This document shows, one piece after another, positions 1 through 64,000 of a stretch of DNA of 64,000 nucleotides (positions are counted from its first letter, which is position 1; each line of letters starts with the position of its first letter). The stretch lies in NCBI GenBank assembly GCA_008973525.1, contig WACJ01000480.1, positions 1 through 64,000 on the forward strand, in the 5' to 3' direction. The notes under the pieces were generated by a model. It was not told the DNA's origin and made no database searches. It saw nothing but the letters and a program-made list of their open reading frames with translations. Made by a program: the position numbers and the translations under genes. Source of the stretch: Stenopsyche tienmushanensis. Lineage: Eukaryota; Arthropoda; Insecta; Trichoptera; Stenopsychidae.

Positions 1-38
1 ATACAATACAATAATGACCATAAAAATGAGATTATTAA

Positions 39-498
39 CCCGTACGGCAGGATGATCGCCAATGTGCGAGCACATTCCAGTGATTCAGAAAGAGAGAGAC
101 AGACGGAAAAACGTAAAGCAGTTCGGTAAATGTGCATGGGAGACAGAGACGGAGGGCTTTCTGCGTACATCGCACGATTGTATAGATCCTTTGCCATAAT
201 TTATCGACTAATAATAATGTGTGAATTATATAAATGAATCGAATATTTTGTGCTAACGACAGTCTTTATTTATTTAAATCTTTCGTCTCTGCATCCACCA
301 GATATGCGCGTCTCCGATGTCCGAGTCTCCGGAAAGCGAATCCAGCGTCTCATCATTACGTATTTCTATAACGACTTGCAAATGTTAACTTTACAGTCTT
401 TCTATAATGTCTGCCACTGTCTAAATAAGTGGATTTTTACGGATGATAAGTGGCGGACAAGAAAATATGACATCTAAATTAGCTCACTACTCAAAGGG
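39..498 (+). mobile_element. piggyBac-like non-autonomous element
   Basis: A 460-bp segment lies between two TTAA tetranucleotides (35-38 and 499-502), the target site of piggyBac-type transposases. Its right end reads CTCAAAGGG-TTAA and its left end TTAA-CCCGTACGG, so the terminal CCC/GGG is kept but the inverted repeats have decayed. The interior resembles the reverse complement of 35655-36090 and 3846-4383, including a stretch reading CATTCCAGTGATTCAGAAAG. It has no transposase frame. Superfamily assignment rests on TTAA plus the CCC terminus. Confidence 0.6.
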
Positions 499-502
499 TT
501 AA

Positions 503-1363
503 TGCCTTTTGAAATTAACACCTTAAGAAAACTGACAGTATATCTAATTTTTAATCAATTTCATGTCGATTAATTAAGCATTTTGATCTAAAAAATATTT
601 TATATAATAAATATCGCCTTGACATGGATAAACACTTTAAAAATTATTAATATTAGACACTATTCTTCGATTACATTCTTAATTATAACAGATCTTGAAG
701 ACGTCTCAAAAGTACAATGACCAAATAATTCTTTTAAAAATGTGGGAAAAAATTTCAACACCTCAATCCAGATTTATCCTGGGCGATTAATCAAGTCGAG
801 CAGAATCGCATAATCATTACAAATCCATGGCACCGTACAAAGAAGAAAATTACCATGGATGGGATGGTTTAAATAAGCTTCAGCGACAGTTTTAAAATAA
901 ATGCCAACCTTCTGACTTTCATGCTCTTTTATCATAGCTAAGGTATAGCTCTTTAAGAGATGTGATATGCTATATATAATATATGTCAATTATGGTTATC
1001 AGTATGATTTGATTGAATCGGATCCATATTAACCAGATTAGATTAGAAGGCTTATCAAAGAAAGTCTCATCTCCAACAACAATCATATAGGTTAACGCAT
1101 TCGTGGACACGTCTACAAATTCAAGACGACTATGAAGACATATGACGATGAATATGTTCCTTATTCTGATGTTGATTCCGATAATTGGTCTAGTGAACAT
1201 TCAGAAATAGATTATAATGAAGTTGAAGCTAATATCAATGAATTTTACCAAGCAAACGTGGGTCTGCTATATAATAATAATGATAACGAGGGTATGAAGC
1301 GCCTTCATACCCTAATCAATTAAAAAAAGTTAGCCACTGAGAGATCATCCGTTATCGTATCGA
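503..1363. other. AT-rich stretch, no recognisable gene
   Basis: I see no supported gene here. A plus-strand ATG frame at 1132-1323 (63 codons) is strongly acidic and rich in D, E, N and Y (start MKTYDDEYVPYSDVDSD). It could be the acidic N-terminus of a transposase or chance; it has no partner exons I can find. Its last codons form an 11-bp inverted repeat with a 3-nt loop (1289-1299 and 1303-1313). Confidence 0.4.
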
Positions 1364-1790
1364 TTATAGAAAATGTTGCAAAAAGTCCTGAAAGAGGACG
1401 GAGTGGCCACGTGTCTGGGTGTCCAACCGGTCCGCTTTTCGGACAGCTAACATAACGAATGAGCACTTCGCGATCAGATATCATTCTCTAACATGCCTAC
1501 ATAGTGATTACGAATTCTCATTACAAAACGAAGTTGTACGAAGAAAACTGATCAGACGCGTTGTGTAAATTTTACAAACGGTCAAAAATATTTTTATCTT
1601 TATTTTATTGCGGACTTATGCCGGCTGGGTCGGCCCAATGTTTGAGCAATGGTTCATGTAAAGTAGAACGGTCTAGTAAATTAAAAACCATGTGCAAGTA
1701 TCGACCAGGTCGATATTTTGTGCCTTGCGCCCCAAGTCCAGTTGCGCCCGTGGCGGGCGCCTGCTTTGCCACATCCTTGTTACAGCCCTG
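1364..1790 (-). mobile_element. hAT-A family copy
   Basis: A minus-strand copy of the repeat defined by the complete element at 6204-7287. It carries the family hairpin (1428-1446), the GCCGGCTGGGTCGGC segment near 1620 and the subterminal palindrome GCGCCCG-TGG-CGGGCGC (1744-1760). The terminus ends ...GTTACAGCCCTG at 1790, matching the family TIR CAGAGCCGTAACAAGG. The left boundary is uncertain; a TIR-like string, AACGAGGGTATGAAGCGCC, lies at 1285-1302. Confidence 0.65.
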
Positions 1791-2085
1791 TCTCAACGTA
1801 CATTGTAAAGAAATATATAAAACTAAAAATTAAATATATTAACTACATAAATCAAATTATTATAAATCATTTTACTAGTGTGATATCAGATTGGGTATTT
1901 TAGTTTACTTTTGGGTGGTGGTCAACCAGTTCTATTTGGAGATATTCAAGGGTCGATTCGAATTCAACATGAAAAGGAGATTCAAAAAAATTGTTGTGTT
2001 TATTTAATTATAAATTACTGAATCGGCATTAAAAAGCAGCTGTAAGTTTTCTTATTTCTTTTGCATATTTGATGTAATTGTTAAT
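1791..2085. other. unrecognised, possibly interior of a hAT element
   Basis: AT-rich non-coding sequence. It runs into the GC-rich hAT-type terminus that follows and may be the interior of that element, but I cannot find a convincing left end. Confidence 0.3.
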
Positions 2086-2155
2086 CTCGCGGGCTGAAAA
2101 AATATTCAAGGCGGACCGCATGCGGCCCGCGGGCCGCGGTTTGGTCACCCCTGGT
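2086..2155. mobile_element. hAT-type terminus (GC-palindrome end)
   Basis: The sequence contains the perfect 16-bp palindrome GCGGCCCGCGGGCCGC and ends GGTTTGGTCACCCCTG at 2155. In hAT elements of the Charlie/ZBED5 type a CAGGGGTG-type terminus followed by GGCCCGC-rich DNA is common. ZBED5-like transposase debris lies elsewhere in the window (36663-37560). The opposite end and the target duplication were not found. Confidence 0.5.
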
Positions 2156-2228
2156 TTAGTATATTAAAAAAATAACAAACTTATGATTTCATATAATAAT
2201 ATATTTGAATAAAGCCTTCCAATTATGT

Positions 2229-2555
2229 CAAGGTTGTCCAACCTTTTTCGTCTTGGGAGCTACTTTTTAATTTAAAATTGGCTCGGGATCGACTTCTAAT
2301 ATGATTCTTATAGGAAATATATTTAAGGTGTTTCCTTTTCCTTTCTTCAAACTTAAAAACTCAAATTAGCAGATAAACACGAATCAAGTCGAGAGCTAAA
2401 GAGTTCGATCTCTGGAATTTTATTTTTCATCGTCGGCTGTAAATATATTTATATAAAGTAATTTTTTTTTCAAAATTCACGGAAGTCGTCGGGATCGACC
2501 AAATTTTGCTTAAAGATCGACTGGTCGATCCGGATCGACCGGTTGGACATCCCTG
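2229..2555. mobile_element. hAT MITE with perfect 8-bp TSD
   Basis: A complete 327-bp element flanked by the direct repeat AATTATGT (2221-2228 and 2556-2563), the 8-bp signature of hAT insertion. The ends are CAAGGTTGTCCAACC and, reverse-complemented, CAGGGATGTCCAACC (13 of 15 match). The right subterminal region is rich in GATCGACC/GGTCGATC inverted motifs. It has no coding capacity. A truncated relative begins at 28571. Confidence 0.88.
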
Positions 2556-2654
2556 AATTATGTCATAATCGTTTGGCTTAAATGTGCATCCTTATCCGAA
2601 TTAAACCAGATATGAATTAAAATGATGACGTTTGTGTGTTACCGCCTCACGATA

Positions 2655-2920
2655 TAGTCCACCGAACACTTGGCAAATATATAACAAATCAACGATTGTG
2701 GAGCCTTATTTACTTATTTACCTTAGCAACTACCAGACAAATATGCACCAACATAGCGCATGTGCTAAACGTTACGCATAACAAATTGCGCACATAAACA
2801 ATATTTTTACTATGCCTATGTTATTTCTGCAAGTGTAAATAATAAGTTGACAAATTTGTATTGTAATCGGATTAACTGTATGGCAGCGCATTAAATACGA
2901 ACAAACAAATATTAGTTTTG
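2655..2920 (-). mobile_element. Helitron-like repeat fragment
   Basis: The reverse complement matches 33000-33256 over most of its length: TTGTTCGTATTTAATGCGC, CCGATTACNATANAANTTTGTCAA, and a region reading ATGTTGGTGCATATTTGTCTGG. The family shares a TCTAATATATAAAAAT-type 5' end and a CTAGT-type 3' end with the complete small copy at 14223-14456. This copy is diverged and its ends are not clear. Confidence 0.5.
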
Positions 2921-3845
2921 AAAGAATTGCAAAAGTGATGAGGAAGATTTGTCGGAATAATATAAGTGCTACTCTATAAAATAATACTTTTTCATGCGTG
3001 CAAATTTCAATAAGTATTGAATATTCCGTGTTTTTTATACGATAACGCAAAAAGTGTTGCCAAAACCATAATAGATTAAAATAAATCGACGATCCTTTTT
3101 GCTATACATTCAAGTTTATCCACGTCCTGCTTTCAAATTCAACATTCTTCGCGGCATTAGAACGTGTGGAGAAAAAACATAACGCCCAAGTATTATTTAA
3201 CCGAACAATAAAAAGTTTGAGCTTGGCTTCCGTGGTCGGCATTTTAAGTGCGCTTTTTGTTCCACCGCTGCAGCCGAAGGTAGATCCGATGGCCCTCCCA
3301 CTATCGGTCAGTCATCTCACGTAGTCGGCGCTGTCTTAGTCTAACCCTGCGTGCGTCTGCTTCCAAAACGACTATTCCACCACCTTACATAATCCCGAAA
3401 AGACTATTGTCTCATCCGGACGAGGACATCTTCATCGAATTATTTCAAAAGGCTCGATCCTTAAAAAAATGTTACCAAAGTCAGCGGAAGCCCTTCATCC
3501 CTCGATGGCTTAGAGCCATGTTGGGGTGAATTTATTTAATAAATAATGACAATTTTTCATAAATATTTATACCATAGGATTTATGTCAATTCTATTGTAG
3601 TTATCAAACCATTAACAATAAAGCTCTCATACATTTATACCCTAAAAGTGTTGCTTTTCTGCAATTCAATTTGAATGTAATTTCCCTGGCGTGCCACCCT
3701 GCTTTCCCTAGCAAATATTTGTGCATACATTTTGGTATAATTGTCTAAAATCTGGACTCTTCATTATCATGGGTCAAAATTGATCCAGGAGCCTACAAAT
3801 TCGGTTCTTATTCTTTTAGCGTTTATGCTGCAATAACGCGCTTAA
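2921..3845. other. unrecognised; locally GC-richer at 3230-3530
   Basis: I find no gene. About 300 bp at 3230-3530 is clearly richer in G and C than its surroundings and may be the remnant of a retroelement or exon, but no frame is long and no domain is recognisable. Confidence 0.3.
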
Positions 3846-4383
3846 CCTTTTCGTTAGTGAGCAAATTTAAAATCGATGAAGTCGTTGTTGTCATAATCGC
3901 TTTGCACCGATTACTTTCTGTCAGCTCCTAATCAGCGTAAGACAATCTTCAATTCGAGGCAGAGTCAATTGTAAATGAACACTTGATAGTGCATACAAGA
4001 CCACTTCATTTCTTTACATAAACAATGCACAAAAAATCGATTCAAGTGCTCCTCCTTTAGAAGGAAATGATAATTGGACAAAGACTCATTCAACACGCAG
4101 CGGAGAACGGCAAGCAGTTAAATAAACAAACACTCTCGATAACACACAATATTCGGTCGTTTCTTTGCGTAAACAAATAACACACTTGAAATCGAAATCA
4201 TTTTAAGTGGATAAATTTGGACTTAACGATCTATACAATCATGCGAGGAACTATCCGTCTCAGTCTCCCGAACTGCGCTAAGTTCTCTTTGTCTCTGTCC
4301 GCCTCGGAGCTTCAATGCACAAGAGTGCTCTTTCTGAATAGTGAAGGTCAAAACGGATATTTCCGTAAGTACTCACGAAAAGG
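3846..4383 (-). mobile_element. piggyBac-like non-autonomous element with TTAA TSD
   Basis: A complete 538-bp element flanked by TTAA (3842-3845 and 4384-4387). The inverted termini are CCTTTTCGTTAGTGAG and, reverse-complemented, CCTTTTCGTGAGTACT. The interior matches the copies at 35655-36090 (same strand) and 39-498 (opposite strand), including the stretch containing ACACACAATATTCGG. No transposase is encoded. Confidence 0.75.
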
Positions 4384-4524
4384 TTAATACGTATTCTTAT
4401 TACGACAAATTTTGGGACTGGAGGGGGGGCAAACTTGAAAGTTTGTGGCTCCCGTAAGAGAGTCTGGATCAAAGTTGACCATCGATTTTTCAAATATTAT
4501 TTTGAAAATATACCCGAAGTAACA

Positions 4525-5205
4525 TCAAACATCGGGTGTTTCGTCATTTAGTCTGGATCTGATTTTGGAAACCAGGTAACCTGCTGCTGAAAATGCACGC
4601 TCAGCTTCCACACTCGTTGGAGGTATCGTCATCAGATATTTAAATGCTAGTTCGAGGTGATGACCGCGTGAGCCTCCATTTTCATACAACACCATCAATG
4701 TAACTGATAAAATTCCTTTCTAACTAAAATTCGCATAATTCCCGATTTCCCGCCAAATTATTTATTTCCGTCGCTGCAGATGAATACTTGTATACTATAA
4801 CACTTTTACGTGATTCGTAATTATATTATGGAGGAATACAAAAATTCTGAAGCCCGTATCTATTATATTTCATATCGATATTCCCATTATTAGAGTCGAG
4901 GTGTAGTAAATACATCACCGGTAGGGAAAGGTTAATATACCAATTTGAATAATATACATGTATACATAGATTAGACAGACTGCCCCTAGACGTCGCCTAA
5001 GTTCGCCAATTAGTAGTTACGCCATTGTTTCCAAGCGTCTAAATTTCGGCGCAAATGTGTCTATTTAGTAGCCTTTATCGTGCTGGTGAGGTGCACGATT
5101 TCTCTTAGATAAAAATTTCAATCTCGAATATTTCGGGATTACGTTTTCTAATCCCGGGATTATTAAGTACCTAAAAATCCAATCCCGGGATCCGGGATTA
5201 GTTTA
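4525..5205 (-). mobile_element. hAT-B element with transposase C-terminal fragment
   Basis: A member of the hAT-B family: the CCGGTAGGGAA block (about 4918-4930), the segment around GAAATATAATAGATACGGG in reverse, and an end rich in ATCCCGGGAT (5125-5205). On the minus strand, 4689-4525 is an open 54-codon stretch ending in TGA. It reads AFKYLMTIPPTSVEAERAFS followed by AAGYLVSKIRSRL. This is the classic hAT C-terminal dimerisation motif (PxxSxxAERxFSxAG). The noncoding block sits directly upstream of this domain, so the middle of the transposase has been deleted. Confidence 0.75.
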
Positions 5206-6203
5206 AGAAGAAAAAAATAGTTACTAATTTATATAAAACTTTGAAGATCCTTGAAGTTCATTTTTGAAGATCTTAAAATTAATGGTTGGGTGGATCAAAT
5301 TTGACCCATGAAATTTGTAATGTGTTCGAAATCTAGTGTTAAATTGTGTTTTATTTACGCTATATAAAAAAATCTCAAAAATGCACACGAACTTTTGGAC
5401 TGACCTGATATAATATAGTGACTGGTCCCTCATGGTCCAAACATTAAAGCAACGTCTCTCACGATATTATTTATTCTATTTGCAGTATTTTTCTCTATAA
5501 AAAATGAATGTTTGGGTTCAATACACGAGGAAACTTTATCAGCGGATAATAAAAATTATATATTCGTATTCCAATCGATATTTTTTTGTCATCGACTCAA
5601 AGTCCGGGACAGGAAATTGAGTTAACAGCCGGGGCGCAAAATCGGGGATAGAACCCCATCGCAATCTGAGCACTTCCTCTTGTCAACTGATTGTGCGTGT
5701 CAAAAAAAATATCAAAACAAATACACACAATGTGTCTCACATGAAAATGTTTAACCCTTTTCGCAAATTTAGAAGAGTCATTAATCAAGTTTAAATGTGT
5801 TTATTTGCACAAACATCACACAAGTCACCCTCCCAGCGGCTTTAGATTTTCAGCGATGAGTTTCTGTTTTGGTTTCGACTTTGTAAACTGACTTAGAAAA
5901 TTTCAACGCGGTCGCAGCAGTGCACACTAATATATTTTTGTACTCTATAACACTAAAAATTATATTAACATATTTTTTCAAATAAGAGTAATTTTAAGAA
6001 AAGATTCTAAGTCCAATATTTTAAAAATACTTTTAGGATCAATTCGGTTTTAGTTTTTTGAACAAAACCGGTTTCCACCGGTTTTCGGTTTTAAGGAATA
6101 TAATGGTCCTGACAGATAAGTGGATTTGTACTGATGATAAGCAATTTGAAATTGCGGAAAATATCAAAAGAAAAGGGAATTAAGTATATTTGATTGATTT
6201 ATT
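5206..6203. other. unrecognised AT-rich stretch
   Basis: I find no gene. A TTAACCCTTTTCGC string at 5752 looks like a piggyBac-type terminus, but I could not pair it. A GTCCTGACAGATAAGTGGATT string near 6103 is shared with the piggyBac-like family. Confidence 0.3.
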
Positions 6204-7287
6204 CAGGACCGTAACAAATGGGTGGCAAAGCAGGCGCCTGCCATGGGCGCAACTGGATTTAGGGCGCAAAACGCAAAATACTAGTCGAGAGTTCCTCATG
6301 GTTTTTATTTTACTTGATCATTCTACTTTACATGAATCAACTCTGATTAACTTTGTCCGTTTTTATAATATATACTAAGTTGTCTAAATCCTCTTTTCTA
6401 AAGATAAAGACAATATTTTCGACCGATTGTAAAATTTAAACAACCCACCCGATCAGTCTTATTCGGACAACTTAGTTTTGTAATGAAAGTTCGTAATCGC
6501 TCTGTAAATAAGTTCGGATATGATTACCGATCGCGAGGCGTTCATTCGTTATATCAGCGTTCCGAAAAGCGGACCGGTTGAACACAGACTTTGCGGCCAC
6601 TCCATTTTTTGCGGCATTTTCGGGGATAAATGCGTACCTGGGATCTCATCTCTATGATTAGAGGCTGATTTACATAGGCGACAAATGAGGTCGCGGCTAA
6701 CTGCTAACTTAGCTATTTTTTAGTTTTAAATCTAAGTGTTAAGAGCGCAAATGGCTACTCGATGTTGAGAATAAGCGTGTCCTTGCAGACATTATGCGGA
6801 TATTAAATTCAGATTTTGCACTTTGCTGTGCACTTTTGATAAGTGGGTTAGCATGGTCCCGAATAGCGGTACCAATAAATAGCTAAGTTCAATGGGGGCT
6901 CTGTCCTTATGTTCCTTTGTCTCAGACGTGAAATAATGGATTCAACCAGAACTGATGTAAAAACTCGGCCTTATTGCTGTGAAACATCGCCAAACACTCG
7001 ATTGAAACATCATCATCGTCTCTAATAATAGGAATATCGATACGAAATATAATAGATACGGTGTTCAGAATTTCATATGGTGTACCAAATACATAGCATC
7101 GTAGCGCGCGGGTGTTTTTTTAAAACAACAACCACTATCTATACGTTAGGCCGGATACTTTTGGGACTATCTTCGTATATTACATTTATTATAGTATTAT
7201 TTAACTCTTTATAAAAAAAAATGGATTTGCGGGGGAGGGGTAATTTGATACTTGCCACAGGCGCCTTATACCCTCGTTACGACTCTG
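6204..7287 (+). mobile_element. hAT-A reference copy, complete, 8-bp TSD
   Basis: A 1,084-bp element flanked by the perfect 8-bp direct repeat GATTTATT (6196-6203 and 7288-7295). The ends are CAGGACCGTAACAAATGGG and, reverse-complemented, CAGAGTCGTAACGAGGG. Subterminal GCGCC-rich inverted repeats lie at both ends. Inside are the family hairpin at 6558-6576 and a 45-bp module (about 7019-7065) also found in hAT-B. There is no transposase frame, so it must have been moved in trans. It serves as the reference for about 13 fragments in this window. Confidence 0.85.
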
Positions 7288-8960
7288 GATTTATTGGAAG
7301 AAAACAACTGATTAATTTTATATTTCGCCTTAGATTTAATGTTTGTGAAGTTTATTGAATAAAGAATTTAGGGTGGACTAATTGGTTTTATGGAAATTCC
7401 AGCGGTTGAAAGTTTCCTGCACAAATTGCAATAACAAGTTTTTCCATCCTAGAAACTAGCTTGAGAAATATCCATTGCTACAAAGTGTTTGATAAACTCT
7501 AAATTTCTATTTAGTTAACAAGATTGAAAGCTCCCTCCGTCCGTTAAAGAGGGAAAAGTCTTTTTAATTTTTATTTTTAACTAAGAAAACTACCAGGCAT
7601 GAACGACATCCGCTTTTTAAACAATTGTCTTTCAAAATTATTAATAAAAATCTATCCACTTTAATGCAAAAATCTATAATACTTTGGACATATAATGACC
7701 ATTTTGAATCTATATTTTAGCACCATTATCTCAATATTGTGAGTGTTGATTCTGACTATATTCTATTTATTTTTTCGGTAATTTCACCTTTTAACTACAT
7801 ATCGTTCCTTTCAGCAGACTTTTTCCGCCCATCTTCTTGTAAAGTATTCCTCTAACTTCCTGTGACGCGTTTTCCGCGCCGACAAATTGATTTCTGATTT
7901 CCACTGTACTTTTTTGCTACAACTTGTAATTTCGCAATATTTATGGTAGATTATTCGCTTTTAAAGTAGATTTGCTCTGAATCATCCAGCCGACTGGATT
8001 TCCAGAAACAAATCTTTTTAAAGTCTTTAATCCTCAAAATTCGATGGCTTTCGTAGAGAAATCCGATTTCATTTTACTTCCATCAAAAGATTAGGATGTT
8101 GTTTTTTTTCACTTTCGCAAGTTTTTTGCGACATTTAACCCATAAAATAAATGTAGTGCTATAAATTTGACAATTTTATTTTGTAATTTTTTAAGCACAT
8201 GGAATAAAGAAATACTCCCACAGGATAAATACAATTTGTACACAAAAATCTCACATCACACTAATCGATCCATATCAACACTGTATTACTACGCTTATAG
8301 GTAAATCAATTTTATTTTTTTCGAAATGACATATCACTAAGTTGTCCATAATTTTGGTGAAAAAATTCGGATTATTTCAATGTATTTAATTGGCAAATTG
8401 CGCTCAAAGTAATCACTATATCCAGATTGCGCCCCTAACGGCTCTGAGACCGCTGCAGTCGCAGACCCCTATATCTGATTATGTTTACAGGTCAGAAGTT
8501 CCTGTTTGGAACATTTCTTATCTCTTTCCTAATAAGGGAGCAAATTAAGCCAAAAATATGTTAACACAATGAGCAACTGGAAATTAAGGGCACACATCTC
8601 TCTATGAAGTGCTTCGAAAATTGAACAGCTCACTAATAAATTAATAAAGGATTTATCTAATTATTGTGGCTTAGCTATCCGCCGATATTCTGATTCAATA
8701 TAAAATACGAAAAATGCTATTTGGGTCACATATTATCACAAAATTTCGACTGATGAAACTCCTCAACAATCATATTGTCCGGAAGGCGCAGATTCTTGGT
8801 GCGAATGGCAGAAACATGCAACTACAAGATCATCATATTTAAATAAGCATCCTCCCACTTTCAAAGAGAATCATCTAAATAAGCTAGAACAGCTCGCAGA
8901 CATCATTTCATTATACAGTGTATTTACTGTGAAAAAAATGTTAAAAATTGCTTATTTGCA
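7288..8960. other. unrecognised AT-rich stretch
   Basis: No gene or clear repeat was recognised. A string reading GCGCCCCTAACGGCTCTG (about 8430-8447) resembles a hAT-A-type terminus but has no partner. Confidence 0.3.
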
Positions 8961-9252
8961 CCGTTGCCAGTTGGGTGGTGACGCACAGGAAGCGGGAATC
9001 TAAGAGAGTCGGTGGTTGACCTTGGCTGAGGGAGGACATCCTTCCCGCAGCCCAATTTCTCTCTATCATGTGAATGAAGAGTCATCTAGAGAAGAGAATC
9101 TGCTGGTCAATCCCAATCCATCCGTCCGGCTACACATGATCCGAAAGAAAAATGGACCCGTGCGTTACCGTGGTCATCCCGATGAGCGCTTGGGAGCGGG
9201 GAACCACCCGGGGATTCTGCCCCGAGAGCGCCCCCGCTCCTATGTAATATAA
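8961..9252 (+). other. GC-rich island with short open frame
   Basis: About 290 bp are distinctly richer in G and C than the flanks. A plus-strand frame (9016-9252, no ATG at its start) includes RKKNGPVRYRGHPDERLGAG and a proline/arginine-rich end. I recognise no domain. It could be a remnant of a retroelement or of a host exon. Confidence 0.3.
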
Positions 9253-10218
9253 TAAATGATATATAATCATGTAACCTTCAATTTAATATTTAGCATAGAC
9301 ACATAGATCAAATATTATCGCATTTATTTGCTCTTTGGTTACAGGAGTATTTCGCTTTAGTCCCGTTTTTATTTGCTAATCGATGCCATCCAAAAGAGAC
9401 CTAGTCATATAAACACATTTTTTTACGTTTGCGATCCCAGATTCGTTGCGAATTTTATATCAGATATTAAATATGTATTTTTATTGGCCCTCACAAATAA
9501 ATTCCGATAGTATTCGATATAGTGGTATTTTTTTAACCTCTAAGTCCTGAGGAAATTCTGATTTATTACCCTTCCTAATGTACATGTCCTGGAGCATATT
9601 CGAAAATATGGCAAGAAATTTTATAACTCGCAGTCGTAACGTTCGCCGAATACGGCCATATTGTATAGCATGGTTTTTGTTATTCGAACTAGTGGTCCTA
9701 TCGTGATTTCTGCCATCATTTATTGTTGGCTGTCAAATGGCTTACAAATAAAAAGAGGCCAAGTCGTCGGCGCTATACGAGCTATCAGGAGATGGGCCAG
9801 AACACGCGATTGTCGGATGTCTTTACCAATTTCCGGGATCCAGTTTATTTTTCTGCGAAAAATACACATCTAGGAAATCGTATAAGTCGACACCCTGCCA
9901 ATATACAAGTATGTATTTTTTAATCGTTGAAAATAAGACGGAAAACGAAATTACAGCTCGGCGTGAACCGCGTTGCTTGTTATAAAGTCGACTCCTTTGG
10001 CACTTGATCCTTGCGATCCAGTTTCACAGCTTGCAGGCCCCGGGTTAAATTTGTCTTTGAAGATAATATCTTTTGCAAGAAATAGATCGACCAGGAATCA
10101 AGCATTAATGCGACAAAAACTCCGGTGTCAAATATCCATTCTGATCCAATACAACTGCCGAGAATCTTTGTATTCCAATATATCTATTTCCATACAATTC
10201 TGTGGCCGTAACCAATAA
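9253..10218. other. unrecognised stretch
   Basis: Several overlapping frames of 60-81 codons lie at 9660-10218, none with a recognisable motif or splice context. I see no supported gene. Confidence 0.3.
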
Positions 10219-10490
10219 TGACCGCGTGGAACACGAACTAAAACTCACAAAATTCCCGTTTTCCCGACAAATTATTTTTTTCCGTCGCTACAGATGAATA
10301 CTTATATACTATAATACTTTGACGTGATTCGTAATTATATTACGGAGGAATACAAAAAATCTAAAGCCCGTATCTATTATATTTCATATCGATATTCGCA
10401 TTATTAGAGTCGATGTGTAGTAAATACATCACCGGTAGGGAAAGGATTACGTTTACTAATCCCGGGATTCATGAGCGCCTAATCTAATAT
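10219..10490 (-). mobile_element. hAT-B fragment
   Basis: Same order as the right part of 4525-5205: TGACCGCGTG, TTCCCGACAAATTATTT, the GACGTGATTCGTAATTATAT segment, CACCGGTAGGGAAAGG, then ATTACGTTTACTAATCCCGG. The segment between the CCGG block and the ATCCCGGGAT end has been lost relative to 4525-5205. Confidence 0.65.
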
Positions 10491-11677
10491 TGATCATTGA
10501 CGTACAAACTCACCGATTACCATAGAAGTTATATGTCTCATAAAAGGCAAGGAATCTATATCTTTCGATTGTTAAATATCGGCATCGGAAGTTTCATTGC
10601 AGCTCTAGAATATGCGCTTTGGCATTATTTGCGCTTTCCTATTATTGAAATTGAGAATAGATATGAAATAGTGCTCAATCGCGTCTTGAAATTGGATCTC
10701 GTTCGCAGTTCTCGAACCGCCATTTTCCTTCAAAAAAAGCGATCCAATTGTTCTTCGTGCAGCAACATTAAGTTGGTTAATGAAGCCATTAAAATGAAAA
10801 TTGGCTATGTCTATCGTCCATAAATTGCTTACAGAATAAGGATCTAAATCACTTGTTTCAATCAAAATACGTATCTAAATCCATCACAAAAATTCATTAA
10901 AAAAAAATTCAATATACATAATTAAGTCATACTTTCAAAGTGGTGTTTTTACATTTTGTATAAATTAATAAAATAAATAATAATTTATAAGTTTTGCCAG
11001 ACTATTTACTGCCTGTTAAGATAGTGCCAGACTGGTTCAAACTTGCTGAAAGCCAACCAGAAAATTATTGTATGGATATTCTGGAATTTCCTAATATTTT
11101 TGCATAATTGCTATGGTTGGAGCAGAAGACATCTTCAAAAATAATTTTATATTTTTCCGATTTTAATAGAAAGTGACTTTTGGACCATCTGTACACTTCT
11201 CCCCATTTTGTACTGAATAATTCTTCAACTGACAGGCGCGTCTATATACATATGGCGCTTGATCAAGATATCTTCTTCCCTCCATTCCCTATTTTTCCTC
11301 CGATCCCATTACAATTGCGCGATGTAGATCGCATTTTTCTACATCCATTGATTTGAATCTTGATTTTGTCCTATCCATGAATTGAAAGTTTTCTCATACA
11401 TACTGGCAAAACCATTATTGGATTTTTTCGATATTGATTTGTAGCTCTTTTTTTTTACTGATATTGTAATTTATGCGATTCATGAGTATCTTAAAGGAGG
11501 AGCTTAAAGCAAATATTTGTATCAAATTTCTTTCTTATTTTTGTCTTACACAAAACCTTTTCAACACCAATAAGTGAATGTAGATAAAGATGTATTTGGC
11601 TTGGCAATAATAAACCATCTCTCATTTTAACATCAAATACATTAAAATTCAACAAAAATAATGCATCTTTGCTAATA
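10491..11677. other. unrecognised AT-rich stretch
   Basis: Overlapping frames exist on both strands at 10497-10865 (108 and 86 codons). They are antisense to each other, neither shows a known domain, and I do not call a gene. Confidence 0.3.
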
Positions 11678-11927
11678 CGAGGCATGTTCAGAAAGTAAGT
11701 GTACTGTAACCATAACAGGCTATGATATTTTTTTTAGCAGGCGAATGCTGACGAGAAGAATGTGCTTGTTGAAGGAAGGCATATAATAAAACTTGTGTCA
11801 CAAGTCATCAGATAGATTTAACCACATGATTTTTTTTTGAAAAAATAGTCAACAACATATTTTCAAATACACTTTTTATAAAAAAAAATATACAAATCTA
11901 GTACACTTACTTTTTGGATATACCTCG
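11678..11927. mobile_element. mariner MITE with TA TSD
   Basis: A 250-bp element flanked by TA (11676-11677 and 11928-11929). Its left end is CGAGGCATGTTCAGAAAGTA and its right end is the inverted CGAGGTATATCCAAAAAGTA, both continuing AGTGTAC. The same terminus closes the mariner transposase relic at 20749, which identifies the family. It has no coding capacity. Confidence 0.8.
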
Positions 11928-11929
11928 TA

Positions 11930-13515
11930 TATTTGATATTCTTGACTGCAGTGCTGTCTATGACAGACAACGTACTGCATTCACATCCAGTCTATTCCTT
12001 TATTCGTTTTTATTAAGGGACGAAAATTATTTTACACATGAATGGGTGGTTGATAATGATATTAATAAATTTATAGCTTTCCATCTTAATGATGGATATT
12101 CATCTTCCGCTGTTATCCAGAATATCATCGATTCTATTATCCTTTCCTTGAACATGATGCTTTTATTACATCTCGACTCTAATAATGGGAATATCGATAT
12201 GAAATATAATAGATACGGGGTACAAAAATTTTCAGATGGATCAGAATTTCATATAGTGTACCAAATACATATCATAGTAGCGCGTGGGTGTTTTTAGCAC
12301 AGTAAAGGAAATGTTGATTGTTATTTTCCCTATTCGTAAGACTACATTAAATAACGTCATCCATGAAGAGATTATTAATCCAAAGATTTCCTTTGTGGGG
12401 ATCCTCATTTTCGGAATAATAGTGATCCAATTTTAGTACCAACAATAAGTGTTAACTTATTACATTTGAAACACCTTTTCTTGTCGTTTTCAGCAGCAAT
12501 TAAAATTTATTACATAAGTGGAAACATTTCTAAATCCTTCTCTTGTACGTGACAATACAAAAGAACCAGCTTCTTTTTATAATTTGTACAAAACCCTTGG
12601 ATAGAAAACTTAAGGTCGTTAATTAGACTAAATATGTCCACCAAATACGCGAGTTTTGTTTCTTCCCCTAATTAAGAAACATAAAAGAACCTTTTCTTTC
12701 AATAGCCACTCCCCTTTTGCATAGAGAAGATGTTATGATTTAATATTTTTGGATGGCGAATTTCTTGAAATTTGGCATACAGTTTACGGCTCGGTGAAAA
12801 GTCTCTTCGGACAACCAATTGAAGAACACTGATTTACATTAATATGCATTTAAAAAGTGGAATTATGGGGCACACATTCGATTTTTTTTAAATTTGGATG
12901 GTAATACATTTATTTCGTCTCATACATAAAGACTTAACATTAGAATTAATGTTTTTCATCGACGTCCAAATTTGATGTCGCACATATGGCTATGTCTCTG
13001 GAATTATTATATTATATAGTAATTAAAAGGCATAAAGGCACAAGAACAATATACCAAAATTTACAATTACTAGCGGTTATATAGTTGGCATAGTTTTGCG
13101 AGTGAACAACGCATATCTAATACAATTCCAGTGCCTGACAAAGGTCCGTTATACATGTTCCCTCGCAAAATATGACAATATATTAAGCCCATTTAATGTA
13201 CACCCCATGTATAGGGTCCCGATCGGGTCGATCCAAAACTACACGACTTATTTTGGCCACCCCTTAAATTATTCGGGAATGCAAGAAACAAATACGTACC
13301 CATTGGGCTTGATAAAAATCATTTCCTTTTTGGCTCGAAACAATTTTCATGCAATGTTCACGTATTTGAATCTAAAATGAAAAAATCTTTCCCATGGAAT
13401 AATAGAGCATTAAATTTAACGAGCTATTTTCGGCTCTTCTGTGATCTTCACAGTAAATAAATATAAATTCATGAACATGATCTATGATTATTGTAAATAC
13501 TAAATAAAGACCAAA
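11930..13515. other. unrecognised; contains hAT module at 12166-12300
   Basis: The plus-strand open frame of 127 codons at 11914-12297 is a chimera. It starts inside the mariner MITE terminus and ends in the 45-bp module (CTCTAATAATGGGAATATCG...) common to hAT-A and hAT-B, so I do not call it a gene. The rest, to 13515, shows nothing recognisable. Confidence 0.4.
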
Positions 13516-13529
13516 ATCTTGAATTATCA

Positions 13530-14575
13530 GCACTTGATGGGGTATGGCGTCCGATCGCGAGACGTTCATTCGGCATGTCAGCGGTCGGAAAAGAGGACCG
13601 GTTGGACACACAGATCTTGCGTTTGGACACAGACCCTTTTATGTATTTTTACGACATTTTCGGGAAAAAATATCGGTCATCGAATACCATTTTGTGGATT
13701 TTCTTCACCATTTCTGGCGTGTTCGCCTCATTTGGTCAACCACTGCGCTGTTCGTCTTTGTGTTACGGATTCGGATGGTTGTGATTGTAGTCCTTGTCCT
13801 TTAAATGAAAGCGTATTTATAGCTATGATTCAAAGATTTAAATGCAAAAGTTCAAAGTCAATATTACGGTCGGTGACTTGACGATGCTTTCGAAGTTTGG
13901 TAGGCATAAAAAGTGAGGAATAAAGATTCATTAGTCGATATGCATTATAATTGCTATTGAACATCAACCAGACACATTAAAATAGATTAAATATCGTTCA
14001 TAGAAATACAGATATAAACCAGGAACAATACTCTCAATCTGTGGCTTATTAAACTCTACTGGGAATTCAGGAAGGCGAGTACATAGCATTGGCAGCTCGT
14101 TCGGTCTCGTCTAACCTTTCCTTCGCCATGATATATTTACTATAACTGCCATCTATACGTTAAGCGGCTACTTTTGGAACTATCTTCATAAATGTTACTT
14201 AAAAAAATATACATTATAATAATCTAATATATAAAAATAAATTGGGTTTGTTCGTTCGAAATGTGCTGCCATACCGTTTATCAGATTGCGACAAAACTTC
14301 GTCCACTTATTGATAAGGATTCCGCGAGTAACATAGGTATAGTTTTAATATATAAAAATCAATGTTTGTGTGTTTGTTCATATTTATAACAAAACCAACA
14401 AACGATATTTGTAGAAGTATTACTTTTGTGGTGACAACGTGCCGGGTATCGCCTAGTATTGAATAAATTACATTTATAACAGTATTATTTAACTTTAAAA
14501 AAATGGATTTCTGAAAGAAGGGGGGGCGCAAGTTAGATACTTGCCACGGGCGCTTTATACCCTCGTCACGGCTCT
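13530..14575 (+). mobile_element. hAT-A copy carrying a nested Helitron-like insertion
   Basis: It begins in the GGCGTCCGATCGCGAGACG segment and hairpin (13582-13600) and ends ACCCTCGTCACGGCTCTG at 14575, the same right terminus as 6204-7287. The sequence from about 14140 (CCATCTATACGTTA) to the end follows the reference copy except for the 234-bp insertion at 14223-14456. The left terminus is missing. Confidence 0.65.
14223..14456 (+). mobile_element. small Helitron-like element
   Basis: It starts TCTAATATATAAAAATAAAT, ends GCCGGGTATCGCCTAG, and sits between an A (14222) and a T (14457). This is the expected form for a Helitron (5'-TC, CTRR-3', inserted between A and T, no target duplication). 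A second start-like motif (TAATATATAAAAATCAATG) lies inside at about 14347. It is non-autonomous, and the 3' hairpin is weak. Confidence 0.6.
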
Positions 14576-14689
14576 GCCTCTAAATATTGATTATGGTATG
14601 ATGGTGATCTCTGATGGGGGCAAAATGAAAAGCCTGCATTAGCTAATGAATGCAAAGTTCAAATAATAGTCACAATAAACTTCCCATAT

Positions 14690-15190
14690 GCAAATAGATA
14701 CAAAAGTCCAAATTTTAAAAAAAGCTGAAAGTCTCCAACAACAATTGACACTCCGATGACAAATGTGATTCTTGTATTTACTAAAAATAAATTTAAAACT
14801 TATTCATCCAAAAAAATGCTATTTACAACAACTTTTCCAAAGATATAATAAATGGTGGTAATATTTTGAAACTATGACATTTCAATATTCAAAGGGCAAA
14901 TTCGTCATGCGAATTTTATGAATCACGCCATTTCAAACAAAGGCTATGAAATCGACACCACCGAAGATGATACAATCGATTATCATCGTTTCTAAATGGA
15001 CATAATAAGATAAAGTTCTTGTAATAAGAGAACAACCGTTCTTGACACTTTACTTGCGGGACTACTTGATTCGCCAAGCATTGAACGCTAGGGTACGAAG
15101 CTCACGCAGCGCTGATAATTTGGATTTTAATTCACAAACTAAAAATTATACATATCCTATGTAGAATGTATTTTTTTAGGATTTACACGA
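14690..15190 (+). repeat. dispersed repeat, shared with 45590-46060
   Basis: Matches 45590-46060 in the same orientation, most clearly at TTTCAATATTCAAAGGG, AATCACGCCA and ATTCGCCAAGCATTGAA. Neither copy codes and the ends were not determined, so the class is unknown. Confidence 0.5.
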
Positions 15191-15224
15191 ATTTAAGAAA
15201 TTACATTGATAATTTTTTTAATAA

Positions 15225-15486
15225 AATTTCGATTCCCGATTTCCCGACAAATTATTTATTCCCGTCACCGCAGTTGAATACTTATATACTATAATACTTT
15301 GATGTGATTCGTAATTATATTACGGAGGAATACATAAATTCTGATCCCCGTATCTATTATATTTCATATCGATATTCCCATTATTAGAGTCGGGGTGTAG
15401 TAAATACATCACCGGTAGGGAAAGGTAAATATAAAAATAAATTAGATAAAACTGTCCGTGATCTCGGGATCCCGGGATTCCCTATT
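15225..15486 (-). mobile_element. hAT-B fragment with terminal palindromes
   Basis: Carries the TTCCCGACAAATTATTTATT segment, CACCGGTAGGGAAAGG and a terminus reading CTCGGGATCCCGGGATTCCCT at about 15463-15483. In reverse this is AGGGAATCCCGGGATCCC, a plausible hAT-type TIR. Internal parts are missing. Confidence 0.65.
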
Positions 15487-16084
15487 TATTTTTTTATTGA
15501 AAGATAAATTATTATTTTATGCAATTAATTTAAAGAAAATTACTTTCAATTTTTAAATTCTTTAAACAAAAAACTATTATGAATTTAGTTTAGTTTTTAA
15601 AAGTTCCCTAGATTATACCCTTGTCAACTATACGCTACATGTCATACAAATTATTAGAGGTACCATTTTGCCAGGGTCAGGGCTAAGAAAATACTTTTTT
15701 ATGCTGGTTTTATTTAATTTATTTATAAAATCTGTTCAAATTGGCCACTTCTGCCTTCGTATACATACACGACGTCTTTTTTCTTATTTCAACTGTAGTT
15801 GCCTGAAGTAGCATTTCCTCTTTCATTTTTGCAAAGGCAGCGCTTATTCCTTCAATTAGGATTTCTTTTGCGGGCACCTCTGTCGCGTAAATAAAATATT
15901 TATGTGCTAAAGGATTAAAATCCTGAAATTACCACGACACATGTATCCAGAATCAAAACTTAAGCTTAAAATATAATATTTTACGAAATAAGGAGTTGCA
16001 TTATAAATGTCAACCACATATGCGTATGAGCCTCGTGCCGATTAAATATCTTAATAAAAGCGTAGAAAATAAATATTACAGTTT
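15487..16084. other. unrecognised AT-rich stretch
   Basis: No gene, repeat or structured element recognised. Confidence 0.3.
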
Positions 16085-16340
16085 TAAGAATAATGTCCGT
16101 GCAAACAACGTGATAATTCTCTACTCCCGCAAATAATGTGTTAAGAAAACGATACAATTGTCGTCATCGAAGACGCCGTGAAATCAAAACAAAATATGAT
16201 CTCATCATAATAACAGGACGTGATGAAAGAAGAGCCTTTTTTTTAGCAACCTCTTTGACTTTCAGAACTAATTTCTCACCGAATTACGCATTCCAGAATA
16301 TTCTCGATTTAGGAGATCGACCATCCTCATCCCGATAAAA
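16085..16340 (+). repeat. dispersed repeat, shared with 46980-47140
   Basis: Shared strings include CTCCCGCAAATA, GTGTTAAGAA and TCATCG(A/G)AGACG. Both copies lie immediately upstream of a plus-oriented hAT-B copy, so the two may be parts of one larger element. The 66-codon frame here has no ATG start or motif. Confidence 0.4.
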
Positions 16341-16344
16341 TACT

Positions 16345-16742
16345 CATGAATCCCGGAATCCCGGACAATTATAGGTGCTCATGAATCCCAGGATTAGTAA
16401 ACGTAATGCCGAAAAATTCGGGATTGAAATTTTTATCTAACAGAATTCATACACTTCACTAGCACGATGAAGGCTACTAAATCAAGATATTCCCGCCGAA
16501 ATCTGGACGCTTGGAAACAGTGGCGTAACTACTAATTGGAGAGCTTAGTTGACGTCTATGGGCAGTAACTGTCTAATCTATGTATACATATATACAGTAC
16601 ATAAATGTTTTTCAAATTGTTATATTAACCATTCCCTACCGGTGATGTATTTACTACACCTCGATTCTAATAATGGGAATATCGATATGAAATATTATAG
16701 ATACGGGGATCAGAATTTTTGTATTCCTCCGTAATATAACAA
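16345..16742 (+). mobile_element. hAT-B copy
   Basis: Begins with ATCCCGG-rich terminal sequence, then AATTCGGGATTGAAATTTTT, CTGGACGCTTGGAAACAGTG, CCCTACCGGTGATGTATTTA and GGGAATATCGATATGAAATA. It ends in TTGTATTCCTCCGTAATATA. It is truncated before the part that adjoins hAT coding sequence in 4525-5205 and 32575-32995. Confidence 0.7.
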
Positions 16743-18106
16743 CGAATTGCCTGGCTTCAAGTTATTTTTTATATTAATCAAATAGACTTATTATTTAACT
16801 CAAAAAATAACTCAATAAATATTTGTTTTTTATCAATTAAGCGTTGTCGTAATACCCAACTCCCACGAAATATTAGGGAATTGATATATCATTGGAAGAC
16901 GGGAAAGAAAAGATCATAACACCCGGATTCGATTTTTACCCGACGTCAAATTCCCACGTAAGTTAGCTGTCGGGAAGAAAATTGTTGTGCTTTTTGGGCA
17001 ATGTAAATCTTTTCTTCCTTCTTCCCTACCGAACCGAAATCTCACATATACACATAGTGAAGACACGCGTTTGCCAGCCGCGAATGATTTGCCTCCATAA
17101 TAGAAGAAAAACACGAGAGGCAAAAGAAAATATTTGAGATTTACCACTTGAGAAATGTACGTAATGCGATTGTTGTTTTTTTACCATCAAAGAAAGCTCG
17201 CTGGATTTATATATGTTGTTATAAATACACACAATTTTCAATTTTATTTTCCACCACTCTTGTATGATTTGTTTATCAAGCCATAGCTCTCGGAGCGATG
17301 CCGGCTGGAAGCTTTGTGTAAACTTCTACTCCCAAAAATTGTCATTCAAATTTTCTTTTCGGAGCAATGTGGTGTGTCTGAGAGTCCACATTTATCAAAG
17401 ATAACCCCTCACATCGATAAAGCAATCTGCTTTCGAAAATTCTGAAAGCTTAGGCAATTAAGCTCTTTGACGTTCACAGCATCAGCTGAGAGCACAGCCA
17501 ACAACTTGAAAGCTCTTCGTGTACCTTAGACTTAAGAACAAAATAATTACATCACCATGTATATATATATCATAATAATATCTCAGGAAATAAATTGGTT
17601 TTGTGTACAATATTATCATACATTATTTCGTATATCGATATGAGACATAAATATGTTCCGATCAAGCATTCATCCCCTTTAGCAATTAAATCTAATCCAA
17701 ATTTCACAAAACAATTCAATTTACTAATGCATAAAGCTTTGGCTTTTTTAATTTTAATATTTTTTTAAAATTATAAATGTGTTAAAAATGCATCCATCTT
17801 ATCAAATATAATCATTCGCAAATTAATAAAAAAATTCATATGTAATAGCTTGCTCCCAAATGCGAAGAATGATCAAAGCAAATTTGAAGACAGACGGGAG
17901 AAGACATCACGTTTAAGGTTTACAGCTCAATTTTCCATTTTTAAATGCATCGAAAGCATACATGCTCATCGTGTATCCGTGGGAACGCTCAAATTATAAA
18001 AGCATGTCAAAAATCTTAAAGTAAACACTATTTTATCATATCGATGTATTTATATGATCCAAATGTATTTATACGATGAAAATCTATTTCAAATCATAGA
18101 TTTGAT
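16743..18106. other. unrecognised AT-rich stretch
   Basis: No gene or repeat recognised. Minus-strand frames at 16914-17241 (77 and 71 codons) overlap each other in different frames and show no domain. Confidence 0.3.
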
Positions 18107-19400
18107 CAGAGCCGTAACAAGAGTGATTTTGCAGTGATTTTTTTAAATATTAGTTATGTATAAACCTTACCAAATCTCCCTGACTTTATCCTCTTAAGGG
18201 TTTTACAAAATTTAAAATTTAAAAAAAAATCGGGATCCTTGTGTTTCGAGAGAAAGGATATTTATATTTATGTGCCTAGAGCCAATAAAATAGGTTTAGC
18301 TAGACCTAGATTTTTTTTTTTCAAAGGATATAGTATACAGAATATCACGTTTTTCTTAATTTTCCATAAAGAATTTTTAATGCTTTTACTCTATAAAATA
18401 ATGTATGATATTTTTTTTTACGCTGATCTGCATTTTTACCTGTTTTTTAAGAAATCATTTTTGCATCTTGTGTTTTTTTTACATGCGCTGCAGAAAATGT
18501 TTTCGAATCATATATTGGTAAAAACCTTATTAGTATATGTAGTACGATAGTTTGTGTACCTATTTAATTGGCGGGGTTACATTAAACAATTTCATTGACA
18601 GAAGGGTTAAAAATTGAGCCTACCCAGCCGGCATAAGCCTACAATGAAATATTTTCGACCGATTGTAAAATTTAAGCAACCCACCAGATTAGTCCTCTTT
18701 GGACAACTTCGTTTTGTAATGAGAGTTCGTAATCGTTCTGTAGACATGGCGCCCGATATCAAGGCGCTTATTCGTCATATCAGCGGTCTGAAAAGCGGAC
18801 CGATTGGACACCCAGACCTTGTGGTTATTCGTTGGGGCTTTTTGTGGCATTTTCTATGATCTGTACGATCATTGAAGCTCTCTCAAAGGCTAACTAACTA
18901 TCTAGGCTAGTTTTTTTTAATTTTAAGTTATAAATTCTAGCTAATTTCTCTTTCACGTTCAAAATGCAAGTGGCCACTCGAAGTTGAGCATAAGTCTTTC
19001 TTCGTGGACATGGATATTAAATTCAGGCTTTGCACTTTTGTTGACCGGGCTGGCATGCTCCCAAATATCGGGACTAATAAACAGCTCAGGTCAATTGGGG
19101 GTTCCCATGTTCCTTTGTCTCTGGTGTGAAGTGATGGACCCATGTATCCCCCACTGGATTAGACATCTTCGAACAACTTCGTTTTGTAATTAGAGTTCGT
19201 AATCGTTATGTAAACATGTTCGGGTATGGCGTCCGATCGCGAGGCGTCTATTCATCATGTCAGCGGTCGGAAAAGCAGACCGGTTGGACATACAGATCTT
19301 GTGGCCATTCCGTATCCTCTTTTAGGGCTTTTTTGCGGTATTTTCGGAGATAAATGCATACCCGGGAACTTTTATGATCTATACGTGAAAAGGTTTACTT
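18107..19400 (+). mobile_element. hAT-A region with two head-to-tail modules
   Basis: A family-type terminus, CAGAGCCGTAACAAGAGTG, begins at 18107. After unrecognised AT-rich DNA, two copies of the hairpin module follow in the same orientation: CAACTTCGTTTTGTAAT at 18704 and again at 19173 (469 bp apart), hairpins at 18784-18802 and 19264-19282. The intervening sequence (18960-19160) matches 6740-6960 of the complete element. A mirror-image pair exists at 25089-25725. Confidence 0.6.
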
Positions 19401-20340
19401 TTTTCAATGAATGCACATCTCTTTTTAATGCAATAATATATATTACTATTTTGCTGAAAAATAAATTCTTCACGTTTCTCTTTTACGATCGGACCCCGCC
19501 TTGACACCGATTTGTACAAGCAAATCCAATTTTGCATTATAGAGTGCATCAATGCTGTTGTAGATTAAATTCTAAGATTATTCTCGCCTGCTTGAAAAAT
19601 GTCTTCTTTGTGGCCAAAGATTTGCTTTTGCATTATCGAAATTAAACCAGAACAACCCTTCCCATCTTCTGAATGACACCCAGGGCGTTCATATTTATGC
19701 ACATAGGATTCATTTCCAACACTTATTTTACCATTAGATATTACCTCATTATATTTAGACATATAACACTTCAGCAAAAAAAAAACATGTAGCACCATAG
19801 TAATTTCGTTATACTTTTCCTTATTCGGAACAAGTGTATAGAGGGAAAAAAACACTTTTTGCCTGTGACACGTGTCGCTTTTATACTCCCGTATTTTTAG
19901 AACACCAAATAAAATAATTTGTGTGGCTTTGATAAAAAAAAAACAGATCTTATACAACGCACGAATCGCGACTTATTTCAGATCTCATCGGCATAATGAG
20001 CTGATGTTAGGATTTCAGCATTGGAAAATGGAAATTTTCACAGAAAAACACAATGGCAATTCGAAGCGGAAAATGATCCAATATGAACTTATGTCGGTGT
20101 GATAAATAAATGAAATTGCGATGATCACAACCGACGAAGCAAAAAATATAAGCGGAACTTTTGTAACAACCTTAATAGATCAATTCTTGACTTTGAAGCA
20201 ACTTCACTTGGAAGGTATGGATTTTCTGACCATTTTTGCATCCAGACCGAAAAGCAGACTCATAAATTACAGCGGTTACAGTTGTAAAAATATATTTTAA
20301 TAGAAAGTGTCTAGACACTACGTTGCTTCCATGATCGTCC
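19401..20340. other. unrecognised AT-rich stretch
   Basis: A 130-codon minus-strand frame (19957-19565) lacks a motif and overlaps plus-strand frames; I do not call it. Nothing else was recognised. Confidence 0.3.
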
Positions 20341-20460
20341 ACATCATAGAAAATGCCTCAAAAAGCCTTAAAAGACGACGGAGTGGCCATAACGTTCGTA
20401 TGCTCAATCGGTCCGCTTTTTGGACCGCTGATATGACGAATGAGCGCACACAATAATATT
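20341..20460 (-). mobile_element. hAT-A fragment (hairpin module)
   Basis: A minus-strand fragment with TGATCGTCCACATCATAGAAA, GACGGAGTGGCCAT and the family hairpin (20409-20427). It ends abruptly against the mariner relic. Confidence 0.6.
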
Positions 20461-20465
20461 ATCAA

Positions 20466-20749
20466 AAGCCAGTCGTCATATCAATTCCCCATCTGCCAAA
20501 AATTCAAAAACAAAATTTCCGCAAAAGAAAATCATGGCCTCAGTGTTTTGGGACCGAAAAGGCATAGTGCAGAAAGAGGCTCTGAAGTGGGGAAAAGAGC
20601 TGGCAAGAGAGTTCTGCGAGGAAGGCATAAAAAAGCTTGCGCCAAGACTCACCATATACATTGAACGACATGGAATTTATGTGAAAAATAGTCGACAAAT
20701 ATATCAACAATATAAAAATCTAGTACACTTACTTTCTGAATTTACCTCG
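20466..20749 (+). pseudogene. mariner transposase relic with 3' terminal repeat
   Basis: The frame through 20534 reads KIMASVFWDRKGIV. This is the conserved mariner region that precedes the second catalytic aspartate (family pattern K.MA.VFWD..G). It then jumps to GIKKLAPRLTIYIERHGIYV, which is the mariner C-terminus (family pattern L..R...CI...G.Y). The region with the second and third catalytic aspartates is therefore deleted. The 3' end is the inverted terminal repeat TAGTACACTTACTTTCTGAA ...CCTCG at 20749, followed by TA (20750-20751). The same terminus bounds the MITE at 11678-11927. The 5' half is missing. Confidence 0.8.
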
Positions 20750-20751
20750 TA

Positions 20752-21530
20752 TGTGATGTAAAAAAACCTTTTCTTTCGATAGCCACCTCACTTCCGTAAC
20801 AGTAGTTTTGAACATTAAAAAAAACTCTTTTTTACTTATATATTAATTAAATCTTATTAAAAGAATAGATAACTACCTAGTTAATAAAAAAAACACAGGT
20901 GAACCAAAAATATTTCCATTGCTTTAGGAAATATTGAGCATTTTCTAAAAAAAAAACCGATACAGGGAACTGTTGCCTATGTCAGGGGACTGTATATATA
21001 AATGAAAAATAAATTAATAGCAAAATTAGGTTTTTTTTAAATTTGTTTCCATATGCTTTGGAGCTTGAGAATTACACAACTGAATAATAAAGTTTTATTT
21101 TTTTATTTTTATAATATTCTTTTTATATTCAAATTCTAGCTCTGAAATCCTAATTAGTATCAAAATAAATCACATAAATTGTAAGAACATTTAAATATTT
21201 AAAATCTTGTATAATAGAATCCGTCTCATTATAATGAAAGCGAATTATGAATTATTATTAGTTAAATATGAGATAAATAAAAGAGTTGGGTTTCTTCATG
21301 TATTTTATAATTAACCTTCATATATCTACATTCCATATTTGATTTATTATAGTGCAGGGGACTGTTGCCAGGTTTTCAATTCGATTTCATTGGAATGTAG
21401 CACAAAATTTAATTAAGTTATGTTGCTGTGCACATGGAACATTCATCTATTATAACAAAATACATTTTCGATTATATAAATGAAATTTATAAAATGAACT
21501 AAAAAATATTTAATCGTTCTTATAGTCAGA
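20752..21530. other. unrecognised AT-rich stretch
   Basis: No gene recognised. GGGGACTGT(A/T) strings recur at 20986 and 21357 (GTCAGGGGACTGT, GCAGGGGACTGTTGCC), suggesting a diverged local repeat. Confidence 0.3.
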
Positions 21531-21749
21531 GGACTGACAGCTGTTGGTCTTATTATGCATATTAACGCAAAAAAATAAATCACAAAATTCAGCGATTCAA
21601 TATGATTTACACGGTCGTAAATTATAATTCGGTTAGTGTTGTTGAATTATTTCCTATTTTATCCAAAATAACTTTATAAAAAAAAGAAAAAAGTGCTTTA
21701 AAAAAACCGCATAACTTCGAAATCGCACAAAAAAGGTTTGAGTGTACTT
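21531..21749 (+). mobile_element. pogo/Tigger-like fragment (one terminus)
   Basis: Matches the right part of the complete element at 40099-40913: ATATGATTTACAC, AACCGCATAACTTCGAAATC and GGTTTGAGTG, followed by TA. The left terminus is absent. Confidence 0.55.
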
Positions 21750-23595
21750 ACATATGCAAAAAATTATTTTATTGACAAAAGTGCGCGAATTTTAAAATTT
21801 ATTCTGCATTTTGTACATTTTAAATTGTGTACGCTTACATCTTGGCCATCAAATTAAAAGAGTCCCTCCTCGAACAAAGTGAAATATTAGGCGCGCTTTA
21901 TTCGTTGTTCCCCATTTTTCTTGGATTTTTCCTCTGATGTTATTTGTTTTGATAAAATTGTTATTGTTTCGGAGCAAACGGGAGCTTTTGGAAAGTTTTT
22001 GTGCGAATTGTCGGACAGGGTTGCGAAACCGTTTCTGCATCCTCCCTTGTCCTGGCGTTAAGCTGGGAATTAAAAAGAAGTGTGAAATTAATGAGATTCG
22101 TTAAAATTGTTAAGTGGCTCAGAACGAGTTTTGCGTTTGTGTGTTTTAAAAAATATTACTTCACATTAAGGACGGGAAGAAAGGCAACAGGCTTTTGAAT
22201 TAATCCTTATTGTTTTCGGGGAGGAAACGATGGCCTTATACCAGACGTAGCCAAAATTAAAGAAACTGCGTAATGGGAGCCTTGTTATGAACGACAAAAT
22301 GAAATTTGTTACGGCGTAGGATGAATCCCTATCGGCAATTTATCTGCGAGCCTCATCCCTATTCATTTAGGTTTACAATAAAATGTTTGTTATTCAATTA
22401 TTTTCGGGAACAATTAAAAACGCACGCGAACAATCATGAAACGGGGCTCCAAAGCGTCGGCGACTTTAAAATATCGCTGGATGGCTTATACAAATGGGGT
22501 GCAGACAAAATTTAATAATATTGTCTTTGGAGAATCATTTGTTAAGTGACATCGTATTTATGTATTAGGGCGACCAGTATTTAAAATTTTGAGAACTCTT
22601 CTTCAAATCAGTTTGAAATTTAGACAAGATTCACGAAACATGCTTTGTAAAATAGAAGCAAAGATTCAGGGAGAAACGAAAGCGGTCGTACAAAAATATA
22701 AAACGGGGCTTTCGTGCAAAACTGTCAGTCTTCTAATTTTATTATTTTTATTAGAGTGACATTTCGCAAAATAGTAATAAAACTCGGAGTCCAGTTGCAC
22801 TTTAGAAGCAACACTTGACAGCCCAAACGACGCCGGTCCAATAAGCAAAATTCCTAAGGGCGATAAGAGTAATGCACATGGCTTAATTGTCCTGATTGTA
22901 AGGGCAATTACAAGGTTGTAAGCAATAACCCCAAGCATGATAAGAAACAGGTATAAAAATATTGCAGATAACCAGAGTTTAGAATTTGATCTGATAGATG
23001 GCCTTATCCATTTCCTAAAAATCCAGGTCTTTCAATAATTGTAAGTCGTTTCTTGATCCTGAATATCTGACAGGGGCTTTAAATCAGTATTTTATATATA
23101 TTATAACTGTGAAAAGACAAATATCCTTCACTGCTTTCATTTCCTTTTATGTCAGTTTAAACTGATGTTTAAATAATAAAAAAAATCAAGTAACACATAG
23201 CTTTAGCAATCCATTTAGCACGGTGAAGACCAGCTCCTAAATGAAACTCCTTTTTCAGGAATTCCTTCCAAGTAAATGATGGAAAGATTCAGTAACTCTC
23301 TATCTTAGGATTGATACATTTGAAGTTGTTTTTGAGCAAAATAAATCTTGTCTGCAGTAATATTTTCTATGATTTTTGAGGACGTGGTATCATAAATTAT
23401 TGTTTTATAATCACATTGATCAATTTTGTCCCAGTTCTTCTTAAGCATTTAAAACAATTAGATATCAGGGGCACTAGATGATGAGGGCAATAGAGCGATA
23501 GACTCACTACAGCTTCTAATATAATTACCATTATATAATGATCACAAGCTAAGCAAAGCATATCTTTTTCCACTTTCTACTCCAGAAGAAGTTCA
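21750..23595. other. no recognisable element
   Basis: About 1.8 kb without a repeat I could match. A 90-codon minus-strand frame (22938-22666) starts with a hydrophobic stretch (LLSPLGILLIG) and a 65-codon plus frame overlaps 22001-22198. Neither has a recognisable domain or convincing splice partners. This is among the better places to look for diverged unique sequence. Confidence 0.3.
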
Positions 23596-23780
23596 GGTAT
23601 GGCGTCCGATCGCAAGGCGCTCATTCGTTATATCAGCGGTCTGAAAAGAGGACCGGTTGGACACACAGACTTTGTGATCACTCCGTCCTCTTTTAGGGCT
23701 TTTTGGCCTTTTCTATGATGTATACGATCACTACAATCACGGAGGCTCCCTCAGAGGCTAACTTACATAGGTAGCTCGCG
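23596..23780 (+). mobile_element. hAT-A fragment (hairpin module)
   Basis: GGTATGGCGTCCGATCGCAA, hairpin (23637-23655), GGTTGGACACACAGACTTTG and TCCTCTTTTAGGGC match the reference module. No termini are present. Confidence 0.6.
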
Positions 23781-25085
23781 CCAAATGAGGTTGCGAACGA
23801 GTCATTATTCCTGAATGGTATTACATATGTATGTATTGGTATGAGACAACGAGTTACCCGGTTTATTGAGAAATGAGATCGTTTATGCAATTATCATCAA
23901 TGAATCAACATCATCATGGTTTTTATAGAAAGCGCGTTCATTGAATTTAAACGAATTTGGTATGCCTCAAAGCCAATTTGATCTTATTTTTCACATTTAT
24001 TTAGACAAATTTCATTTTGCAAAATAACATTCTTATGCAAATTTTCGACCACATACTTCATATTCAATGACTCGTTGAAAATTTTATATTTTCCCTTATA
24101 TTCGATTTAAGTCAAGTGCTCAAAAAACATCGACGTCTGAAGAAATGGAGATGTGCTAAATTGTATTTTATTTGTAAGCTGCTGATTAGAGATTGTTGAA
24201 CCGAATATTTATCTCAAAACAGGCCCGTTTAACTTAATTTGACTTATCCGAAACTTTGAGATGATTCAAGATTAATATTTCAACAATTTATGGTTGGTAC
24301 AATAAGCATGAAGATACATTTTTGTCGACGATCTACATCAAAGCTACTTTCTCTCCCAGAGTGGGTGCTGGTCCAGAAGTTTTGCAGGGGGTGGTGAAAC
24401 GCTCCTCAGCGAGTCGTTGTAAGACTTTAAAGGACTACCTCGGCACTAAAGTGTTCCCCAGGGGCTCTATTTATATTCATATCTACGTAAGCATTACCTA
24501 GAATATGTGTCGGGACATTTAAAAAGATTGCGCACACTTATTTAAGATTTTAGGATTATTCGGGGAAACATTACGTTCCCTCCCAAAAGACTTGACAACA
24601 ATGTTTCCCAAAGTACCGAACAACTTACCCTTAAATAATATGCAAGTGTAAAGCTTGCTCCAAGTTTATTTCGAATACATTTCCAGAATTTATTTCACCC
24701 GATGTGCTTCGGGCTCGGCTTGAAAAAATGTTTCCGAATGCGAAACTTCCTGGGGGGTTTTTATATTAAAAGTTTTTTCCCGGCTTTAAATTCTAACTCT
24801 CTTGAGTTAATTTCCTTTAAATCTCAACGATTTAAGTAATATTCCAAGTTTTTAAATCCAATTTACTCTATAGATTTAATCGATCCCATAGTTTGTCGAC
24901 ATTAATATTCATACTAATGAATATAGCCGAGTACAATATATATTCTATTCAATTAAAGTTCAATCTATATATATAATTCCTATTTATCATCCCCAGATAC
25001 ATCTTTTTCCTTCTTTCCTTCATTTTTATATATTTTCATTATTTAAATTTTCATTATTTACATTTTATACATATTTTCTATAGTT
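23781..25085. other. unrecognised AT-rich stretch
   Basis: No gene or repeat recognised. A GC-richer patch at about 24355-24465 has no open frame of note. Confidence 0.3.
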
Positions 25086-25088
25086 TCC

Positions 25089-25760
25089 ACGTATAGATCA
25101 TAAAAGTCCCCGGGTATGCATTTATCCCCGAAAATACCGCAAAAAAGCCCTAAAAGAGGATACGGAGTGGCCACAAGGTCTGTATGTCCAATCGGTCTGC
25201 TTTTCCGACCGCTGACATGACGAATAGACGCCTCGCGATCGGATGCCACACCCGAACATGTCTACAGAACGATTACGAACTCTCATTACAAAACGAAGTT
25301 GTTCGAAGATGTCTAATCCGGTGGAGGAAACATGGGTCCATCACTTCATACCAGAGACAAATGAACGTGGGAATCCTCAATTGACCTGAGCTGTTTATTA
25401 GTTCCGCTATTTGGAAGCATGTCAGCCCGGTCAATAAAAGTGCAAAACCTGAATTTAAAATCCATGTCCACGAAGACAGACTCATTCTCAACGTCGAGTG
25501 GCTACTTCCACTCCGAACGCGAGAAAGAAATTAGCCAGATTTTTAACTTAAAACTAAAAAACTTGCTAAGATAGTTTAATTAGCCTCTGAAAGAGCTTCA
25601 AGGATCGTGAAAATCACAGAAAATGCCGCAAAATGCCCCAACGAGTGGCCACAAGGTCTGTGTGTCCAATCGGTCCGCTTTTCAGACCGCCGACAAGACA
25701 ATAATGAGCGCCTCGCGATCGGAATATTATTGTCATTATTTTATTGCGGCCTTATGCCGG
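25089..25760 (-). mobile_element. hAT-A, two head-to-tail modules
   Basis: The reverse-oriented counterpart of 18690-19400. Hairpins lie at 25193-25211 and 25671-25689 (478 bp apart), with ATTACAAAACGAAGTTG and the intervening CATGGGTCCATCACTTCA segment in the same order. The module pair is therefore a mobile arrangement rather than a chance local duplication. Confidence 0.6.
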
Positions 25761-25804
25761 CCGGGTCGGCTTAATGTCTAAGCAATAACGAAGAGGAGGG
25801 ATTA

Positions 25805-26130
25805 CACAACTTAGTATCCTAAAAAAAATGAATTGGGTTTTGTTCGTTCGAAATGCGCTGCCATACCGTTCATCGGATTGCGATAAAACTTCGTTCACTT
25901 ATTGTTAAAAATTTTGCGAGTAATATATGCATAGTATAATATATACAAATTAATGTTTGTTTGTCCGTATTCAATGCGCTGCTATACCGTTTATTCGATT
26001 GCGATACAACTTTGCTAACTTATTGTTTGTACTTTTTCAAATAATATAGATATAGTATAATTAACATACAGTAGATCTTATATATAAAAATCAATGTTTG
26101 TATGTTTGTTCATATTTGTAATAAAACGAA
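25805..26130 (+). mobile_element. Helitron-like 5'-end modules in tandem
   Basis: Three successive related modules: AAATGCGCTGCCATACCGTTC (about 25850), CAATGCGCTGCTATACCGTT (about 25972) and a third beginning TTATATATAAAAATCAATG (about 26078). The first two each continue with a CGATTGCGATA-type segment and run about 120 bp. The sequence is the 5' region shared with 14223-14456 and 33000-33256. No 3' end was found. Confidence 0.5.
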
Positions 26131-26740
26131 CAAAATAAAATAAACATCACTTATAATTTAAATTCACATCACTTCGATTATGTACCCATTTATGCTTAGC
26201 ATCCGAGCATCCAATCAATCATGGTATCCTAATGCTTTTAATAAGCCTCCCACCCTCACACCCCCATCACCAATTTATCTACATTTTCATCTAAATGCGC
26301 TTTTTTACATATGTATTTACATAATTATATTTGAACGACTCTCATATATCGACAAAAGCTCTCTGGCCGCAGTCGTTGAATGCACGTGACGCAAATGGGG
26401 TCAATAAGACATAATAGCAGTTGTACAAATATTATTTGGAGAGTCTCTTCAATGCCATCATCCGAAGCTCGTTTCTAATGGACACTAAAAATCTATGTCT
26501 TCATATGGTATCATCGTCATATAATAGCCACAAGCACGCCGTTCTAAAACTGGGCCACCTCAGATCGTTTATTTACCGCAGCATGGGCTTGATATTAAAA
26601 ACATTTGACCTTTTTTATATAAATCTGAAGATTGAGCATCTTATTATTAATATAATAAAAATGTATTTTTATTATACTACTTATTTGAAATGGAATACTT
26701 TGTGCAGCTATGTCGTATAAATTCATTATTTTGGCAGCCT
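26131..26740. other. unrecognised AT-rich stretch
   Basis: A plus-strand 99-codon frame at 26421-26720 has no known motif. No gene is called. Confidence 0.3.
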
Positions 26741-26870
26741 TATTCCGTGGCTCGCACGATCTCCAGATCTGACACCAATGGATTTTTTTGCTTGGCGACG
26801 CATCCTATTCCGTGGCTCGCACGGTCTCCAGATCTGACACTAATGGATTTGTTTGTCTAGGGACATACAA
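26741..26870 (+). pseudogene. DDE transposase fragment, tandemly duplicated
   Basis: Two 65-bp direct repeats (starting 26741 and 26806) each encode WLARSPDLT followed by PMDFFAW in the first copy and LMDLFV-stop in the second. ARSPDLTPxDFFLWG is the signature around the third catalytic acid of IS630/Tc1-mariner-type DDE transposases. Nothing else of the gene remains. The second copy carries a stop and has lost the P. Confidence 0.65.
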
Positions 26871-27729
26871 TTTAATTAATATTGTATCTAATTACATCTA
26901 AAATAAAATAAGACAGTAGATTGCATCAAACCATTTTGATTTATTATGTATGTACATATTACATGTATCTTTCCACGTGTCATCGCTTTGATCGATAGGA
27001 TATTGAAGCTGCTGCTGCTGATGCCTTAGAACTCTTTCCTTTGATCGTCATATCCGCATAGGACATACGGCTTTGGGAATTAATTTTCCGGAGGCAGTTA
27101 GGGTAAACATTTGTAAAAGACATTAAAAGAACATGAAAAAATTAATTTCCGCTTAAGTAGCTCCGCCGTAAAAAGTTTGTGTCAATAAAGGACACAGGCA
27201 CAAAGTGATGACATGTTGTAAAAGTAATGGGAGCATGGTGTTATGACGCGGCACACTTAACGATATGTGTGCGGCGTCGGCGCACGTTATAATTTCCCTA
27301 AATTTTCGCATTTATAAATTAGCCACACAAAGAGTTTTCCACGGTGCTCGTAAAACAGTTGTATTTCCTTTGTAGGCAAATTCTTTTCCGCTTACATCCA
27401 CGCATACATGGCAGACAGAAAGTTCAGCATCCCAAGTATTATTCCGCAATTTGTTGGAAAACTCCACCTTGAGGGAAATGCTCTAATAAAATAAGCCATT
27501 AATAAATTAAATGGGTGACAAACTTAACTCCTCGTTCTATGCCACTTACTTTGATACTTGTTGTTCCACGTTAAATATTATAAATTTACTCTCAAAATAT
27601 CGTTTATGATATGGTAGTTAAATATTTATATATATATAAGTATTTGTTCCTTGCAAGCATCCAGAAACATAGGATAATAACCTATATATATATATATATA
27701 TATCAATAATATCAACAAGCTTGATAATG
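26871..27729. other. unrecognised stretch ending in TA microsatellite
   Basis: No gene recognised. An alternating TA run lies at about 27684-27704. A short (CTG)n run lies near 27011. Confidence 0.4.
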
Positions 27730-28085
27730 AGCCTTAACACTTTTGATAGCACACAATATTCGTTAATTTCTTCGGAATATTTCTTAATGTTCAACTTACA
27801 TGGCATCTGCTTTCTGTTTTTCAGCTATTTTTGCCTATCAATGTGTTGCAAAAATAAATGGACAGGTTTACCGTGCAAGTCTGCCAGTTTACTTTTGAAG
27901 GAGTAGATTTTGCAAAGGAGTGGTGATACTCAACTAATGACACCACCCCATAACAGTCAAAGGGGAATAACAAAATTATTCAACGATAAGAATGATGTGA
28001 GTATCTTAATAATCAAAACAAACGCATATTATCAAGACAACACGAACAATCGAGCTTCGCCTTTTAAACATTCATTCTTTTCTTA
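27730..28085 (-). mobile_element. piggyBac-like family, long-form fragment
   Basis: The reverse complement matches 46411-46880 and 34104-34520 (shared strings include TAAACTGGCA, GGAGTGGTGATACTC and AACGATAAGAATGA). At 27745-27770 the sequence joins the TAGCACACAATATTCG segment of the TTAA-flanked copies, so these belong to one family. No intact coding frame is present. Confidence 0.5.
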
Positions 28086-28570
28086 AACCTTGTTCGTTAT
28101 TGTGTTGTAATTTATGTTGTACATTTATATATTTAAAAAATAAATTTTGCAATTACAGCAATAGAAAGATTATTGGAAATCTCATTAGTATCTTAATCTT
28201 TAACAAAAAAATAAAAATCAGCGATTGCTGTTACTTAAAACTGGCTTGTTTGAGACACGTTTGAAATTAATGGTCCCTTAATGCGATTTATGCAACTGAA
28301 TACATACATTTTATAAAATTTGAATGTAATTTATTTCGCTTGGAGAACTTCGGCGATGAAATTTTAAATTGTTTTAGACGAAAATAAAAAAAGCTAAACC
28401 ACTTATATTCCGCTCGACTTTATTGCCAACTTGCATATCCTTGTTTTCCAGGAATGGAGGTGACAAAGTTTCATTTCTTGTGCTTTTCTCTATATGGTTG
28501 GTCATCGTTATCATGACTTTTTTCAAATGAATTATTTTTTCAAAAATGTAAATATATAATTTCATTTAAC
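28086..28570. other. unrecognised AT-rich stretch
   Basis: No gene or repeat recognised. Confidence 0.3.
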
Positions 28571-28660
28571 CAAGGATGCTCAATCGGTCGATCGCGATCG
28601 ACCGGTCGATTTTATAGCAAATTTTCGTCGATCCTATGTAGACTATGAAAAATAAAATCC
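28571..28660 (+). mobile_element. hAT MITE terminus with 20-bp palindrome
   Basis: The sequence starts CAAGGATGCTCAATCGGTCG and contains the perfect 20-bp palindrome CGGTCGATCGCGATCGACCG (28585-28604). It follows the inverted right end of the MITE at 2229-2555 as far as GAAAAATAAAAT, then diverges. The copy is truncated. Confidence 0.6.
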
Positions 28661-28899
28661 CGGCAATTGAATCAATCGGTAATTTAGGGTAGTCTAAGTA
28701 AGACCATGATTCTGAAGATTTTTACAAGTAAACATCTCGATAATGCATTTTTTTTAGAATATTTAACATCAAAAAAAGATCCTTCTTCAAAATTATTAAC
28801 TCATAACATGTGTTACAGTAATGGACTGCATTTAAAATCTATCGTTTTTGGAAGTACACTAAACGCACAAAAAAGCTATGACTTACATAGAAAAAAATA

Positions 28900-29390
28900 A
28901 TATGTGTTCCATGGCTTTTAAAAACCGCATAACTTTGAAACAGCCATATAAAATATATCCAAAATGACATTAAAACAAAACAAAAAAAAACAGGAAAACA
29001 ATAAGACAATTAAAAAATAACATTTTTAGTGACATTTAAAGGACGTCTTGCATCATTGGTAAAATTTTTATATAGTCCATAACTCAAAAAAAATATCACA
29101 AAATGGTGACTATTTAAAAATATTTTTTTCCATAAATCTGGTAGGAAGGCGCGTTTTATAGAGAAAAAAAATACAATTAAAAAAAACTAATTGGGCAAAT
29201 TTTACCAAAATTTGCATTTTTTTGCAAAAAGGTCTACCAAAAATCCAATTTTCACTTTTTTTTCTTTTTCTTCGTCCAAATTCTAGTTTATATCAACTAC
29301 AAAAAAAATGCTTAGAAAGAAGATTGATAATAAATCCAGTATAAAATCCTAATAAAATAAATTTGTATATTGTTATTAAAAAACTTCGCA
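28900..29390 (+). mobile_element. pogo/Tigger-like fragment
   Basis: AAAACCGCATAACTTTGAAA and the following AAATATATCCAAAAT... and ...AACATTTTTAGT segments match 40150-40290 and 43230-43350. No terminal repeat is present. The remainder to 29390 is A/T-rich and unassigned. Confidence 0.45.
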
Positions 29391-29419
29391 TGGTTTGAGT
29401 AGTACACATTCATTATATT

Positions 29420-29761
29420 CATATTCCGTGATCGTACATATCATAGAAAATTCCGCAAAATGTCCTAAAAGAGGACAGAGTGACCATAAGGTTTGTATGC
29501 TCAATCGGTCCGCTTTTCGGATCGCTGATATGACGAATAAGCGGCTCGCGATCGGATGCCATGCGTGAAAATAACGATAACGAAGAAAAAGGGATTAGAT
29601 AACTTAGTATATATTTTATAAAAACGGACAGAATCAATTAGTATTGGTAAAATAAAAACCATGTGCAACTCTCGACCGGGTCGGTATTCTGTGTTTTGCG
29701 CCCCAAGCCCAGTTGCGCCCGTGGCGGGCGCCTGTTTTGCTACCCCCTTATTACGTCTCTG
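29420..29761 (-). mobile_element. hAT-A fragment with one terminus
   Basis: A minus-strand copy: hairpin 29506-29524, palindrome GCGCCCG-TGG-CGGGCGC at 29715-29731, terminus ...TTATTACGTCTCTG at 29761 (family TIR in reverse). The other end is missing. Confidence 0.65.
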
Positions 29762-30546
29762 CATATAAACATATTCTGAAACTTTGTTAACATATTTTTG
29801 GATAGTTTTAGTAACAATTTATGAAATTAAAAAAAAACAACAATTTTTTTAGCCGCCTAAATTGGTTTCCCCTTTTAAATTTGTAAAGTGCATAAGGTCA
29901 TAACCGTTCTTTTAACGCTTCTTTTAATAAAGACCTCTGTCATATTATGTACACAACCGACGGTGTTTCCTATCGTGGCTTTTTATTTTAGAGGTATTAT
30001 CCTAAAGCAAGTTTGTTGGTGGTTGTTCGAGGCGCGTCTATAAGCGCGGAATCAACACGAAGCTCGCTGCGTGGAAATCTACTTTATCAATGTCGGATAA
30101 GCTCCTTTTTCGGCTGCCTCTACTTGTTTCGTTGTATTTTTGTGGAGAGAAAAGTGGGCGCAATGCGTATTCCTGCCATTATTCTTCGTTTTACCTAAAT
30201 GCAGACAAATATATTCTCGTGTCAAAATCAACATACCCATCCTCACTCCCACGCTGTCTCTGCCAACGCGCACAACTTTGCAAACAATAATGCGAATTTC
30301 GATTGAATATCGTTGATTTTTTTAAATTCATATTCTTGAACATTGCGAAATATGAAGGCCTAAAGTCGAGTATACATTGTTTATAAATACATTTCCATTT
30401 CTGATATCCATTATGATACATCATAATGACCGATGTCACCAACACATGTACCATATTTCTCCCATTACTGTGTTACGTTTCCATTTTTTATCAATGACCC
30501 CATACACCATTTCAATAAAGAACCACGTTTATTTCTATAGCAAACT
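29762..30546. other. unrecognised stretch
   Basis: Several overlapping frames of 60-87 codons at 30013-30574 on both strands; none has a motif. No gene is called. Confidence 0.3.
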
Positions 30547-30830
30547 AACGAGTACCCGGCATGCATTGCAATAATGCCATACGCGCTTAATAATTATTTG
30601 AAAAGATACGCTGTAGTATAGTTACGCATTTATGATTCAAAAGTTTGCATGCACTCTTACTTCGAAGACCGACTGTTATTGTGTTTTCGTTAAACGTCTC
30701 GCAAAACAAATTCCGCACAAAAATAATCATTGTACTAATGTAAAAACCTTTTCGGATATACGCCCAATTACTGAACAAAGTTTTATTGTAATCGGATGAA
30801 CGGTATAAGAATATATACCCAGCAAACTCC
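30547..30830 (-). mobile_element. Helitron-like 3' fragment
   Basis: Reading the minus strand, it ends ...GCATGCCGGGTACTCGTTAGT at 30547, matching the CTAGT-type ends at 14456 and 33258. The body contains CGTTTAACGAAAAC and the CCGATTACAATAAAACTTTG region of the family. It is diverged. Confidence 0.45.
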
Positions 30831-31019
30831 TCGCTTCGCGACACATTTCCATGTTTATGTATATATAAATAAACTATTTTAATTATCAAAATATTGATAA
30901 ATAGCCGGGTGTTCGATCGCGTTAAGGTTTTTTAGGTAAAAAGTTAAAAACGATTTTTTTACCTTATCCGATATTTCGAACCTCTCGTCGACTTAGTTTT
31001 TTAAAAATGGAGGATATAT

Positions 31020-31340
31020 TCTTTTCTTTCCTATTCATCCGATTGCGATGAAACTTTGGCGAATTAGTGGGCATGTATCCAACAAGGTCTTTAAATTAGC
31101 ACAAATATTGTTTATATGCTAAATATGTTTGGCGAGACGTTTAACGGATGCACCATGTTGGCGCACATCTGGTGGTTTTTTGGGTAATCAAAGCACAACA
31201 AACGCCGATGTGTCCTGTATTACATCAAAGTCCATACCATAAATATAATTTCGATACCTGGCGACAACAACACCAGCAGCGACACATGAAAAGCGTATTC
31301 GAGCCATTTTTAAATTCCACGTCATTTATGAGTGTTTGTT
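31020..31340 (+). mobile_element. Helitron-like fragment
   Basis: CATCCGATTGCGATGAAACTT, GAGACGTTTAACGGATGCACC and ATGTTGGCGCACATCTGGTGG are the family interior; the order matches 39494-39800. No ends were found. Confidence 0.45.
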
Positions 31341-32574
31341 TTTGTAATTTGTAATTGATTTTATGTAATCTAAAGCATTATTTGTCGAATGCCAAATTGT
31401 ATTGATTTAGCATACGTTTGGGAAATTAGATATGATTGTGTTTCATTTCAGGCGTGAAAATGGCTGCTCAATAAATTCTTTCCGTTTTGACACATGATCA
31501 GAAACGCCTTGAGAATAAAACATCTCAACTTCATTGATTAAATCCTTCATAAAATTTCAGTGGCCTCTCGCAAATTCGAGAATGATTTATTAAGTATCAT
31601 AGCCTCTACCATAAATTCGATTATATTTTGGCACATTTGAATGTAATACTTAAATGATTTTACGTGTCCGAGTATTTTTACATTTTCAAAAATATAAGCT
31701 GAATACTAAGATCAGCTAGAAAATAAGGTTACAAGGACTTATGAAGCCGGTGGAATTTTATTTGTTTTGAAGTTGGTATACCTGGCCTGGTTTTTTTGAC
31801 TTTGCAGAACATCAAGTCATATCAGCGGTCCGAAAAGTGGACCGATTGGACATAATATTAATATATAGCATTTATAATAGTATTATTTAACTTTAAAAAT
31901 ACAAACCTCTGGTAAAAATATATGCTGCTCGAGGTTATCCTAAATTTAAATGGATTTGCATTAATCTCAATCAAATTATCAATCAAAGCAAAAAACCAAA
32001 TCAATGTATTATATGTATTTAATATAACAATTAGTGATTTTAATTAAAATTTAATTTCATTTGAATGGCAGATTTAGTTGCCGGCGTCGATTCAATATTT
32101 CCCAGCCTTGAACGTTTCCTTCTACGCCGTAGTCGATTTTAAATTGAAAAGGCTCGCCTGATGAGATCGCAAGGTTTTGCTTGAGAACTGGATAACTCCA
32201 CAATTGTAGAAATTTGAGTGAAATTCAGAGAGGCGTGAAGAAACAAACAGGTGCAATGGTGTGAGAAACAACAAAACGGACACAATTTACCTTTAATTAT
32301 GTACGGCAAACAAACAGAATTTATCTTTTATGAGTACATTTGTTTGCTTTGTTGGTTTCCGTCCCGTCTGCGAGGATAATAACTGCGAAACGGACGAGGG
32401 CAGCGCGAGAGGAAATAATTATTTGCTACGATTTTTCGCCAGGAAGTCGTTTATATATAATCTGATGAACCGAGTCTTGTACTAAAAACACTTGGTAATT
32501 AGCCCTCCATTTTAAAACTGAATATCTGCAATGTCCTCTCAATAAAGATGACTGACATATTGAGTTCATCCTGC
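31341..32574. other. unrecognised; short hAT-A fragment at 31800-31900
   Basis: At 31815-31850 the hAT-A hairpin (31826-31844) appears with only a few flanking bases, followed by TATTATTTAACTTTAAAAA, which in the complete element lies about 600 bp further on, so this copy has a large internal deletion. The rest is unrecognised. Confidence 0.45.
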
Positions 32575-32995
32575 AATCTGGACGCTTGGAAACAGTGGCA
32601 GTAACTGTCTAATCTATGAATACATATATACAGTACAAATATGTTTTTCAAATTGTTATATTAAGTTTTCCCTACCGGTGATGTATTTACTACACCTCGA
32701 CTCTAATAATGGGAATATCGATATGAAATATAATAGATACGGGCTTCAGAATTTTTGTATTCCTCCATAATATAATTACGAATCACATCAAAGTATTTTA
32801 GTATATAGTTATTCATCTGCAGCGACGGAAATAAATAATTTAACGGGAAATCTGGAATTTTGCGAGTTTTAGTCCGTGTCTCAGCAGAAATAAATTTAAT
32901 CAGTCACATTGATGGTGTTATACGAAAACGCGGTCATCAAATCCGACTAGCATTTAAATATCTGATGATGATACCGCCAACGAGTGTGGATGTTG
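32575..32995 (+). mobile_element. hAT-B copy joined to transposase fragment
   Basis: CTGGACGCTTGGAAACAGTGG, CCCTACCGGTGATGTATTTA and GGGAATATCGATATGAAATA are present. At 32880-32990 there follows a frame reading HIDGVI, RKRGHQIRLAFKYLMMIPPT and SVD. This is the hAT C-terminal region seen at 4525-4689 on the other strand. The join between the noncoding block and the C-terminal part is at the same place as in that copy. It is cut off by a Helitron-like fragment. Confidence 0.7.
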
Positions 32996-33258
32996 TTTGT
33001 TCGTATTTAATGCGCTGCCATACCGTTCATCCGATTACGATAAAACTTTGTCAATTTATTGTTTATGCATGCGAAAATAACATGGGCATAATAAAAATAT
33101 TGTTTGTATACGCAATTGCATATGCGAGACGTTTAGCGTATGCACTGTGTTGGCGCATTTTGGTCTGGTGGTTGCTTGGTAAATAAAGCATTGCAAACAT
33201 CGATTTATTGAGTATTTGCCAATTGTTTGGTCTTTGCAACGCATGCCGGATAATCACT
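32996..33258 (+). mobile_element. Helitron-like fragment with 3' end
   Basis: From TTGTTCGTATTTAATGCGCT through CATGGGCATAATAAAAATATT to ...CGCATGCCGGATAATCACTAG, then T at 33259. The CTAG-T 3' end matches 14456. It is 5'-truncated against the hAT-B copy. Confidence 0.55.
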
Positions 33259-34103
33259 AGTATTATATAAACATAAGTAAAATGTGTCTTTTATTAAAAA
33301 GTTTATAGGGATTTTGGGCAGAATTTACAACAGCTGATAATATGATAAATAGGTTTTTAATCTGTTAAAGATACATGAAATACATGACAAATAAACAGAC
33401 ATGGATCCTTTGATAGAAGAGTGAATTTCGAAATTAGATTTATCGTCTCTCAGTTTCCAATTGTCTATTGTGGGTAATTAAAGTCTCATTTGTCAAAAGG
33501 AAGACGTGAAGAGTTGTAACACGATCGTATTCTTAGGGTATATTTGTGGAAACGTTGTGGAGATGTCTAAATATTGTATCTTAATTTGACGTGATAATGA
33601 TCAAATTAAATTATTGCCATTCAAAGACAAGCTGATTTTAATGTCAATATCAGAGAAAATGTCACATCATTGATATTATGCTTTAAAATGAACTCTTATC
33701 TTATAAAGATGCTGCATTTCATCGATAGAATAGATTTTTTGGCCGTACTAAAATATTCTTCTTAATTTATTGCTCGTGAGCTTCTAATTCGAATTTTTAC
33801 ACTTTCGAACATAGCCAGAGTTATAAATTAAAACATTAGCCCATTAAAGCATAATTTATCAAGAAAATGACCGTCATAAAGTTGATAAATGTCCATCGAA
33901 CAATGTTGAACCCTTAAAGAGAGACTTGCAAAGTTTGAAGCAGTATGCAAAATAAATAACCTAAAATAAATACAACTCAAATGCATGGTATTCAATCTAG
34001 ATACTGTTAATCTAAAAAACCGGTTTTTTATTTAAAAAAATATATATTTATTAACTATATTAGTAATTATAAGTTATGTTAAGTTATAATAAATATATTA
34101 GTA
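33259..34103. other. unrecognised AT-rich stretch
   Basis: No gene or repeat recognised. Confidence 0.3.
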
Positions 34104-34520
34104 AAGGTACCCCTACACGTCTAAACATTCTCAATATATTTTTTAGAAATTCGTAAATGTTCATACTTATTATTCAATAAAAATCGTATTCTAAAAAATC
34201 TTTTAACCATCACAAAATTGAGATATAATTGATCGAAATCGCTATGTTTGGATAAGCTATTAAGCTCTTTCAACAATGATAAAACGATTTTCTTTCGCGT
34301 TGTCTTGAGAACAGGCGTTTGTTTTGATAATTAAGATACCCGCATCATTCTTATCGTTTATCAATTTTGTTATTCCCCCTTGGTTGTTCTGAAGTGGTGT
34401 CATTAGCCGAGTATCACCACTCCTTTGCAAAATCTACACGTTCAGAATTAAACTGGCAGATTTACACGATAATCCTATCCTTTTATTTTCGCAACACATT
34501 CGACGAACACATCGGAACGA
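34104..34520 (+). mobile_element. piggyBac-like family, long-form fragment
   Basis: Matches 46411-46760 in order: CACGTCTAA(A/G)CATTCTCAAT, ATTAAGCTCTTTC, GGCGTTTGTTTTGATAATTA and GAGTATCA(C/T)CACTCCTTTGC. No TTAA-flanked end was found. Confidence 0.5.
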
Positions 34521-35654
34521 AATTGATGACCGGTTAAACAATTATTTTTACCAAAACGAACCTATATGATTAAAAACGTAACCAAAACCCAAACTATATA
34601 AATAATATAAATTGTCATATTTCATTACTCCTTTAATATTCAGTCAACGACCCAATAGACTACCAAAAAATATATATAATAAAATCGCGAGGCTTTCGTT
34701 CGTAGTGTCAGCGGTCCGAAAAGCGGACCGGATGGACACACGGGTGGACTCCGTCCTCTTTTAGGTTCCTATAATTTTCTGGGTATTTTTATAGAGCTGT
34801 TCAGGGCATTACTTACTCACTTATAATTTTGCATCTAATACGAGTATATAATATCTGGAGTATGTAGTTAACTTCTGATGATAAAAAAAATGCTTTATAT
34901 GATTGTGTGCATACATTCCTGGGTAATGATTAATTCTTCTTGCTTGAATCAACATGTCTTCCATTTAATCATGCTTAAGATAAGATTGAATGTTTTTAAA
35001 GACAACATGTTTACCCAAATAAGTAAAACACATATATATATATATTTATTTGCAAATTTAATAAAATGATTATACGTTTAATTAAAAACCAAATATCTTG
35101 CCTGGAATAGAAATATTTGTTTTACGTGCTGATGTATGCCTAATTTGAATAAGGTTTGCATTTTTATGCACAATGTGATCAGAAGGGTGGGATATTAAAG
35201 TGTTGTTATGAAGCATTTTCTCGGTTCATATGAAAAATGAACTGAATAATCAAATGGGGGATTATTCGGGAGTTTCATATCCATTGCAGTGGCGGGAACT
35301 CTACCTATCCGGAGTTATTGTATTTGTTTTTGGTGGTTTCGGATGCTTTCTGGGATCGCTATTTTGCAGAAAGCGATGAAAGTATGCATTTTACATGCAG
35401 CGCTGCGAAAATAAAACCGTGTTAATAGCGGCGGTGCATTGCGCTGCAATCTAATGAGTTGTTTATTTTTGCGCAAAGGTTACAAAAGTGCTGCTATCGA
35501 ACATTCGTATTTTTTCTCCCTAAAACGATAAATGCATTATCTGCTCTCTTGCAGCTGAAATATATCATTCTCAAACTTTTTATAGTATTTAAGACTATCT
35601 ATGTCTTTAATTTTAATTGAAATCATGCTTCCAGCTAAAGCTAACCACACTTAA
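34521..35654. other. unrecognised; hAT-A hairpin fragment at 34683-34770
   Basis: A short plus-strand hAT-A fragment carries the only perfectly paired copy of the family hairpin (34712-34730). The remaining kilobase shows no gene or repeat. Confidence 0.4.
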
Positions 35655-36090
35655 CCCTTTGAATAGTAAGCTAATTTTAAAATATCATAAACTTAGACGA
35701 TTTATTTGTATGTCCGCCACTTATCATCCGTACAAATTCACTTATCTGTCAGGACCGTCGCAACGTGTATGAAGCTTGTACATAAATAAATAAACACTGT
35801 CGATAGCACACAATATTCCATCATTTTTTGCATACACATAAAAAATACACTTGAAATCGATTCATTATATCATTCACATATCATTATTAGTCGATAAATT
35901 TGGGTTAACGATTTATATAATCGTATGACGTACGCAAGATACTTTCTCCGTCTCTGTCTTCCATTCACAATCTCCAACCTGCATGACTTCGTTTCTTCGT
36001 TTCGTTTCTGTTTGTCTCCGAGCTCAACGTGTAATAATGCTCTTTCTGAATCACTGGAATTCGGACACAACTCTGTGTCTTATCCCTGTC
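35655..36090 (-). mobile_element. piggyBac-like non-autonomous element
   Basis: 436 bp between TTAA at 35651-35654 and TTAA at 36091-36094. The left terminus CCCTTTGAATAGTAAGC matches the inverted right end of 39-498 (CCCTTTGAGTAGTGAG). The right terminus is degraded. It contains TCGATAGCACACAATATTCC and TTCTGAATCACTGGAATTC like the other copies. Confidence 0.6.
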
Positions 36091-36109
36091 TTAACCCAAA
36101 TCGCTAATA

Positions 36110-36660
36110 TTAGGGTGCCCATAAGTTTCTTTCGTTTTCATAATAAGTAAAAAATAAACAATTATTTGTATTACATCAAAATTTATTGAATAATATATGA
36201 TCCATTCTGTTCTATTACCTTTCTCCAACTCTCTGGAAGCCTCACAATGCCTTCTTGCCAAAATTTCCCATGTTTTTGGCAAAATATTGATCAAGGTACA
36301 TTTTTATATAATTTTTTGAATTAAATTTTTTACCTCGTAAAGAATTTTTCAATGAAAGAAATAAATAATAATCTGAAGGTTGAGTATCCAATTTTCATTT
36401 CCAGTGACAAGCCTCTTCAAAAAATATTGGTGATTATGTCGTTGTAAAAAAAATACGCTGAAGTTTATTTGAGTCAGTCAGTTCATGAGGAAGCCACACA
36501 TCTGAACGATTGATGTAGCCCAATTTTGTCAGATGTATGGATCTTCGTGGAATTTCTAGCTTGTTAGCTATTTCGCGAGCAGTATACCGCGGGTTTTCTT
36601 CAACCATGGCTATGATTAGATCTGTGTTCATTTGCGAAAGAAACTTATGGGGCAACCTAA
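36110..36660 (-). mobile_element. mariner derivative, internally deleted
   Basis: A 551-bp element with inverted ends TTAGGGTGCCCATAAGTTTC and TTAGGTTGCCCCATAAGTTT. The left flank is TA (36108-36109) and the right flank is TG, probably a mutated TA. On the minus strand it encodes only a helix-turn-helix segment (NTDLIIAMVEENPRYTAREI ...VWLPHELTDSNKLQRI), followed by a stop. Almost all of the catalytic domain is deleted. It shares its 5' deletion point with 41617-42480. It is inserted next to the C-terminal end of a hAT transposase relic. Confidence 0.8.
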
Positions 36661-36662
36661 TG

Positions 36663-37560
36663 TTACATGATATGTGTGATACCTGTGCTTGTTGGCTTTT
36701 GCAGATATCAGAAATGTTAGGTCGAATCTGTAACAAAATTTTCAGTGCCTTGAAGAGCTGGATATTCCTCTCGGACAGAAATCCAAAAGTCCTCCATTGT
36801 CATTTCGTAAAATTTAATTTTTAGGATACGATCAGTCGATAATGAGACTAATTCTTCTTCTTCGGCGTATGAAAATTCACAATTCAATGTATCAATCGTA
36901 GCAAATGGATTTCAAATGGAAAAGAAAATAATGGGCAATCTTTTCTTCCGATGAAATTAAATATTCTATTATTGCTGAAATAATTCCTTCGGGAATATTT
37001 TTGTTAAGTGAAGGAAACATATCCGCTTTTTATTCTATTATTCGATTTTTCCAAAGAGTTATTTTTTCCGAAGCCCTGTCATTTTGTCAAAAATTTTACC
37101 CTTAGATAACCACTTGACTTCAGTGTGAAAAAGCAAACACTCGTACTTAGCTTCCATAGAAATGCAAACAAATTTAAGCATGCGTGTTTTTAAAGGTCTT
37201 GATTTTATGAAATACACCATATTTACAACTCGATCTAGTACAGGTTTTAATGCTGCTGGTAATGTTTTTCGAAACTAAAGATTCTCTATGTAAAAAACAG
37301 TGTGTAGCTATAATATTAGGGTTTCTTGTCTTTGCAACGATAACAAATCCTTTGATTGAGCCTATCATTGAAGGAACACCATCTCTACAAATTCCTACAC
37401 ATAACTCCCATGATATTTTAAATTGTTCTAAGTATAACCAAAAACATTTTTCTTGTCGAATGAATCAGGTTTTCGATCAAATACATCTCTCCCGATTGCC
37501 CAGACACTCTCGTCCTTTAAAATACGCACTTTCACTTTTATGCGGTATGTACAGTACTAA
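36663..37560 (-). pseudogene. hAT transposase pseudogene, ZBED5-like
   Basis: In reverse orientation, pieces in successive frames give the order of a ZBED5/SCAND3-type hAT transposase. They are ISWELCVGICRDGVPSMIGS (family pattern CVGICTDGAPAMxGS), NPNIIATHCFLHRESLVSK, RPLKTRMLKFVCISMEAKYE with HTEVKWLSKGKI, FPSLNKNIPEGIIS, KFYEMTMEDFWISVREEYPA, and the typical end IRPNISDICKSQQAQVSH. At least three frameshifts and several stops separate them. The N-terminal BED finger is missing. It ends beside the mariner derivative, which inserted into or just after its 3' end. It is inactive. Confidence 0.82.
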
Positions 37561-38569
37561 ATATTATGTGGCCGAAAGGTCCTACCTGTAGATTCATTTG
37601 CAAATGTCCTTTATTGCGGCGTTCTAGAGTTGGTAGACCTAGAATCACAGTACAAAAAAACAGTGCCGAATTAACGTGTGGTCACTGCGGCAGTCTGTAT
37701 ACCCGGAGCCACACCCAAAATACCAGCTTCGTGTAAACCGAGCAATATGGTTTTTTTTAAGCGCAACTGGAGTGGCATAATTATCTAGGGTTAACACTTA
37801 CAAAATGTGGCCATTGAGCGAAGAATTCCAAGCCAATTTGACGTGATACGATAAGATTTAAGATAAATATCGTTTAGTATGTACGATATTTTTCAAATAA
37901 GAACATGCTGCGAAACAAAGGGACAATAAAGAAATGTTAATAGTAATCCATTATTTGTTGACAATCATACAAATATCAATTTACAGTATGAAGGATGAGT
38001 GGATGAATATTACTAAGGAGCCCCGTATCTTCTTTCATCATACCTTTTTGTTAGCATTGCTTCCTTTCGTCCTGAAAACGAGACATTTCGGCATCCCCAA
38101 GCTGTGCTTAGGGACAACAGCACAGGCTACGTATATTTAGGGATGAATTTAAAGACGAAAAATGTTCAGGATTAGGAAGGGCTCCACAAAAAAAATCTTG
38201 TTTAAAAAGGGGTCTGAGAATCACACAAGTTTCAGAACCGCTGTCTTAATATATCTATGTATTTGAGTAAAAATCGTCAGCATAACATAACTTAAATCAG
38301 ATAATTTTACTGCTTATATGAGATTAATATCACCAAATGATGGTTTTCCATCGATCCTTTTTTTTTTTTTTGGATTCTGCACATAAAATAAATTTCTGTT
38401 TAAATAAAAAGCATGTTTTATCTTTAAGAAAGTACGATTTATTATCAAAATGAACAGGTTTACATAATTAAGAAGTATTTAAAATATTGGAAAAATCCTG
38501 CAAGGCTCCAAAATCCGAAAAATAAAATTTAAGAAAAAATCTTCAACAAAATGAACTGGAACAACCTGC
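37561..38569. other. unrecognised stretch
   Basis: No gene or repeat recognised. Confidence 0.3.
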
Positions 38570-38789
38570 AAAAATAAATTATAATAGTCAGGCAATAGCA
38601 GATGCAATATGATTTACAGTCACAATTTTTTTTTTTTCAAATTTCGGTTAGGGTTGATGATTTATTTCCAATGTTATCTCGACGTACTCTTTATTAAATT
38701 TAAAAAAAAATAAAAAAATCGCTTTAAAAAAACCGAATAACTTCAAAATCGCACAAAAAAAATTTGTACAAAAAGAGGTTTGAGTGTAT
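38570..38789 (+). mobile_element. pogo/Tigger-like fragment (one terminus)
   Basis: GCAGATGCAATATGATTTACA, AAAACCGAATAACTTCAAAA and GAGGTTTGAGTG followed by TA match the right end of 40099-40913. It is left-truncated and ends about 110 bp beyond the stop codon of the four-exon gene. Confidence 0.5.
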
Positions 38790-38902
38790 TGGTTTATAAA
38801 ATAGGCAATTGCTGAAGATATTTGGAAGTTAATCTCTTTTTAATAATAGTATATAATTGCAAAAAAAAATAAACTATAACATACCGATAATCCAGATAAG
38901 CT

Positions 38903-41900
38903 CTAAGTTTCCTGGATAATTTTTACTTCAACGTCTATTGTCTTGAAAGCATTCAAAGAAATCTGTTCAATTAACACAATTTTGTTTTTAAAGCGGAATT
39001 CCCTGTAAAGGCAAATAAAAAAATATGAATTTTATATTATTAATAGTATTAAGTGAAATCAGTATATTACATGAACTTTTGAAATAAGTTTGAAATAAAA
39101 CACTCAGTAAATTAACCTGGTAATTTCAAATGCGTCCTTTATTTCACGACCTTTGGGATACGACACTGATCTTTCCACAGTAATTTTACCAAGATAATTA
39201 TGGTTGTAATTTCTTATGGTTAAGAATAAATCCGCATAATTTCGGTTATACATTGCCGAAATCCTCATTTCCTCTCTAAGCATTCTATGTCGAGCTGAGA
39301 ATTCTTCAATATTATCAGCCATATCGCCGTAAACAAATACATGAGATATTGTTGTCTGCACAGTTTTCTTGTCGTCCTTGGCACCCGAACCCTAGAAAAT
39401 GATATTCCAATATTACTACTTAACACTATCTTTAGTTAACAAATAATTCGAGATTATAAAAGCAATTACAACAAACATAATTAAAATTTGTATATAAAAA
39501 TGAATGTTTAAAAGTTAATTTATTAGTTTGTTTGCGGAGTACACATTCATATATCATTCATCAGATTGTGATGAAACTTTTGTGATTTATTGGGGGTGTA
39601 TCCAAAAAGGTTTTTAGATTAACACAACCATTTAAATTTGTTTTGCGAGGCATTTAACGGGATCACCATGTTGGCGCATATTGGTCTGGTGGTTACTAAG
39701 GTATACAAATGTCGTATGTATTACGCTTTGGATTACCAATTCAAGTTCATTCAAAGTGAACCGTAAATATAATTTCGATAGCCGGCGATAAAGACAGCAA
39801 CACATCGAAACAGTTGACCAAGTGAAATATTTGAGGGTGACTATGGGCAGAAAACTAAGGTGGGAAGCGTAGGTGTCGAGGGCTCGAGTCTGCGAATTAG
39901 CAGTCATGCGGGCGCTGCACTCCATTTTTCATCGACGCAGTGCTCTTTCAGCCTCCAATAAATTATTACTATACAAGACGCTGATTCGATTAACATTCAC
40001 ATACGCCGCTCCCGTCTGGAGCAACATATGCAATACCAACTAATAAGATGATCTGGTCAGACCATTTTTTTCAGAGTTTTTTTTTAATAGAAGCTATACA
40101 CTTAAACCTTTTTTGTGCGGTAAATGCGTCCCGCGGAAAATCGCACAAAAGAAATGGCATAATTTTAAAAACCGCATAACTTTGAAAAAGCTATATAAAG
40201 TATATACAAAATCGCATAAAAAAAGTAAATAAAAAAATGGAAAACAATAAGGCAATAAAAAAATAACATTGTTTTAATTACAAACTGTCATCGCTTTATG
40301 ATAATATTCGTTGCGATTTTCGATGATTCAAAATCGCTCTCTTCTTCGGAAGAAATAGTATACTCAGTGTCAATGCCATCATTGTTCTTTGTAGATTTTC
40401 TCTTTCCAACAATAAAATTCATAATTAGTAAAAATGTTACTATAGTCCCTAACTCAAAAATTATTAATTAATGTAAAACTTGAGATATGATGTTAACCGG
40501 GTTGAAAAAAGTAGTTTCGAGAAAAACGCGTTGAAAGATTTCATGATGGTAGGGCTGGCCATGTTACCGCCTCACTAAAATAGCTATAACTCCGTAAATA
40601 ATTGGAAATGCCTTTGGAGAAGGTATATTTAAAAGTTGAGACATTGGAAGAATGCAAAAATAACGAAATAAAATTTTTCAAAAATCTAAACCAAAATAAA
40701 ATGCGCAGTCGTAATTCGGCGATAACAGATGCAATATGAATTACACTGTCCAAAATTATAATTTTATTCCAAATTTCGGTTAGTATTGATGATTTATTTC
40801 CTATTTTAATCCAGAACACCTCGATACGTACTCATTATGAAATTAAAAGAAAGAAAAAAATTACTTTAAAAAAAGCGCATAACTTCGAAATCGCACAAAA
40901 AGAGGTTCGAGTGTATATCGACCATACTTAATCTCCCTGATTTTTTAGAGATCAGGATTTAGAAAAAAAAATGCGAAATTTAATTTTTTTTCAGCCAGAC
41001 CGCTTTCATTGACGGGTGGTAATAGAAACATTAATTGACAGAAGGGTTAAACCGTATTTTTATGTAAATGTGTATATTGTTACACCATTTTACCTTGTAA
41101 TTTTTTTTTCTAAATAAAAGTTTATTATAATGAAATATATTGCACTTACTTCACTTTTCTCCTGTTCCTGGTCCTTTACTTCTGTCTCAAGTTCCTGGTC
41201 CATTACTTTTGTCTCAAGTTCCTGGTCCGTTACTTTTGTCTCAAGTTCCAGGTCCTTTTCTTCTGCTGAAAGTGCTGCATCTTTTTTTGGAAGATCAACC
41301 AATGCACATTCCTTTGCTTCCAGTGCTTTTGCAGAATCAGGTACTGCAACTTTTTCTTTGGCTGTGTCTAAGTATGAAAGTTTAAGTTCTACTACTGCAT
41401 GGCCTTCATCGCTTATGGAAAATTCTTCCAAATCGCATATTTTTAGTTTCTTTATTACAATGCGTACTTTTGTTGGATTATCTGTCAAGCTTAGATGTCG
41501 AAGACTCGCAAGTGCTATAGAATAAACGAAAACAAATATCCAAGTAAAATAATTTAAAAATGAACTCCAAATGAATAAATATGACGATAAGTCAATGTAA
41601 CAATGAATCGCAAATATTAGGGTGTCCCATAAGTTTCTTTCGTTTTCATATTAAGTAAAAAATAAACAATAATTTGTATTACATCAAAATTTATTGAATA
41701 ATATATGATCTCCATTTTGCCAAAATTTTCCAAGTTTGTTGGTAAAATATTGATCAAGGTACATTTTTATATAATTTTTTGAATTAAATTTTTTACCACG
41801 TAAAGAGTTTTTCAATGAAAGAACTAAATAATAATCTGAAGAGGCAATGTCCGGAGAGTATGGAGGATGAGGTAAAACATCCCAGTCAAATGATAATAAT

Positions 41901-42727
41901 TTGTTTCTGACGAGCAAAGACACATGAGGCCTGACGTTATCGTCATGAAAAACAACGCCTCGTCTGTTCGCTAATTCTGGCCGTTTTCTGGCATTTGCAT
42001 CCTTTAGATTGTCTAGTTGGAAACAATATTTTATTGAATTGATCGTTTCACCTTGCTGAAGTAGCTCATAATAAACTATCCTCTTCTAGTCCCACCAAAT
42101 GCATAGCAAAACTTTTTTGGATGTAGACCAGGTTTAGCTACAGTTAACGCTTCTGTACCCTTGGTCCAAGACCGTTTACGTTGGATATTCTCATAGAGTA
42201 ACCAACTTTCATCTCCAGTTACAAGCCTCTTCAAAAAATATTGGTGATTATGTCGTTGTAAAAAAAATACGCTGAAGTTTATTTGAGTCAGTCAGTTCAT
42301 GAGGAAGCCACACATCTGAACGATTGACGTAGCCCAATTTTGTCAGATAATTATGGACGGATGTTCGTGGAATTTCTAGCTTGTTAGCTATTTTGCGAGC
42401 AGTATATCGCGGGTTTTCTTCAACCATGGCTATGATTAGATCTGTGTTCATTAGCGAAAGAAACTTATGGGACAACCTAATATAATAAAAATAATTATAC
42501 TCACTTTCATCAACATCATTTTCTTCTCCCGTACATTTTTTTATAAAGAGCGGTATCTGAGCAGAAATTGCAGACAATCTTCGCATATTCATATATGCGA
42601 GTAAGTATTTTTGTTCCGTGATTACAGAAAAAAGAAAATCGACGGATTCCGACTTCAATTCTCTCTCGACTTTCCACTGGTATTTTAACTTTTGTAACTC
42701 CTTTTCGTGTTCCGAGTACGGCTTCAT
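38903..42727 (-). CDS. uncharacterised four-exon gene, 320 residues
   Basis: Exons on the minus strand: 42727-42505, 41514-41150, 39391-39117 and 39002-38903. Introns have GTGAGT, GTAAGT and GTTAAT donors and CTATAG, TTCTAG and TTACAG acceptors, with phases 1, 0 and 2. All three joins keep frame through to a TAG. ATG (42727-42725) is preceded by an in-frame TAA and a good insect context (ACAAATAATG); a possible acceptor (TTTTATATTTTAG) just upstream suggests a 5' non-coding exon. The N-terminus (about residues 1-50) is charged and probably helical. Residues about 150-200 are Glu/Lys-rich with a 9-residue repeat (DQELETKVM). The last about 120 residues (exons 3-4, HVFVYGDMADNIEEF onward) look globular. 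I see no signal peptide, membrane segment or known domain. The last donor is weak; without that splice the protein would end four codons into intron 3. No function is assigned. Confidence 0.75.
39494..39800 (+). mobile_element. Helitron-like fragment in intron 2
   Basis: It begins TATATAAAAATGAATGTTTA and contains CATCAGATTGTGATGAAACTT, GAGGCATTTAACGGGATCACC, ATGTTGGCGCATATTGGTCTG and AAATATAATTTCGATAGCCGG. The order matches 31020-31340. No 3' end. Confidence 0.45.
39813..40043 (+). pseudogene. jockey/CR1-type LINE fragment in intron 2
   Basis: A plus-strand frame gives VKYLRVTMGRKLRW, a stop, then SALSASNKLLLYKTLIR and FTYAAPVWSN, ending in TAA. This is the region after the reverse-transcriptase fingers/palm of jockey-clade LINEs (compare KYLGAIFDSRLTW and NKLLLYKSLIRPIMTYASPV in the LINE at 50043-52094). 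It is antisense to the host gene and too diverged from that LINE to be the same family. Confidence 0.75.
40099..40913. mobile_element. pogo/Tigger-like element with TA TSD, in intron 2
   Basis: 815 bp flanked by TA (40097-40098, 40914-40915). The ends are CACTTAAACCTTTTTTGTGC and, inverted, CACTCGAACCTCTTTTTGTG, each followed inside by CGCATAACTT-type repeats in opposite orientation. A minus-strand acidic stretch at about 40430-40330 (KSTKNNDGIDTEYTISSEEE) could be the tail of a pogo-type transposase. No intact transposase is present. Fragments of the family lie at 21531, 28900, 38570 and 43190. Confidence 0.65.
41000..41059. mobile_element. piggyBac-type terminus
   Basis: CCGCTTTCATTGACGGGTGG and AATTGACAGAAGGG followed by TTAA. 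Inverted, the same two motifs appear at 44336-44385 (TTAACCCTACTGTCAATG ...CCCGTCAATGAAAG) and, in part, at 18592-18608. TTAA plus CCCT fits a piggyBac-type end. The elements cannot be closed. Confidence 0.4.
41165..41255 (-). repeat. 27-bp in-frame minisatellite in exon 2
   Basis: Three near-identical 27-bp units (41165-41191, 41192-41218, 41219-41245) and a partial fourth encode a 9-residue repeat of the type DQELETKVT/M. The period is a multiple of three, so copy-number changes preserve the frame of the four-exon gene. Confidence 0.85.
41617..42480 (-). mobile_element. mariner derivative inserted in intron 1
   Basis: 864 bp flanked by TA (41615-41616 and 42481-42482) with inverted ends TTAGGGTGTCCCATAAGTTT and TTAGGTTGTCCCATAAGTTT. 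The minus-strand transposase remnant has the second helix-turn-helix and linker (NPRYTARKIANKLEIP ...VWLPHELT). It then shows the TGDESW motif with the first catalytic Asp, the VVFHDDNVRPH motif with the second, and PYSPDIASSDYYL with the third. It carries a stop after WWD, and a frameshift separates the helix-turn-helix from TGDESW. The first about 60 codons are absent, as the 5' terminal repeat abuts the ATG-like codon before NTDL. Removing it leaves a 124-bp intron. Confidence 0.88.
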
Positions 42728-43490
42728 TATTTGTTAAAATTTCTTGATCACTAAAATATAAAAAAGTATAAATACTTCAAATATTGTTTCCTAGTTACTT
42801 TTAAATCACATATTTCTACCACAGATTGTTCATCTATTGGATTGTTACGGAATTAATTACCGTTTTATGCAAATTATTGATAAAATTATACATTAAAACT
42901 AAGCGTACCAAGCCCAGCAAGGTCGGTTTCTAAATTATATTTAAAAATATTATATTTTGTCTAAAGATTATCTGATTTACGTTATCCAGTTGAGTAGGGT
43001 GTTTGGAAAAATATATTCAGAGAAATTGTCGACAAGCATATCATTCATTGTATCATCGAAGAAATTAATATTTTAACCATCTCCGGGATAAAGATGTTGA
43101 TGATCTTCAAACTTTGATTTAGAACCCGCAACTAATGAAGAGCTGCAGTAATTGAACTTTCATACCTAATGTTAACGTCTATTTTCTTCCATGTTCTACC
43201 TCAAAACGGGAAATTTGCGGTACTCATTTATGAAAACCGCATAACTTTGAAACAGCTATATAACATATATCCAAAATCACACAATTTAAGTTAATAAAAA
43301 AACAAGAAAACGATAAGGCAATTAAAAAATAATATTTTTAGTAACATTTTAAGGATGTCTCGCATTATTGGTAATTCTATCATTAAACCTTGTTCGTAAC
43401 ATAGTGACATTGTAATTTGTGTGGATTTACATTTACATTTTTATTATCATACAAGTTTTATTTTGATTTTAAATAATGTCTATAGATGAC
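42728..43490. other. upstream flank of the gene; pogo/Tigger-like fragment
   Basis: This stretch should contain the promoter or first non-coding exon of the four-exon gene, but I can point to no core element. 43225-43360 (AAAACCGCATAACTTTGAAA and following) is a pogo/Tigger-like fragment. Confidence 0.35.
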
Positions 43491-43494
43491 ACAA

Positions 43495-43930
43495 AATCCC
43501 GGACAGTTTTTAGGTACTTGAGAATCCCGGGATTAATAAACGTAATCCCGAAAAATTCGGGATTGAAATTATCTAACAGAAATTGTATACCTCACCAACA
43601 CGATGAAGGCTACTAAATCGAGACATTCCCAACGAAATCTGGACACCTAGAGACAGTCTAATTTATGTAAACATATATAGTGTACATGTATGTTTTTCAA
43701 ATTGTTATAGTAACTTTTCCCTACCGGTGATGTATTTACTACACCTCGATTCTAATAATGCAAATATCGATATGAAATATAATAGATATGGGCTTCAGAA
43801 TTTTTGTATTCCTCCGTAATATAATTACGAATCACGTAAAAGTATTATAGTATATAAGTATTCATCTGCAGTGACGGAAATAAATAATTTATCGGGAAAT
43901 CTGGAATTTTGCGAGTTTTAGTCCGTGTCT
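43495..43930 (+). mobile_element. hAT-B copy
   Basis: ATCCCGGGATTAATAAACGT, GAAAAATTCGGGATTGAAAT, CCCTACCGGTGATGTATTTA, ATCGATATGAAATATAATAG and GAATTTTGCGAGTTTTAGTC occur in family order. It is followed by GC-rich DNA instead of the hAT coding fragment. Confidence 0.7.
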
Positions 43931-44080
43931 CGGCGGCAAACCTCATTTACCGCCATGTTAAAACGAATTTCCGTCGCACATGCTGCGAGTTCGTCTCGGG
44001 GCTGCGGCGCTTCTTCGCCACTGAGGGCGGAGCCCCTTCGCTTCTCGTCGAGGCCTTTCAGGACATTAAATAGAAATAGA
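43931..44080. other. GC-rich patch
   Basis: About 150 bp, clearly GC-rich against its surroundings, with strings such as GGGCTGCGGCGCTTCTTCGC. No open frame or known motif. It could be a retroelement or host remnant captured next to hAT-B. Confidence 0.3.
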
Positions 44081-44779
44081 CATACATACCCCTAAGCTTA
44101 GCCCTAAGATTCTTCAACACTCTTCCAGACGAACACCACACAAACACTTCAACGTCGCAGGCGCAACTGATGACTCGCTACCAAAATGCATTAGTCACTC
44201 TCCCAATGTGCATCCATTTTTTCTGTTTAATTCCAGGCATCTTAACCTGTGGGTCGCGCTTTAAAATTAATTGCGGATGCTTTTAGAATAAAAATCACAA
44301 CACAACATTCATTAAAATAATCAGTAATTAACCCTACTGTCAATGAATGATTCTATTACCTCCCGTCAATGAAAGAGGCCTGGCTGGACCTTCATACATT
44401 AGAATACTATAGAAAAAAGCTGCCAACGTTAATGCCCGCTGCACAATATAACAGTTTTCAAACTAGTAGAGCAATCCGTGTGTCAAAACATCTTCAACTC
44501 TAGCTTTGTATAAAAAGAACTAGCTTTGTTTTTAAGCTATTATTTAGTTCAAAAATGGAACTAGAGATACTACCCTCCCAGCTTACCAGCACATGCACAG
44601 TTCTACTAGCTTGAAAACCAACCTCGTGTGTACTGGGTTTGTATTTATACTCCCCAAGCATCTGCTCCATCTCCCTTGTGCTTGTTGTAAAATAACTTTG
44701 GGCTTTTGGACTTCTCTAGAATCTTTGGTATTTTTTTAGACAGTTAAACCGGCGGATAATTCCAATAAATACTGCTTCT
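44081..44779. other. unrecognised; piggyBac-type terminus at 44336
   Basis: TTAACCCTACTGTCAATGAA starts at 44336 and is the mirror of the terminus at 41000-41059. The rest is unassigned. Confidence 0.35.
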
Positions 44780-45165
44780 GCCCAGTACTTAAAGAACATC
44801 TGTTTTAATCATTGCTCTGAATGAAAAAGCAGTTTCTTTAAAAGAAAAGAACAACAGTTGAAGCGACATCTTGATACTGAAAATAAGACTGTTTGTTCTG
44901 TGCATAAAGCAACGTTTGCTTCTAATTATGTCGATTGGAGTATTTTTGAATAGAAGAAACCACGTATAATTAAAATAATTTTGGTAAAACCGAAGTCATA
45001 GATAACGTACATTATGTTGGACTTGGGAATGGAAGAATTTTTATTTTTTCAGTCAATCAATACCACTACTACAAAGGAATCCCTTTTAAATTTTCTGAAC
45101 TCTTATTTCAATGACGTTGAAAGAATATTTTAATCAATATCACAGTGTGCCATCAATGCTTGGAG
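44780..45165 (+). pseudogene. probable hAT (ZBED5-like) transposase remnant
   Basis: Fragments in different frames: LKRHLDTENKTVCS (resembles the end of a BED zinc finger), LLNFLNSYFNDVERI and SVPSMLGATHFSPKM. The latter recalls the C.DGAPSMLGS motif of ZBED5-type hAT transposases seen at 36663-37560. It is heavily decayed, so the call is tentative. Confidence 0.4.
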
Positions 45166-45300
45166 CTACGCATTTTTCCCCGAAAATGCCGCGAAAATAC
45201 CTAAAAGCGTCCAACCGCATGATCTGTGTGTCCAACCGGTCCACTATTTCGATCGCTGACATGTCGAATCGGATCGGACGCCATACCCGAACATGTTTTA
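45166..45300 (-). mobile_element. hAT-A fragment (hairpin module)
   Basis: CGCATTTTTCCCCGAAAATGC, GTGTGTCCAACCGGTCC and ATCGGACGCCATACCCGAAC match the family in reverse. Its hairpin (45237-45255) has decayed. It is joined directly to the hAT remnant on its left and followed by the ATTGCGGGCTTATGCCAGC segment. Confidence 0.6.
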
Positions 45301-45589
45301 ATTTTACAATCGATCGGAAATATTGCTGTCTTTATTGCGGGCTTATGCCAGCTGAGTTGATCCAGTATACCAAACCATCTTTTTTTTAGAACATTCACAA
45401 TCATAGCAAATGGACTCACGAAAGTTCATCTGGCGACAACCGTACTCATGGGGGCAACCCGGGGGGTGAGCATCTGACTCTATGTTACAATAGTATCTGG
45501 CAATTTTTCAAGGAAGACCATTTATTAGCTTTAATTAGTAAACAGTAGATTTTTCTGGAAATAGCTATTTCCAATGTTCAATCATTTTT
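45301..45589. other. unrecognised, partly hAT-A related
   Basis: The first 60 bp continue the hAT-A segment seen at 1560-1640. Nothing else was recognised. Confidence 0.3.
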
Positions 45590-46060
45590 TATTATTTCAA
45601 AGAAAAGTCTACTTACACTATTTTTACGCGCTTAAACATAGGTAAAAAATCGAATAGTCTCCAATAACATCCAAGTTATTTACCTAAAGAAATACTATTT
45701 TCTACAGCTTTTCAATTTTTAAATATAAATCAAATGTATTTATATAGTAACTATGAATAATTATTATATTTCAATATTCAAAGGGTAAATTCGTCAAACG
45801 AGTGGCAAAACATTGAGAATCACGCCAATTTAGATAGCGGTTATGAATTTGACACCAACAAAAACGTTAAAAGCGATTAGCATGTCCATGTAGACATAAC
45901 AAGGTACGGTAATAAGAGAATAATGTTCTTAACACTTTGATTGCGGGGCTAGTTGATTCGCCAAGCATTGAATGCTGGGGTATCAAGCTCAAGCAACGTG
46001 CATATTTTGGACAGCTTTATTATTTTTTTAAATTCGCAAACTAAAAACAATATGTATTCA
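45590..46060 (+). repeat. dispersed repeat, shared with 14690-15190
   Basis: Second copy of an unclassified non-coding repeat: ATTTCAATATTCAAAGGGTA, GAGAATCACGCCAAT and TGATTCGCCAAGCATTGAAT. Ends were not found. Confidence 0.5.
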
Positions 46061-46410
46061 TTATAAAAAATACATTGAATTGTATATATTTTATATATAC
46101 AATTATAATATAATATATTTTCTCTCAAATACACAAACTGGATTTTAAGAAATCAATATTTTACAAGGGAATAATAACGAGAGAGATAATCTCGTTTATA
46201 AAACGAAACTTTCTATCTGGTATCTAGTGATCTGTAGGTTCAAATCTACAGGAGGTGTGGCTGGTAACCACATTTTTAAAACATATATTAAATATGAAAA
46301 ACCACATTAAAATGGTTGGCAATTTCTCTTCATTCAACCCTATCGGAGGACAAAGACGGGTGTCTTGGATCTCATCATACACTCTTGCATCGATGGCAAA
46401 ATCGTGCCAT
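46061..46410 (-). other. possible transposon-derived coding fragment
   Basis: A minus-strand frame of 72 codons (46442-46224) includes LRRERVPLWHDFAIDARVYD and DTRLCPPIGLNEEKLPTI, compositionally more protein-like than neighbouring frames. It extends into the piggyBac-like long form at 46411 and may be its decayed coding part. I recognise no domain. Confidence 0.35.
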
Positions 46411-46972
46411 AAAGGTACTCTTTCACGTCTAAGCATTCTCAATATATTTTTATTTTATTTTTTTCTAAAAATTCTTTTAAACGCCATAAAATTTAGGTAT
46501 AATTTACTAAAATTGCTATCGTCGGATAAGCCATTAAGCTCTTTCGACAAAGATAAGACGACTTTCGTTCGTGTTATCCTGAAAGTAGGCGTTTGTTTTG
46601 ATAATTAAGATACTCTTATCATTCTTATCGTTGACCAATTTTGTTATTCCGCTTTGGCTGTTCTGGAGTGGCGTTATTAGCTGAGTATCATCACTCCTTT
46701 GCGAAATCTATTCCTTCAAAAGTAAACTGGCAAGCTTGCACGGTAAAACTATCCATATTAATTTCGCAACACATGAATATGCAAAAATAGCTGAACAACA
46801 AAGCAGATACCATGCAAATTGAACATTAAGAAATATTTCCAAGAAATGAACGAATATTGTGTGCTATCAACAGTGTTAAGGTTTATTTATAGAGCTTGGT
46901 TCATTATCAAGCTTGTCACACGCTGCAACGGAGCTGACAGAAAAGTTAATTTACATTTACGTTTTAAAAGGG
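46411..46972 (+). mobile_element. piggyBac-like family, long form with TTAA end
   Basis: Contains the whole long-form segment shared with 27730-28085 and 34104-34520, then ATTGTGTGCTATCAACAGTG and CGCTGCAACGGAGCTGACAG as in the TTAA-flanked copies. It ends AAAAGGG with TTAA at 46973-46976. It therefore links the short and long repeats into one family. The left terminus is unknown. Confidence 0.55.
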
Positions 46973-46979
46973 TTAACGA

Positions 46980-47140
46980 ATAGCGATTCTTCTCCCGCAA
47001 ATATTGTGTTAAGAATCTGGTGTACGTGCTGTCATCGGAGACGATGCGAAATCATAACAATAGGCGATGACGAAAGTGGTTGTTCGATCGTCCTATTTGA
47101 CTTTGGAACTCTCGGTACAAATTTCTTTTAACGCGAGTCT
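46980..47140 (+). repeat. dispersed repeat, shared with 16085-16340
   Basis: CTTCTCCCGCAAATATTGTG, GTGTTAAGAA and TCATCGGAGACGATGCGAAA are shared. As at 16 kb it is followed at once by a plus-oriented hAT-B copy. Confidence 0.4.
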
Positions 47141-47144
47141 TTCC

Positions 47145-47440
47145 CGCCAAAATCTGGACGCTTAGAAACAGCGGCGTAACTACTTATTGGCGAGCTTATG
47201 CGACGCCTAGTGGCAGTAACTGTCTAATCTATGTATACACATATACAGTACATACAAGTTTTTCAAATTGTTATATTAACGTTTCCCTACCGGTGATGTA
47301 TTTACTACACCTCGACTCTAATAACGGGAATATCGATATAAAATATAATAGATACGGGGTACAGAATTTTTGTATTCCTCCGTAATATAATTATGAATCA
47401 CATCAAAGTATTATAGTATATAAGTATTCATCTGCAGCGT
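47145..47440 (+). mobile_element. hAT-B copy
   Basis: Starts at GCCAAAATCTGGACGCTTAG and runs through CCCTACCGGTGATGTATTTA and GGGAATATCGATATAAAATA to TATTCATCTGCAGCG. Both outer ends are missing. Confidence 0.65.
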
Positions 47441-48311
47441 AATATTAAAAAATCGATCACATTTAAGCCCAAAAAGGTAGAAACGTCCCTTAATCATATT
47501 ATTTATTTATTTAAACGGTATTTGCTTGATTTTTTTAATTTTGTAATTGTACAAAGTACAAAAATAATTGTTGAATGATGTATTAAGCAAGCCAATACGT
47601 ATTAAACGTTAGTATAGACTCAGTTAGACCGCGTGCTGTAAGATGAGCGAACATCGTAGTACACTTATCCACATGATGGATTGATCCATTTTTATGAAGG
47701 TTTTGTGTATGGATGTTGGAAAAACCTGAGTGTGTTTTCTAGTGATTTATAACCACACATTTTCACAATACGCGTATATTATTATAAAGTGTGACAAATG
47801 TAAACGAACGTGCAAAACGCCTCCGCACTATCCATAGTTCAGAATGGAAAAGAAACGTATTCGCGTATCTTGAAACAACAATTGGGAATCACAAATTATA
47901 AAATGGAGGCCTGCAGCATGATTTACAATCCCGTATCGGTGTGGTATGTAAGTGTGAATCAAAGATATGGATGAAGAAATGAGAAAAGAAGATTAATGTT
48001 CCTTGAATATTTTTAGCTCTCGTTCTTGCGTAACAAGACAACTGAACCGTTATTTGCACAAACACAATATCACTACTATTCCATCAATTTTGGGTTCAAA
48101 ATATGAGATAGAATAAGCTTAGAAATATTTCATATGGTTTGAGATCTTACTAAGGATCGATCAAGTATGAACGAAATTTGTAATATGATTTCATAAATAA
48201 AACTATTTTTTTAATTTTAATAATAAATAATAATAAAGAGCTGATTTTTTGCTTTTTTAGCATAGCCCTAAAACCCAGAGCTTATTTGCTTTTTTATTTA
48301 TTTGTAATATT
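47441..48311. other. transition to satellite, unrecognised
   Basis: No gene. The last 80 bp (48235-48311) contain imperfect GAGCTTATTTGCTTTTTT and GAGCTGATTTTTTGC strings that resemble diverged satellite. Confidence 0.35.
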
Positions 48312-50042
48312 GACCCAGAGGATTTGTAATATTTTAGTTGCTTATTTTTTCTTCTAACCTTGTCCATCGTGTTCAGGCTTCTTAAATACCTATAAATAAT
48401 CTATATTTGCAAAAATCTAAGCACTTTTTTTTTCTACGCAAACTGTCTTCTTCCATATCGTGGACCCCGAAGATTCGTAAAATTTGAGTTGCTTATTTTT
48501 TCTTCTAACCTTGTCCATCGTGTTCAGGCTTCTTAAATACCTATAAATAATCTATATTTGCAAAAATCTAAGCACTTTTTTTTTCTACGCAAACTGTCTT
48601 CTTCCATATCGTGGACCCCGAAGATTCGTAAAATTTGAGTTGCTTATTTTTTCTTCTAACCTTGTCCATCGTGTTCAGGCTTCTTAAATACCTATAAATA
48701 ATCTATATTTGCAAAAATCTAAGCACTTTTTTTTTCTACGCAAACTGTCTTCTTCCATATCGTGGACCCCGAAGATTCGTAAAATTTGAGTTGCTTATTT
48801 TTTCTTCTAACCTTGTCCATCGTGTTCAGGCTTCTTAAATACCTATAAATAATCTATATTTGCAAAAATCTAAGCACTTTTTTTTTCTACGCAAACTGTC
48901 TTCTTCCATATCGTGGACCCCGAAGATTCGTAAAATTTGAGTTGCTTATTTTTTCTTCTAACCTTGTCCATCGTGTTCAGGCTTCTTAAATACCTATAAA
49001 TAATCTATATTTGCAAAAATCTAAGCACTTTTTTTTTCTACGCAAACAGTCCTCTTCCATATCATGGACCCCGAGGATTCGTAATATTTGAGTTGCTTAT
49101 TTTTTCTTCTAACCTTGTCCATCGTGTTCAGGCTTCTTAAATACCTATATATAATCTAAATTTGCAAAAATCTAAGCACTTTTTTTTTCTACGCAAACTG
49201 TCTTCTTCCATATCGTGGACCCCGAAGATTCGTAAAATTTGAGTTGCTTATTTTTTCTTCTAACCTTGTCCATCGTGTTCAGGCTTCTTAAATACCTATA
49301 TATAATCTAAATTTGCAAAAATCTAAGCACTTTTTTTTTCTACGCAAACTGTCTTCTTCCATATCGTGGACCCCGAGGATTCGTAATATTTGAGTTGCTT
49401 ATTTTTTCCTCTAACCTTGTCCATCGTGTTCAGGCTTCTTAAATACCTATAAATAATCTATATTTGCAAAAATCTAAGCACTTTTTTTTTCGACGCAAAC
49501 TGTCTTCTTCCATATCGTGGACCCCGAAGATTCGTAAAATTTGAGTTGCTTATTTTTTCTTCTAACCTTGTCCATCGTGTTCAGGCTTCTTAAATACCTA
49601 TAAATAATCTATATTTGCAAAAATCTAAGCACTTTTTTTTTCTACGCAAACTGTCTTCTTCCATATCGTGGACCCCGAAGATTCGTAAAATTTGAGTTGC
49701 TTATTTTTTCTTCTAACCTTGTCCATCGTGTTCAGGCTTCTTAAATACCTATAAATAATCTATATTTGCAAAAATCTAAGCACTTTTTTTTTCTACGCAA
49801 ACTGTCTTCTTCCATATCGTGGACCCCGAAGATTCGTAAAATTTGAGTTGCTTATTTTTTCTTCTAACCTTGTCCATCGTGTTCAGGCTTCTTAAATACC
49901 TATAAATAATCTATATTTGCAAAAATCTAAGCACTTTTTTTTTCTACGCAAACTGTCTTCTTCCATATCGTGGACCCCGAAGATTCGTAAAATTTGAGTT
50001 GCTTATTTTTTCTTCTAACCTTGTCCATCGTGTTCAGGCTTC
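48312..50042. repeat. 151-bp satellite array, segment 1 (about 11.5 monomers)
   Basis: The TTGCTTATTTTTTCTTCTAA motif recurs at 48338, 48489, 48640 and 48791, a period of exactly 151 bp. A typical monomer also has a T9 tract after AATCTAAGCAC and the string CATATCGTGGACCCCGAAG. The first monomer is diverged; the others are nearly identical. At least two sequence variants alternate (see findings). The segment is broken by a LINE insertion after TCAGGCTTC. Confidence 0.97.
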
Positions 50043-52094
50043 TTTTTTTTTTTTTTTTAATTTATTTTTGTTGGAGGTTGTGACCTTAGGGCCAATGCCT
50101 CCCTGATTGTACATGGTTGGTCATTAATGACCACAATTGTTATTATTTACATTATTTTGAAAAAGCTATATAATACAGCGTCTTAAAGATACAATAGAAA
50201 ATATATACAAAAAAAGATTATACAAATAAAATATAAAAATGAAATATTAAAAGAATAAAACATGCATGTAAAGAATATATAAAAATAAAATAAAGTAATA
50301 AAAATAAAAACATATGTAAAGATAATAATAAAAGATTTAAAGATAACATTATTTTGGAATTTTGATACGTAGTTTAGACTAACCGATATCCTTTTTTGGG
50401 TATCGGAATCTGCGTATGTTCCTTGTGACCTTAACACCAAGTATCGCCTTCGGGCGGCGATTCAAGCTGCTCGAGTAGGAAGATAGGGAATTTATGATGG
50501 GATTTGGTACCTTTTTTAGGGAATCAAAGAAATTGGTAGAAAGGTACTCAATGTGATCTTTGATGGGAGGGATGTTTGCTTCGTATTGAAGTTGGGAGTT
50601 CCGGAGATACCAGGGAGCTCCAAACGCTCGTCTTATAGCAATGCTTTGTAATGTTTTCAATTTGCGATTGTCGCTCTGCCGGTATCCCCAGACTGGAGAG
50701 GCGTAGGTCATGATGGGACGTATGAGGGATTTGTATAAGAGCAATTTGTTCCTGATGGACAACTTGCTCTTAATACATAGGATGGGCTTTAAGGCGGCTA
50801 AGGCTCCGCGAGCTTTTTTGGTGACACTGTCAATGTGCGGAGCCCAAGTGAGTCTTGAGTCGAAAATTGCTCCGAGGTATTTGGTCTGTTTGACCCATGG
50901 GATGGTTCCTGATGGGAGGGTGAGAGGAATTTGATGGGATTTTTTCTTCTTCGACAACCCCATGGCGAACAGCACCGCCGCGCTCTTTTTGGCATTTACC
51001 GTTATTCTCCACCTAGAGTTCCAGACGCTTAGCAAGTCTAATTGAGATTGCAAGCGCCTGCAAATCAAGTTCATATCGGTCGACTGCGACATTATGGCGG
51101 TGTCGTCCGCGTAGAGAGCGATCGAATCAGAAGGATGATCGGATTTGGGAATATCGCTGGTGTATATGGAAAATAATATAGGGGCGAGAATGGATCCTTG
51201 GGGGACACCCGCGGATATGGGACGGATATTTGAAAGGATGGAGACATTTTTGGCGCGAAAAGAACGTTCGGAGAGGTAACTATCAATTATGCGGATTGTG
51301 GAGTCGCGGAATCCGGCGGAGAGGAGTTTGTACAGCAGTCCTTCGTGCCAGACCTTATCGAAGGCTTTGGCTACGTCTAGGAAGACGATACCCGTACCCA
51401 TTTTCGTCTCCATGCCCTCGTGTATGAATTCGGTGACACGGAGGAGCTGGTGTACGGAGGAGTGAGCCCTGCGGAAGCCGAATTGTTCGCAGGGGAGGAC
51501 ATTGAGGGATTTTGCTTCAGATTCAATGCGTGACAGAATTGTAGCTTCGAGGATTTTGCCTGGAATGGACAACAGACTAATGGGTCGGTAGGAGGTTGGA
51601 TCATAATCACACGAATGTGGCTTGCGTATAAAAATTGTATTGGCAGTCTTCCAGCTGGTCGGGAAGTGATTAAATCGTAGGCAAGAGTTGATTATCCTAA
51701 GCAGTGCGGAGAAGCCGGTATTGGGGAGAAGTTTAACTGCTAAAGGGGGAATATTATCTGGGCCAGGGGATTTTTTATTATTTAGTGTTTTTATAAATCG
51801 CGCAAGCTCCCCGGGGGAGGAATAAGGAATTTGTGTAGATAGAGGGGAGAATCGGAAGGAGCGAACCGTCTCGTAGACGACACGATCAGTATCCGGGTCT
51901 GTCGGCGAATCTAGTGGTGAGCACTGCGCTTGCAGACTATCCGCGAAGACGTTCGCAATGTCTTGCTCAGAGTAAACAAAGTTACCTTGCGGATCTTTGA
52001 GAGGAGCAATTTTGCTATGTGGTCTTTTGAGGGACTTAGCGAGTTTCCAGATGGAGTTGTCTTGGGTGGACAATCGGGAGATTTTTTTATCCCA
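50043..52094 (-). mobile_element. jockey-clade LINE, 5'-truncated, copy 1
   Basis: A 2,052-bp insertion on the minus strand: 5' end at 52094 inside ORF2, 3' end a poly(A) (T16 on the plus strand, 50043-50058). It is flanked by a target-site duplication TCAGGCTTC (50034-50042 and 52095-52103), extendable to 11 bp if TT is shared with the tail. The 3' UTR of about 320 bp ends ACAACCTCCAACAAAAATAAA before the tail. These are hallmarks of target-primed reverse transcription. It inserted into the satellite monomer, which resumes on the other side. Confidence 0.95.
50379..52094 (-). CDS. LINE ORF2 fragment: reverse transcriptase (copy 1)
   Basis: Open from the truncation point (52094) to TAG at 50379, 571 codons, with no ATG at the start because the upstream part is lost; the endonuclease domain is absent. 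Residue numbers below count from the TTG at 52073. Reverse-transcriptase blocks in order: KSPGPD (101-106), IRKP and SYRPISLLS (149-169), FGFRRAHS (198-205), FLDVAKAFDKVW with the first catalytic Asp (231-242), GVPQGSILAP (289-298), YADD catalytic pair (321-324), KYLG (398-401), then the thumb/connection typical of jockey elements (NKLLLYKSLIRPIMTYASPV at 442-461). In a full element it copies the element's RNA at a nicked target. No stop or frameshift is seen. Without promoter or endonuclease this copy is presumably not autonomous. Confidence 0.93.
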   Translation of the reverse strand, partial: WDKKISRLSTQDNSIWKLAKSLKRPHSKIAPLKDPQGNFVYSEQDIANVFADSLQAQCSPLDSPTDPDTDRVVYETVRSFRFSPLSTQIPYSSPGELARFIKTLNNKKSPGPDNIPPLAVKLLPNTGFSALLRIINSCLRFNHFPTSWKTANTIFIRKPHSCDYDPTSYRPISLLSIPGKILEATILSRIESEAKSLNVLPCEQFGFRRAHSSVHQLLRVTEFIHEGMETKMGTGIVFLDVAKAFDKVWHEGLLYKLLSAGFRDSTIRIIDSYLSERSFRAKNVSILSNIRPISAGVPQGSILAPILFSIYTSDIPKSDHPSDSIALYADDTAIMSQSTDMNLICRRLQSQLDLLSVWNSRWRITVNAKKSAAVLFAMGLSKKKKSHQIPLTLPSGTIPWVKQTKYLGAIFDSRLTWAPHIDSVTKKARGALAALKPILCIKSKLSIRNKLLLYKSLIRPIMTYASPVWGYRQSDNRKLKTLQSIAIRRAFGAPWYLRNSQLQYEANIPPIKDHIEYLSTNFFDSLKKVPNPIINSLSSYSSSLNRRPKAILGVKVTRNIRRFRYPKKDIG

Positions 52095-52636
52095 TCAGGC
52101 TTCTTAAATACCTATAAATAATCTATATTTGCAAAAATCTAAGCACTTTTTTTTTCGACGCAAACAGTCCTCTTCCATATCATGGACCCCGAGGATTCGT
52201 AATATTTGAGTTGCTTATTTTTTCTTCTAACCTTGTCCATCGTGTTCAGGCTTCTTAAATACCTATATATAATCTAAATTTGCAAAAATCTAAGCACTTT
52301 TTTTTTCTACGCAAACTGTCCTCTTCCATATCGTGGACCCCGAGGATTCGTAATATTTGAGTTGCTTATTTTTTCCTCTAACCTTGTCCATCGTGTTCAG
52401 GCTTCTTAAATACCTATAAATAATCTATATTTGCAAATATCTAAGCACTTTTTTTTTCGACGCAAACTGTCTTCTTCCATATCGTGGACCCCGAAGATTC
52501 GTAAAATTTGAGTTGCTTATTTTTTCTTCTAGCCTTGTCCATCGTGTTCAGGCTTCTTAAATACCTATATATAATCTAAATTTGCAAATATCTAAGCACT
52601 TTTTTTTTCGACGCAAACAGTCCTCTTCCATATCGT
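52095..52636. repeat. 151-bp satellite array, segment 2 (about 3.6 monomers)
   Basis: The satellite resumes in register after the LINE. The last monomer carries the rare variant TTCTAGCCTTGTCC (about 52528), which marks every monomer just before a solo LTR. The segment ends at the LTR target duplication TCGT (52633-52636). Confidence 0.95.
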
Positions 52637-53318
52637 TGTAATGATCTTGTTTTGTAGGCAGGTTGATTTCCTCGTTGGTGTAAGCTTGTAGCTGATATCT
52701 TCTTGTAATTTAAACGAAGTTCTATTGTATATATTTTATTGTAGATTTAAATGGCACAGTAATATAATAGTACACATTTAAAGATGATGGTGACGAGAGG
52801 TGAGTCCAGAGGAAAGATAAAGAGTATCCTCCAGGACTATCCTCGAGAAGTTACATGATGAAAATGTAACGATATAAATTGACTCAACAGTCAATGAAGC
52901 AATTTAATGCTCTGCTCGCAAGAATAATCGAAGAATGAATCCTTCTTGTACCGTCGAGGCACCGACTATTTAAACAGTAAAAGTGTCTATTTGCAAGTAT
53001 GGGCACGTGTCAATTTTACAATAGGAAATAACAAGTCTGACGTAATTAGGCGTAAGCAATTTCATTATTACGAAATATAATTAATATGCAAAGATATGCA
53101 GTTCTGGAAAAATATAAGTATTTGTATGAAAAATACGTTACGATATATGAAGTTAAGAATCATCAAATATTGAGCACGTGCCAGAAATACGACTGGTAAG
53201 CAAAATATTGACACGCGCCAGAATTGTTATGAAATATAAATATTAAGCAAAATTGACGGAGTGCATTGTAATTAAAAAGAGAGCTGGAACAGCTATGCAA
53301 AAATTCAGGGACATAACA
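52637..53318 (-). mobile_element. solo LTR, copy 1
   Basis: A 682-bp insertion, TG...CA on both strands, flanked by TCGT (52633-52636 and 53319-53322), a 4-bp duplication as expected for Ty3/gypsy-type integrases. On the minus strand it starts TGTTATGTCCCTG, has a TATA-like TTTAAATAG (about 52970) and an AATAAA near its 3' end (about 52740), giving a U3-R-U5 order and hence minus-strand sense. There is no internal retrotransposon sequence, so it is a solo LTR left by recombination. Superfamily is inferred. Confidence 0.85.
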
Positions 53319-56300
53319 TCGTGGACCCCGAGGATTCGTAATATTTGAGTTGCTTATTTTTTCCTCTAACCTTGTCCATCGTGTTCAGGCTTCTTAAATA
53401 CCTATATATAATCTAAATTTGCAAATATCTAAGCACTTTTTTTTTCGACGCAAACAGTCCTCTTCCATATCATGGACCCCGAGGATTCGTAATATTTGAG
53501 TTGCTTATTTTTTCCTCTAACCTTGTCCATCGTATTCAGGCTTCTTAAATACCTATAAATAATCTATATTTGCAAAAATCTAAGCACTTTTTTTTCTACG
53601 CAAACAGTCCTCTTCCATATCGTGGACCCCGAAGATTCGTAAAATTTGAGTTGCTTATTTTTTCTTCTAACCTTGTCCATCGTGTTCAGGCTTCTTAAAT
53701 ACCTATAAATAATCTATATTTGCAAAAATCTAAGCACTTTTTTTTTCTACGCAAACTGTCTTCTTCCATATCGTGGACCCCGAAGATTCGTAAAATTTGA
53801 GTTGCTTATTTTTTCTTCTAACCTTGTCCATCGTGTTCAGGCTTCTTAAATACCTATAAATAATCTATATTTGCAAAAATCTAAGCACTTTTTTTTTCTA
53901 CGCAAACTGTCTTCTTCCATATCGTGGACCCCGAAGATTCGTAAAATTTGAGTTGCTTATTTTTTCTTCTAACCTTGTCCATCGTGTTCAGGCTTCTTAA
54001 ATACCTATATATAATCTATATTTGCAAAAATCTAAACACTTTTTTTTTCGACGCAAACAGTCCTCTTCCATATCATGGACCCCGAGGATTCGTAATATTT
54101 GAGTTGCTTATTTTTTCTTCTAACCTTGTCCATCGTGTTCAGGCTTCTTAAATACCTATAAATAATCTATATTTGCAAAAATCTAAGCACTTTTTTTTTC
54201 TACGCAAACTGTCCTCTTCCATATCGTGGACCCCGAAGATTCGTAAAATTTGAGTTGCTTATTTTTTCTTCTAACCTTGTCCATCGTGTTCAGGCTTCTT
54301 AAATACCTATAAATAATCTATATTTGCAAAAATCTAAGCACTTTTTTTTTCTACGCAAACTGTCCTCTTCCATATCGTGGACCCCGAAGATTCGTAAAAT
54401 TTGAGTTGCTTATTTTTTCTTCTAACCTTGTCCATCGTGTTCAGGCTTCTTAAATACCTATAAATAATCTATATTTGCAAAAATCTAAGCACTTTTTTTT
54501 TCTACGCAAACTGTCTTCTTCCATATCGTGGACCCCGAAGATTCGTAAAATTTGAGTTGCTTATTTTTTCTTCTAACCTTGTCCATCGTGTTCAGGCTTC
54601 TTAAATACCTATATATAATCTATATTTGCAAAAATCTAAGCACTTTTTTTTCTACACAAACAGTCCTCTTCCATATCGTGGACCCCGAAGATTCGTAAAA
54701 TTTGAGTTGCTTATTTTTTCTTCTAACCTTGTCCATCGTGTTCAGGCTTCTTAAATACCTATAAATAATCTATATTTGCAAAAATCTAAGCACTTTTTTT
54801 TTCTACGCAAACTGTCCTCTTCCATATCGTGGACCCCGAAGATTCGTAAAATTTGAGTTGCTTATTTTTTCTTCTAACCTTGTCCATCGTGTTCAGGCTT
54901 CTTAAATACCTATAAATAATCTATATTTGCAAAAATCTAAGCACTTTTTTTTTCTACACAAACAGTCCTCGTCCATATCGTGGACCCCGGGGATTCGTAA
55001 AATTTGAGTTGCTTATTTTTTCTTCTAACCTTGTCCATCGTGTTCAGGCTTCTTAAATACCTATAAATAATCTATATTTGCAAAAATCTAAGCACTTTTT
55101 TTTTCTACGCAAACTGTCTTCTTCCATATCGTGGACCCCGAAGATTCGTAAAATTTGAGTTGCTTATTTTTTCTTCTAACCTTGTCCATCGTGTTCAGGC
55201 TTCTTAAATACCTATATATAATCTATATTTGCAAAAATCTAAGCACTTTTTTTTTCGACGCAAACAGTCCTCTTCCATATCATGGACCCCGAGGATTCGT
55301 AATATTTGAGTTGCTTATTTTTTCTTCTAACCTTGTCCATCGTGTTCAGGCTTCTTAAATACCTATAAATAATCTATATTTGCAAAAATCTAAGCACTTT
55401 TTTTTTCTACGCAAACTGTCCTCTTCCATATCGTGGACCCCGAAGATTCGTAAAATTTGAGTTGCTTATTTTTTCTTCTAACCTTGTCCATCGTGTTCAG
55501 GCTTCTTAAATACCTATAAATAATCTATATTTGCAAATATCTAAGCACTTTTTTTTTCGACGCAAACAGTCCTCTTCCATATCATGGACCCCGAGGATTC
55601 GTAATATTTGAGTTGCTTATTTTTTCCTCTAACCTTGTCCATCGTATTCAGGCTTCTTAAATACCTATAAATAATCTATATTTGCAAAAATCTAAGCACT
55701 TTTTTTTCTACGCAAACAGTCCTCTTCCATATCGTGGACCCCGAAGATTCGTAAAATTTGAGTTGCTTATTTTTTCTTCTAACCTTGTCCATCGTGTTCA
55801 GGCTTCTTAAATACCTATAAATAATCTATATTTGCAAAAATCTAAGCACTTTTTTTTTCTACGCAAACTGTCTTCTTCCATATCGTGGACCCCGAAGATT
55901 CGTAAAATTTGAGTTGCTTATTTTTTCTTCTAACCTTGTCCATCGTGTTCAGGCTTCTTAAATACCTATAAATAATCTATATTTGCAAAAATCTAAGCAC
56001 TTTTTTTTTCTACGCAAACTGTCTTCTTCCATATCGTGGACCCCGAAGATTCGTAAAATTTGAGTTGCTTATTTTTTCTTCTAACCTTGTCCATCGTGTT
56101 CAGGCTTCTTAAATACCTATATATAATCTATATTTGCAAAAATCTAAGCACTTTTTTTTTCGACGCAAACAGTCCTCTTCCATATCATGGACCCCGAGGA
56201 TTCGTAATATTTGAGTTGCTTATTTTTTCTTCTAACCTTGTCCATCGTGTTCAGGCTTCTTAAATACCTATAAATAATCTATATTTGCAAAAATCTAAGC

Positions 56301-58523
56301 ACTTTTTTTTTCTACGCAAACTGTCCTCTTCCATATCGTGGACCCCGAAGATTCGTAAAATTTGAGTTGCTTATTTTTTCTTCTAACCTTGTCCATCGTG
56401 TTCAGGCTTCTTAAATACCTATAAATAATCTATATTTGCAAAAATCTAAGCACTTTTTTTTTCTACACAAACAGTCCTCGTCCATATCGTGGACCCCGGG
56501 GATTCGTAAAATTTGAGTTGCTTATTTTTTCTTCTAACCTTGTCCATCGTGTTCAGGCTTCTTAAATACCTATAAATAATCTATATTTGCAAAAATCTAA
56601 GCACTTTTTTTTTCTACGCAAACTGTCTTCTTCCATATCGTGGACCCCGAAGATTCGTAAAATTTGAGTTGCTTATTTTTTCTTCTAACCTTGTCCATCG
56701 TGTTCAGGCTTCTTAAATACCTATATATAATCTATATTTGCAAAAATCTAAGCACTTTTTTTTTCGACGCAAACAGTCCTCTTCCATATCATGGACCCCG
56801 AGGATTCGTAATATTTGAGTTGCTTATTTTTTCTTCTAACCTTGTCCATCGTGTTCAGGCTTCTTAAATACCTATAAATAATCTATATTTGCAAAAATCT
56901 AAGCACTTTTTTTTCTACGCAAACTGTCTTCTTCCATATCGTGGACCCCGAAGATTCGTAAAATTTGAGTTGCTTATTTTTTCTTCTAACCTTGTCCATC
57001 GTGTTCAGGCTTCTTAAATACCTATAAATAATCTATATTTGCAAAAATCTAAGCACTTTTTTTTTCTACGCAAACTGTCTTCTTCCATATCGTGGACCCC
57101 GAAGATTCGTAAAATTTGAGTTGCTTATTTTTTCTTCTAACCTTGTCCATCGTGTTCAGGCTTCTTAAATACCTATAAATAATCTATATTTGCAAAAATC
57201 TAAGCACTTTTTTTTTCTACGCAAACTGTCTTCTTCCATATCGTGGACCCCGAAGATTCGTAAAATTTGAGTTGCTTATTTTTTCTTCTAACCTTGTCCA
57301 TCGTGTTCAGGCTTCTTAAATACCTATAAATAATCTATATTTGCAAAAATCTAAGCACTTTTTTTTTCTACGCAAACTGTCTTCTTCCATATCGTGGACC
57401 CCGAAGATTCGTAAAATTTGAGTTGCTTATTTTTTCTTCTAACCTTGTCCATCGTGTTCAGGCTTCTTAAATACCTATAAATAATCTATATTTGCAAAAA
57501 TCTAAGCACTTTTTTTTTCTACGCAAACAGTCCTCTTCCATATCATGGACCCCGAGGATTCGTAATATTTGAGTTGCTTATTTTTTCTTCTAACCTTGTC
57601 CATCGTGTTCAGGCTTCTTAAATACCTATATATAATCTAAATTTGCAAAAATCTAAGCACTTTTTTTTTCTACGCAAACTGTCTTCTTCCATATCGTGGA
57701 CCCCGAAGATTCGTAAAATTTGAGTTGCTTATTTTTTCTTCTAACCTTGTCCATCGTGTTCAGGCTTCTTAAATACCTATATATAATCTAAATTTGCAAA
57801 AATCTAAGCACTTTTTTTTTCTACGCAAACTGTCTTCTTCCATATCGTGGACCCCGAGGATTCGTAATATTTGAGTTGCTTATTTTTTCCTCTAACCTTG
57901 TCCATCGTGTTCAGGCTTCTTAAATACCTATAAATAATCTATATTTGCAAAAATCTAAGCACTTTTTTTTTCGACGCAAACTGTCTTCTTCCATATCGTG
58001 GACCCCGAAGATTCGTAAAATTTGAGTTGCTTATTTTTTCTTCTAACCTTGTCCATCGTGTTCAGGCTTCTTAAATACCTATAAATAATCTATATTTGCA
58101 AAAATCTAAGCACTTTTTTTTTCTACGCAAACTGTCTTCTTCCATATCGTGGACCCCGAAGATTCGTAAAATTTGAGTTGCTTATTTTTTCTTCTAACCT
58201 TGTCCATCGTGTTCAGGCTTCTTAAATACCTATAAATAATCTATATTTGCAAAAATCTAAGCACTTTTTTTTTCTACGCAAACTGTCTTCTTCCATATCG
58301 TGGACCCCGAAGATTCGTAAAATTTGAGTTGCTTATTTTTTCTTCTAACCTTGTCCATCGTGTTCAGGCTTCTTAAATACCTATAAATAATCTATATTTG
58401 CAAAAATCTAAGCACTTTTTTTTTCTACGCAAACTGTCTTCTTCCATATCGTGGACCCCGAAGATTCGTAAAATTTGAGTTGCTTATTTTTTCTTCTAAC
58501 CTTGTCCATCGTGTTCAGGCTTC
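53319..58523. repeat. 151-bp satellite array, segment 3 (about 34.5 monomers)
   Basis: The longest uninterrupted block. Diagnostic variants recur at multiples of the monomer: the CGTATTCAGG variant at 53531 and 55643 (about 14 monomers apart), and a paired TATATATAATCTATA/CGACGCAAACAG variant with successive spacings near 8, 6 and 4 monomers. This indicates higher-order structure with nested duplications. Open frames of 67 codons here are by-products of the repeat. Confidence 0.96.
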
Positions 58524-60574
58524 TTTTTTTTTTTTTTTAATTTATTTTTGTTGGAGGTTGTGACCTTAGGGCCAATGCCTCCCTGATTGTACATGGTTGG
58601 TCATTAATGACCACAATTGTTATTATTTACATTATTTTGAAAAAGCTATATAATACAGCGTCTTAAAGATACAATAGAAAATATATACAAAAAAAGATTA
58701 TACAAATAAAATATAAAAATGAAATATTAAAAGAATAAAACATGCATGTAAAGAATATATAAAAATAAAATAAAGTAATAAAAATAAAAACATATGTAAA
58801 GATAATAATAAAAGATTTAAAGATAACATTATTTTGGAATTTTGATACGTAGTTTAGACTAACCGATATCCTTTTTTGGGTATCGGAATCTGCGTATGTT
58901 CCTTGTGACCTTAACACCAAGTATCGCCTTCGGGCGGCGATTCAAGCTGCTCGAGTAGGAAGATAGGGAATTTATGATGGGATTTGGTACCTTTTTTAGG
59001 GAATCAAAGAAATTGGTAGAAAGGTACTCAATGTGATCTTTGATGGGAGGGATGTTTGCTTCGTATTGAAGTTGGGAGTTCCGGAGATACCAGGGAGCTC
59101 CAAACGCTCGTCTTATAGCAATGCTTTGTAATGTTTTCAATTTGCGATTGTCGCTCTGCCGGTATCCCCAGACTGGAGAGGCGTAGGTCATGATGGGACG
59201 TATGAGGGATTTGTATAAGAGCAATTTGTTCCTGATGGACAACTTGCTCTTAATACATAGGATGGGCTTTAAGGCGGCTAAGGCTCCGCGAGCTTTTTTG
59301 GTGACACTGTCAATGTGCGGAGCCCAAGTGAGTCTTGAGTCGAAAATTGCTCCGAGGTATTTGGTCTGTTTGACCCATGGGATGGTTCCTGATGGGAGGG
59401 TGAGAGGAATTTGATGGGATTTTTTCTTCTTCGACAACCCCATGGCGAACAGCACCGCCGCGCTCTTTTTGGCATTTACCGTTATTCTCCACCTAGAGTT
59501 CCAGACGCTTAGCAAGTCTAATTGAGATTGCAAGCGCCTGCAAATCAAGTTCATATCGGTCGACTGCGACATTATGGCGGTGTCGTCCGCGTAGAGAGCG
59601 ATCGAATCAGAAGGATGATCGGATTTGGGAATATCGCTGGTGTATATGGAAAATAATATAGGGGCGAGAATGGATCCTTGGGGGACACCCGCGGATATGG
59701 GACGGATATTTGAAAGGATGGAGACATTTTTGGCGCGAAAAGAACGTTCGGAGAGGTAACTATCAATTATGCGGATTGTGGAGTCGCGGAATCCGGCGGA
59801 GAGGAGTTTGTACAGCAGTCCTTCGTGCCAGACCTTATCGAAGGCTTTGGCTACGTCTAGGAAGACGATACCCGTACCCATTTTCGTCTCCATGCCCTCG
59901 TGTATGAATTCGGTGACACGGAGGAGCTGGTGTACGGAGGAGTGAGCCCTGCGGAAGCCGAATTGTTCGCAGGGGAGGACATTGAGGGATTTTGCTTCAG
60001 ATTCAATGCGTGACAGAATTGTAGCTTCGAGGATTTTGCCTGGAATGGACAACAGACTAATGGGTCGGTAGGAGGTTGGATCATAATCACACGAATGTGG
60101 CTTGCGTATAAAAATTGTATTGGCAGTCTTCCAGCTGGTCGGGAAGTGATTAAATCGTAGGCAAGAGTTGATTATCCTAAGCAGTGCGGAGAAGCCGGTA
60201 TTGGGGAGAAGTTTAACTGCTAAAGGGGGAATATTATCTGGGCCAGGGGATTTTTTATTATTTAGTGTTTTTATAAATCGCGCAAGCTCCCCGGGGGAGG
60301 AATAAGGAATTTGTGTAGATAGAGGGGAGAATCGGAAGGAGCGAACCGTCTCGTAGACGACACGATCAGTATCCGGGTCTGTCGGCGAATCTAGTGGTGA
60401 GCACTGCGCTTGCAGACTATCCGCGAAGACGTTCGCAATGTCTTGCTCAGAGTAAACAAAGTTACCTTGCGGATCTTTGAGAGGAGCAATTTTGCTATGT
60501 GGTCTTTTGAGGGACTTAGCGAGTTTCCAGATGGAGTTGTCTTGGGTGGACAATCGGGAGATTTTTTTATCCCA
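58524..60574 (-). mobile_element. jockey-clade LINE, 5'-truncated, copy 2
   Basis: The same element as 50043-52094, displaced by 8,480 bp, with the same truncation point and the same TSD TCAGGCTTC (58515-58523, 60575-60583). The only difference I noticed is one T fewer in the tail (T15). Identical junctions mean it arose by duplication of the region, not by a second insertion. Confidence 0.95.
58859..60574 (-). CDS. LINE ORF2 fragment: reverse transcriptase (copy 2)
   Basis: Translation is identical to copy 1 over its full length, with all catalytic motifs (FLDVAKAFD, YADD) and no stop or frameshift. Identity over 571 codons, without even silent differences that I could spot, points to a recent duplication or to gene conversion within the array. 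Confidence 0.92.
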   Translation of the reverse strand, partial: WDKKISRLSTQDNSIWKLAKSLKRPHSKIAPLKDPQGNFVYSEQDIANVFADSLQAQCSPLDSPTDPDTDRVVYETVRSFRFSPLSTQIPYSSPGELARFIKTLNNKKSPGPDNIPPLAVKLLPNTGFSALLRIINSCLRFNHFPTSWKTANTIFIRKPHSCDYDPTSYRPISLLSIPGKILEATILSRIESEAKSLNVLPCEQFGFRRAHSSVHQLLRVTEFIHEGMETKMGTGIVFLDVAKAFDKVWHEGLLYKLLSAGFRDSTIRIIDSYLSERSFRAKNVSILSNIRPISAGVPQGSILAPILFSIYTSDIPKSDHPSDSIALYADDTAIMSQSTDMNLICRRLQSQLDLLSVWNSRWRITVNAKKSAAVLFAMGLSKKKKSHQIPLTLPSGTIPWVKQTKYLGAIFDSRLTWAPHIDSVTKKARGALAALKPILCIKSKLSIRNKLLLYKSLIRPIMTYASPVWGYRQSDNRKLKTLQSIAIRRAFGAPWYLRNSQLQYEANIPPIKDHIEYLSTNFFDSLKKVPNPIINSLSSYSSSLNRRPKAILGVKVTRNIRRFRYPKKDIG

Positions 60575-61116
60575 TCAGGCTTCTTAAATACCTATAAATA
60601 ATCTATATTTGCAAAAATCTAAGCACTTTTTTTTTCGACGCAAACAGTCCTCTTCCATATCATGGACCCCGAGGATTCGTAATATTTGAGTTGCTTATTT
60701 TTTCTTCTAACCTTGTCCATCGTGTTCAGGCTTCTTAAATACCTATATATAATCTAAATTTGCAAAAATCTAAGCACTTTTTTTTTCTACGCAAACTGTC
60801 CTCTTCCATATCGTGGACCCCGAGGATTCGTAATATTTGAGTTGCTTATTTTTTCCTCTAACCTTGTCCATCGTGTTCAGGCTTCTTAAATACCTATAAA
60901 TAATCTATATTTGCAAATATCTAAGCACTTTTTTTTTCGACGCAAACTGTCTTCTTCCATATCGTGGACCCCGAAGATTCGTAAAATTTGAGTTGCTTAT
61001 TTTTTCTTCTAGCCTTGTCCATCGTGTTCAGGCTTCTTAAATACCTATATATAATCTAAATTTGCAAATATCTAAGCACTTTTTTTTTCGACGCAAACAG
61101 TCCTCTTCCATATCGT
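60575..61116. repeat. 151-bp satellite array, segment 4
   Basis: Counterpart of 52095-52636 at the 8,480-bp offset, about 3.6 monomers, again with TTCTAGCCTTGTCC just before the LTR. Confidence 0.95.
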
Positions 61117-61798
61117 TGTAATGATCTTGTTTTGTAGGCAGGTTGATTTCCTCGTTGGTGTAAGCTTGTAGCTGATATCTTCTTGTAATTTAAACGAAGT
61201 TCTATTGTATATATTTTATTGTAGATTTAAATGGCACAGTAATATAATAGTACACATTTAAAGATGATGGTGACGAGAGGTGAGTCCAGAGGAAAGATAA
61301 AGAGTATCCTCCAGGACTATCCTCGAGAAGTTACATGATGAAAATGTAACGATATAAATTGACTCAACAGTCAATGAAGCAATTTAATGCTCTGCTCGCA
61401 AGAATAATCGAAGAATGAATCCTTCTTGTACCGTCGAGGCACCGACTATTTAAACAGTAAAAGTGTCTATTTGCAAGTATGGGCACGTGTCAATTTTACA
61501 ATAGGAAATAACAAGTCTGACGTAATTAGGCGTAAGCAATTTCATTATTACGAAATATAATTAATATGCAAAGATATGCAGTTCTGGAAAAATATAAGTA
61601 TTTGTATGAAAAATACGTTACGATATATGAAGTTAAGAATCATCAAATATTGAGCACGTGCCAGAAATACGACTGGTAAGCAAAATATTGACACGCGCCA
61701 GAATTGTTATGAAATATAAATATTAAGCAAAATTGACGGAGTGCATTGTAATTAAAAAGAGAGCTGGAACAGCTATGCAAAAATTCAGGGACATAACA
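61117..61798 (-). mobile_element. solo LTR, copy 2
   Basis: Same 682-bp LTR with the same TCGT flanks as copy 1, at the 8,480-bp offset. No differences were noticed. Confidence 0.88.
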
Positions 61799-62556
61799 TC
61801 GTGGACCCCGAGGATTCGTAATATTTGAGTTGCTTATTTTTTCCTCTAACCTTGTCCATCGTGTTCAGGCTTCTTAAATACCTATATATAATCTAAATTT
61901 GCAAATATCTAAGCACTTTTTTTTTCGACGCAAACAGTCCTCTTCCATATCATGGACCCCGAGGATTCGTAATATTTGAGTTGCTTATTTTTTCCTCTAA
62001 CCTTGTCCATCGTGTTCAGGCTTCTTAAATACCTATAAATAATCTATATTTGCAAAAATCTAAGCACTTTTTTTTCTACGCAAACAGTCCTCTTCCATAT
62101 CGTGGACCCCGAAGATTCGTAAAATTTGAGTTGCTTATTTTTTCTTCTAACCTTGTCCATCGTGTTCAGGCTTCTTAAATACCTATAAATAATCTATATT
62201 TGCAAAAATCTAAGCACTTTTTTTTTCTACGCAAACTGTCTTCTTCCATATCGTGGACCCCGAAGATTCGTAAAATTTGAGTTGCTTATTTTTTCTTCTA
62301 ACCTTGTCCATCGTGTTCAGGCTTCTTAAATACCTATAAATAATCTATATTTGCAAAAATCTAAGCACTTTTTTTTTCTACGCAAACTGTCTTCTTCCAT
62401 ATCGTGGACCCCGAAGATTCGTAAAATTTGAGTTGCTTATTTTTTCTTCTAGCCTTGTCCATCGTGTTCAGGCTTCTTAAATACCTATATATAATCTAAA
62501 TTTGCAAATATCTAAGCACTTTTTTTTTCGACGCAAACAGTCCTCTTCCATATCGT
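61799..62556. repeat. 151-bp satellite array, segment 5 (5 monomers)
   Basis: 758 bp between two identical LTRs. It begins like the post-LTR satellite and ends in the pre-LTR variant monomer (TTCTAGCCTTGTCC at about 62448), so a crossover between the two flanks of the LTR explains it. Confidence 0.94.
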
Positions 62557-63238
62557 TGTAATGATCTTGTTTTGTAGGCAGGTTGATTTCCTCGTTGGTG
62601 TAAGCTTGTAGCTGATATCTTCTTGTAATTTAAACGAAGTTCTATTGTATATATTTTATTGTAGATTTAAATGGCACAGTAATATAATAGTACACATTTA
62701 AAGATGATGGTGACGAGAGGTGAGTCCAGAGGAAAGATAAAGAGTATCCTCCAGGACTATCCTCGAGAAGTTACATGATGAAAATGTAACGATATAAATT
62801 GACTCAACAGTCAATGAAGCAATTTAATGCTCTGCTCGCAAGAATAATCGAAGAATGAATCCTTCTTGTACCGTCGAGGCACCGACTATTTAAACAGTAA
62901 AAGTGTCTATTTGCAAGTATGGGCACGTGTCAATTTTACAATAGGAAATAACAAGTCTGACGTAATTAGGCGTAAGCAATTTCATTATTACGAAATATAA
63001 TTAATATGCAAAGATATGCAGTTCTGGAAAAATATAAGTATTTGTATGAAAAATACGTTACGATATATGAAGTTAAGAATCATCAAATATTGAGCACGTG
63101 CCAGAAATACGACTGGTAAGCAAAATATTGACACGCGCCAGAATTGTTATGAAATATAAATATTAAGCAAAATTGACGGAGTGCATTGTAATTAAAAAGA
63201 GAGCTGGAACAGCTATGCAAAAATTCAGGGACATAACA
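62557..63238 (-). mobile_element. solo LTR, copy 3
   Basis: Same 682-bp LTR and TCGT flanks, 1,440 bp after copy 2 in the same orientation. It looks like two LTRs of one provirus, but the DNA between them is satellite and not retroviral coding sequence, so it is a tandem duplication of solo LTR plus satellite. Confidence 0.88.
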
Positions 63239-64000
63239 TCGTGGACCCCGAGGATTCGTAATATTTGAGTTGCTTATTTTTTCCTCTAACCTTGTCCATC
63301 GTGTTCAGGCTTCTTAAATACCTATATATAATCTAAATTTGCAAATATCTAAGCACTTTTTTTTTCGACGCAAACAGTCCTCTTCCATATCATGGACCCC
63401 GAGGATTCGTAATATTTGAGTTGCTTATTTTTTCCTCTAACCTTGTCCATCGTATTCAGGCTTCTTAAATACCTATAAATAATCTATATTTGCAAAAATC
63501 TAAGCACTTTTTTTTCTACGCAAACAGTCCTCTTCCATATCGTGGACCCCGAAGATTCGTAAAATTTGAGTTGCTTATTTTTTCTTCTAACCTTGTCCAT
63601 CGTGTTCAGGCTTCTTAAATACCTATAAATAATCTATATTTGCAAAAATCTAAGCACTTTTTTTTCTACGCAAACTGTCTTCTTCCATATCGTGGACCCC
63701 GAAGATTCGTAAAATTTGAGTTGCTTATTTTTTCTTCTAACCTTGTCCATCGTGTTCAGGCTTCTTAAATACCTATAAATAATCTATATTTGCAAAAATC
63801 TAAGCACTTTTTTTTTCTACGCAAACTGTCTTCTTCCATATCGTGGACCCCGAAGATTCGTAAAATTTGAGTTGCTTATTTTTTCTTCTAACCTTGTCCA
63901 TCGTGTTCAGGCTTCTTAAATACCTATATATAATCTATATTTGCAAAAATCTAAGCACTTTTTTTTTCGACGCAAACAGTCCTCTTCCATATCATGGACC
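63239..64000. repeat. 151-bp satellite array, segment 6, continues beyond window
   Basis: About five monomers, cut by the window edge. The variant order (CGTATTCAGG at 63451, TATATATAATCTATA/CGACGCAAACAG at about 63915) matches the satellite after LTR copy 1 (53319-54080), not that after copy 2. Confidence 0.95.

Follow-up and report, generated by a model that had tools for sequence, protein, structure and literature searches.

The last quarter of the window (the whole stretch of 64,000 nucleotides that was analysed) very probably holds a young, locally amplifying satellite array which has trapped and multiplied two retroelements, a LINE and an LTR. The satellite begins at 48312 and is built of a 151-bp unit; without the inserts it amounts to 9513 bp, that is 63.0 units, and 63 monomer starts were located in the window, in agreement with the about 63 monomers of the original prediction. 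These many near-identical, non-coding units, arranged head to tail with a mean identity of 96.9% (3.1% divergence among monomers at large), constitute satellite DNA. TRF delimited 151-bp arrays at 48312-50044, 52095-52636, 53318-58525, 60575-61116, 61798-62556 and 63238-64000, and the segments assigned are the following:

48312..50044, + strand: satellite monomers m1-m12, with only the left part of m12 (TRF, monomer table)
52095..52636, + strand: satellite, remainder of m12 through m15, opening with the right TSD copy of LINE copy 1 (TRF, monomer table)
53319..58525, + strand: satellite, m16 through the left part of m50 (TRF, monomer table)
60575..61116, + strand: satellite, remainder of m50 through m53 (TRF, monomer table)
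61799..62556, + strand: satellite, m54-m58 (TRF, monomer table)
63239..64000, + strand: satellite, m59-m63, going on to C480:66506 (monomer table)

The array has not ended at 64000: it extends without more inserts for 2.5 kb past the window, up to the end of the 66.5-kb contig (C480), by which point the monomers number 80, partial ones counted. Since the contig end falls within the array, its length is given as at least 18 kb, which is a lower bound. The order of the monomers is not random, with a best-lag mean difference of 1.36 per monomer at lag 38 versus 2.44 as the lowest value among 1000 shuffled orders, and a longest exact run of 15 monomers versus 7 or fewer in 300 shuffles. Scanning the whole window for Rfam families at gathering thresholds and for tRNAs gave no matches, and an exact 34-base monomer pattern had 0 matches in viral and prokaryote contigs. 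The array was not described in the available portions of the literature on 151-bp insect satellites and on holocentric chromosomes and satellite DNA in Trichoptera, in a search that was not exhaustive.

The first insert is present twice:

50034..50044, + strand: left 11-bp TSD TCAGGCTTCTT of LINE copy 1 (sequence, junctions)
50045..52094, - strand: LINE copy 1, 5'-truncated, probably jockey-type non-LTR retrotransposon, 2050 bp (571-aa open frame, RVT_1 E=3.7e-36)
58526..60574, - strand: LINE copy 2, 2049 bp, identical to copy 1 save one tail T

The two LINEs differ solely by that T in the poly-T tail and have the same 11-bp TSD, so that the predicted pair of copies with common breakpoints and target-site duplication was recovered. 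Read on the + strand, the LINE starts with its poly-A tail in the form of poly-T and is truncated at the opposite end; together with a TSD of the variable-length kind, these features indicate that the LINE was inserted by target-primed reverse transcription. The protein encoded by the 571-aa frame, which includes the RT domain, is 38-46% identical to RT proteins (120 matches listed of 3338), most of them with an endonuclease domain, and among the 120 matches listed one is named mobile element jockey (40% identity). Judging from the domain and these protein relatives, the LINE is probably of the jockey type.

The second insert is present three times:

52637..53318, - strand (presumed): LTR copy 1, 682 bp, TGT...ACA, TSD TCGT at 52633-52636 and 53319-53322 (junctions, genome matches)
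61117..61798, - strand: LTR copy 2, same sequence as copy 1
62557..63238, - strand: LTR copy 3, same sequence as the other two

The three LTRs are 100% identical over 682 bp and have the 4-bp TSD TCGT; a PBS-like stretch adjoining a diverged relative points to the minus strand as the sense strand. Elsewhere in the genome the LTR was found singly and as same-strand pairs of LTR matches, on contigs C382 (5.9 kb apart), C320 (4.3 kb) and C65 (~4.2 kb, the second in two pieces). The TG...CA ends, the short TSD and the same-strand pairs, such as would bound longer elements, identify an LTR retrotransposon, which bears out what had been called a solo LTR in three copies. Near full-length matches outside the array numbered 15 (10 at 96-98% identity, one at 91%, one at 79% and three at 74-75%). 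A 4-bp TSD was present at 6 of 6 loci with flanks read, of the 8 loci having 96-98% matches. This TSD length and the PBS-like stretch beside the diverged relative are hallmarks of Ty3/gypsy elements, a group to which the LTR may belong.

Each insert had a single origin. The monomer type hosting the LINE (T7) occurs only at the two LINE copies among the 63 monomers, and that hosting the LTR (T10, with a private CTAGCC) only at the three LTR copies. The same breakpoints, TSD and private host-monomer variant in every copy indicate that each element was inserted once and then multiplied by in-register duplication, as had been proposed. Repeated, independent insertion of both elements at one position of several monomers, through a target-site preference, might be imagined for 63 near-identical targets in a row, but it is already contradicted and its probability is negligible: both LINEs have the same 5' truncation and 2049-bp body, the host-monomer variants are private to the LINE and LTR copies, the six LTR insertions read outside the array lie at six different 4-bp targets, and all LTR matches outside the array are at most 98% identical. 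The duplications that multiplied the single inserts are:

48459..54979, + strand: block A, m2-m26 with LINE 1 and LTR 1 (differs from block B by 2 substitutions and 1 indel over 6521 bp)
56940..64000, on to ~C480:64898, + strand: block B, m40-m57, an extra 5-monomer copy m58-m62, then m63-m69 (monomer comparison)
60963..63841, + strand: LTR-bearing 5-monomer tandem duplication, m53-m57 and m58-m62 (the two copies differ by 1 substitution and 1 indel over 1440 bp)

The larger duplication, of 38 monomers (8.48 kb), carries the LINE and the LTR, while the smaller, a tandem duplication of 5 monomers (1.44 kb), carries the LTR; both are in register, with offsets of whole monomers (38 and 5). They are also recent, blocks A and B being 99.95% identical over 25 monomers plus inserts (6521 bp, not counting the extra m58-m62) versus 96.9% among monomers. 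This contrast hints, if faintly, that the retroelements form part of a higher-order repeat, as the original prediction held, but the large unit was seen in only ~1.7 copies, fewer than two full ones, as one tandem duplication, and the 5-monomer LTR unit is doubled in the second copy (block B) only.

About 3 substitutions per 10 kb, the difference between the blocks, is inside usual heterozygosity, and the A-B identity of 99.95% is equally expected from a haplotype mis-join, which counts against a young array. The almost perfect identity of the blocks, a contig end within the array and missing bases close to it could thus reflect an assembly in which haplotypes were joined or the satellite was looped, turning a single LINE into two and one or two LTRs into three. 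This is nevertheless unlikely, given that m39, which stands opposite the edge monomer m1, is an ordinary interior monomer and not an allele of m1, that the 13 further monomers m27-m39 separate the blocks, and that block B bears an extra 5-monomer copy with differences of its own. Furthermore, short T-run variants track monomer subtype (12 of 28 GAGG-type monomers versus 3 of 49 others, with 3 of 80 monomers unscored and 2 of the 12 near the contig end) and are therefore mostly not base-calling noise.

The young array is related to a family of 161-bp repeats found elsewhere in the assembly, and its outermost monomer appears to retain part of the older form:

48300..48335, + strand: left array edge, relic of a presumably ancestral ~161-bp monomer, 12 extra bases ATTTGTAATATT + TTTTAG, fused to the 151-type (consensus alignment)

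The 161-bp consensus from contig C285 aligns from 48300, whereas the 151-type does so from 48312 only; the rest of the edge monomer is of the 151-type (scores 132 and 153). Decayed 151-type monomers left of 48312 were also considered and rejected, with a score of 40, below the median of 49 in 200 shuffles. The C285 array occupies 6.8 kb in the interior of a contig of 441 kb and has 43 units, free of retroelements, at 91.5% mean identity, in which a 161-bp unit and a ~145-bp variant are found. It shares the monomer backbone with our array, as do scattered fragments, at 76-78% identity over most DNA-search matches, and it has its own near-identical, in-register duplication of 12 monomers without retroelements, so that the duplication process is independent of the inserts. 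The change would have run from 161 to 151 bp.

The original prediction also suggested that the array could mark a centromere, a pericentromere or a sex chromosome. On such a reading, amplification would be kept going by chromosome function or drive. The near-nucleosomal unit length, the homogeneous monomers, the HOR-like blocks and the contig end inside the array would fit such a location, which is however quite improbable. When the monomer was searched against the whole assembly, as had been suggested, matches of at least 94% were restricted to C480, 1 contig of 549, and relatives at 75-87% appeared on 9 other contigs, in a search that skips very common words, so that these or unassembled arrays could hide more; the 20 sampled stretches (197 kb) gave no monomer match, and the related C285 array is interstitial. 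The best CENP-B-box-like match had 2 mismatches, no better than chance (52 of 300 shuffles did at least as well). In addition, the host is probably a caddisfly, with which one of its genes clusters (support 100/98), and Trichoptera are described as holokinetic, without primary constriction (PMC8190105), which undercuts the centromeric assignment.

The young, locally amplifying array probably originated from an older, dispersed ~161-bp tandem-repeat family yielding a 151-bp variant at this locus, which would then have spread through unequal exchange among register-matched monomers, while the outermost monomer escaped homogenisation and kept the old form. The LINE was inserted once, and so was an LTR retrotransposon that was afterwards, probably at the array site, reduced to a solo LTR. 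In-register exchange, possibly unequal sister-chromatid crossover or equivalent break-repair, would have doubled the 38-monomer block with both inserts, and a later exchange the 5-monomer block with the LTR. The inserts are passengers, and the structure is explicable without any cellular function. Against this history, the contig ends inside the array, which could therefore be far longer and otherwise built, and the large and the small duplication were each seen once.

The process itself is already known, and this array is a clear, recent example of it. The G5 clusters of the Drosophila melanogaster Responder (Rsp) satellite were multiplied by unequal exchange. According to a preprint, this ~120-bp-unit satellite is interspersed with clusters of G5, a Jockey-type non-LTR element, and shares with our array such an element within a satellite, a homogenised centre and variant edges (PMC12871663, preprint). 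Rsp, in contrast, is targeted by meiotic drive and lies in the pericentromere of a monocentric fly, whereas the present array has a 151-bp unit and a multiplied LTR as well. Arabidopsis ATHILA elements were likewise duplicated after integration in centromere arrays. The same has been inferred for Brachypodium CRM elements within satellite centromeres (PMC10910784). The plant examples are CENH3 centromeres with large arrays, in contrast to the single array described here, which measures at least 18 kb and belongs to an insect that is probably holocentric. Embedded L1s are also carried by the higher-order repeats of human alpha-satellite, with an intra-block divergence of tens of percent; multi-monomer blocks are near-identical between copies and diverged within there too, whereas our array shows just one duplication of each size, large and small, and an intra-block divergence of ~3%. 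In Lepidoptera, the sister order, satellite DNA has been reported to be rare and dispersed (PMC10257491).

We consider it a reasonable, though tentative, possibility that in a holocentric insect, which lacks a localised centromere that could select for it, a satellite is arising at one locus from an old, dispersed 161-bp family and forms HOR-like blocks, with retroelements fixed in them, by recombination alone. If so, the scattered fragments, the older array with its duplication and the ancestral edge would show both ends of the process in one genome, and HOR formation could be tested independently of what centromeres do. In a caddisfly host, the array would offer a natural way to test whether blocks of several monomers require a centromere. 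The array keeps a readable order of events in its ancestral edge monomer, derived interior, two insertion tags and two duplication sizes.

At the DNA level, no LINE, LTR or monomer match was found in the 20 sampled stretches of other contigs (197 kb, 15 contig starts). A 55-aa RT fragment was seen at the protein level in one sampled stretch (L034), and a relative of the LTR (60 bp, 84%) in another stretch (L022) outside this sample.

The assembly comprises 451.5 Mb in 549 contigs; of its contig C480 (66506 bp), which terminates within an array of a 151-bp satellite, the window takes in positions 1-64000. The array holds 63 monomers within the window and 80 up to the contig end, partial end ones included (numbered m1, m2 and so on from left to right), with a mean pairwise identity of 96.9% for the 63 window monomers. 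A LINE present twice (2050 and 2049 bp) and a 682-bp LTR present three times break it up, with insertion points that fall at constant positions within the monomer. Single-base losses were seen in monomers at C480:65950-66506, near the contig end and outside the window, and suggest thinner read support there.

48312 to the contig end: 151-bp satellite array
50045..52094 and 58526..60574, minus: LINE, 5'-truncated, jockey-type
52637..53318, 61117..61798 and 62557..63238, probably minus: LTR
48459..54979: block A
56940 to about C480:64898: block B, near-identical to block A

The original prediction held that each element inserted once and was multiplied by the satellite's own recombination, and both parts of it are supported. 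A single T in the tail distinguishes the two LINE copies, which share identical junctions and the target-site duplication (TSD) TCAGGCTTCTT; no differences exist among the three LTR copies, which have identical junctions and the TSD TCGT. Among the 63 monomers, the LINE host monomer type is confined to the two LINE copies, and a private variant of the LTR host monomer to the three LTR copies. Near full-length matches to the LTR outside the array number 15: 10 have 96-98% identity, and the remainder 91% (one), 79% (one) and 74-75% (three). A further 31 matches there are shorter (70-96%). These counts are lower bounds (49 matches including the three array copies; 40 of 96 candidates scored). The 4-bp TSDs were all different at the six loci whose flanks were read, drawn from eight loci with 96-98% matches. 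Since family members elsewhere are diverged and have differing TSDs, independent insertions would not resemble the three array copies.

Block A (m2-m26, with LINE and LTR) is repeated as block B (m40-m57 plus m63-m69) with two substitutions and one indel over 6521 bp, at an offset of 38 whole monomers once the inserts are taken out. Within block B, m53-m57 with the LTR is repeated as m58-m62, with one substitution and one indel over 1440 bp. Both offsets, 38 and 5, are whole monomer numbers, as homologous exchange between misaligned repeats needs. The form of m70, the head of one monomer type fused to the tail of another, would fit in-register exchange within a monomer. A Drosophila-like substitution rate is 2.8e-9 per site per generation; assuming it and ignoring gene conversion, the two substitutions place the A-B duplication about 5e4 generations ago (Poisson range 7e3-2e5).

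The chief rival explanation is an assembly mis-join producing an apparent duplication: A-B identity is high enough for two haplotypes to explain it, and bases are missing close to the contig end, but the blocks are kept apart by 13 other monomers, an interior monomer stands opposite the edge monomer m1, and block B includes one further copy of five monomers. T-run length also tracks monomer subtype, which speaks against a mis-join, being short in 12 of 28 GAGG-type monomers versus 3 of 49 others (3 of 80 unscored; two of the 12 lie near the contig end).

The LINE has a 571-aa open frame on the minus strand with an RVT_1 match (E = 3.7e-36), and its protein is 38-46% identical to the best 120 of 3338 matches, most of those 120 also having an endonuclease domain. 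Its orientation, tail and TSD are consistent with target-primed reverse transcription. A short reverse-transcriptase fragment at 39804-40022 is related to it (41% over 73 aa). The reading of the second element as an LTR, given beforehand, is confirmed by pairs of its sequence on the same strand, with a spacing of 5.9 kb on contig C382, 4.3 kb on C320 and about 4.2 kb on C65. A diverged relative on C33 scored 284 in alignment versus at most 103 in 50 shuffles, and adjoins a stretch resembling a primer-binding site.

The proposed search of the whole assembly, with a 601-bp array piece as query, yielded 66 matches, every one of its 15 first-look candidates having been scored. Those of at least 94% were on C480 only, in a search that passes over very common words, so that absence elsewhere is not proof; relatives 75-87% identical form a second array on C285, and occur as isolated units or small fragments on eight other contigs. 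Sampling of 197 kb elsewhere in the assembly, in 20 stretches from other contigs of which 15 were contig starts, gave no monomer match.

C285:200948-207655 (stretch L010): satellite array, 161-bp unit, 43 unit starts, 91.5% mean identity

This array, interstitial in a 441-kb contig, also contains a ~145-bp unit variant and its own near-identical 12-monomer tandem duplication, without retroelements. The spread and divergence of the 161-type suggest that it is the older form. In the 161-type, ATTTGTAAAATT precedes GACCCC, and the 151-type is without ATTTGTAAAATT. The left edge of the C480 array (48300-48335) retains that stretch as ATTTGTAATATT, plus the 161-type TTTTAG; the remainder of the left-edge monomer is of the 151-type, which scores 153 when aligned over 200 bases, against 132 for the 161-type. 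The outermost monomer of the new array thus starts as the ancestral form. Such a monomer would be expected if unequal exchange homogenises the array interior and not the edge, as Smith reportedly proposed in 1976, in a work that PMC12871663 cites. Four scattered matches (L019-L022) lie within a common dispersed sequence, whose copies align in pairs over as much as about 1.7 kb at 91-97% identity and which holds a single monomer-like piece (about 75-86 bp); it may be the source of the satellite or its captor. In L020 and L022, CATAACA is followed by GGCGCAGCCGGTA, a stretch resembling a primer-binding site.

Retroelements multiplied within satellites are already known, and the G5 clusters of the Drosophila Rsp satellite were multiplied by exchange. 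A preprint places these Jockey-type clusters inside Rsp (PMC12871663), and a study of Brachypodium centromeres infers that CRM elements were duplicated post-integration (PMC10910784). The present array is a new, tidy case of this kind, to which the ancestral edge adds value, as does a host that is probably holocentric.

Other features of the window are as follows.

41684-42085, minus: mariner/Tc-like transposase frame remnant (Transposase_1)
42248-42733 and 36434-36799, minus: mariner/Tc-like transposase frame remnants (HTH matches under the gathering score)
41164-41265: 27-bp minisatellite, 3.8 copies, within a 186-aa open frame
18768-19391 and 25084-25704: inverted repeat, arms of about 625 bp with 89% identity
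4723-4971, 10231-10450, 15232-15438, 16490-16739, 32604-32990, 43653-43931 and 47141-47439: dispersed repeat copies

The 186-aa frame around the minisatellite matched no protein family above cut-off. The dispersed repeat has at least seven copies of about 210-390 bp, pairwise about 84-93% identical, and TACATCACCGGTAGGGAAAG is common to the two copies that were read.
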